From Rhizophagus irregularis (taxonomy: Eukaryota; Glomeromycota; Glomeromycetes; Glomerales; Glomeraceae), in NCBI RefSeq assembly GCF_026210795.1, contig NC_089439.1, forward strand, positions 1,364,001 to 1,428,000: DNA of 64,000 bases, in the 5' to 3' direction. Below are positions 1-64,000 of the stretch, piece after piece. Both the position numbers and the translations under genes were made by a program. The notes beneath the pieces were generated by a model. That model worked only from the letters and a program-made list of their open reading frames with translations, ran no database searches and was not told the DNA's origin. Each line of letters starts with the position of its first letter. The first letter of the stretch is position 1.

Positions 1-838
1 CTTCCAACTTGTTCTGATCCTGTAAAACTACATTTATCTATTCCTTCATGATTAGTGATACTCTTTCCAACTACTTCATCTCCTGGTATTACATTAATTA
101 TACCTGGTGGTAATGTTGTTTCAGCAGAAATTATGTTTGCTAACATTAAAGTAGTTAATGGAGTTTGTGGTGCTGGTTTAAGTATAATTGCATTCCCACA
201 AGCTAAACTTGGTGCTAATTTCCATGATGCTAATAATAAAGGATAATTAAAACTTGTTATCAATCCACATACTCCAACAGGTTCTCTAATGGTATATAAT
301 CTATATTTATTATCTACACAAAGGGTGTGACCAGCTAATTTATCCGCATAACCTGCAAAAAATCTATTGAAAATTTATGAAATTATTAATTAGAATGTTA
401 TAATATATAAAAAAATATTTTTTTAACAAAATTTTAAATTTGATAATAACGATCTTTTAATGGTTGATACCTAAAACATTCTGCAGATTCGGAGACTTCA
501 AGTTTAGCATCTTTTAAAGGTTTTCCAACGTTCAAAGATTCAATTAAAGCCAATTCTTCTGAATTTTTATCGATACCATCAGCTATTTTTAGTAAAATAT
601 TTCTTCTATCAGCTCCACTTAATGATATCCATGATGTTGAATGTAAAGCATCTGTTGCAGCTTTAACAGCTAAATCAACATCACTTGATATTCCTTCTAC
701 AACCTGAATAAGTGATTCTTCTGTGGCCGGATTAATTAGGGTTTTACTAATATGAGAGGAAGATGGAACTATGAATTTATTGTTAATAAATGGGCAGGCT
801 ATCTTTGAAAAATTTCGGAGGGCATTTGAATAATTCAT
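1..838 (-). CDS. Aldehyde dehydrogenase (NAD(P)+), 5' part, two exons, runs off the left edge
   Basis: This is the N-terminal half of an aldehyde dehydrogenase, an enzyme that oxidises aldehydes to carboxylic acids using NAD(P)+. Exon 1 is 838-471 and starts at the only in-frame ATG. A 107-bp intron (470-364; donor GTATCA, acceptor CAATAG) joins in phase 2 to exon 2 (363 to the window edge). The translation across the junction reads FFAGYADKLAG, as expected for the family. The Rossmann-fold signatures are present: NYPLLLASWKLAPSLACGN, LKPAPQTPL and, at the edge, the cofactor-loop motif FTGSEQVG. The catalytic Glu/Gly loop (ELGGK) and the nucleophilic Cys must lie left of base 1. The first 25 residues are basic and serine/asparagine-rich, so a mitochondrial presequence is possible but not shown. 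There are no stops or frameshifts, and tryptophan is encoded by TGG. The family call is secure; the exact subfamily is not. Confidence 0.9.
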
Positions 839-1790
839 TTTTTTTTTATTTAGAAAAAAAAAAATTTTTTGCGGAGGAAAAATATACTTGCTGATCTACA
901 GAAATTACTTAGCCATGTGGAAATCTTAAGACAAAAAAAGGCTTCATTGTCCGACTTAATTGGATAATCTTTACCTATTAAGGCCATTATACAGGACCCG
1001 AGTTCTATTACTCGGGACCTCATATCACCATATAAATTACAAAAACACTGACTCCAAAAAATGATTTAAAAGGGATGAAAATTAATTATATATAACAGAT
1101 CAAATACTAAATACAATAACAATTCTTACAGGTCAATATAGACCCTAAAAAATCAGGTTTAATGCAAAAGAGTTGATAAAAAAGTGGAGTAATGTATTGA
1201 TAAGGAATAATTAATTTTAATGACTTAGACTTCTAATAGTATTGATTTACATTGGACCACAAGCAACACATCAATAGTAAATTGCAAGTTGTTAAAAAAA
1301 GTTATACAGGAATAATAATATTAAATATTTGACAATAATTATTTTTTATATTAAGTTTACGAAAATTGATAAACAAACTTGAATTGATCAGAAAAATTGG
1401 TCAGGCGGACATACGACATATTAAAGATGAATGTACCATGTGACAATGGTTACTTAAATTAGATATACTACAATTAAAGTTAAACATATTGCACAGGCTT
1501 TTTGGTCTCCAAGCTAAAAACCTGTATATTTACTATATTACCGGTTGAATGGATAATTTTTCCGACCCCCAAAAAAGGAAAGTTTTTTTATCCTCAGTAT
1601 GTCAATAATTATATGCCCAAAATTCAGTAGAAGAATTACTATCAAATTTACACCTGTAAGAACAATAAAAATATTATATCAGATAACATGTATTGGCAAT
1701 GTAAAAATTGCAAAAATCAATATTTAATTGCATTGCGTGCAAGTGTTAATGGTGTACATGTATTATTAATTATTTGACAACCCATTTTAC
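839..1790. other. Gene-free AT-rich stretch with one small hairpin
   Basis: This lies upstream of the aldehyde dehydrogenase and presumably includes its promoter. I see no open frame with coding character. The only structure is an 11-bp inverted repeat at 993-1003 and 1010-1020 (arms around CCGAGT/ACTCGG), which may be the remains of a palindromic MITE or a local hairpin. Confidence 0.4.
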
Positions 1791-1799
1791 CAGTAATAA

Positions 1800-3400
1800 T
1801 GGAATATCTCAAGCTGGATATTGCGAAAAATGTTGTAAACAGTACACAGTTACATAACATAAATGGTGTAAATCACATTTTTTACAAACTGAACCAGTAG
1901 TAATAAGATGATTTCATTCAAGAAATTCAATTAAAAATTAATGGACCAAAAGATAATATTGAAAAATATAATATTTGAATAGATACCATATAACCAGATT
2001 AATGATATTAAAGAATTAGGCGATGATTCTGCTAAAATATATTCAGCAGTATGGAAAGATGGTCCATTGCATAATGAATATAAAAAGACACCAAATGAAA
2101 AGTTATTTTAAAATATCTATACAACTCACAAGATCATATGAATGAATTTTTTGAATGAGGTAAAAATCTTAATTAAATTAAAAATTTTTTCGATACAATA
2201 ATAATTTTTTCTTTTTTAATAGGTCAAAGCATATTTAACTGAAAGGTATATACATACAATATATGGAATATCTCAAAATCCTGATACCAAAATTATATTA
2301 TAGTTCTTCAAGATGTGTATTGTGAAAAATGTGGTAAAAATTATAAAAATTGGATGAAATGGTGTAACTTATGTCGAATAAATGATTATAAAAGAAATTT
2401 TACTAGTTGGATTAGTGGAAATGAAAAGATAGATAATTTAATTCAAGAAATACAATCAAATTTTAAGTCGTCTAATGACATATGCGAATGGATACCATAT
2501 AATCAATTCACTAATATTAAAGAATTAGGGAATGATGGTGTTACTAAAATATATTCAGGATGGCCCATTATATTGTGATTATTTTGATAAAAAAGAATTA
2601 ACAAGAAATCATAATGAAAAAGTTGCTTTAAAATGTTTAAAATATTATACATAATAAGAAATTATCTATAAATTCATAATAAATTATTTCTGGTACTATA
2701 AATTTGGCCTGGATTAGTATATAGTCGCATGACTGTTCATTATAGAAAATTCAAAAATATTATATGGCTAATATCGAGATACGAGTTTTTTTATATTTAT
2801 ATAACAAAATTAAGATAATAGATGGAAATCACAAAATTAATATTTTCACCTTTGATAAGTTAATGATGATGATGATGACGATGACGATGATGATGTATAT
2901 ATAAATAAATATAGTAATAATATTAAAATGCATGGGATATCTTATAATCCAAACAAAAATGAATACACTATAGTTCTTCAAGATGGAAATTGTGAAGAAT
3001 GTGGTAAAAAATATGTAGATGTTGGACATAAGTGGTGTGAATCATGTCTAATGGATTATTTAGAAGAAATTTCGCAAATTGGACAAGCAACAATAAATTA
3101 ATTGATAATTTCATTAAAGAATACAATTAAAAAATAAGATATTTGAATAAGTGCAACGTAATCAATTTAGTGATATTAAAGAAATATGCAAAAATGACTT
3201 TGCTACAATTTATTCAGCAATATGTAAAGATGGCCCATTGCGTTATGATGATGAATAATTTGAATATATAAGATATAAAACAAAAAAAATTGTTTTAAAA
3301 TAATCACAGAATATCAATGATTACATATTTCGTGTAATATATTTTTCGTTTTATCAAACAGGTTAAAACGTATTTATTAATGCGGTGATGACCTCCGGCG
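1800..3400 (+). pseudogene. Three tandem decayed modules of a glomeromycete protein-kinase-type gene
   Basis: Three diverged copies of one module follow each other at about 1815-2160, 2311-2655 and 2930-3260. The best-preserved copy (2315-2578) reads YCEKCGKNY...WCNLC...NFTSWISGNEKIDNLIQEIQ, then WIPYNQFTNIKELG and KIYSGW. The paired CxxC motifs and the WIPYNQF...IKE.G linker are how many Rhizophagus kinase-like proteins enter the glycine loop of the kinase domain. This is family knowledge recalled from that genus and not checked. Between the copies, an intron-like acceptor (AATAG at 2217-2222 and again near 3358) is followed by VKAYL-type and YGISQNPDTK-type sequence, so the original gene repeated an exon pair. 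All three copies carry in-frame stops and shifts, and none reaches the catalytic loop. They are dead remnants of an expanding family. Confidence 0.6.
2863..2895. repeat. (GAT)n-type microsatellite
   Basis: About 33 bp of GAT/GAC trinucleotides lie between the second and third kinase-type modules. If translated on the plus strand in the module frame, they would give a run of Asp. Confidence 0.7.
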
Positions 3401-3512
3401 ATTTGAAGTAAAAAACTTTATATTTTAACAACGCGTACTATCACATGATATACTGTAATTAACGTTCCAAAATATATAAATACTTAATTACAAGAAATAT
3501 TTATAAATAGCG

Positions 3513-3776
3513 TTAAAAGTAAAAATAAAATAAAAATATAGAAATTCTGTTAAAAAAATATAAATTTATTTTTTCTAAATTTAAGAAATGAAAATTTATT
3601 AGTTTAGTATATACAAAGTTCTTCTCGGACTTAGAAGATAATTTTAAATTTTTTTTTTGTTTGCTGCTGCCGACTACTAGTTGTTGATTCCAAGATGCAA
3701 GCTTTGACGACCCAGATAAAGATTTTTCAATACTTTCAACATTCCTATAGTCAATATACTCAGAGAAATCAAAGTT
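3513..3776 (-). other. Open frame with coding-like composition, no start codon
   Basis: This frame is open for 87 codons between stops on the minus strand and lacks an early ATG. It begins FDFSEYIDYRNVESIEKSLS and continues with a Ser/Lys/Asn-rich segment, a usual composition for a protein rather than for random AT-rich DNA. It could be an internal exon of a decayed gene. No domain is recognised and no convincing splice partners were found. Confidence 0.25.
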
Positions 3777-4160
3777 TTATTTAAAATAAAATTAATTTAA
3801 ATTTTTATTTTTTTACGTGAATCAATAATAAAATGGTTGTGAAACTGTTATGTTTGTAATTTAACTAAATTTGTTAAAACTTTATCAAAGTAATAATTAT
3901 CTGTTTTGGTGTAGGCAAGAACAATTTATTTTCTATATAAATGGGCAATTAGGAAACATGTAGTGTATAGAGACCCTTGTGTGTAGTGTATGGTGAAATT
4001 TCGCTATGTACGTATGGTTGCACTGAGTGTACTGTACATACATACATGGCAAATAAATAATAATAAATATTAAATCAAAACGTACGTACGTATGAATGAA
4101 ATAAGAGACCAAACGCACGTAAATACAAATGATAAGGCGCAGCCGCAGTAACTGTCTACA

Positions 4161-4608
4161 GACTTCCCTAGCGTAACCTGAAAAAAATGTCACGAAATGG
4201 CCAGCATTACGCAACTTGACTGAAATTAAGTGTGGCGCACTTGTGACGAATAATGTGTGACGAATAAGTTTTTACCTACTCGAAAAAAACTAAGTCCCTC
4301 AGATACTTATAGAAAATGGAAACGCAGTGGGGGGTAGTCTTACCACACCACCCTCGGTTACACAAAATATTTGTTGGGGTGTGATTTCCGAGGTTGTGAC
4401 AAATAAGGATCAGGCTAGTAAAAAAAACTGTCTCTCAGATAAATATAAAAAATGCGAACGCGGATATCACGTGACAATGTGACGCTAAATGTCACTGTAT
4501 AACCGAGGGTGGTGTGGTAAGATTTTCCCGCAGTGGAGTGTAACGGTTGTGACAAAAAAAGTCACGTGATTTTTCGTGACATTTTTTTCAGGTTACGCTG
4601 GGAAAGTC
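4161..4608. mobile_element. MULE-like non-autonomous TIR element (copy A)
   Basis: A 448-bp element bounded by inverted ends GACTTYCCYAGCGTAACCTG, flanked on both sides by the same 9 bp CTGTCTACA (4152-4160 and 4609-4617). A 9-bp target duplication is typical of Mutator-like elements. There is no coding capacity. Its left end (about 170 bp, including a conserved CCCTCAGAT-containing segment) matches the inverted right end of the neighbouring copy B, and its right end matches the inverted left end of copy B. Confidence 0.7.
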
Positions 4609-4618
4609 CTGTCTACAC

Positions 4619-5737
4619 GACTTTCCCAGCGTAACCTGAAAAAAATGTCACGAAAAATCACGTGACATTTTTTGTCACAACCGTCACCATTATTAATCTG
4701 ATCCGCCGGTCCAGATGCTTATTTTGGACTAATCAACTTTTGATTGGCTAATCAGCACTTTTTATTACATAACTCCGGCATAATTTATTTTATCTTTCAC
4801 TCTTCCTATCTTTCAATCTTTCTCTATTCTTTTTTGTGGTATGTTAGTACTTAGTATTTCATATTTCATTTCAGTTTGTATATTTAATTTTAATTGTATT
4901 TATTGTAGTTTTATGATAATACTAAATGTTTTTTATTTTCTTTTTGAAGAGTTTTATGATACAGTATATTGATATTATTCTGGAAATCAAGTGTTTTTTT
5001 TAAAAAAATCTTTGGGGTTAAGCGAAGTTGTTCAAAAAAGGTTGTAAATTACACATTTATAACATTACTTATAAAGCTAATATAATATTAGTTTGTACTT
5101 TTGTTTTGATATTAACGTTAAAATAATTTTAATAATAATATTACAGTAAAAAATAATGTAAAGACCTTTTTTATAAAGTTATATATGCAATTTTACTTAT
5201 TTAGTATTAATAAAGTTTAATAAAATTCATACCAAAATACAAAATTTAAATGACATATTACTTTAAAACGGTAGTATTAAATGCTTTTAAAAAAAGGCAT
5301 TTCGTAACTTTTTTTTTAAAAAATGCGAATTGTGTTTTTTTTTAAAGACAAATGTTACACAAAACAATCTCATCCAATTAGATTTGCTGGTCTAGGATAA
5401 GCATCTGGACCGTGGCCCAGGATAAGGATGCTCCAACTGTCACATCCCACTGCGCTTCCATTTTCTATAAGTATCTGAGGGACTTAGTTTTTTTCGAGTA
5501 GGTAAAAACTTATTCATCACACATTATTCGTCACATGTGCGCCACACTTAATTTTAGTCAAGTTGCGTAATGCCGGCCATTTCGTGACATTTTTTTCAGG
5601 TTACGCTAGGGCAGAGTTGTGGTAGTACACCTGTACTAGCAGTACAGTACTTAGTACTGTACTATACTGTACTAGTACTGTACTATACTGTACTAGTACT
5701 GTACTAGTACAATTCCCAACCCTGCGCTAGGGAAGTC
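4619..5737. mobile_element. MULE-like non-autonomous TIR element (copy B), inverted relative to copy A
   Basis: The same terminal sequences as copy A in opposite arrangement, with a different AT-rich interior. It is flanked by CTGTCTACAC (4609-4618) and CTGTTTACAC (5738-5747), so it shares its left target repeat with copy A. A further internal inverted repeat (around 4699-4715 and 5398-5414, core CCAGATGCTTAT) suggests that another TIR element once inserted inside it. The right terminus is interrupted by a 113-bp hAT-type insertion at 5612-5724. Confidence 0.65.
5612..5724. mobile_element. 113-bp hAT-type MITE nested in the end of copy B
   Basis: The insertion begins CAGAGTTGTGG and ends CCAACCCTG. 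These are inverted and resemble hAT termini (CAGRGTTGG). It is flanked by a perfect 8-bp duplication CGCTAGGG (5604-5611 and 5725-5732), which is part of the host MULE-like terminus, so the order of insertion is clear. The interior is almost wholly the palindromic word GTAC/AGTACT. Confidence 0.8.
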
Positions 5738-5769
5738 CTGTTTACACTAGTACTAGCCCAGCCGCACTG

Positions 5770-5960
5770 GCAATTTTTGCACAGTCACGTGATCTATTTT
5801 TAATTCATCACATCGTCACGCCCGAGCCTTGTTTCACTGTTTATAATTATCTGAGGGACAGTTTTTTTCGAGTGAGTAAAACTTATTCGTCACGCCTTTA
5901 TTCGTCACTTTGTTTTCACGTGTTAGTGCATAATGCCGTAATGCGGCCCTGTTTGCAAAA
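5770..5960. mobile_element. Relic of the same MULE-like terminal sequence
   Basis: A third diverged copy of the subterminal segment found in copies A and B: a TATCTGAGGGAC-type block, then a poly-T/CGAG block, then TTATTCGTCAC. No intact ends or target repeats are visible. Confidence 0.5.
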
Positions 5961-6494
5961 TTTGCCGGTTCACATATGCTGCGCACTGGATACATTTATA
6001 TATACATATAACAATTACGTATGGTTAGTGTACATACGTACAAAAAATATGTTTGTCATGTCATACAATCACAAAATCAACGTATAGTGCACATCACTAT
6101 ACACTACATACATAGGTGTCTATACATAACATCTTTTCTATATAATCTATATAAATATAAAGGTTCCATTTAAATTTTTTTCCTTTTTGCTACTTTAATT
6201 TATTCAATTTATAAATTTTTTAGTAACGTCAAAATACCGCTTGAAAACTGTAATTTTAATGGCTTGTATAATATTAAATATAAAATTATAATTAAATATA
6301 TTGTATATCTACTCTTTTTTATTTGAAAGAAATTTCAGCTTTAAATAATTTGATTTGGCTTTTACGTGAATGAAAATTTTTGTAATACTAAATTTTATTA
6401 GCCCAGTAACTTTTTTGTTTAGTCCATTTTTTTGTCTCAAATCAGTTGTGAGTAAACCTACTGTCACGTCCTTATATTAATTATAATATCTAAA

Positions 6495-7010
6495 ATGAAT
6501 TCAATTATTCTTTCAGATATCTCAGATATTGAAGCTATATCTGATGAAGAAACTATATTGGATGACGAGTTCCTTAATATCCTTTTATTATTAAAGAATA
6601 GCTTTTAAAATCTAATATTTTGAAAACTAAATGAAGAGGAAGAACCAGTAGTCTTTTTTACAAAATATCTCTCAGTTCCAGAATCATTTATTCATCCTTT
6701 CCTATTGAGTACCCAAAAACTTCACCTGATGGAGTGGCTACTATTTTTAATATTTCTGGCTGGTCGGCTTGTTTCAGTGATGTAAATATTTTTATTAATT
6801 AGTAAGAATTTAGTATAAATTATTTTTGATTGTAATTTTATTTATTTTTTATTAGATTCAATATTCTATTAACGGATCAGGAGGATCTAGTCATATTCTA
6901 GATTCGGAAAGTATAATCCGGAATAGATAAATCCCTGCTTGTGAACTCATGGCAAAATTAGCCAATCAATTTAACACTGTGAAACACGCTGTTTTTCTAT
7001 AAATGAGTGT
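6495..7010 (+). pseudogene. Decayed acidic-N-terminus ORF, possibly transposon-derived
   Basis: From the ATG at 6495 the frame reads MNSIILSDISDIEAISDEE and stays acidic until a stop near 6608. After shifts, coding-like fragments continue (EEEEPVVFFTKYLSVPESF; SPDGVATIFNISGWSACFSD). An intron-like GTAAGA...TATTAG (about 6802-6855) follows, and then SINGSGGSSHILDSESIIRN. The fragments are collinear, so this is one broken gene. I do not recognise the family. Its acidic N-terminus and isolated position in transposon-rich DNA suggest, but do not prove, a transposase-type or orphan repeat gene. Confidence 0.35.
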
Positions 7011-8859
7011 GTAACTTGTGTAACTAATTTTATTTGACTTCATCAGACTGTGTAACTCCAGTCATGTACATTTTTGATTAACAAAATTTTGAATTAGACA
7101 TAAAATGAATAGAAAAGTAATAATCTTAAATTATAATTAGAAAAAGAACCTAATACGAACATTTTACAATTCGTGTGATACCGATAAATTTTATTTCGCT
7201 AAAATCAAATGACAACAAACATACTTAGTAGTACATCACATTTTTGAATAGTTTTCCCCGATAGCAACAAATTTTCTTTAATTTTTTAAAGGATCCGGGC
7301 CAAAATTAAGCATTATGAGAGTAAAAACCTTCGATAATTTATCATTGGTGAGTTCAAGAAAACATTACTCATCAATCTGTCCGTAGCGTATTATAAATTG
7401 ATCTTATACAATTTATCGATTTCGGTTGTCAAATTATATCATAGCATCATTATTTCTTTGCGCAATAAAATAAATTTTTTCGCACGTGATTAATTGTAAA
7501 GAACAATTCACGATAATTTATTATAAAAGCAACAAATGCATATGTGTATATATTTATATGTATTCATTCAAGGATAAACTATAGATCGCGGCCCGATTTT
7601 TTTTTAAATAACTGAATCCGATGAACTGTTATTCATAACTCAAGAACATTTCTAATTAATAATTTAAGCAACATAAATAAATTTACATTCATGAGAAAGG
7701 TATTCTATAATAATATAAAGGAATTTTTTAACGTCCGTAAAAAAATTAGGGTCATTACTAGCCAGTGATGCATGTTTTATTAAATATATAATCGCATAGT
7801 CACGCTCCATTGAAATATTACCATTTATCTTGGAGTATAACGTAAAATGTAGAGAACCTTATTACAAATTAATCTTAAAATCACTAACGTAAAGTTATGA
7901 AATTTTTACTGTTGAAAAAGTAAAAACGTTTATTGAAAAATTACTTAACGCAGTTATAACTTATTGATAACTAAATGAACCTACTTGGTTTCAACTTGAG
8001 TAATTGCAACGTAATTTCATTTTTAAAAAAGAGATTATCTTGTTATTTTATCTAAAAAATAAATAGAGAGTTATGAAGTTGAACCATGATGGGGCGATAT
8101 AAAAAATAAAATAAACCAAGTAAAATACTATTTTACTTAAGATGTCATTTCATTTAGGAAGGTTAAAGTAAAATAAGAGATTATAATACGTAGATAGTAC
8201 TATAAGTCGTTGTCCATTCAAAGCAAACAACAAGTAATAATTAAAAGACAATCTAGGAACCAAGATAATTTGAAAAGCAAAAATTAAACTAAATAAACTA
8301 AACTTCGACCATATAGTTTTTATGCAAATTACAAATTTTTTTTCTTTTTTTTTTTTGGAAAACAATAAAAGTCTATCTTATCTCATGATGTACGGGATTA
8401 ACCAATTCGGATTAAATTGGCAGCCACTTATGTTAATCGCAAAAGTTACACAAAAAGCCACTTATCAAAAAGATGACGATCATCTGTTAATAATAAGAGT
8501 CCTCCCCTTATTTTCCTATTACATATTGATAGCATTCTCCAAGATTATTTATTATAATCGGAAATTAAAATTCGACCTAGTGTTATTATATACAATACAT
8601 AAGATCTTACAGTAAAATCCTTAAGAATTATAATTTGTTTTGTGGTTTGAGAAAAAAAAAATTTGTTTGCGTTTGATTGTCGATAATTAAATCAATTAAA
8701 ACGAAGTTGAATAATCATAATTATATTTGAAAGCGTATTATTTGACGGGGATAAAAACTAAATATAAATATTATTCTAGATTTGCCTAATGTACGTGTGT
8801 GTTTTGAAATTAATTATTTTTATCAGAAGAATTATTGCAATTTTGAGTCGTAAAGCTTA
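7011..8859. other. Gene-free AT-rich stretch
   Basis: No coding region is supported here. Short open frames at 8150-8365 and 8322-8615 overlap on opposite strands, contain long T runs and have the composition expected of AT-rich DNA by chance. Confidence 0.4.
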
Positions 8860-9117
8860 CTAACTTTGTAAATTTTCTAAAGTAAATTGAGATAAGTCAT
8901 ACTCTAATTCACAAGGAACGTTATTTAGCGTAAATTTTGCGTTAAAAATAGAGCATTTTTCAATTTTTTTTTTTGGACATTTTTTATGAAATTCGTTAAC
9001 AATTTCTTCTATTTTATTTAGTTTATTAGAAAAGAGTTTGATGCAATCGTCTGTTTCTTTACAGTCGGAACAATATTTATTATTTAGGTTGCCTTCTCCT
9101 AGTTTTTCGGTTATCAT
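8860..9117 (-). CDS. Small cysteine-containing protein of unknown function (85 aa)
   Basis: An intact 85-codon ORF. It has a CSDCKETDDC cysteine cluster at residues 18-27 and a lysine-rich middle containing CPKKK. Its C-terminus (ELEYDLSQFTLENLQS) is also seen in a diverged second copy on the opposite strand at 10135-10346. Having a recognisable paralogue shows that this was a real protein-coding sequence and not a chance ORF. I do not recognise the family. The cysteine spacing could bind zinc, but this is not established. Confidence 0.5.
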   Translation of the reverse strand: MITEKLGEGNLNNKYCSDCKETDDCIKLFSNKLNKIEEIVNEFHKKCPKKKIEKCSIFNAKFTLNNVPCELEYDLSQFTLENLQS

Positions 9118-9818
9118 TTAGATTCATTTTATGAACTTGATACGGGTGGTTTTTCGGTTCATAACTTTTTAATGGCATTTTTTTTATTAAATAAAACGAA
9201 GGAAAATATTACGTATCTTAAAGAAATAAATATACAATATGCATAAAATTTTTTTTGCTTCTTTTTGCTTTTTTTTTTGCTTTCCTCTTTGAGAATATCG
9301 GAATTGTATGGCAAAGAAAAAAATAATGACATAATTAATACCGCCATTTGTGTTTTTGTTATTTTAGATGCGTTCAATTACTGTTAATCTTTACAACAAA
9401 GATTATATTTACAGATATTGAAAATTTCTGGATTTCTAACAATTTACTTATTTAGTAAAAAAAAAATCATCATTTATGAACGATTATTTCGAGAACACGA
9501 TTATTCCGATAAATAAGGAATTATTAAATATTAAATACTGTATGTATAAATGCATTCTTTGATATTTATTAGCTATAAAAGTTCAAATAATAAGTATTTA
9601 TACTGTTTATAATAAGGAAAATTGTATTCCGATTCACTCAAATCATAAACTTTATTTATAATAATAAGAGTAAATTGATTTATCTTCTCCGTTATATTTC
9701 TAATTAAGAATGTGCACAATAAAACTAAAACATGCCAAATAAATTTATTACAAAGAGTTTGATTCACAAATAAATCATAATTGGATCATGACTTATTATT
9801 GCTATCAATTAAATTTGA

Positions 9819-10049
9819 CTACATTATCTTAAGTTTCTGTATAAAGTTCTTATCATATAATTTATTAGTGTAACATAAACAATTGATTATTGAAATTACG
9901 TGTTGATAATTAGCGTTCCAATAGTCTTCCGGGTTTTTTTTTACGGATACCATTAACGTATGGAAATTGTTTTTACAGTAGACTAGCGAATCAAGAATTA
10001 GAGTGTCAAAATATTTCCCGTGTCCGATGTACTTGTAATCTTGTATCAC
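9819..10049 (-). CDS. Short hypothetical protein (76 aa)
   Basis: An ORF of 76 codons lying between the two inverted paralogues at 8860-9117 and 10135-10346. It has normal protein composition (YWNANYQHVISIINCLCYTNK) without long homopolymers. No motif is recognised, and it may be an exon or fragment of a larger gene. Confidence 0.3.
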   Translation of the reverse strand: MIQDYKYIGHGKYFDTLILDSLVYCKNNFHTLMVSVKKNPEDYWNANYQHVISIINCLCYTNKLYDKNFIQKLKIM

Positions 10050-10134
10050 TATACAAATGAAATAAAACTATATAAAACCCCCATATATTTAACAAATAAT
10101 AAGTTTTGATCCTACTTTTTTTACTTTCGTTATA

Positions 10135-10346
10135 ATGCCATCAAAAAATCATGAACAAAAAACGTGCGAAATACCAAAGATTTGTTTGGATTGTAAAGAA
10201 ACAAGCGATTCTATCAACCTTTTTCCTAGTAAAGTAAATAAATTAGAAGGAAATTTTCTATCTTCGACGCAAAATCTACTTCAAACAATGCCTTTAGCGA
10301 ATTAGAATACGATTTATCAAAAATTTTTTTAGAAAACTTACATTAA
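10135..10346 (+). pseudogene. Frameshifted inverted paralogue of the 85-aa protein
   Basis: It starts MPSKNHEQKTCEIPKICLDC and then KETSDSINLFPSKVNKLEG, parallel to CSDCKETDDCIKLFSNKLNK of the minus-strand gene at 8860-9117. After one frameshift near 10255 the alignment resumes (FSIFDAKSTSNN, then SELEYDLSKIFLENLH). The copy is therefore inverted and broken, with at least one indel and a lost internal segment. Confidence 0.55.
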
Positions 10347-10988
10347 TTAGTAGTAATTACTACAACTAACATTGCAAAAATATTCGTGTTCCATCGAAAA
10401 TATTGTAATGTTAAATAATCTACCGTCGATATTTACAATTTATCAAGACAAAATCGACTCTCGAGCAACTAAAAAAATAATTTATCACAAACATGCATTA
10501 AGATTTATTAAGAAATTATTAAGAAATTATGATCAAAATGTTACTCATATTTATGGCTTGTACATTATTACGATATATATATGAATAAAATGTGGTTTTG
10601 GCACTAGTTTTTATGGTCTAATTTTATCATCTTGATAATTTATCTTTTTGTACTCAATAAGCATTAATAGCTAACTTGGTATACTTTCCTTGGTCCTATC
10701 TAAGCTTCATGTAATTTACAAACTGACAAAATAATATTCGGTAGAAGGCAAGTAACTCGAAAATATCCGAATGAATCGAAATACTTATGTTTCTAACATC
10801 ACAACAATAATATATATAACAAATACTTAATCATGATTGGTCTAAATGTAAGGTCATGTGATAATATAGTCATGTGATATATTAATTAAAAATCTAAAAA
10901 TAGATTTTTTTTTCATAATGTAATTATTTCTCACCTACTATTCGCCTACTATTTTAGAAGTTTATTATTTAAAAAGTTTTAATTTAAT

Positions 10989-11064
10989 TGTACGATACAG
11001 TGGTTAGATCGTGAGATAATTAATAGTATAAGGAGGTGTTTGGTTCGATTCCTAAGGTGAGTAA
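10989..11064 (+). other. tRNA-like sequence (pol III A/B boxes), pseudo-tRNA or SINE head
   Basis: An A-box-like CAGTGGTTAG is followed about 40 bp later by a B-box-like GGTTCGATTCC. A short D-stem (GAT/ATC) and a 4-of-5-pair T-stem can be drawn, but no 7-bp acceptor stem pairs up. It is therefore not a functional tRNA gene and fits a decayed tRNA or the head of a SINE. Confidence 0.35.
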
Positions 11065-11118
11065 AAATAAATATAATTTAATTTAATTAAAATAGTCGTA
11101 TATATATATAGTATGTGT

Positions 11119-11305
11119 TAATATACAGCGTGTTGAACAACAATGCATAATGTGTTGAACTATACATTAGAGTTGAACAACACGTATATTAACATTATGT
11201 GTTGGTAAACTCTAGTATACGGGTGTTGATTAATATTGTAAATCGTGTTGAACAACTAGCTAGTGTTGATCAACGCGTATACTGGTGTGAATCAACACTT
11301 TTCAA
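11119..11305. repeat. Cluster of GTGTTGA / TCAACAC half-palindromes
   Basis: Within less than 200 bp the word GTGTTGA (or GTTGAAC, or its complement TCAACAC) occurs at least eight times at irregular 20-30-bp intervals. Interleaved are TATAC/GTATA words, giving several imperfect hairpins. Confidence 0.45.
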
Positions 11306-11913
11306 ACTTGCTGATGTAAAAAAGTTACATATTCTGATTTTCTCAAATTCATCCAAATTACCGGCGACCATGATATTGGATGACATATTCAATTAGTTGT
11401 GCTCTAAATGTTTTAAATATGGAAGGGCAAAAAAAGAACTAAGCGAAGTTAATGTTATTGGAACATTTGTACTATTTGATAATCTTTGTAAAGTTGGTAC
11501 TATTTTTTTTACGAGTTGTGCTTCAAATTTAAAGAGTGTAGTATAGCATAGTATTTTTATGTAAATTCTGGTTTTAAAGCTTTTTATGCAGCAGACTGAT
11601 ACATTTGCATTCATACATCATTATTAATCTGAAAATTTCCCAACCTTAAAGTAATATATTAGATACACACGAAAAACAATGAAAAATTTAATTCTATAAT
11701 TGTGCTAAAGCTACGAAAAATTTTAAATACATATATTTAGTTTTAGTTATAAATAATAAATAATATTCAAAATTACATAAATAAACACATTTTCTTGAAT
11801 TGTGTAATATTATAAGCGACCTATATAGTATAAAAATATAAGATTACAAGATTTTATTTCTAATGATAGAAATACATTTGTTCGATTTTTAATTTTATAA
11901 AATGAATATTACC

Positions 11914-12651
11914 TTAATTTGGATCTTTTGGATCTAAGAAAGCATATTTTAAGTTATCTTCTAATTTCTTGCATTTACAGATACAATCATCTTGATCACA
12001 ATTAACATTAATATATTTAATTTTAATTTCACTGGTTTTTTGTTTTAAGAAAATTGGTCCATATTTGTTTTTTGTAGTATATAAACTAATAAATTTTGGG
12101 GTTGGCTTTAAAGAATTAAACTTAATAAAATTTAGCAGTTTACTTATTATACTAATATGTTGGAAGGGTGAGATTCCATAATTATCAGAATTAGGATAGT
12201 TTGAGATAATAAATGTATAAAATGTAAAATTAGGTAAGTTAATAAAATGATTCTTTTTCAAGCAATAAGAAAATATATATGATCCAATTATTTCATTTTC
12301 GTTATTAAAAAAATGATGTCCAATGATAAGAGAATTATTTGAAGAATCCAACTTATTTTTTAATATAGGAATACCAAAGTAAAGAGCTGATGAATCATAT
12401 TTCGAGTCTAGTGTTTTAATTATAGCTTGACGATTTGATGAATTAAAATCATTTTTTATGATTTTCAGTTTAACGTTAAGATCCGAATGATTAAAATCAA
12501 AATTTATGTCATAACCAATGATCATCCATCTGATCTTCAATTTACATTCACGCTTTCTAAATTTTTTTTGAATACAATGAATTATAAGTTTTGGATCTCT
12601 CAACGGTATTGTTAAGGACCTAGGTATTGGTAGTCTTTTCAAGACTGTCAT
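11914..12651 (-). CDS. Glomeromycete protein of unknown function (245 aa), 5' end uncertain
   Basis: A 245-codon ORF without stops. It contains KIRWMIIGYDINFDFNHSD, then SSNNSLIIGHHFFNNENEI with GSYIFSYCLKKN, then FTFYTFIISNYPNSDNYGI and KFISLYTTKNKYGPIFLKQK, and it ends in a cysteine-rich tail (CDQDDCICKCKK). From memory, this collinear set of motifs recurs in uncharacterised Rhizophagus proteins; I cannot name a function. The first 20 or so residues (from the ATG at 12651) overlap the Crinkler-like relic on the other strand and look like chance sequence. The real gene may therefore have lost its original first exon when the two sequences were joined. Confidence 0.6.
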   Translation of the reverse strand: MTVLKRLPIPRSLTIPLRDPKLIIHCIQKKFRKRECKLKIRWMIIGYDINFDFNHSDLNVKLKIIKNDFNSSNRQAIIKTLDSKYDSSALYFGIPILKNKLDSSNNSLIIGHHFFNNENEIIGSYIFSYCLKKNHFINLPNFTFYTFIISNYPNSDNYGISPFQHISIISKLLNFIKFNSLKPTPKFISLYTTKNKYGPIFLKQKTSEIKIKYINVNCDQDDCICKCKKLEDNLKYAFLDPKDPN

Positions 12652-13217
12652 AAATAAGAACGAAAGTATTTACGATCTTAAAAAAACAATCCTGTGGGAG
12701 TTAAGACCAATGTATCAAGATATTGCAGCTATTGGCATTCAAATATGAACTGTGCGAATTCCTATGAATGATACAAAAATTGAGAGACTTAAGAACGATG
12801 ACGAGACTGTTGAGAGCCTTCTTGGTGGAGAAAAAATACGATATGCTATATCAAGAATTAAGGAGCATTTTAGCAATCTGAATGAAGATGATATCCATAT
12901 GGTTGTTCTAGCTTCTAGGTATACAATATGTGATAACACCTCGAGTGCATCAAACATAATGTTTTTATTAACATGACAAAATTTCTACTTTAGGAAAAGC
13001 AGATTGGTGTACCGTGTGTGACAAAGAATTTAGGAACAAAGAAGAATTATATGAACATGAAGCTTCTGTTCTTCACAAAATCGTAGACGGTCACACAATT
13101 AAACCAGTCAAGTATGATGAAAACGAACCCACAGAAATAGTTGATAATTATTTGATTTATTCATCCGGTGACAAAGATGGTAGCGATCAAAAGGAATATG
13201 ATATTAAAGAGTTATAA
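12590..13217 (+). pseudogene. Crinkler (CRN)-type N-terminal region with a C-terminal C2H2/U1-type zinc finger, broken
   Basis: The frame shows the ubiquitin-like CRN N-terminal pattern: a basic lead (LFKTVINKNESIYDLKK), then MYQDIAAIGIQI, TVRIPMNDTKIERL, LLGGEKI, SRIKEHFSNLNEDDIHMVV. CRN proteins are host-directed or nuclear effectors of fungi and oomycetes. The position where the conserved Trp of the LWKV-like motif is expected is a TGA (12747-12749), so the copy is non-functional. After an intron-like gap (about 12919-12995), a short ORF (13014-13217) carries WCTVCDKEF...EHE...LHK, a C-x2-C-x12-H-x5-H finger of U1/JAZ type, and an acidic tail. Whether the two parts belonged to one gene is unclear because the splice phase does not fit exactly. 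Confidence 0.5.
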
Positions 13218-15483
13218 CGTTTTTTAACTTTTTATGTACTGTAACTGTTATAATCATTTTAATAAAATAACCATCGGGATGTATCTATCTTTGACAAATA
13301 TGCAAATAGTTGTGTAATAAAGAATCGTTGACTTTTTAATATGTAACATGTGGGGCAGTCTACGATTGAGAGTATCTCCATATTTTTTAGTAGTAAAGAG
13401 AGTTTACTACTGTAAGTTTTTGTAATGCTTTCAATTAATTGAGAAGACTAATGCGCCCTTCAGATCTTCGATGTGTTTTTTAACATTAATGTCAACAATA
13501 TGATTATCGCCCAGGATATGTTCGTATTGGTCAAAGTTCGTCAATTGCATAGACTGTGCTGGATACGATCCTCTAGTTTTTGCGTCGATTATTTCTGGAT
13601 GTGACATTTAATTATATCTAAAGGGTTTTTACCTTAAACGATAAATGATACTGATGAATCTCTATGATAAGATTTCATTTTATTCCTTTTATAGGACCGA
13701 CGACATGTTCAGCAATTCACGAAAAAATAGTCAGATATCAGTAATATTATACCTTTTTATTATGGTACAAAGACCTATATACATATTACAAATTAAGTAG
13801 CATGTGTAACCGTCCATCAATTATCACGATAAGGTTCCAATCATCACAATCAGGGCACCCAAATACGATAGGTCCACCTTGGTCGTACAATATTGATCAT
13901 TTTTTCGCTAGTCGATCGAAATATTTACAACAATGAATCTCATCCAAATATTCCTCGAAACAAAAAAATCAGGCATGAATTTCTTATTTTGGCTTTAGTT
14001 GGCTTCAGTCCAGTAACATAGACTTCGTAATAGCGAAAGAAAAATGTCTCCTCGAACATGAACTAAAAAGAATTGTAGTCCCACTGCGAATATGGATTCG
14101 AAAATAGTTAAAAGAACATACAGAAAGTAATTTTTATATCAAGATTTTTCGTTTATCATTGCCCTATCAAGATTTAACTGACAAACATTAATTCATTGTT
14201 TAATGATATCATTTAGATCGTTCTTCGTGACCAAAGACATTATTGATTAGGGCAATACCGTATCGAAGTTATGCAACTCAAGCTAATAATTAGGAACAGT
14301 TGTGAGCGATAACTAGATCGTTCGTTATGGTTCGGTTGTCCTCGACGTATACATCCATATCATAAAACGAAAACAAGAGATAGCTAGAAAAATAAACTTA
14401 TAGCTACAATCTGAAGATAGAGACCCCATTGATCACGTAACCAAAGTTTTGATGACAAGTTGATATTGGTTCCATTCGGTTGATATCTATAATTCATTCC
14501 AGTGTTGTTGTTCATTATACGAGATTAAATTTTGCAGCTTTCAATGATAAATACGACAATCAAAATGTCTTCCTCTCTATTCTTAAAGTTGATTCGTGTA
14601 CGAACGAAATTAGGCTTTGTGTCATCTCACTAGTGATGCCAAAGAAGAAAGCGAAATCATTTAATGGATGATATAGCAAAGAATATTGAAAAAAGGTTAT
14701 CAGAATAGTAACATAACGGTCGATACTAAATGTAATTATTTACTTTTATCACCTTTTGTATAGAAACGTGATCATGTATATGGGCATGTAACTTAATCTC
14801 TGAAATTATAGATAAGAAAGACATTTAGCGTAGTATAACAAGGTTTTCAAAGAACAGGCATTTTATCCGTATATTTTTTTATTTGTTTGAAACTTCGCTC
14901 AGAATATTAGAACATAGATATTAATAGAACATAGAATGAGTAACATCGAAGAATATTTTTAGTATAGACTACAGTGCACTATTTGTTGACGGCAGTCATC
15001 AAACACATTCTATATAGTTCTGACTGGTCGTTCTGAAGGAACTCTAATGATGTTAAAAAAAATATCCTTATTTCGACAACAATGGCCATATCCGAGGGTA
15101 CCGCTTAGTATTTTTTTATTATCCTAAGGCCACTTCGTCTTACATTAATTTGACAGATACGTTACCGTGGATATGATATTTAAGTGGATATACATTTCTG
15201 AAAAAATTCTTCCAGACTAAAAACGAATTTTCCTTTGTTTGTATTGTTCTTTTCGTCTACCCTTCTTCCAATATAGTAGAACAACATTCGAAATCAAATC
15301 TTTGTTTACATTTGTACAACAAACTAACTGAAGAAAGTATGATACAATCTATGTTAGTCATGTGATGGATCTTTCTAGAAAAAAAAATAACGTATTCTAG
15401 TTATTTCGTGATACGCTTCGAGAAGAATCGAGGAAGTTTCACATGACACTCTGTAGAGTATCATGTGATCATTTGAATTTCAT
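13218..15483. other. Higher-complexity stretch with broken reading frames on both strands
   Basis: The base composition is visibly less AT-skewed than the flanks and there are few homopolymers. Coding-like fragments occur on the plus strand (13990-14180, e.g. IDFVIAKEKCLLEHELKRIV; 14480-14671, e.g. NVFLSILKVDSCTNEI) and on the minus strand (about 15430-15110, e.g. KENSFLVWKNFFRNVYPLKY). They are interrupted by stops, mostly TGA, and no family was recognised. It resembles old inserted genes under decay. Confidence 0.3.
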
Positions 15484-15903
15484 ATGTTAGCAAATCTTCA
15501 TTTAATCCTTGTTATTTTAATAATAACTTTGATAACATCTAGTGTACCTTATTTCATGCTAACCACCACTCTCAACCAATGATCTTGCAAAGGGGAAGTT
15601 AACTTTTCGCAAAGCAGCGCTCAGTTTCAGATAACTCCCAATCATGTATCGTTGTATGATGTTTATCTTCGTGTCAATCCAAAACTTGATGAAACAGTTA
15701 GGATATCAAGAGAGTATGTTACTACCTCATGAACTCGAATCTTATCCGAAGATGATGGACCATTTTCAATATATTCGTATTCTGTTACAAAAGATAAGGT
15801 ATTCATTCCATGCAATGGAAACATTTCTCATAATAAATCCCATTGTGGTAAGTGTTTTGTTTCCCATGGTAGTCCAAGATACAATTTCTCAATAGGTTTG
15901 TGA
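15484..15903 (+). pseudogene. Decayed gene for a putative secreted cysteine-containing protein
   Basis: From the ATG at 15484 the frame is open for 139 codons except for two TGA codons (15580-15582 and 15730-15732), far fewer stops than AT-rich random sequence gives. It starts with a signal-peptide-like hydrophobic stretch (MLANLHLILVILIITLITSS). Protein-like sequence follows: YDVYLRVNPKLDETVRISRE and a CGKCF motif near the end. An opposite-strand open frame (15803-16036) overlaps its end; the plus reading is preferred because of the signal peptide and the length. The family is unknown. Confidence 0.35.
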
Positions 15904-16854
15904 TTCTAGGATTATCCAATATTCTTTCTGCAGAATTTGACCATCCCGACTTTATATGCAGAGGACTCGTGACGGTCAGAAACAACTTGTGATTAATATT
16001 TTCGAAGCTTACTGTTTGAGAGCTTTCTGTGGACAATTATACTATTATAGTTGTGACGAGAACCTATCAGAGAATTACTGATGTTAACTTGTCTTAATAG
16101 AAATATAGTTAATCACAATCACTTCGACAACGAGGACAAAGATAAATAAGATAGCAGAGTAGCCTAATCAGTAGTTTTGTTGCGGAATGTTTTCTGCATA
16201 ATAAATGACGTAATATTTAGGTATGCTGTATATATTTTTATGAATACCCTTTAAGCATAATAATCACGAAATAGATTTTGATGTGATAATACTGATGATA
16301 ACGTATCAATTATTTTTATTTTAGCTATAGTGATTTCATTTTCTGAGAACACATTGTGAACAATATTATTCCCTCATATGAGCGCAATGTACATAGGTGT
16401 TTATTTGATATGATTATTACACAACGATAACGAAAAAAATAATAAATTGCATGAATGGTTGTTCTGGTATTTATTTCAAATGAATCCTTTCCAACAAAAG
16501 CGAGGGGAGTGGAAAATATTTAATAGTACTAAGTCAATATCAGAACGGAAAGTATTGATATTAGAACAAAGTTTATTGACCCCTGATGTTGGTTGTACTG
16601 TATTTATCATTTCTTTGTTTTCGATTTCTCTCGTATTTTTTTCACAGAACTCTAGAAAAAGCCTAGTTCCACTGAATTTGAAAGCAGTTACGGCTTTATC
16701 AGATGAAGAACTCTATTTACAAAATTCATAGACTAATCTAATGAAACAAGATCACTTAATAAAGAGATATAACTTATCTAGTTTTCCATCAATTTATCAC
16801 CACGAATCATGACAGTTTTCTACTAATCCCATAATATCCACTTCGCTTTCGTAT

Positions 16855-17190
16855 TTAAATGCCTAAAGGGTATTCCAAAGGAATGTAAACGGACTGCTTA
16901 CATTGATAAGATCTTCTTCAGTTAAACGGAGGAAACCATTCCACTAATATTTGACTACGAGTTTTAAATGCCATCTCGTTGTATATGACGCTCAAGATAT
17001 TTTTAACTTGGTCAGGAGACCATTCTTACCATTTTTTGTGAGCAGCTGGAATAATGGATTAACATAGTCACGGAATTCAAGTACTTCTTGTGGTTCCTTG
17101 TTTATCGGAACAATCTTATACCGAAAGCTATGAGAATTTCTAGAGTTCAATACTTCCACAGAACATCTCAAGTGGAAAGTAAGTGAACAA
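16855..17190 (-). pseudogene. Decayed coding fragment, family not recognised
   Basis: The minus strand reads LRCSVEVLNSRNSHSFRYKI, then VPINKEPQEVLEFRDYVNPL. A one-base shift follows, then WSPDQVKNILSVIYNEMAFK and TRSQILVEWFPPFN before a TGA. The continuity over about 100 codons with natural composition argues for a real former gene. An overlapping plus-strand ORF (16447-16731 and beyond) has many more stops. Confidence 0.35.
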
Positions 17191-17464
17191 CAAAGAAACT
17201 TTTACTTTGTTCATTTCTCCATTGCTACACTAAGATACTAAATTTCTTCTCATGTAAACTATCTGGAGAGTGCTTTGTGTTTCTACAGTATAACAAACAT
17301 TCCACTTCCGAAGGAATTACTCTTTTCGAGACAAGAACATGTTCTCGAGTGTGAATAGATAAAAATGTTAAAGAATAAAAAATGTCATACTTTTAAATAT
17401 TATCATAAAGAAGCACAATTTTATTATTTGAATAAAAGTTCATTTGCATTTTATTAAATATTAT

Positions 17465-17815
17465 ATTACTTAAAAAACGCGCTAGTATTATTAAAAAAAA
17501 AATATAACTCCACAAATATTTAGGCTAGTTCCATATAAATCAATACATGAATGAACTTTAATATCTACAGAACATTATTAAGCTTATTTCACTTGTTTCT
17601 CTTGGCCAAAGTGTTCAAAACTCAAATTATAACTTGAAATAAAAAACAAAACGCGTCTTAGTATTATAAAAAAAAATCCATAACATAATACAAATTAATA
17701 TACAAGCATCTCATACCTCATAAACAACTTTCCTTAAGCATTTTTCATTTGTTTAATACGACCAAATGCTTGAAATTATGTTGTGAAATCTCTATAAACC
17801 GTATCCTTATAATAA
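17465..17815. repeat. Diverged tandem duplication, unit about 175 bp
   Basis: Two copies (about 17465-17640 and 17641-17815) share AACGCGYYTWGTATTAT, a poly-A block, an AAATTAATA-like block and a CATTTGTTT...CCAAANTG-CTTGAAATTAT tail. Neither copy shows coding capacity. Confidence 0.45.
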
Positions 17816-18056
17816 TATTTTACACTTGAAGTTCTGCTGCTGGTGAAAAATATTTAACTATATTAAATAACAATAACTTTAAAACATGAAAATGGAAGAA
17901 AAGTGGGAGGAAAGAGTGAAGAGAAAAGTTTTTTATCGTGTTAAACGATAAACAAATAATTAATGTAGCTGATGAACCAATCAGATTCCCTCTGTTTTAT
18001 CCCTATGGCAGATAATTTGACATTTCGGCGTAACCTGTCACACATTTCGTTTCAGC

Positions 18057-18330
18057 TCAAGAATCAGAAACTTCAAAGAAAAGGAAATTTGTATTGGTTT
18101 AAATTATAAAAGAGTTAAATTATATTTACGTCGTGTACCACATTTTGGTGGTGCACCACCTCTAGAAGTTGTAGCACGAGAATTGTTTGGTGATAAAATC
18201 AAATCATCGTTTCATTTGAAAAATTTGAACAAATGATCAGCTTTTGGAAACTTTACAATCACAAAGGATAAAACTTTTTGTTAGAAGTACTGAATGTTCT
18301 GAAAAAATAAATAAAGTATTTTTTACTAAG
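18057..18330 (+). pseudogene. Fragment of an unidentified multicopy-type fungal gene, one frameshift
   Basis: The frame reads IGLNYKRVKLYLRRVPHFGG, then APPLEVVARELFGDKIKSS, up to a TGA at 18234. A one-base shift then gives NDQLLETLQSQRIKLFVRST and ECSEKINKVFF. The two parts are collinear and clearly belonged to one protein. I do not recognise the function. A possible donor site follows at 18331. Confidence 0.4.
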
Positions 18331-18685
18331 GTTGCTCCAATTTGATTGTTTGTTTAACATTCAAAAAATCAAGGGGTGGAGGATTAATTAAGTAAACAAT
18401 CAAAAAATAAGTATATAAAATTTGTATTATTGTAAACAGAGAAACTAATAATGAAAAAAATTTAAATAATCAATAATAACAATTATCGCCTATAAAGTCA
18501 TATGTCCATATCATAAATATCATATGCTTAAAAATCAAATTTTATGATTATTTTCCCCCACAATTGTCCGGGGTCCTATCGTAGTGAAATAAATAATCAG
18601 TATTAGTCAATAGATCAGATCAATAAATTATAAATTAGATAGTTATCCTAATCAATTGTTTCACTTTCACATTTTAATTGCAAAA

Positions 18686-19491
18686 ATGTCGGCTATTAAG
18701 AACCTCTCAAAACGTAATTTTTTTTAATATTGTTATTTCACTTCTGACGAGTTGCCAAGATTAATTTTTTTTGCATTTCAGTATTCAAAAAAAATCCCGA
18801 GAGATCCTTCACCAACAAACTTTATAACCTATGCAACAAAGATTGTACAGGTAATTAGAACGGGTGATATTTTTTGAAAATTGCTAAATCTCATCAGTGG
18901 GTCAGAATTTCAGACCATTTTTAACTCTTCTCGAAACTCTAATTTTGGTCCACTGGTGATATTTAGCAATACTCATTTTTTCTTATAAAAATGTTACAAA
19001 TATTAAAAGAATGATGTTTAAAACAAACAGATCTAATACCTCTCCACATCTTAAACGATGCGGAGACCTGTAGATTATTATTAGCCGGCATCAGAAAACA
19101 AAAAGTAGACGATCCCATTTTGTACATACATTGGGATGAAACCTCGTTTAACCAACCAAACGGGAGTCGGGATAATGATCCGACTCACAATCTACAAACA
19201 TTGATCGACAGTATTAAAGATGCCGAAGGGGATGATGTCGAAAACAAACATGTTATGTTTGCTTTCAACACTGGCACAGAACTTGCCAAATGTGTACGTC
19301 AATTACCACAATGGTATGTTAACGAGAATGTGTTTTAGATATTTTAATATATTTGTTTTCTTACCCTTTTTTGCTAAAGGGCTCGGCGACAAGCCGGCAC
19401 ACCAGATGTAGCCCACTCAGTGATCCGGTTGAATAAACTATCAAGTAATGGTAACTATGAAATAGAGCCTTGCGATCACGCTTTCAATTAG
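18686..19491 (+). CDS. Four-exon gene of unknown function (163 aa)
   Basis: The exons are 18686-18713, 18782-18850, 19031-19313 and 19380-19491. All introns are GT..AG and all junction phases fit (1, 1, 2), giving 163 codons plus a TAG stop without interruption. The protein starts MSAIKNLSKLFKKNPERSF and is rich in Asp/Asn. Characteristic segments are YIHWDETSFNQPNGSRDND, then THNLQTLIDSIKDAEGDD, HVMFAFNTGTELAKCVRQLP, and exon 4 with ARRQAGTPDVAHSVIRLNK. It looks intact, unlike most of the surroundings. It has no transmembrane segment or signal peptide, and I do not recognise a domain. If intron 3 were retained, the ORF would end at 19338 after YVNENVF. The clean coding sequence of exon 4 makes splicing more likely. 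Confidence 0.6.
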
Positions 19492-19545
19492 TCTCAATAA
19501 TTTCACGTACGGTGATTTTTTTAAAACTTCTACATTGGTCATGTA

Positions 19546-19765
19546 GGAAGATTACTTTTTTCATAAAAATATCGATTATACATTCATAATGTAAAAATTT
19601 TTTGAAAAATTAATAAATATTCATGCTTAGAACTCTTGCTTAACTGATATTATATAGGAAGATTGCTTTTTATTCAGAAAAAATGTCATTTCTACATTCA
19701 TAGTAATGTAAAAATTTTTTGAAAAATGAATAAATACTTCATGCTTAAAGAAAAATTCTTATAGC
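19546..19765. repeat. Imperfect tandem duplication, unit about 110 bp
   Basis: Two copies (about 19546-19648 and 19656-19765) share TAGGAAGATTRCTTTTT, TACATTCATA...ATGTAAAAATTTTTTGAAAAAT and an AATA-TTCATGCTTA end. Confidence 0.55.
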
Positions 19766-19799
19766 AGTGATTTTTTAACTTTGACTTTTCCCTGAAAGA

Positions 19800-20459
19800 G
19801 TGTCTAGATGCAAAACTTTCTGGAAACTATTGCAATTCGTTATCTGCCTATCAGTTAATCCGTATTGAGAATTTTTTGTGGAACTTATGCAACTACTCTT
19901 AGTAAAAAAACCATTATGCTCGCTATTATACGTAGCAACTACATGCTGACGTTTCTATCATCCGATGGCACAATACTCCTTAACTATCTATTTAGCATCG
20001 CTTTCCGTTAGATGGATCAACTGCGCCATTTTACTATGTTTGTCTATCAATAAAAAATATATTATGATCGTCATTATATGTAATGCACTATTCTTCTATC
20101 ATCTGAAATGCATAGTTTGATACATTAAGAGGCCCATTGTTAACCAATACTGTATTTATATTCCAATTTTCATTCCCATAAATATCCTGTTATCGTCGAC
20201 CATACAAATTATGATATGGTAATCAGCAATACGAACTTTCTGGAAAGTGTATGAAAACCATTACGTATTCATGGATCTGCGATGTCTAATCACGCCTTAT
20301 TGGAATTCATTTGATGATCTTTTTATCCATGGGAATAACATAGTTTTCCGTTAAAAAATAATTCGCATTTGTCGATCATTTAACAAAAATCCATTAAGAC
20401 TGACATTTGTGTAGTACACTATATATCGTTACCTAATTATTTTGTATTGTGCGGTAGCT
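19800..20459. other. No gene seen; weak diverged repeats
   Basis: Related blocks of the type ATTATGMTCGYYATTATA...TTCTATCATC recur near 19915-19970 and 20055-20105, perhaps an old internal duplication. No coding region is supported. Confidence 0.3.
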
Positions 20460-20612
20460 TTAGCAACATAAGTTATGATTCTTTACCTCCTTCTTGACTT
20501 TAAGCTTTTTGATTAAATCTTCAATCAACAAAATAAATCCATCCGGAAATCTGAATGGAGAATCTTCGAGGTTTTGTTTATTTAATAACATGAAGATTTC
20601 ACCATCAATCAT
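20460..20612 (-). CDS. Short ORF (50 aa) with SAM-domain-like pattern, probably a gene fragment
   Basis: The ORF reads MIDGEIFMLLNKQNLEDSPF and then DGFILLIEDLIKKLKVKKE. The order 'DG..FL.L....L......G..L.L..LI..L' is that of the second half of a SAM (sterile alpha motif) domain, a protein-interaction fold common in glomeromycete repeat proteins. Upstream to about 20700 there is further coding-like sequence (EVDYEFNE, KFKFNRQEIQIKN) broken by a stop. It is probably a truncated, decaying copy. Confidence 0.3.
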   Translation of the reverse strand: MIDGEIFMLLNKQNLEDSPFRFPDGFILLIEDLIKKLKVKKEVKNHNLCC

Positions 20613-22905
20613 TTGTTCTTAATTTGAATTTCTTGCCTGTTAAACTTGAATTTCTATTCATTAAATTCATAATCAACCTCATCTACGTCTTCTAATTAGC
20701 ACCCTGAGATTATAACGACTATCGGGACAGATTAAGAAGGACAAATAATTAATAGAAATTAATCTTTGCTAATGAAACATCAATTTCTTGAAATTTCAAA
20801 GTAACTTCTATTCAGATACATTATATAATTATATAACTTATATGATTGTGTAGTTTATATAGAGGAATTAAAATAACTTATCCGCAAAAAATCACTATAT
20901 ATTCTTAATTCTTTATCTCATATAATTCTCCTTTCATTGTTTTGATATGTTTGTCAATTGCTTTACGAACGAATGAATAAAAAAAATATTGTTAATTTAG
21001 CAAATGAATGATTATACTGCAAAAAAAATGAAAAAAAAACTTACTACAATTCTACAAATAAAAATTTGAACATTTAGAATTTAAGAGCAATAGTTAGTTG
21101 TTAAAGTGGTTGATTCCCACCAAGAATTAGTGTGCTCTTTAAAAGTGTAACATCTACTACAATTCCAGTTTTTTCCAATTTAAATAAACTTCTTAAATTG
21201 ATTCTTTGTATAGTCACATAACTTTCTTTACCACGTTTATCGTTGTATTCTAGGAACATTCAAGGATTATAATTGATTGCAATAATTTAATAAAAACATA
21301 ATATAATGGAATGTAACAACCCACAATCACAATGTTGGAAGTTCAGAACTTTGAATCTCATATAATAATTTTGAGTCAATTGAGTCAATTGTCGTACAGA
21401 TTTCTACACCAATTCGCATCCAATAATTACCCATCCATTCATCTTTACTGTAGATTCTTTAATGGAAAGGATTGTGTTAAAAAATCATATTAAATGAATA
21501 ACAATATTCGTAACTACAAATATTATAATCAGAACAAAGATCTGTTTAATTTAGAATAAGATTTTTTTTGTAGAAAGATTAATTTATAAGAGGAATTGGA
21601 GAGAATTAGGATAAGGATTAGGGTAAGAGGATTAGCGTAAGGGCAAGAGGATTTTAGATACCATCAAAGCCTTACAAAATTCTTAATAAATCTCCAAGAC
21701 GGTTGATTAGGTAAGTTTACATGCTTTAGTCCTAACGCTATATTTTTTTTGTGGAGTAACATCTAAACGTAGAATATCCGATTTGCTACGGCAGATTATT
21801 CCACGTGATCACTTATTATTTCTTGTATTTTTATAATATATATAAAAAAGGAAAAAATTACAAATTAAAATACCAATTATGTCTATATTATTAACACGTA
21901 ACAACATACTTTTGGTTAAAAATTATTAATTGACCAATAATGGGTTAAAAATTTGACAGCTGGTTTCACAATAAGTAAATAAATACAAATTTACAACCAT
22001 CTAAGGAAATCAACAATTCCAATTTAAGAGATCCAACAGGTAATGACAATTTTATTACTTGTGAATTGTGATAATGTCTTAAAAAAAAAAGTTTGTGGAG
22101 TAACTTAAATTCGGTTTCATACTCATTCACAAACGTCATAATTCCTTTTAATTTAACAAGTTTCAGTACCTGTTTCTCCCCTGATTAAACTTAGTATACA
22201 AACTGCGGGAAAAATACGTTAGTTTTGTGTAACAAGTGCAAGTGCACAGTAATTACAGTAATTTAAAGACACGTTTATTTTTAATTAACGCTCATAGGTT
22301 AAAAACTTTAGTAGATTTATCCCTTTCTTCTCTTCTCATACAAATAGCCATATATTCCATTTTTCATTGTTTAAAATTCTCGGAATACAAATTCCTTTGG
22401 TTACATAAAATCATGTAAATCATATTCGTGTATCGAAACTAAACTCAAATTGGAAAGAAAATAAAGAAGCAACAAGGCGTATAATTTCATTTGATTTTTT
22501 CCAAAATTTTTACTTACGATATAAATGTATTATTAAATTATTTTCGCATAATGATAATAAGTTTATGATAATAATAGTAACAATAAATGATAAAGTTCCA
22601 TTCTTTAACCAAACCTTCTTTTCATTCATTTGATTTATTTGGTTTTATTACTGCATCACATACATAATCATTGGATATTTTCAATAATTTATTAATAATA
22701 TGAATAATAAGTCACAGTTTAATTATAGCACAAAGTATTAAAAATATAGTTTCTAAAATGAGAAAAGGTTGACTAAAACCATATTTGTTGGATATCTGAT
22801 ATTTAAAAATCATGAGTAAATTTTTTTCATTTATACAATGATTTATTTATTATAAAGGATTCGTCTTGCTTTTCATAGTAAAATAACTTTTTTTCAAAAA
22901 TTATA
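20613..22905. other. No gene seen
   Basis: AT-rich sequence without a convincing open frame on either strand. A short G-rich stretch with GGATTAGGGTAAGAGG (about 21608-21640) is noted. The ORF at 22236-22418 has chance-like composition. Confidence 0.35.
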
Positions 22906-22909
22906 AACA

Positions 22910-23425
22910 TGCTATGGCGCTCAACGCCATTGTTATATGATTTATGTATTTTTGTATTTTTATTTGTCACTTTAACTTTTTATTTTATATTATTAGTAGA
23001 TTAGCTAAGCTGATTCTATTAATATAACCCTATAAAAAATTTTATCCGTTATTTCTGTAAAAATTCCGTAAATGAGCCTTTCACAGATCAATTCATGAAA
23101 AATGTAAATAATTCGGTAAATTCCGTGATATAAGGTTATTAATTCCGGAAATATGAGAAGAAAAATGGAATATAAAAAATGGATCGACTTTTTTTACAGG
23201 GTAATAATTATATTCCACTTTGCAGTATTTAGTTCTGCGGCATATACTTCACATATATTCTTATAAGTTTTCCGAATTTTTTTTATTTTAATATAAAAAA
23301 TAGTACTAATTAAATTTTTTTTCTGACTATTTTCGAGGATGCTGAGCAATTTTAATTAATATAACTTGTTCAGACTATAGTTTTTGAGAAAACGCACACC
23401 ATGGCGTTGAGCGTCAATGGTGTGA
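22910..23425. mobile_element. Possible TIR element with GGCGTTGAGCG termini
   Basis: ATGGCGCTCAACGCCATTG near 22911-22930 is found inverted as CCATGGCGTTGAGCGTCAATGG near 23400-23421. Each copy is also palindromic in itself. The enclosed 0.5 kb is non-coding and contains a further MITE (23028-23201). No target duplication could be fixed. Confidence 0.4.
23028..23201. mobile_element. 174-bp MITE, CCCTATAAAA/CCCTGTAAAA termini, TAA target repeat
   Basis: The ends CCCTATAAAAAAT and TTTTTTACAGGG are inverted. It is flanked by TAA on both sides (23025-23027, 23202-23204). Its sequence is shared in inverted orientation with the element at 54408-54562, including TTATTAATTCYGGAAATATGAG. The 3-bp duplication fits PIF/Harbinger-type MITEs. 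Confidence 0.7.
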
Positions 23426-23574
23426 TTTAGTAAAAATCAGACGATATTCGATTTTTTAATGAACTTAGCGATGAATTTTGGCTTGAAACCAGTAATTGAT
23501 TGATTTTAATTATGATACTTTGTATATATTGCTGATTTGTTAAATTTATATTTATATTTTTATTATTAGATCAG

Positions 23575-23755
23575 TATCGAAGAATCTATTGGAGAACAAT
23601 GAGATAAACGTACATACCAATATCGTGAACATCGGCGTTCACGATCATAAAGCAGAAGCAGCAGCAGCAGTAGTAGTCATAGTAACAGTAGTGATGATGA
23701 GAGAAAAAGGAGAAGGCATGAAAATGATTTTTTGGATGGTTATTTGTCTCAATGG
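23575..23755 (+). pseudogene. Remnant encoding an arginine/serine-rich (RS) segment
   Basis: One frame gives RDKRTYQYREHRRSRS, a TAA, then SRSSSSSSSHSNSSDDERKR and RRHENDFLDGYLSQ up to a good donor (GTGAGT at about 23755). This is the composition of SR-type splicing or nuclear proteins. The stop, and the lack of a start or second exon nearby, indicate a fragment. Confidence 0.35.
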
Positions 23756-24017
23756 TGAGTACATCAATAATTTAATGTTTTCTTTTCGTTTATGGATAAC
23801 GATTTCAATTGGTATTTTCGAACAAATTTTTTAATACTAAATGATAGATGATTGTGATTAATTTGGTTCATTTAGTCACAAGTCATATTTGTGATATATT
23901 ATAATTATATATTATATTTTTCATTATAAAAATAGAAAATGGGCCGAGTAACCGATTATTTCGTTATACTTGTTAAATTGCTATAAATCACATGATCATA
24001 ATAATAATCTAGATTTA

Positions 24018-24348
24018 CCCCAGTATCACTGACGCAAAAATTACCTTTTTGACCCTCCTCGTGTTATTTTTTTGACCTGCATATACTGTATTACATATAG
24101 GAGGGTCAAAAAAGGATGTCGTACAGGGTCAAAAAGATAATTTTTGCATCACCGACACTTTTATAATTAAATTCCACCCCACGTGACCGGTGACATTTAA
24201 AGGGATGTGAAAAAAATAATTTTGTGAGGCAAAAAAAAAATTAAGTCCCTCAGATAAATATAAACAGTAAAAACGCGGTGGGGTGTGATGCCGGTGATGA
24301 ATATTACAAAATCACGTGGGGGTGGAAAAAGTGTCGGTGATACTGGGG
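24018..24348. mobile_element. 331-bp MITE, CCCCAGTATC termini
   Basis: The ends CCCCAGTATCACTGACGC and GTGTCGGTGATACTGGGG are inverted. The flanks carry a long direct repeat ATAATAATCTAGATTTA (24001-24017) and ATAATAATCTAGTTTA (24352-24367). A second inverted repeat (24034-24147, arms GCAAAAATTA...TGACCCT) is nested inside. A CCCTCAGATAAATATAAA block is shared with the MULE-like elements at 4161-5737, so the families are related. Confidence 0.65.
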
Positions 24349-24369
24349 AAGATAATAATCTAGTTTAGA

Positions 24370-25516
24370 ACATAAACTGATTAAATCATTTTTTTTAACG
24401 CGAAAAAGAAAAACTTTAAAATCATGAACTTTTTTAATTAATATTATATGATAGACAAAATTATGATAAATCATGTATGCAAGATGACGTATTGTTGTGC
24501 CATTTTTTTACGTGGGAAAAAAAAAATCAATAACAATCGAGATTTTAGGTAATTAATTTTTTAATTCAGTTTGATTTAGGAAAATTTTTTTGCTACGCAA
24601 AAAAAAAGGCAATACACGGCTCTATTGGTTCGATTAGTAAAATAGTTATGTTCTCTTTTTCTATCTTACATATTATGACATAAATGTCATATGCCGAAAA
24701 AAACAATATTCACTTTTAAAAATGGGTTAATGTTCGATAATATCCGAATAACAGACCAGAAAAATTTTTTTTTCATTATTTATATAATAATTTATAATTA
24801 CTTATAATATTGTTGTTGTTGTTGAATTAATTGAATTGATTGGATACTTGCATTTTAATTGTTAATCGTGATAATCGTATCGTAAAATATCGTACTTTGA
24901 CCAACCAGTGATATATTTCTCACATGAAAAGAATAAAGAATAAAGTTGTTTATTTTTCACAAGTTTGTTTTTTTTTATTTGTTTATTTTATCTTTCTTTC
25001 CTATTATTATTATTATTTTATTTATATTATTCTATATTTATTTAAAATTTAAAATGTATTGTTGTTTATTGATGTACAATAACTTCCTAAATTGAAATAA
25101 TTACTTAGTCATGAAATCATGAAATTTAGAATTTTCTTTTCTTCTTTAATAATCATTTTTTCTTTAATATAAATAATTTATATATACGTACTGTATTTAT
25201 ATACGTATTTATAATATATTATTTTTCTTTTTTAAAAAAAAAAATTCTCCCACACTCTTATCACTCTTATGTTGTACCAGTATAGCATATATGCCATATG
25301 TGAAATATGTGAAAAAAATTCGAAAAATATATATTTTTTTGGGGTAACACATTCCATGATGGGGATTTCTTGTTCCAAAAAAAGATTAGATCATTAGAAA
25401 AAATTTAAGAAAAAAATTTTTTTTTTCTTAAACCGGGGTAAAATCAATAAACACAATGTATATTTCTTTGTAAAAAGCCACGCTATATTAAGATCATGAT
25501 ACTTTGTTTATTTATC
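24370..25516. other. No gene seen
   Basis: Extremely AT-rich sequence with poly-A/T and TTTATT blocks upstream of the Ty3 insertion. No coding or structural signal is supported. Confidence 0.4.
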
Positions 25517-25521
25517 CCCGC

Positions 25522-26052
25522 TGTTAACCGACTCGATACGTTGAATAGATTAACTATGATTTGCAGTCAGGGAGATTAAGTACGTTTAACTATGACTGAA
25601 ATCCAATCAAACAAGACACGCTTAAAATAGGGAGTTCGTTTATAGTGTAAAAGGTTATACTTTATTATAGAACTTTATAATTACAAGAATAAGAACTAAT
25701 AGGAACTAAGGTTAACTAATTCGAACTGAAGGAACTTAACTTATAACGAAGGAAAATACCAACGTTATTTATATAAAAGTTACTACATATAAAGATATAA
25801 TAAATATAATAGATATAATAAATATAAGAAATATAACTAATATAATAAATATAACTAATAAATTAAATATAATAAATAAAATAATTATATCGATTATATT
25901 AAATATAATTAATATAATAAATATAATAGAAATAATAGGCTAAGTAGGCTGCGGCTAGGTCGGCTTGGCACAGTTGGGCACAGTAGATCCTAATTTTCCA
26001 CATGATCTTCTGGCGCAGTAAGTTGTAACTCTACACGTGACTAGGGGTAACA
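25522..26052 (-). repeat. 3' LTR of the Ty3 element
   Basis: 531 bp, beginning TGTTACCCC and ending GGTTAACA on the element's strand. It contains a long (ATAATAAATAT)-type AT-rich block. The adjacent polypurine tract lies at 26053-26065. Confidence 0.95.
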
Positions 26053-26063
26053 GGTTCCTCCTC

Positions 26064-26477
26064 TTAATTTGCAGCTCCTGCGAAAATCAATAAATTATTT
26101 CTAAGTTTCCTTATCTGAGGTCTGGTAATTTTCCTAATAACCTGGACGTCTAGTTTCTTCGTCCTTAAGATTTGTTCCGGAAAAAACTCAAAAATATCAA
26201 AAGTCTTTTCTACAATTGTTGCATAATGTAATGACATTTTATGCTTGTATTTCAATCGTTCGCTAGGAGTTGGTAGTTGGTCTAGGAGTTGTCCTAAATA
26301 GAAAGAGTTAATCATCGCCAATTGTGTGTCCTTTAGTCGTATTGACTTCGTTACACTTCTTAGAGTTGCAGAAAATTTAACTTGGAAATCTTCTTCTTCC
26401 ATGTAGGGCGGCGGTGGAAAATTAATTTCTTCTGAAGTAGTTTGTTGAATATCTTCTAATATTTCTGAAAAATCCAT
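26064..26477 (-). CDS. Accessory sense ORF of the Ty3 element (137 aa)
   Basis: An intact ORF from an ATG, in the same orientation as gag-pol, placed between integrase and the 3' LTR and ending directly at the polypurine tract. The N-terminal 30 residues are acidic and contain PPPPYMEEED; PPxY is the form of late-domain motifs that recruit NEDD4-type ligases. The rest is predicted helical (VTKSIRLKDTQLAMINSFYL, QLLDQLPTPSERLKYKHKMS) and the C-terminus is basic (RKITRPQIRKLRN). No known domain is recognised, and the late-domain idea rests on one motif. It lies head-to-head with the antisense gene at 26977, sharing a 500-bp intergenic region. Confidence 0.6.
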   Translation of the reverse strand: MDFSEILEDIQQTTSEEINFPPPPYMEEEDFQVKFSATLRSVTKSIRLKDTQLAMINSFYLGQLLDQLPTPSERLKYKHKMSLHYATIVEKTFDIFEFFPEQILRTKKLDVQVIRKITRPQIRKLRNNLLIFAGAAN

Positions 26478-26976
26478 TTTTCTTCAAGCGGTTTAAACTC
26501 TTTTGTCAACTTATCCACATCTATATATATGTTTTAAATTTCTGTAGATCGTTTTGCTGATTAGATTTTTGTTTATTTCTGATGAGATTTTTGTATTACT
26601 CATCATGTTTCACCACATCTATCAGTTATTTTTAGCGCTTAAATTATTTAACCGCGTTTTTCTATTTTAAGATTATTTTTCCTTGTTCTAAAAATATCTT
26701 CACATTTTTCTCTAGAACTTTCCAGAAATATTTTCAAAAGTGATTTTTGCGCGTCTTACGCGTCCACATTTTCATAATTTTTCGCGTCGTGATTTTTCGT
26801 GATATTTTTGTTGTGCCTGATCTTAACGTGTTTTCGCATCATGCCTATTTCTTATATAAGGTCTAAATTTTTCCCCTTTCTCTTTTTCTTATCTTCTTGT
26901 AAAATCTTTATATTATCCCAAAATTTTCCAAAATTTTCTTTGTCTACCTATCTATCTATCTACCAATCTATCTATC
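26478..26976. promoter_or_regulatory. Putative bidirectional promoter region inside the Ty3 element
   Basis: A 499-bp region separates the divergent accessory ORFs (26477 minus, 26977 plus). It contains an ATATATAT box near 26521-26530 and a (CTAT)n pyrimidine tract (26942-26976) directly before the plus-strand ATG. Because it is internal, it could drive both genes independently of the LTR. This is inferred from layout only. Confidence 0.35.
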
Positions 26977-27676
26977 ATGACCTGTCATCGATCTAATACC
27001 TCACGTCAGAAATCTCGAGCAAGATTTCAAAGACTTAAAGAAGCACGTAAAATGAAAGTTCGTCAACTTGAAGGTGGGTATTGTACGCAAGGTTCTTAAG
27101 ATGTCTCTTGAACGGTATGATTGCCTGTAGACAGGGTTTCGACCTTATATCCGGTTCTTAAAAGGTTGATTTTGCGCAGCTTGTAGACGGGGTACTTGTA
27201 CTTCTAGGATATTTAAGTCTTGAAAGGCCTCTACCTGTAGAACTTTTTTGTACTATCGACCTTATTCACTTAGTTTTTAACTAACTTGGAGTGACCATAA
27301 ATCTCCATTTTTTTTATTTCTAATAGAGGACCTTACGAAAGCTAAGGAAGAAAAAGAAGATCTTCAAGAGAAATTTGAAAATTTGCTGGAAATGGGGACC
27401 CATAAGAATCTCGAGACAGAATTCCAAAATAAAATCTGGGCTGGGGAGCAGCGAAAATTATGGGAGGCCCAAAAATTAATTATCGACCAGCAGCGAACAA
27501 TAGAAGGTCTGGAAGAAGGCGTTTGTCAATTAATTTCACATAATATAGGCTTGCAGAGTAGTAGAGGTCGTGCTGAAGCAGCATTTGAAGAAGCAAAGCA
27601 AATGCTTTTTGAGGAATGTAATATAATTTTGTCAAACGGTTCTACTTCTAATCCTAGTTATGAAGAAGTTGATTAA
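26977..27676 (+). CDS. Antisense, spliced bZIP-like gene inside the Ty3 element (148 aa)
   Basis: Exon 1 is 26977-27073, a GT..AG intron of 253 bp follows, and exon 2 is 27327-27676; the phases fit and there is no stop. Exon 1 gives a basic segment (RQKSRARFQRLKEARKMKVRQLE), and exon 2 continues a heptad coiled coil (LTKAKEEKEDLQEKFENLL). Together this is the layout of a basic-leucine-zipper DNA-binding domain, though the canonical N-x7-R core is not exact. The remainder is a charged helical tail with a second coiled coil and an acidic C-terminus (SYEEVD). It runs opposite to gag-pol and converges on integrase with 217 bp between the stops. It is likely to be expressed from the internal region at 26478-26976. 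It could be a regulator encoded by the element or a captured host gene. Confidence 0.6.
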
Positions 27677-27893
27677 ATAAAAAAAAATTCTTTTTTCTGA
27701 TTTTCCCTATAATTTTCTAATAATTTTTGTAATAAATTTTTCATTAAGTTTTTCACAATAAAATTTCTAAAATTTTTCATCTTTTTAATAAATTTTTCTG
27801 GGACATTGAGTCGCAAATTCATTTTGATCGTCTGTAACACTTGTAAATAAAATTAACTATTTGCCACGAGTTGTAGATCTTAATCGTGACTAA

Positions 27894-29306
27894 TTATACT
27901 ACAATTATTGGTTCCCAATTTTGTCGATCATGATACAATTTTAATAAACTTCCATTTACAGGAGTTCGTAAGACTTTTCCATCTATAGTTCGTAATTTGT
28001 ACGCTCCTTTTTCTCCAACTTGATGAATATAGTATGGTCCTTTCCATTTTGGATTTAGTTTTCCAGTCCATTGCTTTTCTTTTGCTGCGTCATAATATAA
28101 GACTTTATCTCCAATAGAAAATTTTATTTGATGACATAATTTTCTATCATGTCGTTCCTTTTGTTTTTGTTGAGATATTTCAATATTTGTCTTAGCTATT
28201 TCGATTTCTTGAGGTAGTTGGTCAACTAAATTTTCTATGTGATTTATTAAAGTTGGATTTCCATTATTTTCTAATGAATCAGTTGGTAGTTTAGCATCTC
28301 GTCCATATAATAAAAAGAAAGGTGCGATTTTTGTAGTCGAATGTTTTGTAGTACGATAAGCAAATAAAATTGGTGCAATATAATTATCCCAATTATCAAT
28401 ATGATCTGTTGATAATTTTGCTAAAGATTCTGATAAAGTACGATTAAATCTTTCTACAAGTCCATTTGTTTGAGGGTGGTATGGTGTTGAAAATAAATGT
28501 TTTATCTGAAATTTTTCCATTAATTTTTCAATTATTTGATTTCTAAAATGAGTTCCTTGGTCTGATAATATTTTTGCTGGACATCCATGTCGACAAATTA
28601 TTTCTTCATAAATAAAAAGTGCAGCTTGTTCTGCAGTAGCTTCTTTTACAGCTCGTGCTTCTGGCCATTTTGTTAAATAATCCATTGCTGTAATTATATA
28701 TTTGTTTCCATTTGTAGTTATAGGTAAAGGTCCTACAAAATCTATTCCTATTTGATGAAAAGGACTTTCTACTGGAATAGGATGTAAAGGTAACTTTGTC
28801 TTTTGTTTTCCTCTTCGTTGACAAGAGTCACATGACATGACATAAGCTCTGATGTCATTGTACATTTGTGGCCAATAATATCTTGATTGAATTTTGTCAA
28901 ACATTGTGTCAACTGAAAAATGCGCAGCAGTAGGATCGTTGTGGAACATAAAAAGAACTGGTTCCAATTCATGTCTTCTAATTACTCGTAGTAAATTATT
29001 TTGTCTCTTTTTATCCTTTTTATAAATGAAATTATTTTTGATAATAAAATATACTGATTGTTTTTGAATTTGTTGTTGTTGTTGGTTATTTAATGTAAAA
29101 GGTAATTGATTATATTTTAAATAATTATATATGTTATTGTAATGTTCAATATCCATTTTTGAAAATTTAGGCTGTCTCGTCACGATGCGGACACTTTCGC
29201 TTTCACCTTTTGATACTTTGTTAATTATAATATGTAAAAGAGGTGGACTTTTAGTCCAAATTGGCAATGAAAGGTTCCAAGAATACTTTGTAAACTGGTA
29301 AATCAT
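27894..29306 (-). CDS. Ty3 integrase (470-aa ORF)
   Basis: Integrase inserts the reverse-transcribed DNA into the genome. It contains the HHCC zinc domain (residues about 130-170: HNDPTAAH...CDSCQRRGK) and a DDE core with D in GIDFVGPLP, D in LSDQGTHFRN and E in GLVERFNRTL. The C-terminal GPY/F-like region includes GPYYIHQVGEKGAYKLR. All catalytic residues are present. The ORF overlaps the preceding RNase H ORF by 56 nt in the +1 frame. This is either a frameshift site or an indel; the first 25 or so residues of the ORF are probably out-of-frame sequence. Confidence 0.9.
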   Translation of the reverse strand: MIYQFTKYSWNLSLPIWTKSPPLLHIIINKVSKGESESVRIVTRQPKFSKMDIEHYNNIYNYLKYNQLPFTLNNQQQQQIQKQSVYFIIKNNFIYKKDKKRQNNLLRVIRRHELEPVLFMFHNDPTAAHFSVDTMFDKIQSRYYWPQMYNDIRAYVMSCDSCQRRGKQKTKLPLHPIPVESPFHQIGIDFVGPLPITTNGNKYIITAMDYLTKWPEARAVKEATAEQAALFIYEEIICRHGCPAKILSDQGTHFRNQIIEKLMEKFQIKHLFSTPYHPQTNGLVERFNRTLSESLAKLSTDHIDNWDNYIAPILFAYRTTKHSTTKIAPFFLLYGRDAKLPTDSLENNGNPTLINHIENLVDQLPQEIEIAKTNIEISQQKQKERHDRKLCHQIKFSIGDKVLYYDAAKEKQWTGKLNPKWKGPYYIHQVGEKGAYKLRTIDGKVLRTPVNGSLLKLYHDRQNWEPIIVV

Positions 29307-30753
29307 TCATTAATCGTTCGATATATTTAAGATAATTGATATTATTTTCAAGTTGTACTGCTTGAGGTTCTTTCCACCATTGATTATTAATAAGGAATTT
29401 GGGATTCATATCTGGCCTAATTTTTCCTAAAGTGAATCCAATGATACAGTCGTGCATAGTAGTTCCATAAAATAGATTCTTCTTGCACATCGTACAATAT
29501 GTATGCACGTGATGATTTTCTGTATCACATTCCATGGTACAACGACTTCCACCATGATTGATTGGTTGACCGGCGATTACTTGTTTAATTTTTATATTTT
29601 CCAAATACATATTTTCTAGAGCTTGACGGTTCATACCACACATGGTCCAGGCGATATGTTCTTCAATATTAATCTGATTTTCTTCTGAATAATCAGAGAA
29701 TGCATCTCCATAAATTTGTCTTTCCCACGAATTATTATATTCTTCTGTATCAATCGAATAGTTATCTTCATTACACTGACAAATAATCTCATTGCAGCAA
29801 CTATATGGTGATGGTGAACGGGCTGGAGGAGGTTGACAAACTTTACAAATACAATCTTCTGGATGAGGTCCATTGGGGTTGTCAAAATCATATCGAATTC
29901 CTGAAACAATATTAATAGGAGAGTTATTTTCAGATCGTTCTTCAATGTAGCTTTGCATATCATATATTAGATTATCACAACGATTTAACAAATCGATAGC
30001 TCTTTGAGCAGGTCTATCAGTATAATCATCTTCTGAATCTGCATCATACTCTTCATGTACTGGAGTAGAACTTTCATTTACATTAGTTTGTCCTTCTTTT
30101 TCGATAGAAATCATGAAACAACTATGAGTTTGGCTATCTTCTTCAAACATTCTAGATAATGCATCTGCATTTGCGTTTGCTTTTCCCGCTCGATGCTTAA
30201 TATTAAAGTCATACTGTTGAAGGTCCATGACCCATCTCGCACGGCGACCTTTTGGGATTTTGGATGTCTTTAACCATTTTAGAGCAGAATGGTCAGTAAC
30301 AATTGTGAAAGGTTTTAATCCTAAATAGTGTTGAAAGTGTTTGATAGCCCACACTATTGCAAGACATTCCTGATCAGTTATAGGGTAATTGCACTCAGCC
30401 TTATTCAGAGATCTGCTGGCATAAGCGACTACATGTTCTTTTCCATCCTCTCTTATTTGTGATAACACGGCACCAAGTCCAGTTCCAGATGCGTCTGTAT
30501 GGATAATGAAAGGTTGTTCAAAGTCAGGATATGTTAAGATTGGAGATTTAATTAATCTTTCCTTCAAATAATCAAATGCAGTTTGTTGTTTCTCAGTCCA
30601 ATGAAAAGGAGTTTCCTTCTTTAAAAGTAATAACATTGGTTTGGCTATTTTTGAGAAATCTTTGATGAACTTTCGATAGTAAGAGAATAAGCCTAATGCT
30701 GAGCGAAGTTGTGTTAGATTTGTTGGAACCGGAAAGGTTCTAATTTTTTTCAA
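29251..30753 (-). CDS. Ty3 RT C-terminal part / RNase H and Cys-rich linker (500-aa ORF)
   Basis: It continues the reverse transcriptase thumb (KIRTFPVPTNLTQLRSALGL, YYRKFIKDFSKIAKPM). The RNase H domain follows: HTDASGTGLGAVLSQ, CLAIVWAIKHFQHYL, VTDHSALKWL and ANADALSRM carry the catalytic acidic residues. Residues about 255-460 form an unusual linker before integrase with CxxC groups (CICKVC, CNEIICQC, and CTMECDT...HVHTYCTMCKKN), probably zinc-binding. The ORF is one base out of frame with the upstream pol ORF, in an A7 run at about 30744. Confidence 0.88.
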   Translation of the reverse strand: MKKIRTFPVPTNLTQLRSALGLFSYYRKFIKDFSKIAKPMLLLLKKETPFHWTEKQQTAFDYLKERLIKSPILTYPDFEQPFIIHTDASGTGLGAVLSQIREDGKEHVVAYASRSLNKAECNYPITDQECLAIVWAIKHFQHYLGLKPFTIVTDHSALKWLKTSKIPKGRRARWVMDLQQYDFNIKHRAGKANANADALSRMFEEDSQTHSCFMISIEKEGQTNVNESSTPVHEEYDADSEDDYTDRPAQRAIDLLNRCDNLIYDMQSYIEERSENNSPINIVSGIRYDFDNPNGPHPEDCICKVCQPPPARSPSPYSCCNEIICQCNEDNYSIDTEEYNNSWERQIYGDAFSDYSEENQINIEEHIAWTMCGMNRQALENMYLENIKIKQVIAGQPINHGGSRCTMECDTENHHVHTYCTMCKKNLFYGTTMHDCIIGFTLGKIRPDMNPKFLINNQWWKEPQAVQLENNINYLKYIERLMNDLPVYKVFLEPFIANLD

Positions 30754-33700
30754 TTTTTTCTGGATCAGGTCGGATACCTTCTCGTCCTACTACATGTCCT
30801 AGGAAATGAATATTTCCGAGGCAGAAATAACATTTCTTAAGTTTAATCTTCAAATTTGCTCGTCTAAGAGTCTCAAATACTTGTCTAAGATGGTCCAAGT
30901 GTTGCTCCAAGGTTCCTTTTGAGTAGATGATTACATCATCTAAATATACTGCTACAAATTTCCCTAGATACTCCTGGAGTATTCTATTCATTAATCGTTG
31001 AAAAGTTCCAGGCGCATAAGCTAAACCAAAGGGCATTACTAGAAATTCATATAATCCAAAGGGAGTAATGAAGGCAGTTTTCTCCACATCTGCTGGATCC
31101 ATAGCTACTTGCCAATAACCACTGGCTAAATCTAATGTGGTAAACCATGTTGCATTACTAAAAGATTCAAGCATATCATCAATTCGAGGCAATGGGTAAG
31201 CATCTGCTTTGGTGACAGCATTCAATTTTCGATAGTCTATGCATAAACGTTTTTCTCCTCCTTTTTTATCAACAATTACCACAGGTGAAGCCCAAGGGCT
31301 AGCTGATTTTCTTATAAGTCCTTGCCTTTCCATTCTTGTGATTTCTCCTTGTAAAAATTCTCTATATTTAGGATTACATCGATAGGGTGGTTGAGAGATA
31401 GGAGTAGCATCTTTTGTAATAATTTTGTGCTTAATTACATTTGTTTTTCCAATTTCTGTTTGGCTTTTAGCACAAATATCTGCATAGTCACTCAAGAGTT
31501 GTTGAAATTGGCTTTGTTGATGGTAGTCTAACGGTCCTAAATGTAAGTCTGGATTGACTTTTTCTTCACTATATACTTCTGCTTGAGCTAAATAAATGGC
31601 AGGATTTGATTCTTCCAATTCTTCATCTTCATTATTTTGGTGGGTAGGAGATACTTCATTTTCCCAAGGGTTAAATTCAAGGGATTCTTCTGTTGAATAA
31701 CCAGAAAAATCAGACATATAGATTTGAGCTTCTTCTAACTCTTCAGACTCATATTCCTCTTCGTCATCATACTCAAATGATTGCTTCATTTTAATAGGTT
31801 TTGGGAGAGTAAAAATCACAGGGACTGTTGTGGATCGTCCATTGTATCTGATAGTTAGGGTCTTCTTGTCCCAGTCAAGAGCAGCATTTACCTTTCTCAT
31901 CCAGTTATTTCCTAGGATGAAAACACTATCGCTTGATTCTATAATTTGAACATTGGTTTTAATAATTAAATTTCTGACTTTTAGGGGTAAATTTTGGATT
32001 TCTCCCAATGATCTAACTCTAGTTCCATTGGCAGTTTTAATTACATATTCTGAAGGTCCATCGATAGTTAATTTCAAAGTTTTCATCATGGCAGTTGTCA
32101 TAATACTAACTGCAGCTCCACTATCAATTACTGCAATAACTGGTTGTTGGTTAATATGAAATTCACATTTAGCAGCGGTAGTGGGAGTTTCTTCTTCTGA
32201 GTTGGAGTCTCCATAGTAACTTTCTCCAATATAATTATTGTTATCAATCTTTTCACGCTTTCTCCTCATACTTTGAATTAATCCTTTCCTGTAAACAGGA
32301 AGTTGGGCTGTTGCTTGACCGATAGATAGACCACAAGGAAGGTCACTAATATATTTAGCTATATCAAATTCATTGACATTTTCAATAGGCGCAGGGACCA
32401 TTTTGGTTCTTACTTTTCTTTTTGTAGAAGGTTCTGCTGTAGCATCCATATCCATTGGTGTAGAAGGAGTCACTGGAAGAATAGGTTGGGTACGTAATTG
32501 GTCTTCCTTTCGAGATTCTGAAAATCTTGTTCTTTTTCCTCTAGGAGAAGATATCTCGTATGGAACAGATCTAAAACGAGTTGTAACATATGCTTCATAT
32601 TCGTCTTCTTCTTCCCATTCTTCCTCATATTCATCCTCATATTCATCATAGTAAATTTCTGCTTCATCATCTGCATAATTAATAGGTGTAACTGGCGCTC
32701 TTTGACGAGGGCGATTATTATTATTATTGTTACCATTAATATTTCCATTATTGGTATTTCTTCCCATTTGACAATTTCTGGAAATATGTCCTACATTTCC
32801 ACATCTGAAACAAGTAATATTTGGATTGAAGGAGTTCTGAGTAGGGGCTTGACCATTTTGACGATTTTGATTGTTATTATTATTAGGTCTAGGTCTAGTA
32901 TTTCGAGGAGTGCTTTGTTGAACCATTAGAACTGATGAAAGATTTGCATAATTAAGAGCGAGTTGTTGCATTTGTTTTGTTAATGCTTCCATTTCATCTA
33001 CTTGTGGAGTTGGTTTAACAGTAGTAGTAGTAGTAGTTGGAATAGGTTCTGTAGTACTAATAGTTACAGGTGTTGTAGTTAAAAGAGTAGTGTTTACACC
33101 TAATTCTACTAACTTGGCTCGGGTAATAGTTGCTTCCAAAGTATCAGTATTTCCAATTACTACCTGTCCAACTAAGAAAGACTTGAGACCATTAATATAA
33201 TAGTTAATTTGGTATCTCGCGGCTAAAGCCTCTCCTTGAGTAGCTTTATTTAGCAACTTCTTAAAACGTCGGGAGTAGTTTTCTACTGATTCATTGTCTC
33301 CTTGTTTAATATTTTGCAGTTCTCTGGTCCACTGATTTCTTCGAGCAGCAGTTGCAAAGTAGTTTATAAATCGGGTATCAAAGTTATTTGCGTTGTTATC
33401 TACATGCCATTGGTTGATATTTCCTCTATCCTCTTCGTACCAATCTCGGGCAGCTTCCTTAAGAAATCCAGCGGCTAAAGCAATTTTTCGATTATCTGGC
33501 CATCCATTAGCTGCAAAGGCAGCTTCAAAGAGTCGACACCATTCGTATGGATCCTCATCATCACGTCCATAGAAAAAGGGAACATCTACAACTTTAGATG
33601 TGGTACGATTTTGGTTGGCAGTTGTAAGAGCATTAATGGCAGTAAGGTTATTTTGTAAAGCAGTAGTAATAGCATTTGTATTGTTATTCAAAGTATTTTC

Positions 33701-34249
33701 CAAAAGGTTTCCAACATTTCTGGGGTTATTAGTATCAGTTGGGTCAGCTCCCCAGACTAACTTCATAAGATCTCTCATTTGACCTTCATTCATATTGGCG
33801 TTATTATTTACTGGTATATTATGAAAAATTTGGTATGCGTTGGTTACTTGAGTATTGGTTGGTAAGCTCTTGAATCCGTTTGTTAATTCAAATAATTTAT
33901 GTAAATAAAAGGATAATTCTAATAAAGGAGTATTTATTTGTCGAAACTTTATACTTTGTAGGATCTTAGTAGTTATACCGACAAGTGTATTGAGTTGTGT
34001 AGTTATAAAGAATTCAGTTTTTAATACTTTAAAAGCGGCTACTGTTGCTCCAGTATATTGTTTTGCTGTGTACTGAATAGAAATCCAGAGCCAAAATTTC
34101 TCAAATCCGTCAGGAATATTGTCAGCTGGAATAGAATCTGTTGGGTAACACTGAATACAGTAAACTTCTTTTTGGTTGATTGTTCTTCCTCTACGATGTT
34201 TTCTTTGATGTGACTTTAATTCTGCTTTAGATAAATTGTAAAAGGGCAT
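30740..34249 (-). CDS. Ty3 Gag-protease-RT polyprotein (1169-aa ORF)
   Basis: The structural and enzymatic polyprotein. Residues about 220-390 are the retrotransposon Gag capsid domain (VPFFYGRDDEDPYEWCRLF, FLKEAARDWYEEDRG). The CCHC knuckle CFRCGNVGHISRNC is at 480-493. The aspartic protease has DSGA at 709-712 and FILGNNWM at about 777. The reverse transcriptase spans about 950-1165, with SPVVIVDKKGG, LDLASGYWQ, VMPFGLAYAP and the YLDD active site at 1102-1105. Long acidic stretches flank the protease. The start is the first ATG downstream of the leader repeats. The ORF terminates at 30740 within RT because of one extra A in a homopolymer. A programmed +1 shift is possible, but the site is unusual for that. 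Confidence 0.92.
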   Translation of the reverse strand: MPFYNLSKAELKSHQRKHRRGRTINQKEVYCIQCYPTDSIPADNIPDGFEKFWLWISIQYTAKQYTGATVAAFKVLKTEFFITTQLNTLVGITTKILQSIKFRQINTPLLELSFYLHKLFELTNGFKSLPTNTQVTNAYQIFHNIPVNNNANMNEGQMRDLMKLVWGADPTDTNNPRNVGNLLENTLNNNTNAITTALQNNLTAINALTTANQNRTTSKVVDVPFFYGRDDEDPYEWCRLFEAAFAANGWPDNRKIALAAGFLKEAARDWYEEDRGNINQWHVDNNANNFDTRFINYFATAARRNQWTRELQNIKQGDNESVENYSRRFKKLLNKATQGEALAARYQINYYINGLKSFLVGQVVIGNTDTLEATITRAKLVELGVNTTLLTTTPVTISTTEPIPTTTTTTVKPTPQVDEMEALTKQMQQLALNYANLSSVLMVQQSTPRNTRPRPNNNNNQNRQNGQAPTQNSFNPNITCFRCGNVGHISRNCQMGRNTNNGNINGNNNNNNRPRQRAPVTPINYADDEAEIYYDEYEDEYEEEWEEEDEYEAYVTTRFRSVPYEISSPRGKRTRFSESRKEDQLRTQPILPVTPSTPMDMDATAEPSTKRKVRTKMVPAPIENVNEFDIAKYISDLPCGLSIGQATAQLPVYRKGLIQSMRRKREKIDNNNYIGESYYGDSNSEEETPTTAAKCEFHINQQPVIAVIDSGAAVSIMTTAMMKTLKLTIDGPSEYVIKTANGTRVRSLGEIQNLPLKVRNLIIKTNVQIIESSDSVFILGNNWMRKVNAALDWDKKTLTIRYNGRSTTVPVIFTLPKPIKMKQSFEYDDEEEYESEELEEAQIYMSDFSGYSTEESLEFNPWENEVSPTHQNNEDEELEESNPAIYLAQAEVYSEEKVNPDLHLGPLDYHQQSQFQQLLSDYADICAKSQTEIGKTNVIKHKIITKDATPISQPPYRCNPKYREFLQGEITRMERQGLIRKSASPWASPVVIVDKKGGEKRLCIDYRKLNAVTKADAYPLPRIDDMLESFSNATWFTTLDLASGYWQVAMDPADVEKTAFITPFGLYEFLVMPFGLAYAPGTFQRLMNRILQEYLGKFVAVYLDDVIIYSKGTLEQHLDHLRQVFETLRRANLKIKLKKCYFCLGNIHFLGHVVGREGIRPDPEKIEKN

Positions 34250-34261
34250 TCAATTTCAAAA

Positions 34262-34480
34262 TTCAAATTGTTGCAAGTACGTCTGCTAATATCTCAAGTA
34301 CGTCTGAGAAAGTAAATTTCGTTTGCAAGTGCGTCTGCAAATATCTCAAGTTCGTCTGAGAAAAGAATTACGTCTGCAAGTTCGTCTGCAAGTATTCTCA
34401 AGTTCGTCTGAGAAAAGAAATCACGTCTGCAAGTACGTCTGCAAGTATTCTCAAGTTCGTCTGAGAAAAGAAATCAATTG
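34262..34480. repeat. Leader tandem repeats between primer-binding site and gag
   Basis: Four imperfect units of about 50-58 bp built from CAAGTWCGTCTGCAAGTATT and CTCAAGTTCGTCTGAGAAAA. They lie in the 5' untranslated leader of the Ty3 RNA, where packaging or translation signals would be expected. Confidence 0.7.
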
Positions 34481-34503
34481 TTAATTCACAGTATAGCCTT
34501 TTA

Positions 34504-34520
34504 CCTGGCAGGAATCACCA
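34504..34520 (-). promoter_or_regulatory. Primer-binding site of the Ty3 element
   Basis: On the element's strand, TGGTGATTCCTGCCAGG begins two bases after the end of the 5' LTR and is complementary to a tRNA 3' end (...AATCACCA). The tRNA species was not identified. Confidence 0.65.
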
Positions 34521-34522
34521 CT

Positions 34523-35053
34523 TGTTAACCGACTCGATACGTTGAATAGATTAACTATGATTTGCAGTCAGGGAGATTAAGTACGTTTAACTATGACTGA
34601 AATCCAATCAAACAAGACACGCTTAAAATAGGGAGTTCGTTTATAGTGTAAAAGGTTATACTTTATTATAGAACTTTATAATTACAAGAATAAGAACTAA
34701 TAGGAACTAAGGTTAACTAATTCGAACTGAAGGAACTTAACTTATAACGAAGGAAAATACCAACGTTATTTATATAAAAGTTACTACATATAAAGATATA
34801 ATAAATATAATAGATATAATAAATATAAGAAATATAACTAATATAATAAATATAACTAATAAATTAAATATAATAAATAAAATAATTATATCGATTATAT
34901 TAAATATAATTAATATAATAAATATAATAGAAATAATAGGCTAAGTAGGCTGCGGCTAGGTCGGCTTGGCACAGTTGGGCACAGTAGATCCTAATTTTCC
35001 ACATGATCTTCTGGCGCAGTAAGTTGTAACTCTACACGTGACTAGGGGTAACA
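34523..35053 (-). repeat. 5' LTR of the Ty3 element
   Basis: 531 bp. No difference from the 3' LTR was seen on side-by-side reading. Confidence 0.95.
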
Positions 35054-35057
35054 CCGC

Positions 35058-36160
35058 GTATAAGTTGTGTCAGTTGTCCTCGTGACAACACGCTTTTTTT
35101 TGAAATTTCAATTTGGTATTACAATAAATTATCCAAATAAAATAATTGATCAAAAAATTATACACGTTAATTAATAAATTTTACGAATTTATCTCGTGTC
35201 GCTTATCTGTCAAAAAAAAAATGTCTTTGCCAAGTTTGTCATATTTACCATAATTTGCCATAATTCAAAATCACAGCTTCATCATCAGCTTGACATTCTT
35301 TATATTATACATACGATAATAAAAATGCTGATCATTTTATCACGTGATACCTGAGAATTTCTGTTATACACTTATAAATAAAGCGTTTAAATTTAGACTA
35401 ATAAATATAAGTTGCCTAATAATGTAATGTTAATAATATTATACTAGTATATATACACTATTAATTAACTATTAAAGTATAATTACGTATAATAAATTAT
35501 AATTATTATTTTGAAATAAGTTCGTTGCAGAGAATTTTAACCCGTAAATCTGTGTAATCCAAAACCAAAAACAGATCGTGTGAATTGTCACAAATCTACA
35601 CCAAAAAAAAATTTTATTGTTATACGAATTTTTGATTTTTTTTAGGTAACGAATCGAATTAGATTTTTAATTACACAAAACATAAAAAAACAAAAAACCA
35701 GATCTTCCCTATTAAAAAAAAGAGAATTTTTTTTTTCTCGTGTTAGTTAATGTTTGATATTTAAAATCAAATTAAAATTAAATTTAATTAGTAATTAATT
35801 TCTTTTTCTATTCTTTTTTTTTTGCTATTTTACTTAATCTTTATTCTTTTCTTTTTTTATATATATATCGATGTAATCAAAAAAAAAAAACTTTATGTTC
35901 ACCGAAAAAAAAATAGTGAAAAAAACCTGTATTCAGTTGTTTTTTTTTAAAAAAAAAAAAACTTGCTTTAGGCCACGCAAATTAATATTTTCAGTTCACG
36001 TAACATTAAAATTTAAAATTGACCCGGGGACCCGAGTTTTATTTTTTATTAATAAAAAATCTTTAATATAAGTCACGTGATTGGCTAGTTATTATTAGAT
36101 AATCTGTATTTAGGGGTTTTGAAGATAAACAAATTTTTTCGCTCCAGTTTGTTACTAAAA
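35058..36160. other. No gene seen; AT-rich
   Basis: Poly-A/T-rich sequence between the Ty3 element and the broken gene at 36161. No coding or repeat structure is supported. Confidence 0.4.
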
Positions 36161-36912
36161 ATGCCTATTATACATGTGCGAATAAGTTACAACTCTGTAA
36201 CTTTAAAAGATTGGGAAGGTTTACCAGTTGAAAAAGAGAAAAAGTTAAAAGATTTTTTTAATGATATATCAATTTCATATTTATCATCTAATTTCTGGGG
36301 AGCAGATTTTGAAGTAAAATTTAGCTCATTGATAACATTAGCTAGGGAAAAAGTTTCGCCAAACTGTATTGCTTGGGGAGCTGTGTCAATATGGAATTTT
36401 ATGCAAATTTTTATCTGGTATTGCAAGAAAGAGTGATACATACTAGTAGGAACTACTATACTTTTCGTCAAAATGACAAAATACTAATTAAATTTATTTT
36501 GACAGACGTAATGTATTTTGACAGATGTAATTAATTCATAGTAATTTTATAATAAATAGTGAATTGGTCCGTTCGCCAAAATACGACATAATTAATTAGC
36601 GGAGAAGTATAGGAACTACTATTATTAATGCTTTTGATATTTTAAATGCCAATTCAAATAATCTATTTGTTCCAGAATTTAGTAATTCTCCAAGAAATGC
36701 ATTAGAAAAGTTGCCTAACATGTGATAGTCCTATTGAAATTCCATATTATTCAAGTGGATTATTTAAAGAAGCACGTTGTTTTAACCGTGAGGTAGAATG
36801 TGAAGAAGAAAATAATTATGGAGAGTATTTTCCATATTGTGAAGATTGTAGTGCGTCAGTTGAAAATAAAAAAAGAAGGAGTAAAGAAAATAAATTTGTA
36901 CAAGTCAAGTAG
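36161..36912 (+). pseudogene. Unidentified gene with C-terminal cysteine motifs, interrupted by a stop, a MITE and a frameshift
   Basis: From the ATG at 36161 it reads MPIIHVRISYNSVTLKDWEG, then DFFNDISISYLSSNFWGADF and REKVSPNCIAWGAVSIWNFM, to a TGA at 36434-36436. The frame resumes (YILVGT), is cut by a 155-bp MITE (36457-36611), and continues after it (INAFDILNANSNNLFVPEFS). After a one-base shift near 36711 it ends with CLTCDSPIEIPYY...CEDCSASVENKKRR, which contains two CxxC pairs and could bind zinc. Four collinear pieces show it was one gene of about 200 residues. The function is not recognised. Confidence 0.5.
36457..36611. mobile_element. 155-bp MITE with 8-bp target duplication GGAACTAC
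   Basis: The inverted ends are TATACTTTTCGTC and GCGGAGAAGTATA. GGAACTAC flanks both sides (36449-36456, 36612-36619), extendable to GGAACTACTA. An 8-bp duplication fits the hAT superfamily. It disrupts the gene at 36161-36912. Confidence 0.75.
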
Positions 36913-37034
36913 ACGTAAAAATATGTAAATTACTATTCATAATAATTAATATTTAACCAATAAAATTACTTAAAATCACGTGATAAAATTTTTTACATAT
37001 AAAATTTTTTGGTCAAATTTTGAAAAAGTGACCC

Positions 37035-37626
37035 AGATTATAAGAATATTACTGCGTACGCAGCCACCAACTGCGTTGAAGATCCCATACCCATAAGGGG
37101 GGCTGAAAAGATGCCTACCAAATGTGAGGTGGTAGAAGAAATTCATTGGTAAACTGATATGGCAGGTCATAGATGGTCTGAAATCCTTCAGAGGTGATAT
37201 GTTTAGAGTTTTTCTTGGTACCTGATCGGCCCAGTTAGGGATAAAATAGGTGTCGGCAGGGCACCAACCACAAAAGTTGTATGGCAGGTGGTCAACCAAT
37301 TTAAATCATACACTGGATGGGGTGGGTATATTGCTGATGAGTTGCTAAGGTGGTCAATGGGGAGTGTGTTCTGACACCCCCCTGATATGCTGCGGTTGGC
37401 CCCAAATACCAAAAAATACCTACTGAAGTAGGTGGTCCGGGGTGGGTTTAGGTGGCCCTAGTTAGGTCATCCTAAATCTCTATTAGAAGTAAGGATCTGG
37501 TCTAGTAGCTTCAGCCTTGGCTGAGGCTTTAGCAGATGACAAGCTCTATGTTAAGTTGTGTTGTTTCTTTGATCAACCATGCTTTTTTGATGGTTTTGCC
37601 AACTTCACATAAAATAAATAAATAAA
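37035..37626 (+). mobile_element. 5'-truncated non-LTR retrotransposon (LINE) 3' end
   Basis: A 592-bp insert, GC-richer than its flanks, ending in (AAAT)n (about 37612-37627). It is flanked by 14-bp direct repeats TGAAAAAGTGACCC (37021-37034) and TGAAAATGTGACCC (37627-37640). A simple-repeat tail plus a target duplication of this length is the mark of target-primed reverse transcription. The body is 3' UTR with possibly the last codons of the RT ORF (VASALAEALADDKLYVKLCC on the plus strand). No catalytic domain is present. Confidence 0.7.
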
Positions 37627-37924
37627 TGAAAATGTGACCCGGCCAGGTGAAGTGAACTGAAAATATTAGTTTGTGTGGCCTTAAAAGCATAAAAAACACA
37701 ACACAAGAAATTGGAAAATTTAGAGAATAATTTTTTTTTTAGGAGTTGGCCTAATTTTTTTTTTCGGGAAGTATCAAAAAAATTCATACAGTACAGTTTA
37801 AGTACAGTTTATAAGTATACCCAAAAAAATCTTTTTAAAAAAAAAGAAAATAAAGGGAAGGGAAATTATTCAAATTTTAATCGAAAAAAGAAGGAAGTAA
37901 GAATTCGTGGTGTTTTAACTGAAC

Positions 37925-38560
37925 TAGGGATTGGAATCGATTCTGTGATAGTCAAATTAATCAAAAATTGATTCTGAATCGATTAATCGAAAATCACATG
38001 AAAAAATCGAATTTGACGCCTAAACAATTTTTTCATTCTAGTCAATCGTTTCCATTGATATTTGGCCTAAATAAAATTTTAATTCTGGCCAGCATTAAAG
38101 CTCGGCCGGAATTAACTTTGTGTAATCTAGAAAAAAAGTTTTTGACTTTATTTTGAGTACAAGGTGGTACGTTTATTATAAATAAATACTATTAGCTATG
38201 TAGTCAAAATTTGTGTAATATTACTGCATAAAGGGCTTTGCCTAAGCGAAACTATTTCTAATGATTAAAAGTGGTCAATTTGACTTAGAAAGTGGTTGAT
38301 TTGGCCCATTAAATGAAAATTCATGATTATTAGCTACTTTAAGGCCAAATTGGCCATTTTCAAGGTTAAATTTACTAGCCAGTGACAATGATGTAAATAT
38401 TAAAAGAATAAAAAAAGTTTGATTCTCCGTAAAAACTATGATCATCCAAATTGTGACATGAAACTGAAAATCAAATTTTAAATCAATCTTGAGATTCGAT
38501 TAATCGTGATTAGTCGATTCTATAATCGATTCTCAAAATTAGAATTGATTCCTATCCCTA
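37925..38560. mobile_element. 636-bp hAT-type non-autonomous element
   Basis: The termini TAGGGATTGGAATCGATTCT and AGAATTGATTCCTATCCCTA are inverted. A perfect 8-bp duplication AACTGAAC flanks them (37917-37924, 38561-38568). Subterminal GATTAATCGA motifs repeat in both orientations, typical of transposase binding regions. The interior has no coding capacity. Confidence 0.8.
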
Positions 38561-38636
38561 AACTGAACTATAACATCAAATTGAATGGTAGTAGTAAAGT
38601 TCAGTTAGAAACACCTTTTTTAGAACAAGCCACAAG

Positions 38637-39101
38637 GTCATCGGGCTGGATGTGGGTCTCGCTACCGCTCCACCCACCTCGGCCTCACGGCCTCGCAGTA
38701 CCTCCTTCCCCCCTACGGGGGATCAGGAATCCCCTATATCTGTCACCATCTGTCAATAACATCTGTCATATAACAATATACTAAAAAAGGATAAAATAAG
38801 GGAAAAGAGAGGAAAATACGATAGAATCAGAGGGGTATGACAGATATGACAGATATGACAGATATTTCAGAAAAAATCGGGAGAGGGTATCCCCAGAAAA
38901 AAGTTTTGATTTTACCCCCCAGATCTGTCATTCTGTCATAGTTCTGTCATATGATCAGGATTCCGTCTAATAATCTGTTGGAAGCAGTGAGATAGCAAAC
39001 CAGATAAGTTAGCAGGTAAGCCCCTAGAAGGTCTATAAAGCCAGTAAGACCAACCCCGTCCCGTCCCCGTCAGAAAAAATAAGTAATTGAACAATGGGTA
39101 T
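38637..39101 (+). repeat. Left terminal inverted repeat of element 1
   Basis: 465 bp, nearly identical to the reverse complement of 52687-53150. It contains a run of ATGACAGAT repeats (about 38836-38865) and further dispersed GACAGAT/ATCTGTC words, possible polymerase or integrase binding sites. Confidence 0.92.
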
Positions 39102-39140
39102 TGAGAATAGAGCATATCCAGATAAGTTTAGAAGACAGTA

Positions 39141-39461
39141 CTAATCCGTCTTCCTCTTTTTTGCCTCCTTAAGGCATTTATCAATACACTGTTTACACGC
39201 ATCATCAGAATCTAAGATTTTCTGTCCAAGTTTTTTGCATTGCCGATTGTAAGCCATCTGCTGTCTCTTAGCAGCGGTTTCTTTCTTTTTCTCCTTAGTC
39301 TTCTTCTTGATCACCCAGTCTATTCCAGTAAAAGTATTTTTATGCATACCACAAATTGTGCAGTCACCATGCAGCCGGTAACGCCCATTTGTAGTCATAT
39401 CTTGTATTTCACTAGCCGTCTCAGTTTCCTTCTTGCACTTTAGGCAGTAAAAACGTGTCAT
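39141..39461 (-). CDS. Small zinc-ribbon protein, DUF5679-like (106 aa)
   Basis: The N-terminus FYCLKCKKETETA...TTNGRYRLHGDCTICGMHK is a two-CxxC zinc ribbon resembling DUF5679, a small domain recalled from large DNA viruses and phages. A lysine-rich linker follows, then a second cysteine group (ACKQCIDKCLKEAKKRK). The ORF is intact. It is the first gene inside the left TIR, divergent from the integrase gene whose ATG lies 45 bp away, so they probably share a promoter. The role is unknown; nucleic-acid binding is likely from the charge. Confidence 0.6.
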   Translation of the reverse strand: MTRFYCLKCKKETETASEIQDMTTNGRYRLHGDCTICGMHKNTFTGIDWVIKKKTKEKKKETAAKRQQMAYNRQCKKLGQKILDSDDACKQCIDKCLKEAKKRKTD

Positions 39462-39505
39462 TTTAAGATTTGAAGTCTAAAACCATTCCTTTAATTTGTC
39501 GTAAT

Positions 39506-40597
39506 ATGTCGCATTTAGAGAATTATTACAAATACTACAATCTCTCCGGAGTACCAGCACGAATTCTAAAAGGTGAGGAGCACTACAACCTATACAAAAA
39601 GCCCCTAAAGGAGAAGTCAACAGAACGTCCAAAGGTAATTGTATGGAAACCAAATGCAACACATCAGGCAGATCTTGCAGAGATGCCAGTTGACCCCAAA
39701 GGATTCCACTATTTTCTCGTAGTGGTAGAAGTTGCAGGAAAGAGAGTTGATGCAGAACCCCTAAAGGATAAGACTGCAAATAGAGTTCTAAACGGGTTTG
39801 TCAAAATCTACAGAAGAAATCGTATCAAGCCTCCAACACACCGACTGGAAACAGACTCCGGATCAGAATTCACTAACGACCAGGTACGTGATTTTTTCCT
39901 GAACAGCCTAGGGGTAATGATGAGGTTCGGAGAGCCAGGAAGGCATAAACAGCAATCTTATGCTGAAAGAGCTATCCAAGCCATCCAAGAATCCCTTCTT
40001 AAATGAATAGTAGCACAGGAGTTGAAAACTGGGGTGACATCCGTGGAATGGTCAGAAGATTTCCATAATATAGTGAATAAAGTAAATGAACTCTGGCAGA
40101 GAAATCCCCCAGACATTCCGACAGGGTCACCCAAAGTGTCAAAAAAGACGGATCTCCTCTCTGAAGGAGCACGTGTCAGAGTCAAGTTAGATGAACCTAT
40201 TTCTGTACTTGGTAACAAACTTCACGGAAAATTCCGTACAGGAGACATAAGATGGAACCCAAACATTCGTGTAATCAAAACAATGATACTCTCACCTGAA
40301 CAGCCTCCTACATATCTTCTTAACGGACCACATGGTCGATTAGGTGTATCCAGATGTGCATATACCCGAAAGGAATTGCAAGTAGTTCCTATTAATGAAA
40401 AGCCTCCACCTGACTCTGTGATAAGAGGACAACCTGAAAGATTTGTTCCTGAGCAGATACTTCGGCATCGCATTAGAAAAGGTCAAGACCAGTATTTGGT
40501 TAAGTGGGAGCGCTATCCAGACACTGAGGCTACTTGGGAACCTGCTGATTGGTTGAAGGAGGATGTCCCTGACTTAATTCGCAAATTTTGGGAATAA
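39506..40597 (+). CDS. Polinton-type DDE integrase with C-terminal chromodomain, one in-frame TGA
   Basis: It would insert the element into chromosomes. The catalytic triad is visible: D in NATHQADLAEM, D in LETDSGSEFTN, E in QQSYAERAIQ. The C-terminus (about residues 310-363) is a chromodomain (EQILRHRIRKGQDQYLVKWE, YPDTEATWEPADWL), which targets modified histones. The ATG at 39506 is chosen because the frame upstream has no ATG. A TGA at 40004-40006 splits the frame, but the reading continues unshifted (IVAQELKTG), so a single transition would explain it. No N-terminal HHCC zinc finger was seen. The gene converges on the protease end of the Gag cassette with 25 bp between the stops. Confidence 0.85.
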
Positions 40598-40622
40598 AAA
40601 AAAATAGAAGAATTAAAGGGTC

Positions 40623-41047
40623 TTATTTTTTATCCCCTCGATTAGCATCAGGAACTATCGGGATAAAAACATTCTTCCCATCACAGGTAAAGGCTATATG
40701 TTCACGTGATTCATGAACATTATAATTGTAACGTTTCAGACACGTTCGGCTTAACCCAATCTCCCTATGTTTGTATCCATCTAAAACTGCAAGATCCTTA
40801 GTAATAGCATAATCAGGGGTAAGTTTGATTGACACTCCCTTTACCATGCCGAATGTCCTACCTGTTCCTGAAGCACCAGATATGTTGTATGTAATACTCT
40901 TGTCGATATGCAACCCTAATTCCTCAGCAGCTTCTCTCTGAATAAACGACGTATTAGCACAAGTGTCTGCTAAACACTGAATTGCTATTCCATTAACCTC
41001 CCCATCCAGTGCTAAAAGATCTTTAGATTCTCTAAACGAGCTATGTC
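40623..41047 (-). CDS. Retropepsin-like aspartic protease of element 1
   Basis: The open frame (codons from about 41044; the first ATG at 40913 is internal) reads LALDGEVNGIAIQCLADTCA, then NTSFIQREAAEELGL, the flap-like ISGASGTGRTF and a C-terminal half with FIPIVPD. The pattern 'hydrophobic-x-D-T-x-A-x-x-S/T-F/L-I' is the retropepsin active site as in Ddi1 or Ty3 proteases. The usual Gly after DT is Cys here (DTCA), which may inactivate it. It lies one reading frame (-1) from the preceding linker ORF (41290-41012) and so may be made as a Gag-Pro fusion by frameshift. Confidence 0.6.
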
Positions 41048-41355
41048 AATATCCATAGGATCGTCTACCCTGATATCCTCTTCTTGTTCCTCCTCAACTA
41101 GGTCCTCCGGAATCTCTGTGACTTTTCTAGCAGACAATAACTCCTCCTGAAGAATCTCACGGAGTAATTTCCTAAAGTCTGCAGACCTTAACAGGCTTAA
41201 TAAGTCATTCTTAGTAACAGCTTTTGCAGGTGTAGACTTACTACCAGTAACTTTCACAGGAATCTTAACAGGGGTTGCTTTGCCTTTCAAGGGCGTACTA
41301 GAAGAGCTAACTGCTGTCTTATTTGGGGACGACTTAAGAAGTTTTGAGATACTCG
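41012..41355 (-). CDS. Gag-protease linker region of element 1
   Basis: A Lys/Ser/Pro-rich, then acidic, segment (KGKATPVKIPVKVTGSKSTP; SLLRSADFRKLLREILQEEL; EEEQEEDIRVDDPMDIDIA). It is joined upstream to the Gag frame through a run of nine A (about 41363-41371), where the Gag frame stops at TAG, and downstream to the protease by a second -1 shift. It has no ATG appropriate for independent translation near its true start, so it is a fragment of the polyprotein. Confidence 0.5.
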
Positions 41356-41358
41356 AAC

Positions 41359-42825
41359 CTACTTTTTTTTTGACCCAACACGGACCATATAGACATCACC
41401 ATCTTTTTCTCTCAATTCTACCTTTTCACCAAAACTCGCAGTATCAATATCCATAGCATCATCATTAAGATCGAGGTTTCTCATTGCTCGGGCCAAATCC
41501 AGATCATCACGTCTATCTTTAGCCTTCTGAAGTTGTTTTGTAAGTATTTTAGACGTCCCACGTTTATATCCCATAATAAAATCAATAGCATTTTGATGAT
41601 CATCCAAAGTCCATTCAGGAGCATCAGGGTCATCACCAACATCATGATCTACATAACCATCATCCCAATCAGGATCCTGAGGATCCTGAACAATACGTCT
41701 CTGTGGATTTGGTCGAACAGGTTTAATCTGCTGTCTATAGACTGGTGGATTACGAACTGGCCGAACCTGTAATTGTTTAAATTGCACCTGAAAATTCTTG
41801 GTAAGTTCCTCAGCTTGAGTCTTAAGTAACTCTTGTAATTGTTCTTGAGTAACCCCAGATGACTTTGATGTTAGTACGACAGGTTCCTGTTTTCCTAACG
41901 GAGGTTGAGTTACATCACTGTAATCTGCTTGAAGTCATCGATTTCTATCTTGTAACCCCAAGCACATTTCAGCCCTTCTCCGTTCTAAATTTCTCAGATG
42001 TTTAACCAAGTCATCAGGATTAAGATTACTAAACCTTTCTGCTTCAAAAATATTATCAGCCGAAAGACCTCTAAAGAACTGGTCGATGATAAGATCATCA
42101 GTTAGTTTTAGTAATTTTCCAGCTCTCTTTACAGTTCTATAAAATGCATCGACTGGCTCATTTTCCTGATAAAGACTGTTAAAACGGATACGTTTCTTTT
42201 CATCTAAAATAGTTGGAAATTGTGTTCTAAGCCAATAAAGCGCCTGGTTAGGTTTAATACCAGGAAAAACTATAGAACGATTATTATTAGCAGCAACACC
42301 AGCATCTGCAGTAGCTGGAGCAACTCTATCTGTCGGACGAGCACCAGCTCTTCCCCAAGCTTTATCTCCACCTATTAAATCATGGGTAGGAATAAATGCT
42401 GCTCTAATAGTTACTAATGCATTAGCTGCATCTGTAGCATAAACATGTGCTTCAGACCCATTTACATAGGTACCTGCATTTGGTCCTCCTGCACCTTCTG
42501 GTATTACTAATGCTACAAAAGCAGCTAAATTAGCTCCACCTCTTGAAGTGATACCAGAAAGTTCCCAATTTTTTCCTGTAATTTCTCGATCAAACCATTC
42601 AGCTGCTTCACCAGCCATGCAGCTTCTAAGTATACCCATAGCTCTTTTCCAAGACTCTGGTGGCCCTCCAGCAGCGTATGGGTTAAGATTAATAGTATCA
42701 AGATAACCCATATAAAGCCTAACAAATGTATCAATATCATCAGTAGCTTTACCCTCAAAAATCGGCAATCCTATCGCAGTGGTAGCTATATCGTCTCTAG
42801 TGGATTGTTTAATATAGGTGGAGGA
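41359..42825 (-). CDS. Gag-like structural protein of element 1 (capsid-like domain), one in-frame TGA
   Basis: The frame contains LPIFEGKATDDIDTFVRLYM, then SWKRAMGILRSCMAGEAAEW, FDREITGKNWEL and, about 200 residues on, NSLYQENEPVDAFYRTVKRA, DQFFRGLSADN and LRNLERRR. This is the order of the retrotransposon Gag capsid: 'L.G.A..W' helix, then 'E.V..F...' and 'F..GL'. The same motifs occur in element 2's Gag and in the Ty3 Gag of this window. A TGA at 41937-41935 interrupts the frame, which goes on unshifted (LQADYSDVTQPPLGKQEPVV) to an Asp-rich tail and ends at 41359 in an A-run. No CCHC knuckle was found here. Confidence 0.7.
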
Positions 42826-43568
42826 GGGTTCAATTGTCTAATTCGAAACCATTGTACCTGAATTCTAAGAGCAGCTATCTGTTGGAAAAGTCTATTTCTA
42901 AGTCTCCCTAATGTCTGAATCCCAAAACGCACCCTATTATTAGCATGTGCTAGCTGTGCATTAACCTGTCCAAGTTGCGCATTAACCAATACAAGTTGTC
43001 CTCCAGTCCGAGTAGCCCTCAGCCGCCAATGATTTAAAAGGATATTACCACGATTTACAGCATTTTGAGCCTCATTACGATCCCTTACTGCTTGAGTATA
43101 ATGTGCTTGTAATACATTACGTTCATGTCGTGCCTGATTACGTTCACCTATAGCCCGTCGACGAAGCTCTACCATAGTATCATAATCTCTTTGCAGGTTA
43201 TGGTTTTCTTTTATGAAATTATCATTGGCAGCACGTATAATAACTAATTGACGTTCTAAATTAGTAAACGTTTCATCAAATGCATTTATCTTACCTTGTG
43301 CAAAAACTAACAAATCTTTTGTAATACCAAGTTCTTCATGTTTTGCTTTACAGCGATACATTAATATATTAATAATATGTTTGATTTGATTATTTGCCTT
43401 CTGTATCTCTGAATCAACAGTTAAACGACCCCTGGTAATCAATAAATTTGCATGAGCCTTTAGTATTCTAACTAATTCATCATCGTCTTTTTCATTGACC
43501 AAGTGTGCAGGAGGCGGTCCAGTAGGTTCTGAAGGAGTATAAACTGGAATTGGTGTTGATGTCGACAT
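42786..43568 (-). CDS. Coiled-coil N-terminal region of the Gag-like cassette (260-aa ORF)
   Basis: From ATG 43568 the protein starts with a Pro-rich segment (MSTSTPIPVYTPSEPTGPPP). It is then almost entirely a charged coiled coil (about residues 25-245) and ends with NPPPPILNNPLE. Element 2 has a matching coiled coil ending in NNPPVIQQP directly fused to its Gag domain, so this ORF and the following one (from about 42825, -1 frame) represent one polyprotein split by a shift near 42790. It is divergent from the ATPase gene, with 31 bp between the start codons. Confidence 0.65.
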   Translation of the reverse strand: MSTSTPIPVYTPSEPTGPPPAHLVNEKDDDELVRILKAHANLLITRGRLTVDSEIQKANNQIKHIINILMYRCKAKHEELGITKDLLVFAQGKINAFDETFTNLERQLVIIRAANDNFIKENHNLQRDYDTMVELRRRAIGERNQARHERNVLQAHYTQAVRDRNEAQNAVNRGNILLNHWRLRATRTGGQLVLVNAQLGQVNAQLAHANNRVRFGIQTLGRLRNRLFQQIAALRIQVQWFRIRQLNPPPPILNNPLETI

Positions 43569-43599
43569 AGTATTTAAACTAAGTTAGAATAAAATTCAA

Positions 43600-44457
43600 A
43601 TGGATCTTTATGTATACAATTTGGACGAGTACACGACCGACTCAAGACAAGGCAATGAGTTTGCTCCATCATGGCCCTTTCGATTAGCCGTAGTAGGTAG
43701 CTCAGACTCAGGTAAGACAACTATGATCATTAATTTGTTAATGGGTGACAAGAAAGCAAAGGAGGATGGTAATCGGTATGTACTATGTGATGCAGTACTT
43801 TTAGTTGGCAGATATCTTGACGAGCCGAAGTGGGCAGTTGTACATGAATTTTTCGAAGAGGAGAAAATCCCATTCACTGCAGTAACCCATAGTGAGATTC
43901 CAGAGATTGACTCCTTCGACCCTACTCAAGCTACTGTGGTAATCTTCGAGGATCTGATGGATGCACCTAAAAAAATCCAGGATCTCATCACTGGTTACTT
44001 TACACATGGACGACACAAAAATATTTCATGTATTTATGTAGCCCAAAGATTCTTTGCCATTCCTAAGGCTATTCGAGAAAACGTTAACTACATCTCACTG
44101 CATGGAGGTCATGGGAGCCTTACAGATACCAAGAGAATCATCCGCCTATATACAGAAGAATCAGAGTCATTAGCACCAGTAATTGATGATCTTACTCTGC
44201 AACGTGAATTTGTAGTGTTTGATCTTAGACGGTCCAAAAGTGATCCACTGTCCATTCGAGTAAGATGGGATACTAGTCTCAGTTCTATCACAGAGCAATC
44301 TCAGTTCAATCCTAGTTCGATCTCAGTTCAATCTCAGTTTGATCCAAGTTTGAACCCAGTTCGATCTCAGTCTGAACCCAGTTCAATCACAGTTCGATCC
44401 AAGTTTAGTCCCTATGGTCAGAAAGCTGTATTTGAAGCAAAAAAGGTGGACACTTGA
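43600..44457 (+). CDS. A32-like DNA packaging ATPase (FtsK/HerA superfamily, 285 aa)
   Basis: This is the genome-packaging ATPase typical of Polintons and large DNA viruses. Walker A is GSSDSGKTT (residues 33-41), Walker B is TVVIFEDL (112-119) with acidic residues, and a motif III-like SCIYVAQRF (143-151) follows. The length suits the family. The C-terminal 50 residues hold a serine/glutamine repeat (SQFNPSS / SQFDPSL / SQSEPSS / SKFSP) of unknown role. The ORF is intact, and its stop overlaps the start of the next gene by 4 bp (ATGA at 44454-44457), suggesting coupled expression. A packaging motor implies that the element once formed particles. Confidence 0.85.
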   Translation: MDLYVYNLDEYTTDSRQGNEFAPSWPFRLAVVGSSDSGKTTMIINLLMGDKKAKEDGNRYVLCDAVLLVGRYLDEPKWAVVHEFFEEEKIPFTAVTHSEIPEIDSFDPTQATVVIFEDLMDAPKKIQDLITGYFTHGRHKNISCIYVAQRFFAIPKAIRENVNYISLHGGHGSLTDTKRIIRLYTEESESLAPVIDDLTLQREFVVFDLRRSKSDPLSIRVRWDTSLSSITEQSQFNPSSISVQSQFDPSLNPVRSQSEPSSITVRSKFSPYGQKAVFEAKKVDT

Positions 44458-44822
44458 TTGAATTTGCTCGGGTATTTCCATCCCCTAAAGAACGTCAACA
44501 TTTACTTGTACCTGGTGTCTTAGCCAAGAATGCAGATACCTGGATTAAATATGTCTTTCGGGAAGCTTATGGACTCTCTGGTAAGACCCTAGGAGCTGAC
44601 TTTCAGGATTTCTTAGCAAAAGTACAGGGTAGGACTGCAAAGACTGAAACTCTGAAAACTGAGAATGTGAAGGAGTTATTCTCCCGATATGAAGCCCTGA
44701 AGTCTAGTCGCCCTCTGGATAATAAACAAATAATAGAAGGTATTGAAGTCCTTCTACAGATCTTTTCTAAGAGCCACATGGACCGTCGAGCATTACAAGT
44801 AGGGATTAATAGTATCTTGTAA
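44454..44822 (+). CDS. Hypothetical element protein (122 aa)
   Basis: An intact ORF overlapping the ATPase stop by 4 bp. It is alpha-helical and charged (EFARVFPSPKERQHLLVPGV, AKNADTWIKYVFREAYGLSG). Its end overlaps the 3' end of the opposite RPB10-like gene by 17 bp. No domain is recognised; the position behind the packaging ATPase suggests a morphogenesis role, as inference only. Confidence 0.55.
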   Translation: MIEFARVFPSPKERQHLLVPGVLAKNADTWIKYVFREAYGLSGKTLGADFQDFLAKVQGRTAKTETLKTENVKELFSRYEALKSSRPLDNKQIIEGIEVLLQIFSKSHMDRRALQVGINSIL

Positions 44823-45366
44823 GAATATCAAGTAATTCGTCTGCAGAAGCTTTAAGAATCATAGCACTTTTTTTACGGCCTTCAAAGTCAATCCTTAACA
44901 TCTTAGCCTTCAACCCTATTGCTCCTAAAGCACGAGAAGCAAAGTTCTTAGTCATTGGATTACTTATATGATTTACATAGTTCTCATAGAATGTAGTGAA
45001 AGGCTCGTCAATACCATCTGGATATGTATCCCTTAGAAATTGATATAAAGCAATTTCTCCACTGTCATAACCTATGGCTATAAGCTGTTCGAGAAGCCAC
45101 TTCCTAATATCTTCATATGGCTCTCCATCCATAATATTCATATCCAGTTTTTGTGTAAACAATTGTGTAAAGTCCACATTACTTCCCCGACGAATGATCT
45201 GAACTAACTTATCCCTAGCAAGTCCCAAGGCTTGTAAAGGTTCACTCTCGTCGCCAATCTTCTTTATAATCTGTCTATACAACACGCTGGATAATCCTCT
45301 ATATGCTGTTTTTGGAGTGATTACTCCACAGTTTTGGCATTGGTTTATTACGATTGATGTTGACAT
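44806..45366 (-). CDS. RPB10-like zinc protein (186 aa)
   Basis: The N-terminal 60 residues follow the pattern of RNA polymerase subunit RPB10/RpoN: CQNCG near the start, a Tyr/Leu helix, and ALGLARDKLVQIIRRG, which parallels ALGL-x-R-x-C-C-R-R of RPB10. The second zinc pair (CC) is replaced, so zinc binding may be lost. The C-terminal 120 residues (PYEDIRKWLLEQLIAIGYDS; NYVNHISNPMTKNFASRALG) are helical and unknown. RPB10 homologues occur in large DNA viruses, where they belong to the viral RNA polymerase. None of the large subunits is in this element. The ORF is intact. Confidence 0.5.
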   Translation of the reverse strand: MSTSIVINQCQNCGVITPKTAYRGLSSVLYRQIIKKIGDESEPLQALGLARDKLVQIIRRGSNVDFTQLFTQKLDMNIMDGEPYEDIRKWLLEQLIAIGYDSGEIALYQFLRDTYPDGIDEPFTTFYENYVNHISNPMTKNFASRALGAIGLKAKMLRIDFEGRKKSAMILKASADELLDILTRYY

Positions 45367-45411
45367 GGCTATCTTTCTTTATGTAAAAAAGAATTATTCA
45401 AAATTAAGTAA

Positions 45412-46065
45412 CTATTCGGAGCAGTCCTTGCACAACTTGTCCGTTAAGTCACTTGGGCTTACAGGCATGAGACATTCTCTACACAACTCAATATTAAGCT
45501 CTGCAAGTCTCGGGGTATGGTCCTCCAAAGTTCATGGACGATCGGAAGGACCGGAGGAAGGTGTCCCGTTAGTCGTATCTTGCTGTAAGATAAAATCATC
45601 ATATTCATCTTGGTCAGCCTGAATAGCGGCCCTGATTTGTTGTATATCATTGAAAGTTAACCGCTGCCCATCAAGATTTTCCTCATTATAGCGTGTTTCA
45701 TTGATGATTTCCTCTATAAGCGCCTCTTCTTCATAATGGACAAGGTAGTAATCCTCAACTACCTCATAGTCACTCTCAATCAGTCTATGATATGTTCTAG
45801 TACCACGTCGAACATAACGTCCTGTATCTGTATTTAAATATACAGGTTGCTCTTCAGGTGGAGGTGCAGTTTGTCTACGGACAAGCCTTCCACCAATATA
45901 ATCATGGGATTCCATAACTATTCGATTAAAGGTATCTCCACCGATAATAATTGGACGTCCAGTTATAGGGTTAGCTATATAAGGGTAAGACATGTCTTTT
46001 TTTCTGTATGTGTCTACATACCTAATAGTTTTCTTCAATTTATAATAACCAAGTGACATGGTCAT
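45412..46065 (-). CDS. Adaptor-like protein with NPxTGR motif and C-terminal zinc motif, one in-frame TGA
   Basis: The protein contains NPITGRPIIIGGDTFNRIV at about residues 32-50 and a second, weaker copy (TDTGRYVRRGTRTYHRLIE). 'NPxTGRxIxxGGxTYxxL' is the signature of the 2-cysteine adaptor domain of large DNA viruses, here without the flanking cysteines. A TGA at 45534-45532 splits the frame. The unshifted continuation encodes RLAELNIELCRECLMPV and KLCKDCSE, a two-CxxC zinc motif that resembles the C-terminus (TLCDECLMPTRSHECDC) of a protein in element 2. The function is unknown, probably a scaffold. Confidence 0.55.
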
Positions 46066-46156
46066 CAGTCCTTATCAAAAATGCAAGGATACCTGATGAT
46101 AAGGTTACATGGTCATCAATCCTTGTCGAAAAAATGCAAGGATACCTGATAAATAA
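46056..46156. repeat. Direct repeat, two units of about 51 bp
   Basis: ACATGGTCATCARTCCTT...ATGCAAGGATACCTGAT occurs twice in tandem at the 5' end of the adaptor gene. The rest of the intergenic region (to 46490) shows no gene. Confidence 0.7.
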
Positions 46157-46490
46157 GTTACTGGGTTATTGGCCTAGAATGCATTCATGGAAAAACTATG
46201 GATTATATTACAGAAAATGTGAACGGAGTTCATGTCACGTGATACCCTGAACAAATGTGTAGAGTGTCACGTGATTTCATGCGGTACGTAGATCATTTCC
46301 TTTTTGGGCGATACCCGTTCCACAAAAAATCGATTTTGGTAAAAATGCGTTTGGAATCTTGTGTAACATAAATTTCCTTTTTCGGTAATTCGGGATTACG
46401 CGGTAATGCCGGCCGGATCTAAAAAATATGACTCTGCAGGGTAATTCCTACGAAAGTCAAGTACAAAATGCTTACTCCTGTTGAGTCCAT

Positions 46491-46877
46491 TCATACCACT
46501 CCCCAAGGATCGCCTCCCCATCTATGTTCACTTAATGCATGCTCTATGGTTTCCCTCTCTTGGGGGTCCACGACCATCCCATTCCTAAGCATTTTCTCCA
46601 TAATATAAAGCTGATCCTCGGTGAGGCGGTCTATCCATCTTTTATAGAAGTCGTTTACATCTTCAAATGTTATCCAGTCAACATTCCCTTTTTCGAATGG
46701 CTTTCCAAGAGCTCGGACATACCCGATCGTAGTGGCATAATTTTTCCACCTCTTATATGCCTCTTGACGAACTTCCTGCCACCACACTCTATCTACCTTA
46801 CTCACTGCAATAAGGTCAGTATCCGGGATCTTTGCGACAATGCGTTTGACTATTTCTACTGGTAATCGGTCCAACAT
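46491..46877 (-). CDS. F-box protein (128 aa)
   Basis: The N-terminus LDRLPVEIVKRIVAKIPDTD, followed by LIAVSKVDRVW, is an F-box, the motif that docks on SKP1 in SCF ubiquitin ligases. The remainder (KRWKNYATTIGYVRALGKPF; ERETIEHALSEHRWGG) has no recognised substrate domain. The ORF is intact and starts at the first ATG. A mobile element with an F-box gene could steer host ubiquitination; that is inference. Confidence 0.7.
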   Translation of the reverse strand: MLDRLPVEIVKRIVAKIPDTDLIAVSKVDRVWWQEVRQEAYKRWKNYATTIGYVRALGKPFEKGNVDWITFEDVNDFYKRWIDRLTEDQLYIMEKMLRNGMVVDPQERETIEHALSEHRWGGDPWGVV

Positions 46878-46981
46878 GATGTTATATTACTTATACTATA
46901 GCTATCTTCAATTACTGTATGCCTATTACACATGGATAAATAGACTAAATTCGTACAGGATCGTAGGACCACAGGAGCCGC

Positions 46982-47452
46982 TTATGCAAGAAGTTCTGTT
47001 AAGGTTTTCTCAGCCTCATTTTTAGTAATAGCTCGCTTTGGGGGACCGGTTGATGAGTCCTTAGTCACATTATAATACAATTCGAAGAGGACCTCAAGCT
47101 TATCTAGGAGAGCTTGTTTATTGTTGTATGATTCACGGATTTTTGCTATCTTAGCAGTATATGCCGCATTATCTGGGAAGAGTTTTCTGGCCACGAACTT
47201 CACATATGATACAGGAGAATTTGCCATCTGGATTCGCTTGATATACTTCACATGATCCTGGACAAGGTAGCTGGTTTTGCTAAACCCAGATACTAATGCG
47301 ACTACTATAGTGTCTTTCAATGCACGGATAATCTTGAGGACAGTTTCATCAGAGACAATGGTGAACTGATTGTGTGATGCATCATAAATAACTTTATCAC
47401 TAATGCTGTTAGTGCTGTTAATAATGCTTGCTAATTCGGTATATGTTGACAT
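46982..47452 (-). CDS. Hypothetical element protein (156 aa)
   Basis: An intact helical ORF (MSTYTELASIINSTNSISDK; VLKIIRALKDTIVVALVSGF; NKQALLDKLEVLFELYYNVT). One hydrophobic patch around residue 50 is too short to be a clear membrane segment. It lies between the F-box and polymerase genes on the same strand. No family is recognised. Confidence 0.55.
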   Translation of the reverse strand: MSTYTELASIINSTNSISDKVIYDASHNQFTIVSDETVLKIIRALKDTIVVALVSGFSKTSYLVQDHVKYIKRIQMANSPVSYVKFVARKLFPDNAAYTAKIAKIRESYNNKQALLDKLEVLFELYYNVTKDSSTGPPKRAITKNEAEKTLTELLA

Positions 47453-47565
47453 GATTCCTTATACTTTTTTGTACTTTGTAATAAATAGGAATCTTCAAAT
47501 TGACTTTACATTCAAGCAAGAAAAAATATATATACCTACTGTAAATCCAACCGCATTCTTGGCAA

Positions 47566-49446
47566 TCATGTCCAGATAACCTTGTTTGCATTTTTCACAT
47601 GGCAGTATCCTGCAGTTTCAAACTTGAGAGCTTTCAATGCTTTGGATGCATTTTCTGGACAAGTGATAAGTGTAGGACTACTCGGCTGTTCCTCTAGAAT
47701 AAATCCATCTGTATGGATGCGTCGTACTTTATCCTTATATGGTTCTAATAACTCTGAAGTCGTCTTCCGTCCATGTGCTAATAAGAATGGAGCGATCCTA
47801 GGATACTCACCCTTGAAGGGACTACCTGGGTTTGTAAACTGAAATCGCCACTGGTCAGATCCTACTGGTACGATGGAGTCAAGTGTGTGGCCTTCTGGAA
47901 ACTTGAATGGATCTGTTTGATCTGTGGTGAGTGTCTTGTAATTGCGTTTCCTCTGGCAGAGTGCTCCCCATAGTGTATTGAGAACTCTTTTTGCAACACG
48001 ACCGGCCACGCCACCCTGGTTCTTTATATTGAAGAGAAAGTAGACATACTCACCAAATATTACAGTCCCAGGAATTCTTGCTTCTCTGTCATATATCAAG
48101 GCATTTGGCTTTCCATCCTGGATTAACTGTATATCGAGTCCAAGTTTCTTTGCTCGTTGTAAGTCAATGAATGTATAGACTCCCCTCTTATTCTGTCAGA
48201 AGAGAATGTCATTACCACTTACCTTGCCCTTGGGCGCTCCCTAGGAGCTAGCACGAAATAATCCATACAAGGCATAACCTCTATGGTCTACAAAGTCTTT
48301 GAGTATTTGAAACTTACCTTGTCGGATTGGAAAGTTTGCATTTGATTGCTGAATACTTGGATACAAACTTGTCACGTCGTATTGCCTTCCATAGCCCTTC
48401 CATTCATTGTCTGCCCAGATAAGACCTCCCATCATTGCATCACTTATCCACTCTGCTTCGACTGGGTCAAGAGGATCATTGGCTGGAACCCCTACACTAA
48501 ACCGTTCAAAAAGCCAGAGTGCAGTTCTCTTGTACGACCAGTTGTGGTAAGATAAGTCGATTCCTAGACCGAACTTCTTTGTAGCCTGTAGGAAGGAATC
48601 CCGCTCTTCATGGATCCTCTGGTATGTTTCCTCAAGTGTTTCATATATTCCAGTTTTACAATTCTTCTCGATAGGGATGAAGGAGTAACTATCAGAGTTC
48701 TTACCTTTCTGAAACTGTCCAACTGTAAGAGACTTAACTGTCTTACCATTGTATATTGTTACTACATTATTAACCCCATCTTCACGATAAACAAAGGGAG
48801 ACTTTTGTTTTCTATCTAATTTGCTAGGGTGGAGTCTTCCGGGATTCAGTGCAAGAGAGTAGTGGCCTTCAGACAGGATAAGTGTTGCACGTCTGTCAGA
48901 TTTGCTCTTGGAAATTCGAGTGGAATCCCCTACAATATTAAGTGCAAGGCTTCCTGCAAGTTGTTCAACCTTATCCATATATGAGACTGGAACTGGAGCA
49001 TCACGATTGAGACCTAATGCCTTTTTGATATACTCGGGCTTTTCGATTGACTTTGGCATTTTAGAGAATGTGCCGTAGATATATTTCAGGCATTCATACA
49101 GGCAATCATTTAGCTCCCCGTTGCAACCCCCTGCAACCGGTGGGGCATCTCTTACATAAATTATGAATCGTTCAAAATAATCAGGGTCTGCGTCATCCGG
49201 TAGTTGTGCTTCGTCGTAGTGGTCCAAGAGTGAGAAGAGGCTGGCTGGTTGGTTTCCTGATGTCCATCCACCGGGTTTCCAGTTTTCATAGGGGAGCAGA
49301 ATCTGAAATTTATGTGTCGGATACCGGGATTGGAGTCGCTGTCCAAGTCTTGCTATTGCTCCTCTGGAAAATCTTGCGCCTGAATACTGTAATTCTTTGA
49401 TATCCGGTCTTGTAGGTAAAGCACGGACAATCTCTGAATAAACCAT
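47566..49446 (-). CDS. B-family (protein-primed type) DNA polymerase with OTU-like N-terminal region, two in-frame stops
   Basis: This is the replicative polymerase of element 1. Motif A is YDVTSLYPSIQQ, motif B is KRVLNTLWGALCQRKRN and motif C is IHTDGFI; the order and spacing fit PolB, and 'SLYPS' with 'TDG' resembles linear-plasmid and virus polymerases. The frame is interrupted by TAG at 48243-48241 and TGA at 48198-48196 but is never shifted; coding sequence continues between and after them (RGVYTFIDLQRAKKLGLDI). The N-terminal 250 residues include NGELNDCLYECLK and EGHYSLAL, resembling the Cys and His boxes of OTU proteases. No complete 3'-5' exonuclease motif set was recognised. The sequence is clearly different from the polymerase of element 2. 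Confidence 0.75.
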
Positions 49447-49530
49447 TTGATGTATTTATGAATTGTGTTCAGTTGTAATATAGGTTTTTTTATACAAAAA
49501 ATATAAGATAACTAAGAAGTGCTTATCTTA

Positions 49531-52094
49531 TTAAAAGGAGTCAATCTTGCTGCATACACGATCAAGATCCTCTTCATCCCAGTCGTCGACAATTCCATTG
49601 GCGGCTTCCCATTCACGTTCCATATCAGTTTTTGGACGTTCCTCTGGGATTTCTCGTGCTTTACCCTTATTCATCTTCATAGTTTCATAACCAGAGGTGG
49701 TAGGGATAATCTCGGCATCACGATCCTCCTTGTATACTCTTATTAGATCTGCAAGTTCTTTACGGCTAGGTGTTTTAGGTAAGTTCCCATTATATTCGAT
49801 CCAGTCCTTGAAGCGGTCTACTACCTCCCTAAGGTAATACTGGTACTCGTTCTCAATACGTGTTGTGGGACATTCCTCTACTTCAAACGCGAGTATTTCC
49901 CAGTCATAGTCGTCTGACACGTCTTGGTACTTAGCCCATAAATCCTTACCTGTATTGTAGAGATCATTGAAGACCTGGTCCTTTGAATTCTTGACCCATG
50001 GCTTACGATCCTATCGGTGCCTTTTATGCCAAGCCCAGTGTGCTCGAGTACCTTCCTTTGGTTCAGAGTTTCAGTCAACTTCTAGTTCTGTGTCGGGTTC
50101 TGGGATAGGTTGCTCTTTGAGAGTCAGTTCTACTACGGGTTCTGTAGAAGATTTGGAATCTGTGAGAGATTCGGATTTTGCAGAAGATTCTGCAGGAGAC
50201 TCGGATTGTTGCTCAGGAACTTGGTCTGCAGTTGTAGGATCTGAGTCAGATAGCAAGTCATCATCAGCTTCAAATGCAGGTTCCTCAGCAGGCGGCTCAT
50301 TTTCTTGATCAGGTTCCTCATCAGATAGATAACAATCTGAGAAACTGTCTATAATTTCATCAGTATCTGACTCTATGGAAGCTGGAGATTCCTCAGGAAT
50401 AGGATCCTCTTTGATGACAGGTGCAGGTTTTACCTTCAAGCAATAAGGCTTAGGTGGTACTGGTGGAGGAGCCTTTTTGGCAACTAGTTGCTCTTCAGTA
50501 GGTTTTTCTTCAACAGGTTTCTCAACAACTAACTCCACTTTCTCTTGATCTACTTGCGATTTACTAGCTGGATTATATATATTTGCCAAGAACTTCTCCA
50601 AGGCATTTGGATCAGATGTGGGCTTCTCAGGAGTTTCTATATCTATTCCTTCTATATTGATTTCATCTGTTTCATGGATCCATTTTTTGCCGAGGTATTT
50701 CTTGTAAAGATCCTCCCTGGATATGCTATATACTTGGGTTAACTTTTTATTTATATAAGTCCGATTACTATTTATACTCAACTCATTTGATAGGATTCTA
50801 GAAGCGTTTATCTTTGATAATGGTAAGATGCAATGAGTTTCACAGTATGAAGTATATACCCTATAAAATTCTTGAACAGGTAGGTCGGTTATATGATTTT
50901 TTACTATGAGGTAAGTGTCCTTTATGAATTGAAATAGGGGTGGAAGAGTCGATATGATGTGATCCTGCTTAGATGTTGTCATAGGTGGTGGATTCCCATT
51001 GAAGTCTGGGTAAGCGTCTGCAATGGCTCTCAAGTAAGCATAGAATGCCTCACTGGCGCCTGGGTATTTCATAGCGTCACTAAGTTTCTTAAAGTAGTTA
51101 AGGTCTCCCTTGCGGGATGGTGACACATCCAAGAACACTGTGCGCCTATCATCATTCTCCACTCTGAGAGCATTTTCATTAGTGAGTACAATGGTGGATA
51201 TAAAGTTTTTGTAATGTGTTGGCGTCTTGTATTTTTCATGGATTTCCATTATATTGCCTGTTACCTTATCCTTCAACGATCAATACAGATTATTCCACTG
51301 GCTTTTTTCTGTAGGCATTTCCTCGAGGAGGAGAAGAACCTTACCCTGTAATTGCCCATTGAAACTTCCAAGAATCGTTTAAGGATCGCTGGTCTTATAA
51401 ACAAGTTGAGTACCTAAAACACTACGTTGAATGAAATCTGTTATAATACTCTTACCCCAACCCTGTCCAGATTTCAGGTAGAGAATCGAATACATTTTCC
51501 TTCCAGCTGCCACACCGGCCAACCACTTTATGATATACTCAGTAAGATTCCAATCGCCTGAACACCAGATATCCTGAATGTGGGAGAAGATAAATTTAAC
51601 CGCGAGGTGGGTTGTAGATTCAAAAGTGGATATCGGACGCAGGATATGGAGGAATCCTGGAAAGATATTGAGATAAAGTTGGCCACCTAGTTTAAAGATA
51701 CGGGATTTTTGAGGGTCACAGGTAGCTACACATACAGTACTATATTCGATCATAAACCATTTGTTGATATTAAATTCAACCTTTTGTGAAGGACCCTGTT
51801 CAGATTGTGTGTAAAAGACTTTGGTAATTGGACGGATAAGTTTATTAATATTTTTATCAGGGATGTGCTCGAGGTTTTTGATTTCTGATCGCCACATGAA
51901 GACTCCATGTGGGTTGGAGCAGGGATAAAGTAACTGCAAAGATAACCTTTAGCTTGATTGAGATCCCTCATATTCTTTGCAGCGTTAATGAGCCGTTTAA
52001 GCTCATCAATACTAAAAGCCTTCTTCTGTTCACCGAACTTGGGGATAACTTGACCTTGAATGCTAGTTTGGGCAGTCATTTTTTGTTCTATCAA
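49531..52094 (-). CDS. SF3-type (D5/VirE-like) helicase, long frame broken by four stops and one shift
   Basis: The helicase acts with the polymerase in replication. Walker A is SGQGWGKSIITDF, Walker B is KVLLLLEEMP, and the downstream segment YKNFISTIVLTNENALRVEN...RRTVFLDVSPS matches SF3 motif C and the arginine-finger region. From 51939 to 49531 one frame is kept, interrupted by TAA (51381-51379), TGA (51282-51280), TGA (50073-50071) and TAG (50013-50011). The start lies in another frame (52094, MIEQKMTAQTSIQ), shifted near 51930. The C-terminal 300 residues are a Pro/Glu/Ser-rich acidic tail and a helical end (YDWEILAFEVEECPTTRIEN). Removing the nonsense codons would give about 850 residues, the size of D5-like primase-helicases; no primase motif is seen. 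Confidence 0.7.
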
Positions 52095-52351
52095 ATCGAG
52101 TACTAATTTATAGTTACCTAATCTTCAATTGCCGAATATTTTTCCAAAGATCTGCACTCCTACCAATTTACCCTCCTGTAGTCCTATGGTTCTGCAATTC
52201 TGCGGTCCTCCGGTTATATCTGGTTATCTTCTAGGGGTAAAAAAAAAACTATAAACCACGAACCTTTACGACTGCTCTAAATTTTCCCTTCCCCTTTTTC
52301 AAACTACATATATCTGAAATCCAAACCGCTCAAGAGCTCCTTTTACTATAG

Positions 52352-52657
52352 TTAGCTTTTTCTAGTGTCCGTTAACTCTTTACAAGCCTTTTGATATGCC
52401 TTCCATTCAAGTTTACGGAGGATACCCTCCTCCTCCAATTATTGGCCAAGAGCATCATTTGCTTTTTCCTTCTTTTCTACTGCCCTGTCGTATGCCTCCT
52501 CGGCTTTTTTATGCCGCTTCCAGAGTACTCGTTCAGCTTCAACTCTCCAGATTGGGCTGACTTCTAGAAGATGTGGCCCGAAATTGCTACTTGAAATGTG
52601 TTCCAGGATATGGCCTACAAGTTCGGGGATTACTGATACTGCGTGCGGGGTATACAT
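52352..52657 (-). CDS. Second small F-box protein, one in-frame TAA
   Basis: VIPELVGHILEHISSSNFGP, then HLLEVSPIWRVEAERVLWKR, is an F-box pattern. A TAA at 52441-52439 cuts the frame, which continues unshifted (LEEEGILRKLEWKAYQKACK) to a TAA at 52354-52352. It is the last gene before the right TIR, and the ATG lies just 30 bp from the TIR edge. Confidence 0.5.
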
Positions 52658-52686
52658 GTTATCTGTCCTTATAGGTTACTTATGGT

Positions 52687-53150
52687 ATACCCATTGTTCA
52701 ATTACTTATTTTTTCTGATGGGAGCGGGACGGGGTTGGTCTTACTGGCTTTATAGACCTTCTAGGGGCTTACCTGCTAACTTATCTGGTTTGCTATCTTA
52801 CTGCTTCCAACAGATTATTAGACGGAATCCTGATCATATGACAGAACTATGACAGAATGACAGATCTGGGGGTAAAATCAAAACTTTTTTCTGGGGATAC
52901 CCTCTCCCGATTTTTTCTGAAATATCTGTCATATCTGTCATATCTGTCATACCCCTCTGATTCTATCGTATTTTCCTCTCTTTTCCCTTATTTTATCCTT
53001 TTTTAGTATATTGTTATATGACAGATGTTATTGACAGATGGTGACAGATATAGGGGATTCCTGATCTCCCGTAGGGGGGAAGGAGGTACTGCGAGGCCGT
53101 GAGGCCGAGGTGGGTGGAGCAGTAGCGAGACCCACATCCAGCCCGATGAC
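52687..53150 (-). repeat. Right terminal inverted repeat of element 1
   Basis: 464 bp, the reverse complement of 38637-39101 with a few mismatches. It is followed directly by the target duplication ACAAG (53151-53155). Confidence 0.92.
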
Positions 53151-53155
53151 ACAAG

Positions 53156-54153
53156 CAATATCACTAATGCTATTATGTGGTGTAGCTGATGTAATTTGTG
53201 GATTTGCCCAGGGCGTAGTAATTGGTAGAGTATATCCTCTTTGAGCATTCCATCGGTGTAGGTTTACTTACATAAAAAGGAGGTCTCCTGGGAGTAGGAT
53301 TAATAATAACAGGATCTTTATATGAAATTGGGATCTTTCTGTATCAGCATCCGTTAAACTGCCACTGGAACAAGATGTAACAGGACTTGGAGGATGAACA
53401 GGTTTCTCATTTTCTTTACGATTACATTTTAATTGACAAGACTGTACATGTCTTGGTAAATGTCCATGTTGATTGAAGCTCTTCGTACATTTATTAATTG
53501 GACAATTAAAAGGTTTTTGCCATGAAAAATTAGGATGTGAAATTGTTGATTTGATAAGAATATTTCAGTAGTGTTCCGAAAGGGTCAGGTCAAACTAGCC
53601 CATAACCTGCATGAACTCGACCTGACCTGTTAAGTCGGGTTATACCTTTACTTTGACCCAGTGACCCGAATCTTTTTAAACTAAAAATTTCAATTTTTTT
53701 ATATTAAATACAACTTGATGGGTTCTGAGTCAGACCACAATCGGGACTTTTACACTCAGGTCGAGTTCAAATACACCTCAAAACCTGACCCGACTCTACC
53801 CCTTCAAAACACTAAATATATGTTGTAATTGCACAGGACGATGGGGATAATGAATTATTTTCCCTTTTAAACGCGTTATCATGAGTTCTTATATGTCTTG
53901 TCAATTTGTCAGACCAGGAAAATCTTTTGGAACATTTGTTTCAAGTACATTTATAGGGTTTTTCTTCAGTGTGAGTTCAGATATGTCATTTTAAATGTTT
54001 CAGTCTGTTGAATTCACGAGTACAAACTTGACATTTATGAGTTTTAGGATTTCGGGATTTTGTTCCTTGAGACCTATTATTTTGATCACTTACTTTTGAC
54101 ATGATTCTTTCATCTGTTGGACCATTTATTAAATTAGCGAGGTCATTAGACAT
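53156..54153 (-). pseudogene. C2H2 zinc-finger transcription factor gene split by a MITE and by element 1
   Basis: From ATG 54153 (MSNDLANLINGPTDE) the protein carries HKCQVCTREFNRLKHLK and EEKPYKC...CSKRFSWSDKLTRHIRTH, a pair of C2H2 fingers of the Mig1/CreA/Nrg1 kind. After a MITE (53569-53814) a further finger follows (KPFNCPINKCTKSFNQHGHL), then a Pro/Ser-rich tail (EKPVHPPSPVTSCSSGS, ITTPWANPQITSATPHN). Three TGA codons lie in the first fingers at positions where Arg or Trp is usual. Element 1 inserted in the last codons of the ORF. On the far side of the element (38636 downward, minus strand) the frame ends after a few residues at a TAA. Confidence 0.65.
53569..53814. mobile_element. 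246-bp MITE, TAGTGTTYYGAARGGGT termini
   Basis: The ends TAGTGTTCCGAAAGGGTCAG and CTACCCCTTCAAAACACTA are inverted. Subterminal CCTGACC/GGTCAGG motifs repeat. It is inserted in the coding region of the C2H2 gene. The target duplication is not clear. Confidence 0.6.
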
Positions 54154-54407
54154 TATGTAAAAAGAAGATTTTAGGAAAGTAACGGGTTGGAAAGAATTCA
54201 ATGTAAAAAAAAGAGGGTGAATAATTACTCAGAGTTAAGATGTTTTTTTAAAATTTGGAAGATAATATATAAAAAAAATTTTTTTTTTATATTTCATACT
54301 GTAACTTAAATGTGTTATCTTATCTTGAAAACAATTAGTTTATATATTATATATTATGCCTTATATATTAATATATGTGTGTATTGTTATTGTAGATAAA
54401 AGCTTCA

Positions 54408-54562
54408 CCCTATAAAAAAAGTTGATCCGTTTTTTATATCCATCTTTTTTTCATAAAAGGCTCATATTTCCAGAATTAATAATCTTATATCATGGAATTT
54501 ATCAAATTATTTGCATTTTCCATGAATAGATCCATGAAAGGCAGATAAAATTTTTTATAGGG
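54408..54562. mobile_element. 155-bp MITE, same family as 23028-23201
   Basis: The ends are CCCTATAAAAAAAGTTGATC and TTTTTTATAGGG, flanked by TCA on both sides (54405-54407, 54563-54565). It is inverted relative to the other copy. Confidence 0.7.
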
Positions 54563-54593
54563 TCATTGAGTAGTATGAAAACCCCAATTCTGG

Positions 54594-54795
54594 CTCACCT
54601 ACTTATCTCATAATCTAAACCGTTTATTAATATTTTCACCTACTTATATGCTACATATTTTATAACCTAAATCACCTTTTTTATATTTTTACCTACTTAT
54701 CTCATAATCTAAACCGTTTATTAATATTTTCACCTATTTATATCCTACTTATTTCATAATCTAAATCATTTATTAATATTTTCACCTACTTACCC
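54594..54795. repeat. Tandem repeats, about 50-bp unit, at the left end of element 2
   Basis: Five imperfect units of CACCTACTTATMTCATAATC plus an AAACCGTTTATTAATATTTT-type half. They mark the transition from host sequence to element 2 and may belong to its terminal repeat. The right end of element 2 lies outside the window, so this cannot be verified here. Confidence 0.6.
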
Positions 54796-54973
54796 CCAAC
54801 CGAACAAGAAATAGGATTTCAAAGCCAACAGAGCCAAAAAAGGTAAGGAAATATTAACCCATCCAGGAAACCAGCCATGGAGTCAATAGAGCGGAATAGC
54901 AAGGCAAGCAATTTCCCTTATACCGAGAAAAAATGTAATTGAATAAAAGATTCATATATAAAAGGTTTACAAG

Positions 54974-55660
54974 ATGTCACAATACAGACCATCACTAATA
55001 AGACGTATACTAGGTCAGTTTGAACTCAACATAGAAGAATGGGTAAAGGAAATAATGTGGTATTTAGATATAGCATATTTAAAAGCTTTAGATTCCGAAT
55101 TTAGCAAAGAAAGTATGTTAGTATCTGGATTAGAAGAGCTAGTAGAAATATTTGATGAGATGTTAGAAGGTGATGATATATGGATACATCCATCACTTTT
55201 ATCACGAATAAGATATTCTATTCTACCAGATGAGATGGCAATATATGAAAGATTTTCAGATATCATTAAGAACTTCTCAGAGGATAAAGAATTAGCATAT
55301 GCATTATTAGACTTAGTAGAAATATTATCAAAAAAGAAACCTACAACATTCAACATTATAGATTACAATATACAAAGAATATTCACGAATCCTAATGATG
55401 AATATAGAAATGAATTCAGCATCTACCATATTAAAGGAGATGAAGATATGGACGAAGACACAGATGAAGACACAGATGGAGACATAAATGAAGAAGAGCA
55501 GAATGAATTCAATGAATACTACCAAAATCTTGCACCAACCACTGAGAGTCAGCTGGATAGGCTAAAAAATGAGTTGGCTATAACTCTATGTGACGAATGT
55601 CTTATGCCAACAAGAAGTCATGAATGCGATTGCTGGATTTTACAAATAGAGGATTTCTAG
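54974..55660 (+). CDS. Element 2 acidic protein with C-terminal zinc motif (228 aa)
   Basis: An intact ORF from ATG 54974. The N-terminal 150 residues are helical (RRILGQFELNIEEWVKEIMW; LVSGLEELVEIFDEMLEGDD). A (D-E-D-T-D) acidic repeat follows at about 160-175. The C-terminus TLCDECLMPTRSHECDC matches in spacing the ELCRECLMPV...KLCKDC end of the adaptor-like protein in element 1. The shared tail indicates homology of the C-terminal domain across the two elements. The function is unknown. Confidence 0.6.
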   Translation: MSQYRPSLIRRILGQFELNIEEWVKEIMWYLDIAYLKALDSEFSKESMLVSGLEELVEIFDEMLEGDDIWIHPSLLSRIRYSILPDEMAIYERFSDIIKNFSEDKELAYALLDLVEILSKKKPTTFNIIDYNIQRIFTNPNDEYRNEFSIYHIKGDEDMDEDTDEDTDGDINEEEQNEFNEYYQNLAPTTESQLDRLKNELAITLCDECLMPTRSHECDCWILQIEDF

Positions 55661-55680
55661 TTTTCAGTGAAACCATTTTT

Positions 55681-56472
55681 TTACCTCTCGCAATCTGGAA
55701 TAGGTGCATCACAAATAAAATCTCCAAAATCATATGGATTAGAAAACAACTTCTGTAAGAACTTATAAACCATATCAGCATCCAATTCAGTCTTAGTGCC
55801 AAATATATTAACCTTACCAGATTTAGGCCAGATATGTACCCGAATCTTTGAAGTAAAGATTATAGCAATTTTAGAATGAATATCACCTACATCATTCTTA
55901 ATATACTTTATCGGAAAGGGAAGAATCTCACGAATACCATCTATAGATTCTAAAGCATATGCTAAGGTAGAAAGATTAATAAACTTATCACCTCCAATAT
56001 TAATCACAAATTTATAATTGCGCAGGAGAGCCTTATTTTCACCCACAAGTTCTACAGAAGAAAACTCAGGTAGGGAACATTCAGAAAGGTAACGTAAGAA
56101 GATAGCAACAGGATCAAAAGACCCGAAAACTTGTATACTACCAGATTTAGAAAAATAACGAATAGTATGTACAGTATCAGCTAAGATGATAACAAACTCA
56201 ATGCATGCATTAAAAGTGCTACCATCTCCTGTACGTCGCCGTCTATTTAATGGATTGTCAGGTGTACTTCGTCTGCATCGCCTCTCACCTTTTGGTTTAG
56301 ACAAGTACTATTCATAACCCTCAAAAGCTTTATGAATAAAGTTGCTATTAATGGCAATAACATCCTTAGTAGGTTCAAGCTTATGACCAAGCACGGTGTA
56401 ATCAAGCCCTTCAACATTGATCTTAAATTCAGTAACAGTAAGAGATGGTGTAAGTTCACTAAAAGTAAGCAT
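55681..56472 (-). CDS. TBP-like (TATA-box-binding-protein fold) protein, one in-frame TAG
   Basis: Two repeats of the TBP pattern 'F.SG.I...G......' are present: HTIRYFSKSGSIQVFGSFDP with FLRYLSE, and about 100 residues on SKIRVHIWPKSGKVNIFGTK followed by VYKFLQKLF. Eukaryotic and giant-virus TBPs have the same duplicated saddle with FxNGxIxxTG. The ATG at 56472 begins MLTFSELTPSLTVTEFKINV. A TAG at 56310-56308 interrupts the frame, which continues unshifted (YLSKPKGERRCRRSTPDN). A basic linker (NRRRRTGDG) precedes the first repeat. If correct, the element brought its own promoter-recognition factor. The assignment rests on pattern only. Confidence 0.5.
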
Positions 56473-56576
56473 GTCTGGTTTTTTCTATTGATAGAAAAGA
56501 AATGTTCAAATTATTTTATCCTAAGAAAAAATCTAATTAAATAAAACTTCTCTATCAATATCTCATATGAGATACC

Positions 56577-57089
56577 ATGACAAACAATAGCTTACCTTTC
56601 GAACTTTTAGAAAAGATATTCAAAACTTCATATGAAGGTACTTACTCCCGTTGGCATATGCTTTGCAATTATGCATTAGTGTGTCGAAAATGGGCTGTAG
56701 TAGCAAACTCTCTCCTATGGGGTGAAGTAGACCTTTATAACCGCTATAATATGAAGGAGTTCCAAATGTATAAACATCTTACAAAACCAGGAACAGTATG
56801 TGGAAAATATATCAGAAAGCTTAATATGGATGGGGTAAAATTATGGCCCATTTGTATTGTAAAAATGCTACAAGCTTGTCCCAATATCCAGGAACTTAGC
56901 ATAATAGATTATCAATACTATGGTGGAAAAGGTGACGTTAGAGATTTGCTAAGTGAAATCCTGCATATATTACCAAACCTTCAAAAGCTAGATATCAGAT
57001 GTAGTCGATATTTTAAAAATAGAAATGCCATTGAAAAACTCATAGAAACCCGTAAAGACCTAGAAATCAGAGTAACATGGCAAATGTAA
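56577..57089 (+). CDS. F-box protein with leucine-rich repeats (170 aa)
   Basis: An intact ORF from the first ATG. SLPFELLEKIFKTSYEGTYS...LCNYALVCRKWAVVANSLLW is a classical F-box of the expanded Rhizophagus type. Two LRR-like units follow (ACPNIQELSIIDYQYYGGKG; ILPNLQKLDIRCSRYFK). It would act as the substrate receptor of an SCF ligase. It lies divergent from the TBP-like gene with about 100 bp between the starts. It may be a captured host gene, since this family is large in Rhizophagus. Confidence 0.75.
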   Translation: MTNNSLPFELLEKIFKTSYEGTYSRWHMLCNYALVCRKWAVVANSLLWGEVDLYNRYNMKEFQMYKHLTKPGTVCGKYIRKLNMDGVKLWPICIVKMLQACPNIQELSIIDYQYYGGKGDVRDLLSEILHILPNLQKLDIRCSRYFKNRNAIEKLIETRKDLEIRVTWQM

Positions 57090-57104
57090 TATTTGTAAAG
57101 GCTA

Positions 57105-57250
57105 ATCACTGCCAAAAAATTTGGGCACTGCCCTGTTACTGCCCGTCACTGCCGAAAAAATTTGGGCACTACCCTGTTACTGCCCGTCACTGCCGAAAAA
57201 ATTTGGGCACTGCCCTGTCACTGCCTGGTACTGCCCATCATTGCCGCAGA
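57105..57250. repeat. Tandem repeat, about 51-bp unit, three copies
   Basis: CACTGCCRAAAAAATTTGGG plus CACTRCCCTGTTACTGCCCG occurs three times behind the F-box gene. GC content is markedly higher than nearby. The remainder to 57477 shows no gene. Confidence 0.75.
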
Positions 57251-57477
57251 AGTTTGGGAAACACATGGATTTTTCCTAGCAAGATGACGCTTTAACTTAG
57301 AGGGAAAGTCAAAACTTGCTCCACATAGATGACAGGTTAATCTTCCTCGAGAGTGTGAATTTTTTTTAAGTCGATAGTATCCATCTGCAAGGAAGTCACG
57401 TTAGTTTTCCGTTTATGTAGAGAAATTGGAATGGTAATTTTTTTACGTGATGATAGAGGGATGGTCAGTTGCCGATT

Positions 57478-58240
57478 TTAGAAATCTAGAATGACATTAG
57501 CACGATCAATCCAAGGTACACCTAGCAATAAAAAGTCCTTATCACTCTTAACAACCATGAAGTCATCTTCAATTTTTTTAGAGTTCTCCCCATCATATAC
57601 AAGAATACCAAGACCATATACTGTCCCAATAGTATCAGATTTTGTTGCAACACCACTAAGATCAGGAGCATTACTTCTATCAACATCAAGATTTAGGCGC
57701 TTTACAATATTGTTAGATATCAGAGAACTATCAGAACCAGTATCGAAAATTGTCGTAGGAATAACTAAAGATTTTTCACTCTCAGGTGCGACTACTTTGG
57801 TCTTAATAGTGACTACATCACTAGCAGACTTGCAGTTAACAATTCCAATACCTGCTATAGAAGACCATAAGTCATTATTACATATAACATCATCATTTTT
57901 ACGGATTAAATTTGCAGCCATACTATTAGTTACAACCGAAATCATAGGATAAAGGATAGATGTGAAAAGGTCCTTAACATTATCCCAAACTTTTTCACGT
58001 GTTTTTATCGAGGGTTCTCCTTTAAGCTGACTGAGTACTAGTTCTTTATAATTAATGAATTCAGCATTCAGAGCATTGTAAGCAGATATAACAGTCTCTT
58101 TTGGTACAGCATTAACGAAGGATTGAACCAGAAGCTTTAAGAGTTGTATAAAAACCTCAAAGATAATACGCTGCCTTTCAAGTTGTGATTTTTTCTTATC
58201 AGTAGGCTTTTTATCTACACGTTTCCTTTCTGTAGGCTTT
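57478..58240 (-). CDS. Retropepsin-like aspartic protease with helical linker, element 2
   Basis: The last 110 residues are a retropepsin: active site PTTIFDTGSDSSLISN, flap region GVATKSDTIGTVYG, and the C-terminal DFLLLGVPWIDRANVILDF ('LLG.PWI', as in Ty3-type proteases). All key residues are intact. Upstream in the same frame is a helical linker (KKKSQLERQRIIFEVFIQLL; LNAEFINYKELVLSQLKGEP) reaching back to a run of ten A at 58240-58249, where the Gag frame ends. The protease would thus be produced as a Gag fusion through a shift, or the run holds one A too many. Confidence 0.75.
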
Positions 58241-59245
58241 TTTTTTTAATCCATAGCAGGCATGTCCAGAGTCTGAATCACTATCAGAGGAGTCAGAGGA
58301 GTCAGAGGCGTCAGAAGAGTTAGAGGAATCAGAGGAGTCATGTGCATAATTTGTTTTCCTCTTTCCCTTCTTAGATTTTGGACAGGAACTCTTAGTATGA
58401 CCAGATTTTCCACAACTTGAGCATTTCTTTGATTTCTTTGGTTTGCGTGTACCTGAACTTATACCAAATACCTGATTACCACGGTAAATATGGTCAGATG
58501 GTAAATTTTTATTAAGTTCTGTATCAATAAATATTTCAAGATCACTAAGGGTTACTTTACTTATATCGATATCTCTTGGAAGACCTAATTTATATGCTAA
58601 AGCAAGTAATCTCTGAAATGATGTATCATTTTGAGGACTTGAAAATGGACTAGAAGATGGTACTGGTACTGCAGATGGTCTAGCCGTAGTCATAGGAATT
58701 TTAGAATTTATAAGATTCTCAATATCCGCTAAAGTTGGACCCTGATATGTAACTATAGGAGTAGGTGGCATATCTGTCCTGTATTTCTCAACTTCTTCCA
58801 ATTTATTCAGAATAGATGCAACTGAATTTTCTAAACCAATACGTCGCGCATCCAACTTATTTTCACTGGAAAGACCATTTAAAAACTGTTGCCGTACTAA
58901 TTCATTCTGATTTACCTCTGGAAGAGTTGGATATGCAAGTCTAACCATTCTTCGTAATTTAGAATAGAATCGGCTTACAGTATCACTACCCTGAACAATA
59001 GCATTAAATGCAAGCTTAGACTTTTCAGATGTTATAGTAGGGAAGTAATGCTTAAAACGATATATTAATTGTCCAATACGTATTCCAGGAGGCACAATTG
59101 TACCTCCATTATTAGCATTAGGATTATTAACAGCTATATCAGTAGGACGACCCTCGACTATTGACCAATCTTCATCCCATACAGTATGATCAGGTATAAA
59201 ATTAGCACCAGTAATAGTATTAACTGCAGCTGCTTGTCCATGTAA
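58211..59245 (-). CDS. Gag C-terminal capsid part and CCHC zinc knuckle, element 2
   Basis: The frame gives GANFIPDHTVWDEDW, then VPPGIRIGQLIYRFKHYFPT, AFNAIVQGSDTVSRFYSKLR and RQQFLNGLSSENKLDARRIG, collinear with the Gag of element 1 (IKPNQALYWLRTQFPTI; FFRGLSADNIFEAERF). The nucleocapsid-type knuckle CSSCGKSGHTKSSC (C-x2-C-x4-H-x4-C) follows in a lysine-rich context, then a Ser/Asp-rich acidic tail. The formal ORF starts at 59095 without an ATG. The frame is open further upstream and connects to the coiled-coil ORF by a -1 shift near 59250. Confidence 0.75.
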   Translation of the reverse strand, partial: LHGQAAAVNTITGANFIPDHTVWDEDWSIVEGRPTDIAVNNPNANNGGTIVPPGIRIGQLIYRFKHYFPTITSEKSKLAFNAIVQGSDTVSRFYSKLRRMVRLAYPTLPEVNQNELVRQQFLNGLSSENKLDARRIGLENSVASILNKLEEVEKYRTDMPPTPIVTYQGPTLADIENLINSKIPMTTARPSAVPVPSSSPFSSPQNDTSFQRLLALAYKLGLPRDIDISKVTLSDLEIFIDTELNKNLPSDHIYRGNQVFGISSGTRKPKKSKKCSSCGKSGHTKSSCPKSKKGKRKTNYAHDSSDSSNSSDASDSSDSSDSDSDSGHACYGLKKKAYRKETCR

Positions 59246-60546
59246 TACACCAGCCCTCCACGAAATTGATTCGCCGCTACAGCCTGTATAGCGGCATTAT
59301 TCAAAGCATTAAAAGCAGCAAGATTGGCCACGCCAGTATTATCCAGAAGATTTACACATTCCCAATTTTTTCCTTTGATATGTGTTTCATACCAATCTCT
59401 AGCATCATCTTCAAGTAAAGTTTCAAAGATCCCATGAATCCTAACACGAGTCCTAGCATTAGCAGCAGGATCAAGTCCAGCAGACTCACACCATTGCCTG
59501 AATTCTTGAAGCCAAAGTTCTGGATCTTCACCAGATGCTTCTCTAAATTTTTTAGGTGCATATCCTGCCATTATAGGTTGTTGTATTACCGGAGGGTTAT
59601 TTTGTAATGCTAGAATCTGTTGATTCAAATTATTGACCTGATTTTGCAAATTTTGACCATTATTGCGACAGTTTAAAAATTGCCCTCTCCATGCTCGAGC
59701 TTGCTGAATGATACCATTAGCCCGCCTTCTACTTCGCTCCGTTTCAGTATTATAGCGCTGTAATAATCTATGAGCATTTATTCTACTCTCATCACGTTCT
59801 CTCTGGACATTAGCTAGTTGGATTTGACTGTTAGCAAATTGAGCCTGGATGTTAGCCAATTGGATCTGAGTATTTTGTGCAAGGCCTTCCCAATGTTGGT
59901 GATGACGCACTTCATTTGCATATGCATCCTCATAGGTACGTCTTGTTCTCAGTATAGTAGCACGTGTATTATTAAGTTCTAGTCTAAGATATTCTTCACG
60001 GTTATGTGCATCATCTAACAAACCTTCAAGTCTATCCTCCATATTATCTTGATCTTCTATAATATTTCGCAACTCATTAGCATATCGGATAATGGCATCA
60101 AGACTATCATTTGCAGTGTTAAATAAATGATTTATATAAGGGTGTGCTGCTATAGTTGTACGATCAAGGTGAATACGAATACCAGCTACACTATTTGCTA
60201 TAGTTGTCCGATTATTTAAGATTTCTGTAATAGGGTCAGGAGGAATTGCTGCCATGTTTTTCCGTTGTCTATTAGCAAGTTCTTTTATTCGATCTTTGAG
60301 TTGAATATTTAGAGTATCAACTTCAATCAGCTGACGTTCTAATGCTTGAAGCCCTTCCTCCTTTAGTGATGCCATTTCTAATGCTTTCTTAAGCTTTGCA
60401 CGCAACTCAGCATTTTTTTGCCTAAGTTCTTCTATCTCAGATTCATGACCCTCGATTACACCATACAGGTATTTTATATATTGCTCTTGTGATTGCAATG
60501 TATGTGCAAGCTTTGTAATCTGTGTCTTTAACGATGTATCTTCCAT
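59158..60546 (-). CDS. Coiled-coil and N-terminal Gag domain, element 2 (about 460 aa)
   Basis: From ATG 60546 (MEDTSLKTQITKLAHTLQSQ) about 320 residues form a long charged coiled coil. This is followed by NNPPVIQQPIMAGYAPKKFR, then EDPELWLQEFRQWCESAGLD and LLEDDARDWYETHIKGKNWE. The 'EDPELWL..F' and 'DDARDWYE' motifs match the Ty3 Gag of this window (EDPYEWCRLF; EAARDWYEE). The ORF loses the Gag frame after VAANQFRGG. Its ATG lies 13 bp from the integrase ATG on the opposite strand, so the two coding regions overlap head to head. Confidence 0.75.
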   Translation of the reverse strand: MEDTSLKTQITKLAHTLQSQEQYIKYLYGVIEGHESEIEELRQKNAELRAKLKKALEMASLKEEGLQALERQLIEVDTLNIQLKDRIKELANRQRKNMAAIPPDPITEILNNRTTIANSVAGIRIHLDRTTIAAHPYINHLFNTANDSLDAIIRYANELRNIIEDQDNMEDRLEGLLDDAHNREEYLRLELNNTRATILRTRRTYEDAYANEVRHHQHWEGLAQNTQIQLANIQAQFANSQIQLANVQRERDESRINAHRLLQRYNTETERSRRRANGIIQQARAWRGQFLNCRNNGQNLQNQVNNLNQQILALQNNPPVIQQPIMAGYAPKKFREASGEDPELWLQEFRQWCESAGLDPAANARTRVRIHGIFETLLEDDARDWYETHIKGKNWECVNLLDNTGVANLAAFNALNNAAIQAVAANQFRGGLVYYMDKQLQLILLLVLILYLIILYGMKIGQ

Positions 60547-61592
60547 TGCCAGTTCCACAGATTTTTATAGACCCTACATTTAATAAACAAATCGAACAAA
60601 ATTATATCCTTCAACAAATCTATTACCATCCATGTGGATATTATCGTACTCCTGAAAAACTTTGGGCTAAAGTGCAAGCTGAAGGCCATGATTTTAACAT
60701 ATCTGATATTACAGAGTGGTTGCATAAACAGGCTATATGGCAAATACACTCACCTATACCCAAGTATGTTCCACAGGTTTCTTTTAATAAGATTACTCGA
60801 CCAAATATGTATCATCAAGCAGATATCTTATATATGCCCTATGATACTGTAGATAGAAAGCTGTATAAATACTGTCTGAATATTGTAGATGTTGCTAGCC
60901 GATATAAAGCTTCAGTACCTCTAGAAGATCGCAGCTCTGCACGTGTTGCTAAGGCATTTAAAAAGATTTATGGTAAAGCAGACTGCCCGCTTATTTGGCC
61001 AAGAGTTTTACAAGTAGATGGGGGATCAGAATTTAAGGATGAAGTTATCCGATTAATGGATGAAAAAGGTGTGCGTATTCGGGTGGGTACTACTCATAAG
61101 AGTCAGGCTATTGTTAAACGGTATAATCGAACTTTAGCAGAGAGACTTTTCAAAATACAGGATGCAAAGGAACTCCTTACAGAAGGTGTGAATACTGCCT
61201 GGGTTAAGAACCTTTCTGATATTGTGAATGAGCTAAATAATTCTAATACTCGTCTACTAGGTATGTCTCCAGTTGAGGCAATCCAGAAAGATCAAGTGTA
61301 TGCACTACCTTCAAAAATTCGGAAGGATAGACCTGTAGGTGCAGAAGAAATACGTTTACCAGCTGGTTCTCTTGTGAGATACTTACTTGATAACTCAGAT
61401 TACCAAGGTAGGAGACGTGCAACTGATCCAATATGGTCTACTAAAGTTTATACAATTGAATCTTCCACAGTTGTTGATGGGCAGCCGGTTATATATAGGT
61501 TATCTGATGGACCTAAAAAAATATTTACTCGAGAAGAATTATTAGTTGTGCCATCTGATACTATGCTGCCTCCTACTCATATATTATATTAA
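60534..61592 (+). CDS. Polinton-type DDE integrase, element 2, catalytic Glu replaced by Lys
   Basis: A 352-residue intact ORF from ATG 60534. The N-terminal region is YHPCGYYRTPEKLWAKVQAE; the core has D in MYHQADILYM, D in LQVDGGSEFK and the third-position motif SQAIVKRYNRTLAERL. In Polinton and retroviral integrases this motif is 'A.VER.NRTL'. Here the codon at 61116-61118 is AAA (Lys) instead of a Glu codon, one G-to-A change, so strand transfer should be abolished. The C-terminal SH3-like part (AEEIRLPAGSLVRYLLDNSD; DPIWSTKVYTI) is present, and no chromodomain was found. Its stop overlaps the polymerase stop by 4 bp on the opposite strand. Confidence 0.85.
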   Translation: MYLPLPVPQIFIDPTFNKQIEQNYILQQIYYHPCGYYRTPEKLWAKVQAEGHDFNISDITEWLHKQAIWQIHSPIPKYVPQVSFNKITRPNMYHQADILYMPYDTVDRKLYKYCLNIVDVASRYKASVPLEDRSSARVAKAFKKIYGKADCPLIWPRVLQVDGGSEFKDEVIRLMDEKGVRIRVGTTHKSQAIVKRYNRTLAERLFKIQDAKELLTEGVNTAWVKNLSDIVNELNNSNTRLLGMSPVEAIQKDQVYALPSKIRKDRPVGAEEIRLPAGSLVRYLLDNSDYQGRRRATDPIWSTKVYTIESSTVVDGQPVIYRLSDGPKKIFTREELLVVPSDTMLPPTHILY

Positions 61593-64000
61593 TTTTCAAG
61601 TTGTGGTATCCTATAGTCTCCATGTGCATACATTGTGATATTATCTTGTGCAATCCATTTTTTATCATCCATAGGGGATAACCCCACCTTCGACATTTCT
61701 ATAACATTTATGGCATGTCTATCAGATCGGATTGCTCTAAAGGTGACTGTATCATTATGTTTAGGATCAAAGAGTGCCTTATTATACCGCTCATGGTGGA
61801 ACTCTTTTTTAACTACCTTTGAGGGAACACCTTTAGCTTTACGGATACCATGTTTTGGATTGGTGGTCTCATCCCCTACCTTGAGAATGGAGTACATTTT
61901 GGGACGGAGGCCAATAAATTCTGTTATAACTGCTCCATTACATTCATCCTTAAATTTCCCTGGGATTTTCATATTTATGTCAGTCTTATCACCTAATGCT
62001 TTTCGTACAGGATGATCTTTAGGATAATCACTGAAGTCAAATTGGTCTGCCATATCTATGAGGTCTGCATTGATATCCTCGGTTTGGATTTGTACGAGAA
62101 GTGAATCTGTGTCTGTATAACATAACTGGATTTTTTCACTATATCGTACTTTAAGAGTATCATAGTAGAATTGATACATACAGAGCTTCGAGAGGTCAAG
62201 CACACTCATACCCACATATGTTGGACGGTTAAGCATTACCTCCACTTTTCGTCGGTGGATTGCAACAAGATTTTCTGAGAATATTTTACGACCCTCGAAT
62301 GCAGGATCTGAGGTAAGCTTTTTATATTTCTTGGGATGGGTTTGGGGTTGTACTACTGAGACACGTACACGTTTCCTGAGATTTTCCATAGTTTTACCAA
62401 ATACACTATTATTCATGAGTTTATAGAAGTTCTTCTCAAAATCATTCTTAGCCTTAGCACGTTCGGCGGTGTTAAATTCTATATATGGTTTCATCCATGG
62501 AGCCTGCTCGAATTTTATAGCTTCATAGACCTTCTTGATTACTAAGCCCTGGCTAACATAATACTGGAGATTTCTATAATGAACTACATATTCATCCTTA
62601 TCAAATAGGTTAGGGATGAGCTTATCTGTAGGTGTGTATCGTTGTCCTGAGCGTGCTATTATTTCCTGCTGCTTTTTACTAAGCCATTCCTTCTTAACCT
62701 TCATTCGTTCTGGTGCAAGGGGGTAATCTGTGTGTTGTGAATGGAGAGCTTGGGGATATTCCAGTTTAACTTTAAGGATATATCCTTCAGAAGAATCGTC
62801 TGGTATTTCATTACTTTCTATTTGCCTTTGAATGTTAGATAACTCGTTTTCCTCCTTTATCCAGTGGAAGTTACCTGTAGGTAAGTATTGCAACATGGCC
62901 CATCCATATAGGTTATTTGCATCTAAGTATAGAATAGATGACTTGGGCTTATCTGCGGTCCATTTACCTTCTCCCATACCTGGATTATTTGCACGAGCAT
63001 ATCGTTTACTTACCATAGAGATTCCACCACGTAATCCTTGTTCTACCATCATGTACATGTCCTGGTCAGTTATGAGATCCAATCTTTGCCCTGTCATTAA
63101 GAATAGTGCATCCCATGCGAAGCCTGGTGTTGAATAGTACCAGAGAGGATCTAACCCATATTTTTTCAAGGCCATTTCTCGGAAATTCTGAAATATATCG
63201 GCTAGTAGGAGGACGTCAGTTTTGAGATAAATGTCATGATAATCTTGCATTGTTTTACATCCTGCTTTTTCCCATACATACTGTGCATATTCGTATTCTT
63301 TATCACTAATGTGGGTTTCATTAAGTTTGCTATAAAATGCTCCTTTAGGTGGTAAACTAGTTTTCTCGAACTTTTTCCAGTTATCCATATATTCATACGG
63401 GTAGACACCTTTCTTAAGATAAATCTCGAGTAATTCAGATGGTATTTGATTTCGTGTTATCTTAAAGTTTTCGGGATGTGCAAAGCATCTACCTGCATCA
63501 ATTCGCCATAAATGTTGTGGATTACTACATTCTTGTGCTCTACATTTTTCTGCGCCTAGGTTGGATGCTAATTTGTCGAGACTTGATTTCATGAATTGTA
63601 AGCTGTCTATAAATCGGAGGGAACCTAACTTGAATGCCATATACTTTTCCATGTTATAAGGGATAGGATCAATATCATCCTCACATTCCATTGCACCAAT
63701 TCCTTGCATAATTATGTGTCCATCATATCCTGATAAATTGTGAAAGATTACTGGGATATGCATTTCACGAGGTTTTATGGATAAGTCAAGATTACATCCT
63801 CTATGTGCTGCACCTCGATACCTTCCTGTAATATGGCAGTGGTTTCTTACTTTATTTCCATCTAAGGGGTTACGACATATCCAGCAGTTTATTGCATTAT
63901 CATAACTTGCTTGCTCTTGGGTTGTTAACGGCATCATTTCCATTGGGTTTCTGAATTCATTACGGATTGCTTCAGCCTCATTTAGCATTTCGATTACAAA
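61589..64000 (-). CDS. Polinton protein-primed DNA polymerase B, element 2, 5' end beyond the window
   Basis: At least 800 residues, open to the edge. Visible parts are a zinc/HNH-like region CWICRNPL...VRNHCHITGRYRGAAHRGCN (35-66), ExoII FHNLSGYDGH (82-91), ExoIII YLKTDVLLLAD (254-264), PolB motif A YLDANNLYGWAM (354-365), motif B KLMNNSVFGKTMENLRK (523-539) and motif C YTDTDSLL (624-631). Late motifs KIPGKFKDE and KKAKGVPSK-like sequence follow (IRKAKGVPSKVV). All polymerase and visible exonuclease residues are intact, and this is a canonical Polinton/adenovirus-type polymerase. The window edge prevents judging the N-terminal domain. Confidence 0.92.
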   Translation of the reverse strand, partial: FVIEMLNEAEAIRNEFRNPMEMMPLTTQEQASYDNAINCWICRNPLDGNKVRNHCHITGRYRGAAHRGCNLDLSIKPREMHIPVIFHNLSGYDGHIIMQGIGAMECEDDIDPIPYNMEKYMAFKLGSLRFIDSLQFMKSSLDKLASNLGAEKCRAQECSNPQHLWRIDAGRCFAHPENFKITRNQIPSELLEIYLKKGVYPYEYMDNWKKFEKTSLPPKGAFYSKLNETHISDKEYEYAQYVWEKAGCKTMQDYHDIYLKTDVLLLADIFQNFREMALKKYGLDPLWYYSTPGFAWDALFLMTGQRLDLITDQDMYMMVEQGLRGGISMVSKRYARANNPGMGEGKWTADKPKSSILYLDANNLYGWAMLQYLPTGNFHWIKEENELSNIQRQIESNEIPDDSSEGYILKVKLEYPQALHSQHTDYPLAPERMKVKKEWLSKKQQEIIARSGQRYTPTDKLIPNLFDKDEYVVHYRNLQYYVSQGLVIKKVYEAIKFEQAPWMKPYIEFNTAERAKAKNDFEKNFYKLMNNSVFGKTMENLRKRVRVSVVQPQTHPKKYKKLTSDPAFEGRKIFSENLVAIHRRKVEVMLNRPTYVGMSVLDLSKLCMYQFYYDTLKVRYSEKIQLCYTDTDSLLVQIQTEDINADLIDMADQFDFSDYPKDHPVRKALGDKTDINMKIPGKFKDECNGAVITEFIGLRPKMYSILKVGDETTNPKHGIRKAKGVPSKVVKKEFHHERYNKALFDPKHNDTVTFRAIRSDRHAINVIEMSKVGLSPMDDKKWIAQDNITMYAHGDYRIPQLEN

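Follow-up and report, generated by a model that had tools for sequence, protein, structure and literature searches.

The double jelly-roll capsid unites Polintons, virophages, adenoviruses and giant viruses as one virus realm, and the known proteins of this kind are about 350–600 aa long. Insertion of Polintons leaves a target-site duplication (TSD) of 6 bp, that of Ty3 one of 5 bp. Krupovic 2014 (PMC4028283) reports a jelly-roll capsid gene, intact or split, in more than 80% of 72 Polintons; nine that have none are also without protease and ATPase. Glomus intraradices (R. irregularis) figures among the hosts of early Polintons with no detectable MCP in PMC7805220, which itself found no MCP gene in the Polintons of R. 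irregularis either, and which relays the idea that MCP-less Polintons became transposons; in the portion of this paper at hand, 'gag' occurs 0 times and no retropepsin is mentioned. Excerpts of two further papers place Maverick among the recently expanded elements of R. irregularis (PMC8647823) and give the mavirus arrangement as a short PolB with a separate SF3 helicase (PMC11071308).

The window analysed here is a stretch of 64,000 nt from Rhizophagus irregularis (contig NC_089439.1 of GCF_026210795.1, starting at position 1,364,001), and coordinates are positions in it. The segment 38637–53150 was confirmed to be a Polinton/mavirus-like DNA element with a coiled-coil/Gag/retropepsin cassette, present as a decayed copy. 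Its plus strand encodes a DDE integrase with chromodomain and an A32-type ATPase, and its minus strand DUF5679, retropepsin, Gag, coiled coil, small proteins, PolB and SF3 helicase. The features are listed below (L039, L040 and P0013 are relatives).

38632–38636, no strand: left TSD, ACAAG (sequence)
38637–39101, plus: left terminal inverted repeat (TIR), 465 bp (repeat search)
39141–39461, minus: small zinc-ribbon protein, DUF5679 (Pfam 3.6e-17)
39467–40597, plus: DDE integrase with C-terminal chromodomain and an in-frame stop (Pfam rve 1.2e-9, Chromo 1.1e-16, both over cut-off; 363-aa open frame in L039)
40626–41045, minus: retropepsin-type aspartic protease domain, active site DTC (two Pfam families; fold match of P0013)
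41015–41395, minus: -1 frame joining the slip site to the protease (ORF list; frame comparison of loci)
41359–41371, minus: A9 run, G and the stop TAG ending Gag, a putative -1 slip site (A9 in 24/31 loci, including the group B copy L039)
41362–41934, minus: C-terminal part of Gag (ORF list; no CCHC knuckle seen)
41938–42837, minus: capsid (CA) part of Gag (22-sequence profile to Ty3 Gag; fold match of P0013 to retroviral CA)
42786–43568, minus: coiled-coil protein overlapping the start of Gag (ORFs; coiled-coil families under cut-off in a relative)
43600–44457, plus: A32/FtsK-like ATPase, divergent from the Gag cassette (Pfam Pox_A32 2.3e-10, over cut-off)
44436–44822, plus: C-terminal part of the ATPase ORF (single 407-aa frame in L039)
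44806–45366, minus: 186-aa conserved protein (structure model)
45532–46065, minus: 2-cysteine-adaptor-like protein (Pfam 2C_adapt 7.8e-4, under cut-off)
46491–46877, minus: F-box-like small protein (Pfam F-box 0.02, under cut-off)
46982–47452, minus: 156-aa conserved protein (sequence comparison)
47566–48199, minus: C-terminal piece of PolB, interrupted (DNA_pol_B_2 1.5e-4, under cut-off; 617-aa open frame in L040)
48241–49446, minus: N-terminal piece of PolB (tblastn match in the corresponding L040 frame)
49531–52094, minus: SF3 (D5/DUF5906) helicase, interrupted (821-aa open frame in L040)
52687–53150, minus: right TIR, 464 bp (repeat search)
53151–53155, no strand: right TSD, ACAAG (sequence)

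A previous sequence-only reading had described this unit as complete, with 465-bp TIRs and a 5-bp target duplication. The ends are as it said: the TIRs, of 465 and 464 bp, differ by 6 mismatches and 1 gap, and ACAAG flanks both. Completeness holds for the ends and not for the genes: this copy has broken frames for the integrase, Gag, PolB and SF3, as well as in the C-terminal part of the ATPase. In L039 and L040 the frames are open, with 363 aa for the integrase, 498 for Gag, 234 for the coiled coil, 407 for the ATPase, 617 for PolB and 821 for SF3. The copy survey proposed by that reading, made over the host genome (146.7 Mb, 32 contigs), yielded at least 40 TIR matches and revealed a multicopy cassette, with element copies at many chromosomal sites. 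The shorter TIR pairs delimit elements of about 14–16 kb. A 5-bp TSD was exact in 8 of 11 TIR pairs (the window and 10 others), matched at 4 of 5 positions with a shifted end in one, and was absent from two; this length differs from the 6 bp of Polintons and is that of Ty3. A Ty3 element was also observed at L040:5413–9933, near the expected right end of the L040 copy.

The PolB, DDE integrase, A32-type ATPase and SF3 helicase named earlier fared unequally in Pfam. Integrase and ATPase exceeded the cut-offs in the window itself, whereas the PolB and SF3 pieces did not (DUF5906 4e-4 for SF3). In the relative L040, the SF3 ORF is over cut-off (DUF5906 1.2e-17), and PolB stays just under it (DNA_pol_B_2 7.5e-6, 25.5 bits versus 25.8 required). 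The SF3 protein also matched primase chains of the PDB (7.4e-6). The element shares with Polintons/Mavericks (Polintoviricetes) PolB, a retroviral-type integrase, an A32/FtsK-type ATPase and TIRs, but differs in its Gag and retropepsin, its SF3 helicase, its 5-bp TSD, and in that neither a double jelly-roll capsid nor a Ulp1 protease was detected. It resembles mavirus-like virophages in having an integrase and, to judge from the relative L040, a short PolB beside an SF3 helicase encoded by its own gene; unlike them, it is multicopy in a fungal genome, and here too the searches turned up neither jelly-roll capsid nor Ulp1 protease. Because the short PolB and separate SF3 resemble mavirus as portrayed in the excerpt of PMC11071308, the "Polinton" label needs nuance.

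The listed ORFs cover 12,033 of the 13,585 inner bases of the element, leaving no gap longer than 425 bp. Neither the window element nor L039 has an ORF of double jelly-roll size: unassigned ORFs other than the coiled coil do not exceed 200 aa, which is not enough for such a capsid protein. The 186-aa protein was modelled as helical, with a winged-helix-like C-terminal part. A small penton-like single jelly roll is possible in the 156- or 177-aa protein; among the element ORFs, no Pfam match to a single jelly-roll protein was obtained. Nor did any ORF tested match the Ulp1/adenovirus-type cysteine protease in Pfam, a retropepsin being found instead. ORF sizes and Pfam agree with the sequence-only reading, which had seen neither double jelly-roll capsid nor adenovirus-type protease, and by ORF size, Pfam and the model of the 186-aa protein, the jelly-roll fold that would speak against it did not turn up in groups A and B.

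These groups are defined by Gag. The host genome contains at least 143 Gag matches, merged into at least 128 loci; among the matches listed, 111 loci reach at least 40% identity and make up groups A and B, while the 17 loci of group C lie at 32–35%. All genome counts were made from the best-scoring candidates only and are lower bounds. A protein search found Gag homologues in R. irregularis, R. clarus, R. diaphanus, Glomus cerebriforme, a record labelled Dentiscutata and metagenomes, the best relatives in the database being from R. irregularis, which matched the queries at 98 and 100% identity.

A profile of 22 Gag sequences matched Ty3-type Gag at 95% (E 2.4e-8), against 0.2% for a reversed control. 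The fold comparison suggested earlier was carried out on the relative P0013, in which the CA part matched SIV, HIV and MLV capsids, PEG10 and Arc, and the protease matched DDI1 and retroviral proteases. Several results weigh against this assignment: the group A profile alone reached only 11.7% with Ty3 Gag, the structure model used for the fold comparison had a pLDDT of 60 and a pTM of 0.34, the 50 Foldseek matches listed were all proteases, and no CCHC knuckle was seen in group A or B Gags. Moreover, Pfam gave no Gag call over cut-off in any copy (Retrotrans_gag 0.0082 in the window) and nothing at all in the group B Gag. On balance, profile and modelled fold support a Gag that is Ty3-type by the former and a retroviral capsid by the latter. 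The stretch given earlier as 42825–41359 really consists of two pieces of a single Gag frame, the capsid part (41938–42837) and the C-terminal part (41362–41934); the frame given as 43568–42786 encodes the coiled coil, a protein of 234–265 aa. Like Ty3/gypsy elements (Metaviridae, chromodomain type), the element has a Gag CA by profile and fold, a retropepsin, a chromodomain integrase, and Gag and protease in different frames. Unlike them, it has no RT/RNase H or LTR that could be found, would be copied by a DNA polymerase, and carries about 100 extra residues between the CA halves. The domesticated genes Arc and PEG10 likewise reuse the Gag CA fold, but they are host genes, whereas this Gag resides in mobile DNA with its own polymerase.

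The protease was over cut-off for two Pfam families (Asp_protease_2, 2.5e-9; gag-asp_proteas, 1.2e-7). A DT-type aspartic protease had been noted at 41047–40623; the retropepsin stands, with coordinates corrected to 41045–40626, and its motif does start with DT, but reads DTC, neither DTG nor DSG. DTC was present in 27 of 31 loci and DIC in one, and no motif was found in three; this departure from the D(T/S)G active site counts against the reading of the element favoured below. The protease lies in the -1 frame relative to Gag, which ends with TCA AAA AAA AAG TAG. The A-run is A9 in 24 of the 31 loci, A8 in three, A7 in two, A10 in one and A6 in one. In nine group A loci and the group B copy L039, Gag can be read without interruption up to its stop (492 or 514 codons), and an open -1 frame of 246 or 243 codons runs through the protease. 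In both A7 loci, Gag and protease form one continuous frame. Four of six metagenome Gag proteins end in KKK (P0019, P0021, P0064 and P0073; not P0106 and P0111). This layout suggests -1 slippage, either of ribosomes or during transcription. In favour counts that A9 and the stop are common to groups A and B, whose Gags are only 55% identical; against it, no frameshift-stimulating RNA structure was found downstream (z +0.69 and +2.08).

At least 108 ATPase matches, merged into at least 101 loci, were found in the genome. Among the matches listed, Gag lies within 4 kb of the ATPase in 94 of these 101 loci, head to head in all 94, and is missing from seven; conversely, of the 111 Gag loci in groups A and B, 94 are accompanied by an ATPase and 17 are not. 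For group C, the same ATPase query detected none at the 17 Gag loci; a Pox_A32 match lay about 3 kb from Gag at four of them (contigs C1, C6, C21 and C23, lists compared by eye), and tblastn added a fifth on C30 (L043), for a total of 5/17, a low share that counts against a general pairing. The head-to-head pairing of Gag and ATPase is therefore fixed in groups A and B and present in part of group C. It bears on a rival explanation for the Gag, namely a single Ty3 insertion nested in this one element, as the Ty3-type families of Gag and protease might suggest. The same arrangement recurs at 94 loci, and groups A and B, though divergent, share the layout; no LTR-like direct repeats occur in 37500–54500 of the window, and no element ORF tested by Pfam matched RT. 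Since the cassette keeps the same head-to-head place in 94 of 101 ATPase loci and has no LTR-like repeats, it is not a separate retroelement insertion with its own ends, and such nesting, refuted for groups A and B, has a probability close to nil.

More distant elements of the genome appear to carry similar cassettes, with weaker support. In the group C loci L042 and L043, an integrase is accompanied by a coiled coil, a capsid part, a CCHC-like stretch and a protease; their integrases are over the Pfam cut-off, the knuckle (0.0097 and 0.017) and the protease (0.0025 and 0.019) under it. Pfam detected PolB within 12 kb of three group C loci and was silent for the polymerases of L041 and L042, recognised by eye only. 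The group D element has a Pfam-supported PolB and C2H2 fingers. Next to its integrase-like frame lie a coiled-coil ORF, a retropepsin over the Pfam cut-off (3e-7) and, recognised by eye, a CCHC-like stretch; its capsid part had no profile support, which weighs against it. Among the PolB matches listed, 35 of 63 had no listed Gag within 15 kb. One of these is in the window (C11:1426171), where tblastn revealed Gag pieces, and another, on C17, is the group D element.

Selection was estimated from three copies, L011 (coiled coil and Gag) and L045 (other genes) for group A and L039 for group B. Between groups, dN/dS was 0.055 for the integrase, 0.06 for the ATPase, 0.10 for the 186-aa protein, 0.117 for the protease, 0.17 for the 177-aa protein, 0.39 for Gag and 0.60 for the coiled coil. 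Within group A, where decaying copies and two duplicated loci were included, pN/pS was 0.52 for the coiled coil (29 sequences), 0.41 for the capsid part (30) and 0.59 for the Gag C-terminal part (31). Judged by these ratios, Gag, protease and ATPase are kept under constraint. Synonymous differences between the groups are uneven along Gag, 0.57–0.82 in the capsid part and 0.15–0.34 in the C-terminal part, so that the gene is a mosaic, which may reflect exchange between lineages.

Gene content, pairing and constraint thus support the proposal of the sequence-only reading that a retroelement capsid module was captured by a DNA element. We consider it likely, from these comparisons of genes and genomes, that Polinton/mavirus-like DNA elements of arbuscular mycorrhizal fungi carry a selected Ty3-type Gag and retropepsin in place of the jelly-roll capsid and Ulp1 protease. 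Gag with its protease could instead be accessory, for instance by inhibiting Ty3 elements of the same genome in the way that Gag fragments of Ty1 inhibit, the capsid coming from a jelly-roll helper or not existing. Ty3 Gag genes are indeed abundant in the genome (at least 150 matches, one inside the window), a helper is possible among the 33 further listed PolB matches without a listed Gag, and Polintons without capsid genes are known (PMC4028283), as is the idea of their life as transposons (PMC7805220). However, the nine capsid-less Polintons of Krupovic lost the ATPase too, whereas the R. irregularis element keeps this packaging-type ATPase and has Gag and protease travelling with it, at the place expected for the structural module. 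Two NCLDV-type capsid families gave no matches, a weak argument against a helper since the controls were likewise silent. Overall, an accessory role seems unlikely.

If the Gag module is instead structural, a course of events can be proposed. Slippage of ribosomes or RNA polymerase at A9 would yield Gag in quantity and a smaller amount of Gag-protease; Gag would assemble into a shell or nucleoprotein core, which the retropepsin, if active with its DTC motif, would mature. PolB and the SF3 helicase would copy the linear DNA, the A32-type ATPase would move it, and the chromodomain integrase would insert it, generating the 5-bp duplication. We infer that Gag could form a particle into which the ATPase packs DNA. 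In its full form, this proposal holds that DNA elements or viruses copied by a PolB have radiated in arbuscular mycorrhizal fungi and use an A32-type motor to pack linear dsDNA into a retrovirus-type Gag shell, which is expressed through -1 slippage and which a retropepsin matures. This would be a capsid swap between realms and provide the missing capsid of Rhizophagus Polintons; we regard it as tentative, with a chance approaching even. Alternatively, the module is real and selected, but yields only an intracellular core serving transposition, similar to the Ty3 particle, or transport, and the ATPase packs no DNA. No envelope-like gene was recognised in the element, copies occupy many chromosomal sites, and single-protein scans of IMG/VR, from which records of R. 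irregularis or near genomes may be left out, gave no relatives of Gag or ATPase. An ATPase so strongly constrained and fixed as a divergent pair with Gag argues against a core of this kind, which we find possible but somewhat doubtful.

The MCP-less Polintons of R. irregularis in PMC7805220 are very probably the same elements, to judge from the part of that paper at hand. In a search of the open-licence PMC literature, none of the titles and abstract openings listed named a Polinton with Gag or retropepsin, and a Gag-bearing Polinton-like element is provisionally new. Gag may be what stands in for the capsid gene that R. irregularis Polintons seemed to lack. Their structural module would then have been swapped rather than lost, an alternative to the view of these Polintons as plain transposons relayed in the available text of PMC7805220, and the elements raise the testable question of whether an A32-type motor may work with a Gag shell.

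Synonymous divergence between the Gag gene of the Polinton (window 41362-42837) and its group B relative L039 was 0.57-0.82 in the capsid part and 0.15-0.34 in the Gag C-part, a sharp contrast. The two parts have diverged so unequally that Gag is, as judged from the sequences, mosaic between group A and group B. The group B copy (L039/L040) has an additional ORF of 171 aa adjoining the zinc ribbon (L039:710-1225), and near its expected right end lies a Ty3 element with an RT-like frame of 395 aa and a Gag of 834 aa (L040:5413-9933).

Two smaller features were noted in the window Polinton, a tandem repeat of an 11-nt unit in the C-terminal coding part of the ATPase gene (44277-44419), and an ORF remnant:

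52442-52675, minus strand, ORF remnant with likeness, by eye, to a protein of the L041 element

To the right of the Polinton, the window holds a second element, this one of group C type (54000-64000), in which the following were located:

58769-59547, minus strand, Gag pieces
60798-61586, plus strand, integrase
62171-63427, minus strand, PolB

It has flanking ORFs in common with the group C locus L042. A pair of inverted repeats was not detected within window 53151-64000, and the element may extend beyond the window end.

To the left, two identical direct repeats of 300 nt each, 9,001 bp apart (25522-34956), mark an LTR retrotransposon that is probably young, with a match in this stretch:

33182-33478, minus strand, Ty3-type Gag match

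In the group D PolB element on host contig C17 (L086, L087, L088), the integrase-like frame is adjoined by a coiled-coil ORF, a CCHC-like stretch and a retropepsin; the middle part of this element may be a Gag.

Genome-wide, 35 of the 63 PolB matches listed had no listed Gag within 15 kb; most of these could hold other capsid genes. About two dozen Pox_A32 matches lay apart from the listed Gag loci. Some of them may be explained by the 1.5-Mb endogenous giant-virus region of R. irregularis that a passage of PMC12455990 cites. Given that region, as cited there, a virophage-like partnership is therefore conceivable.
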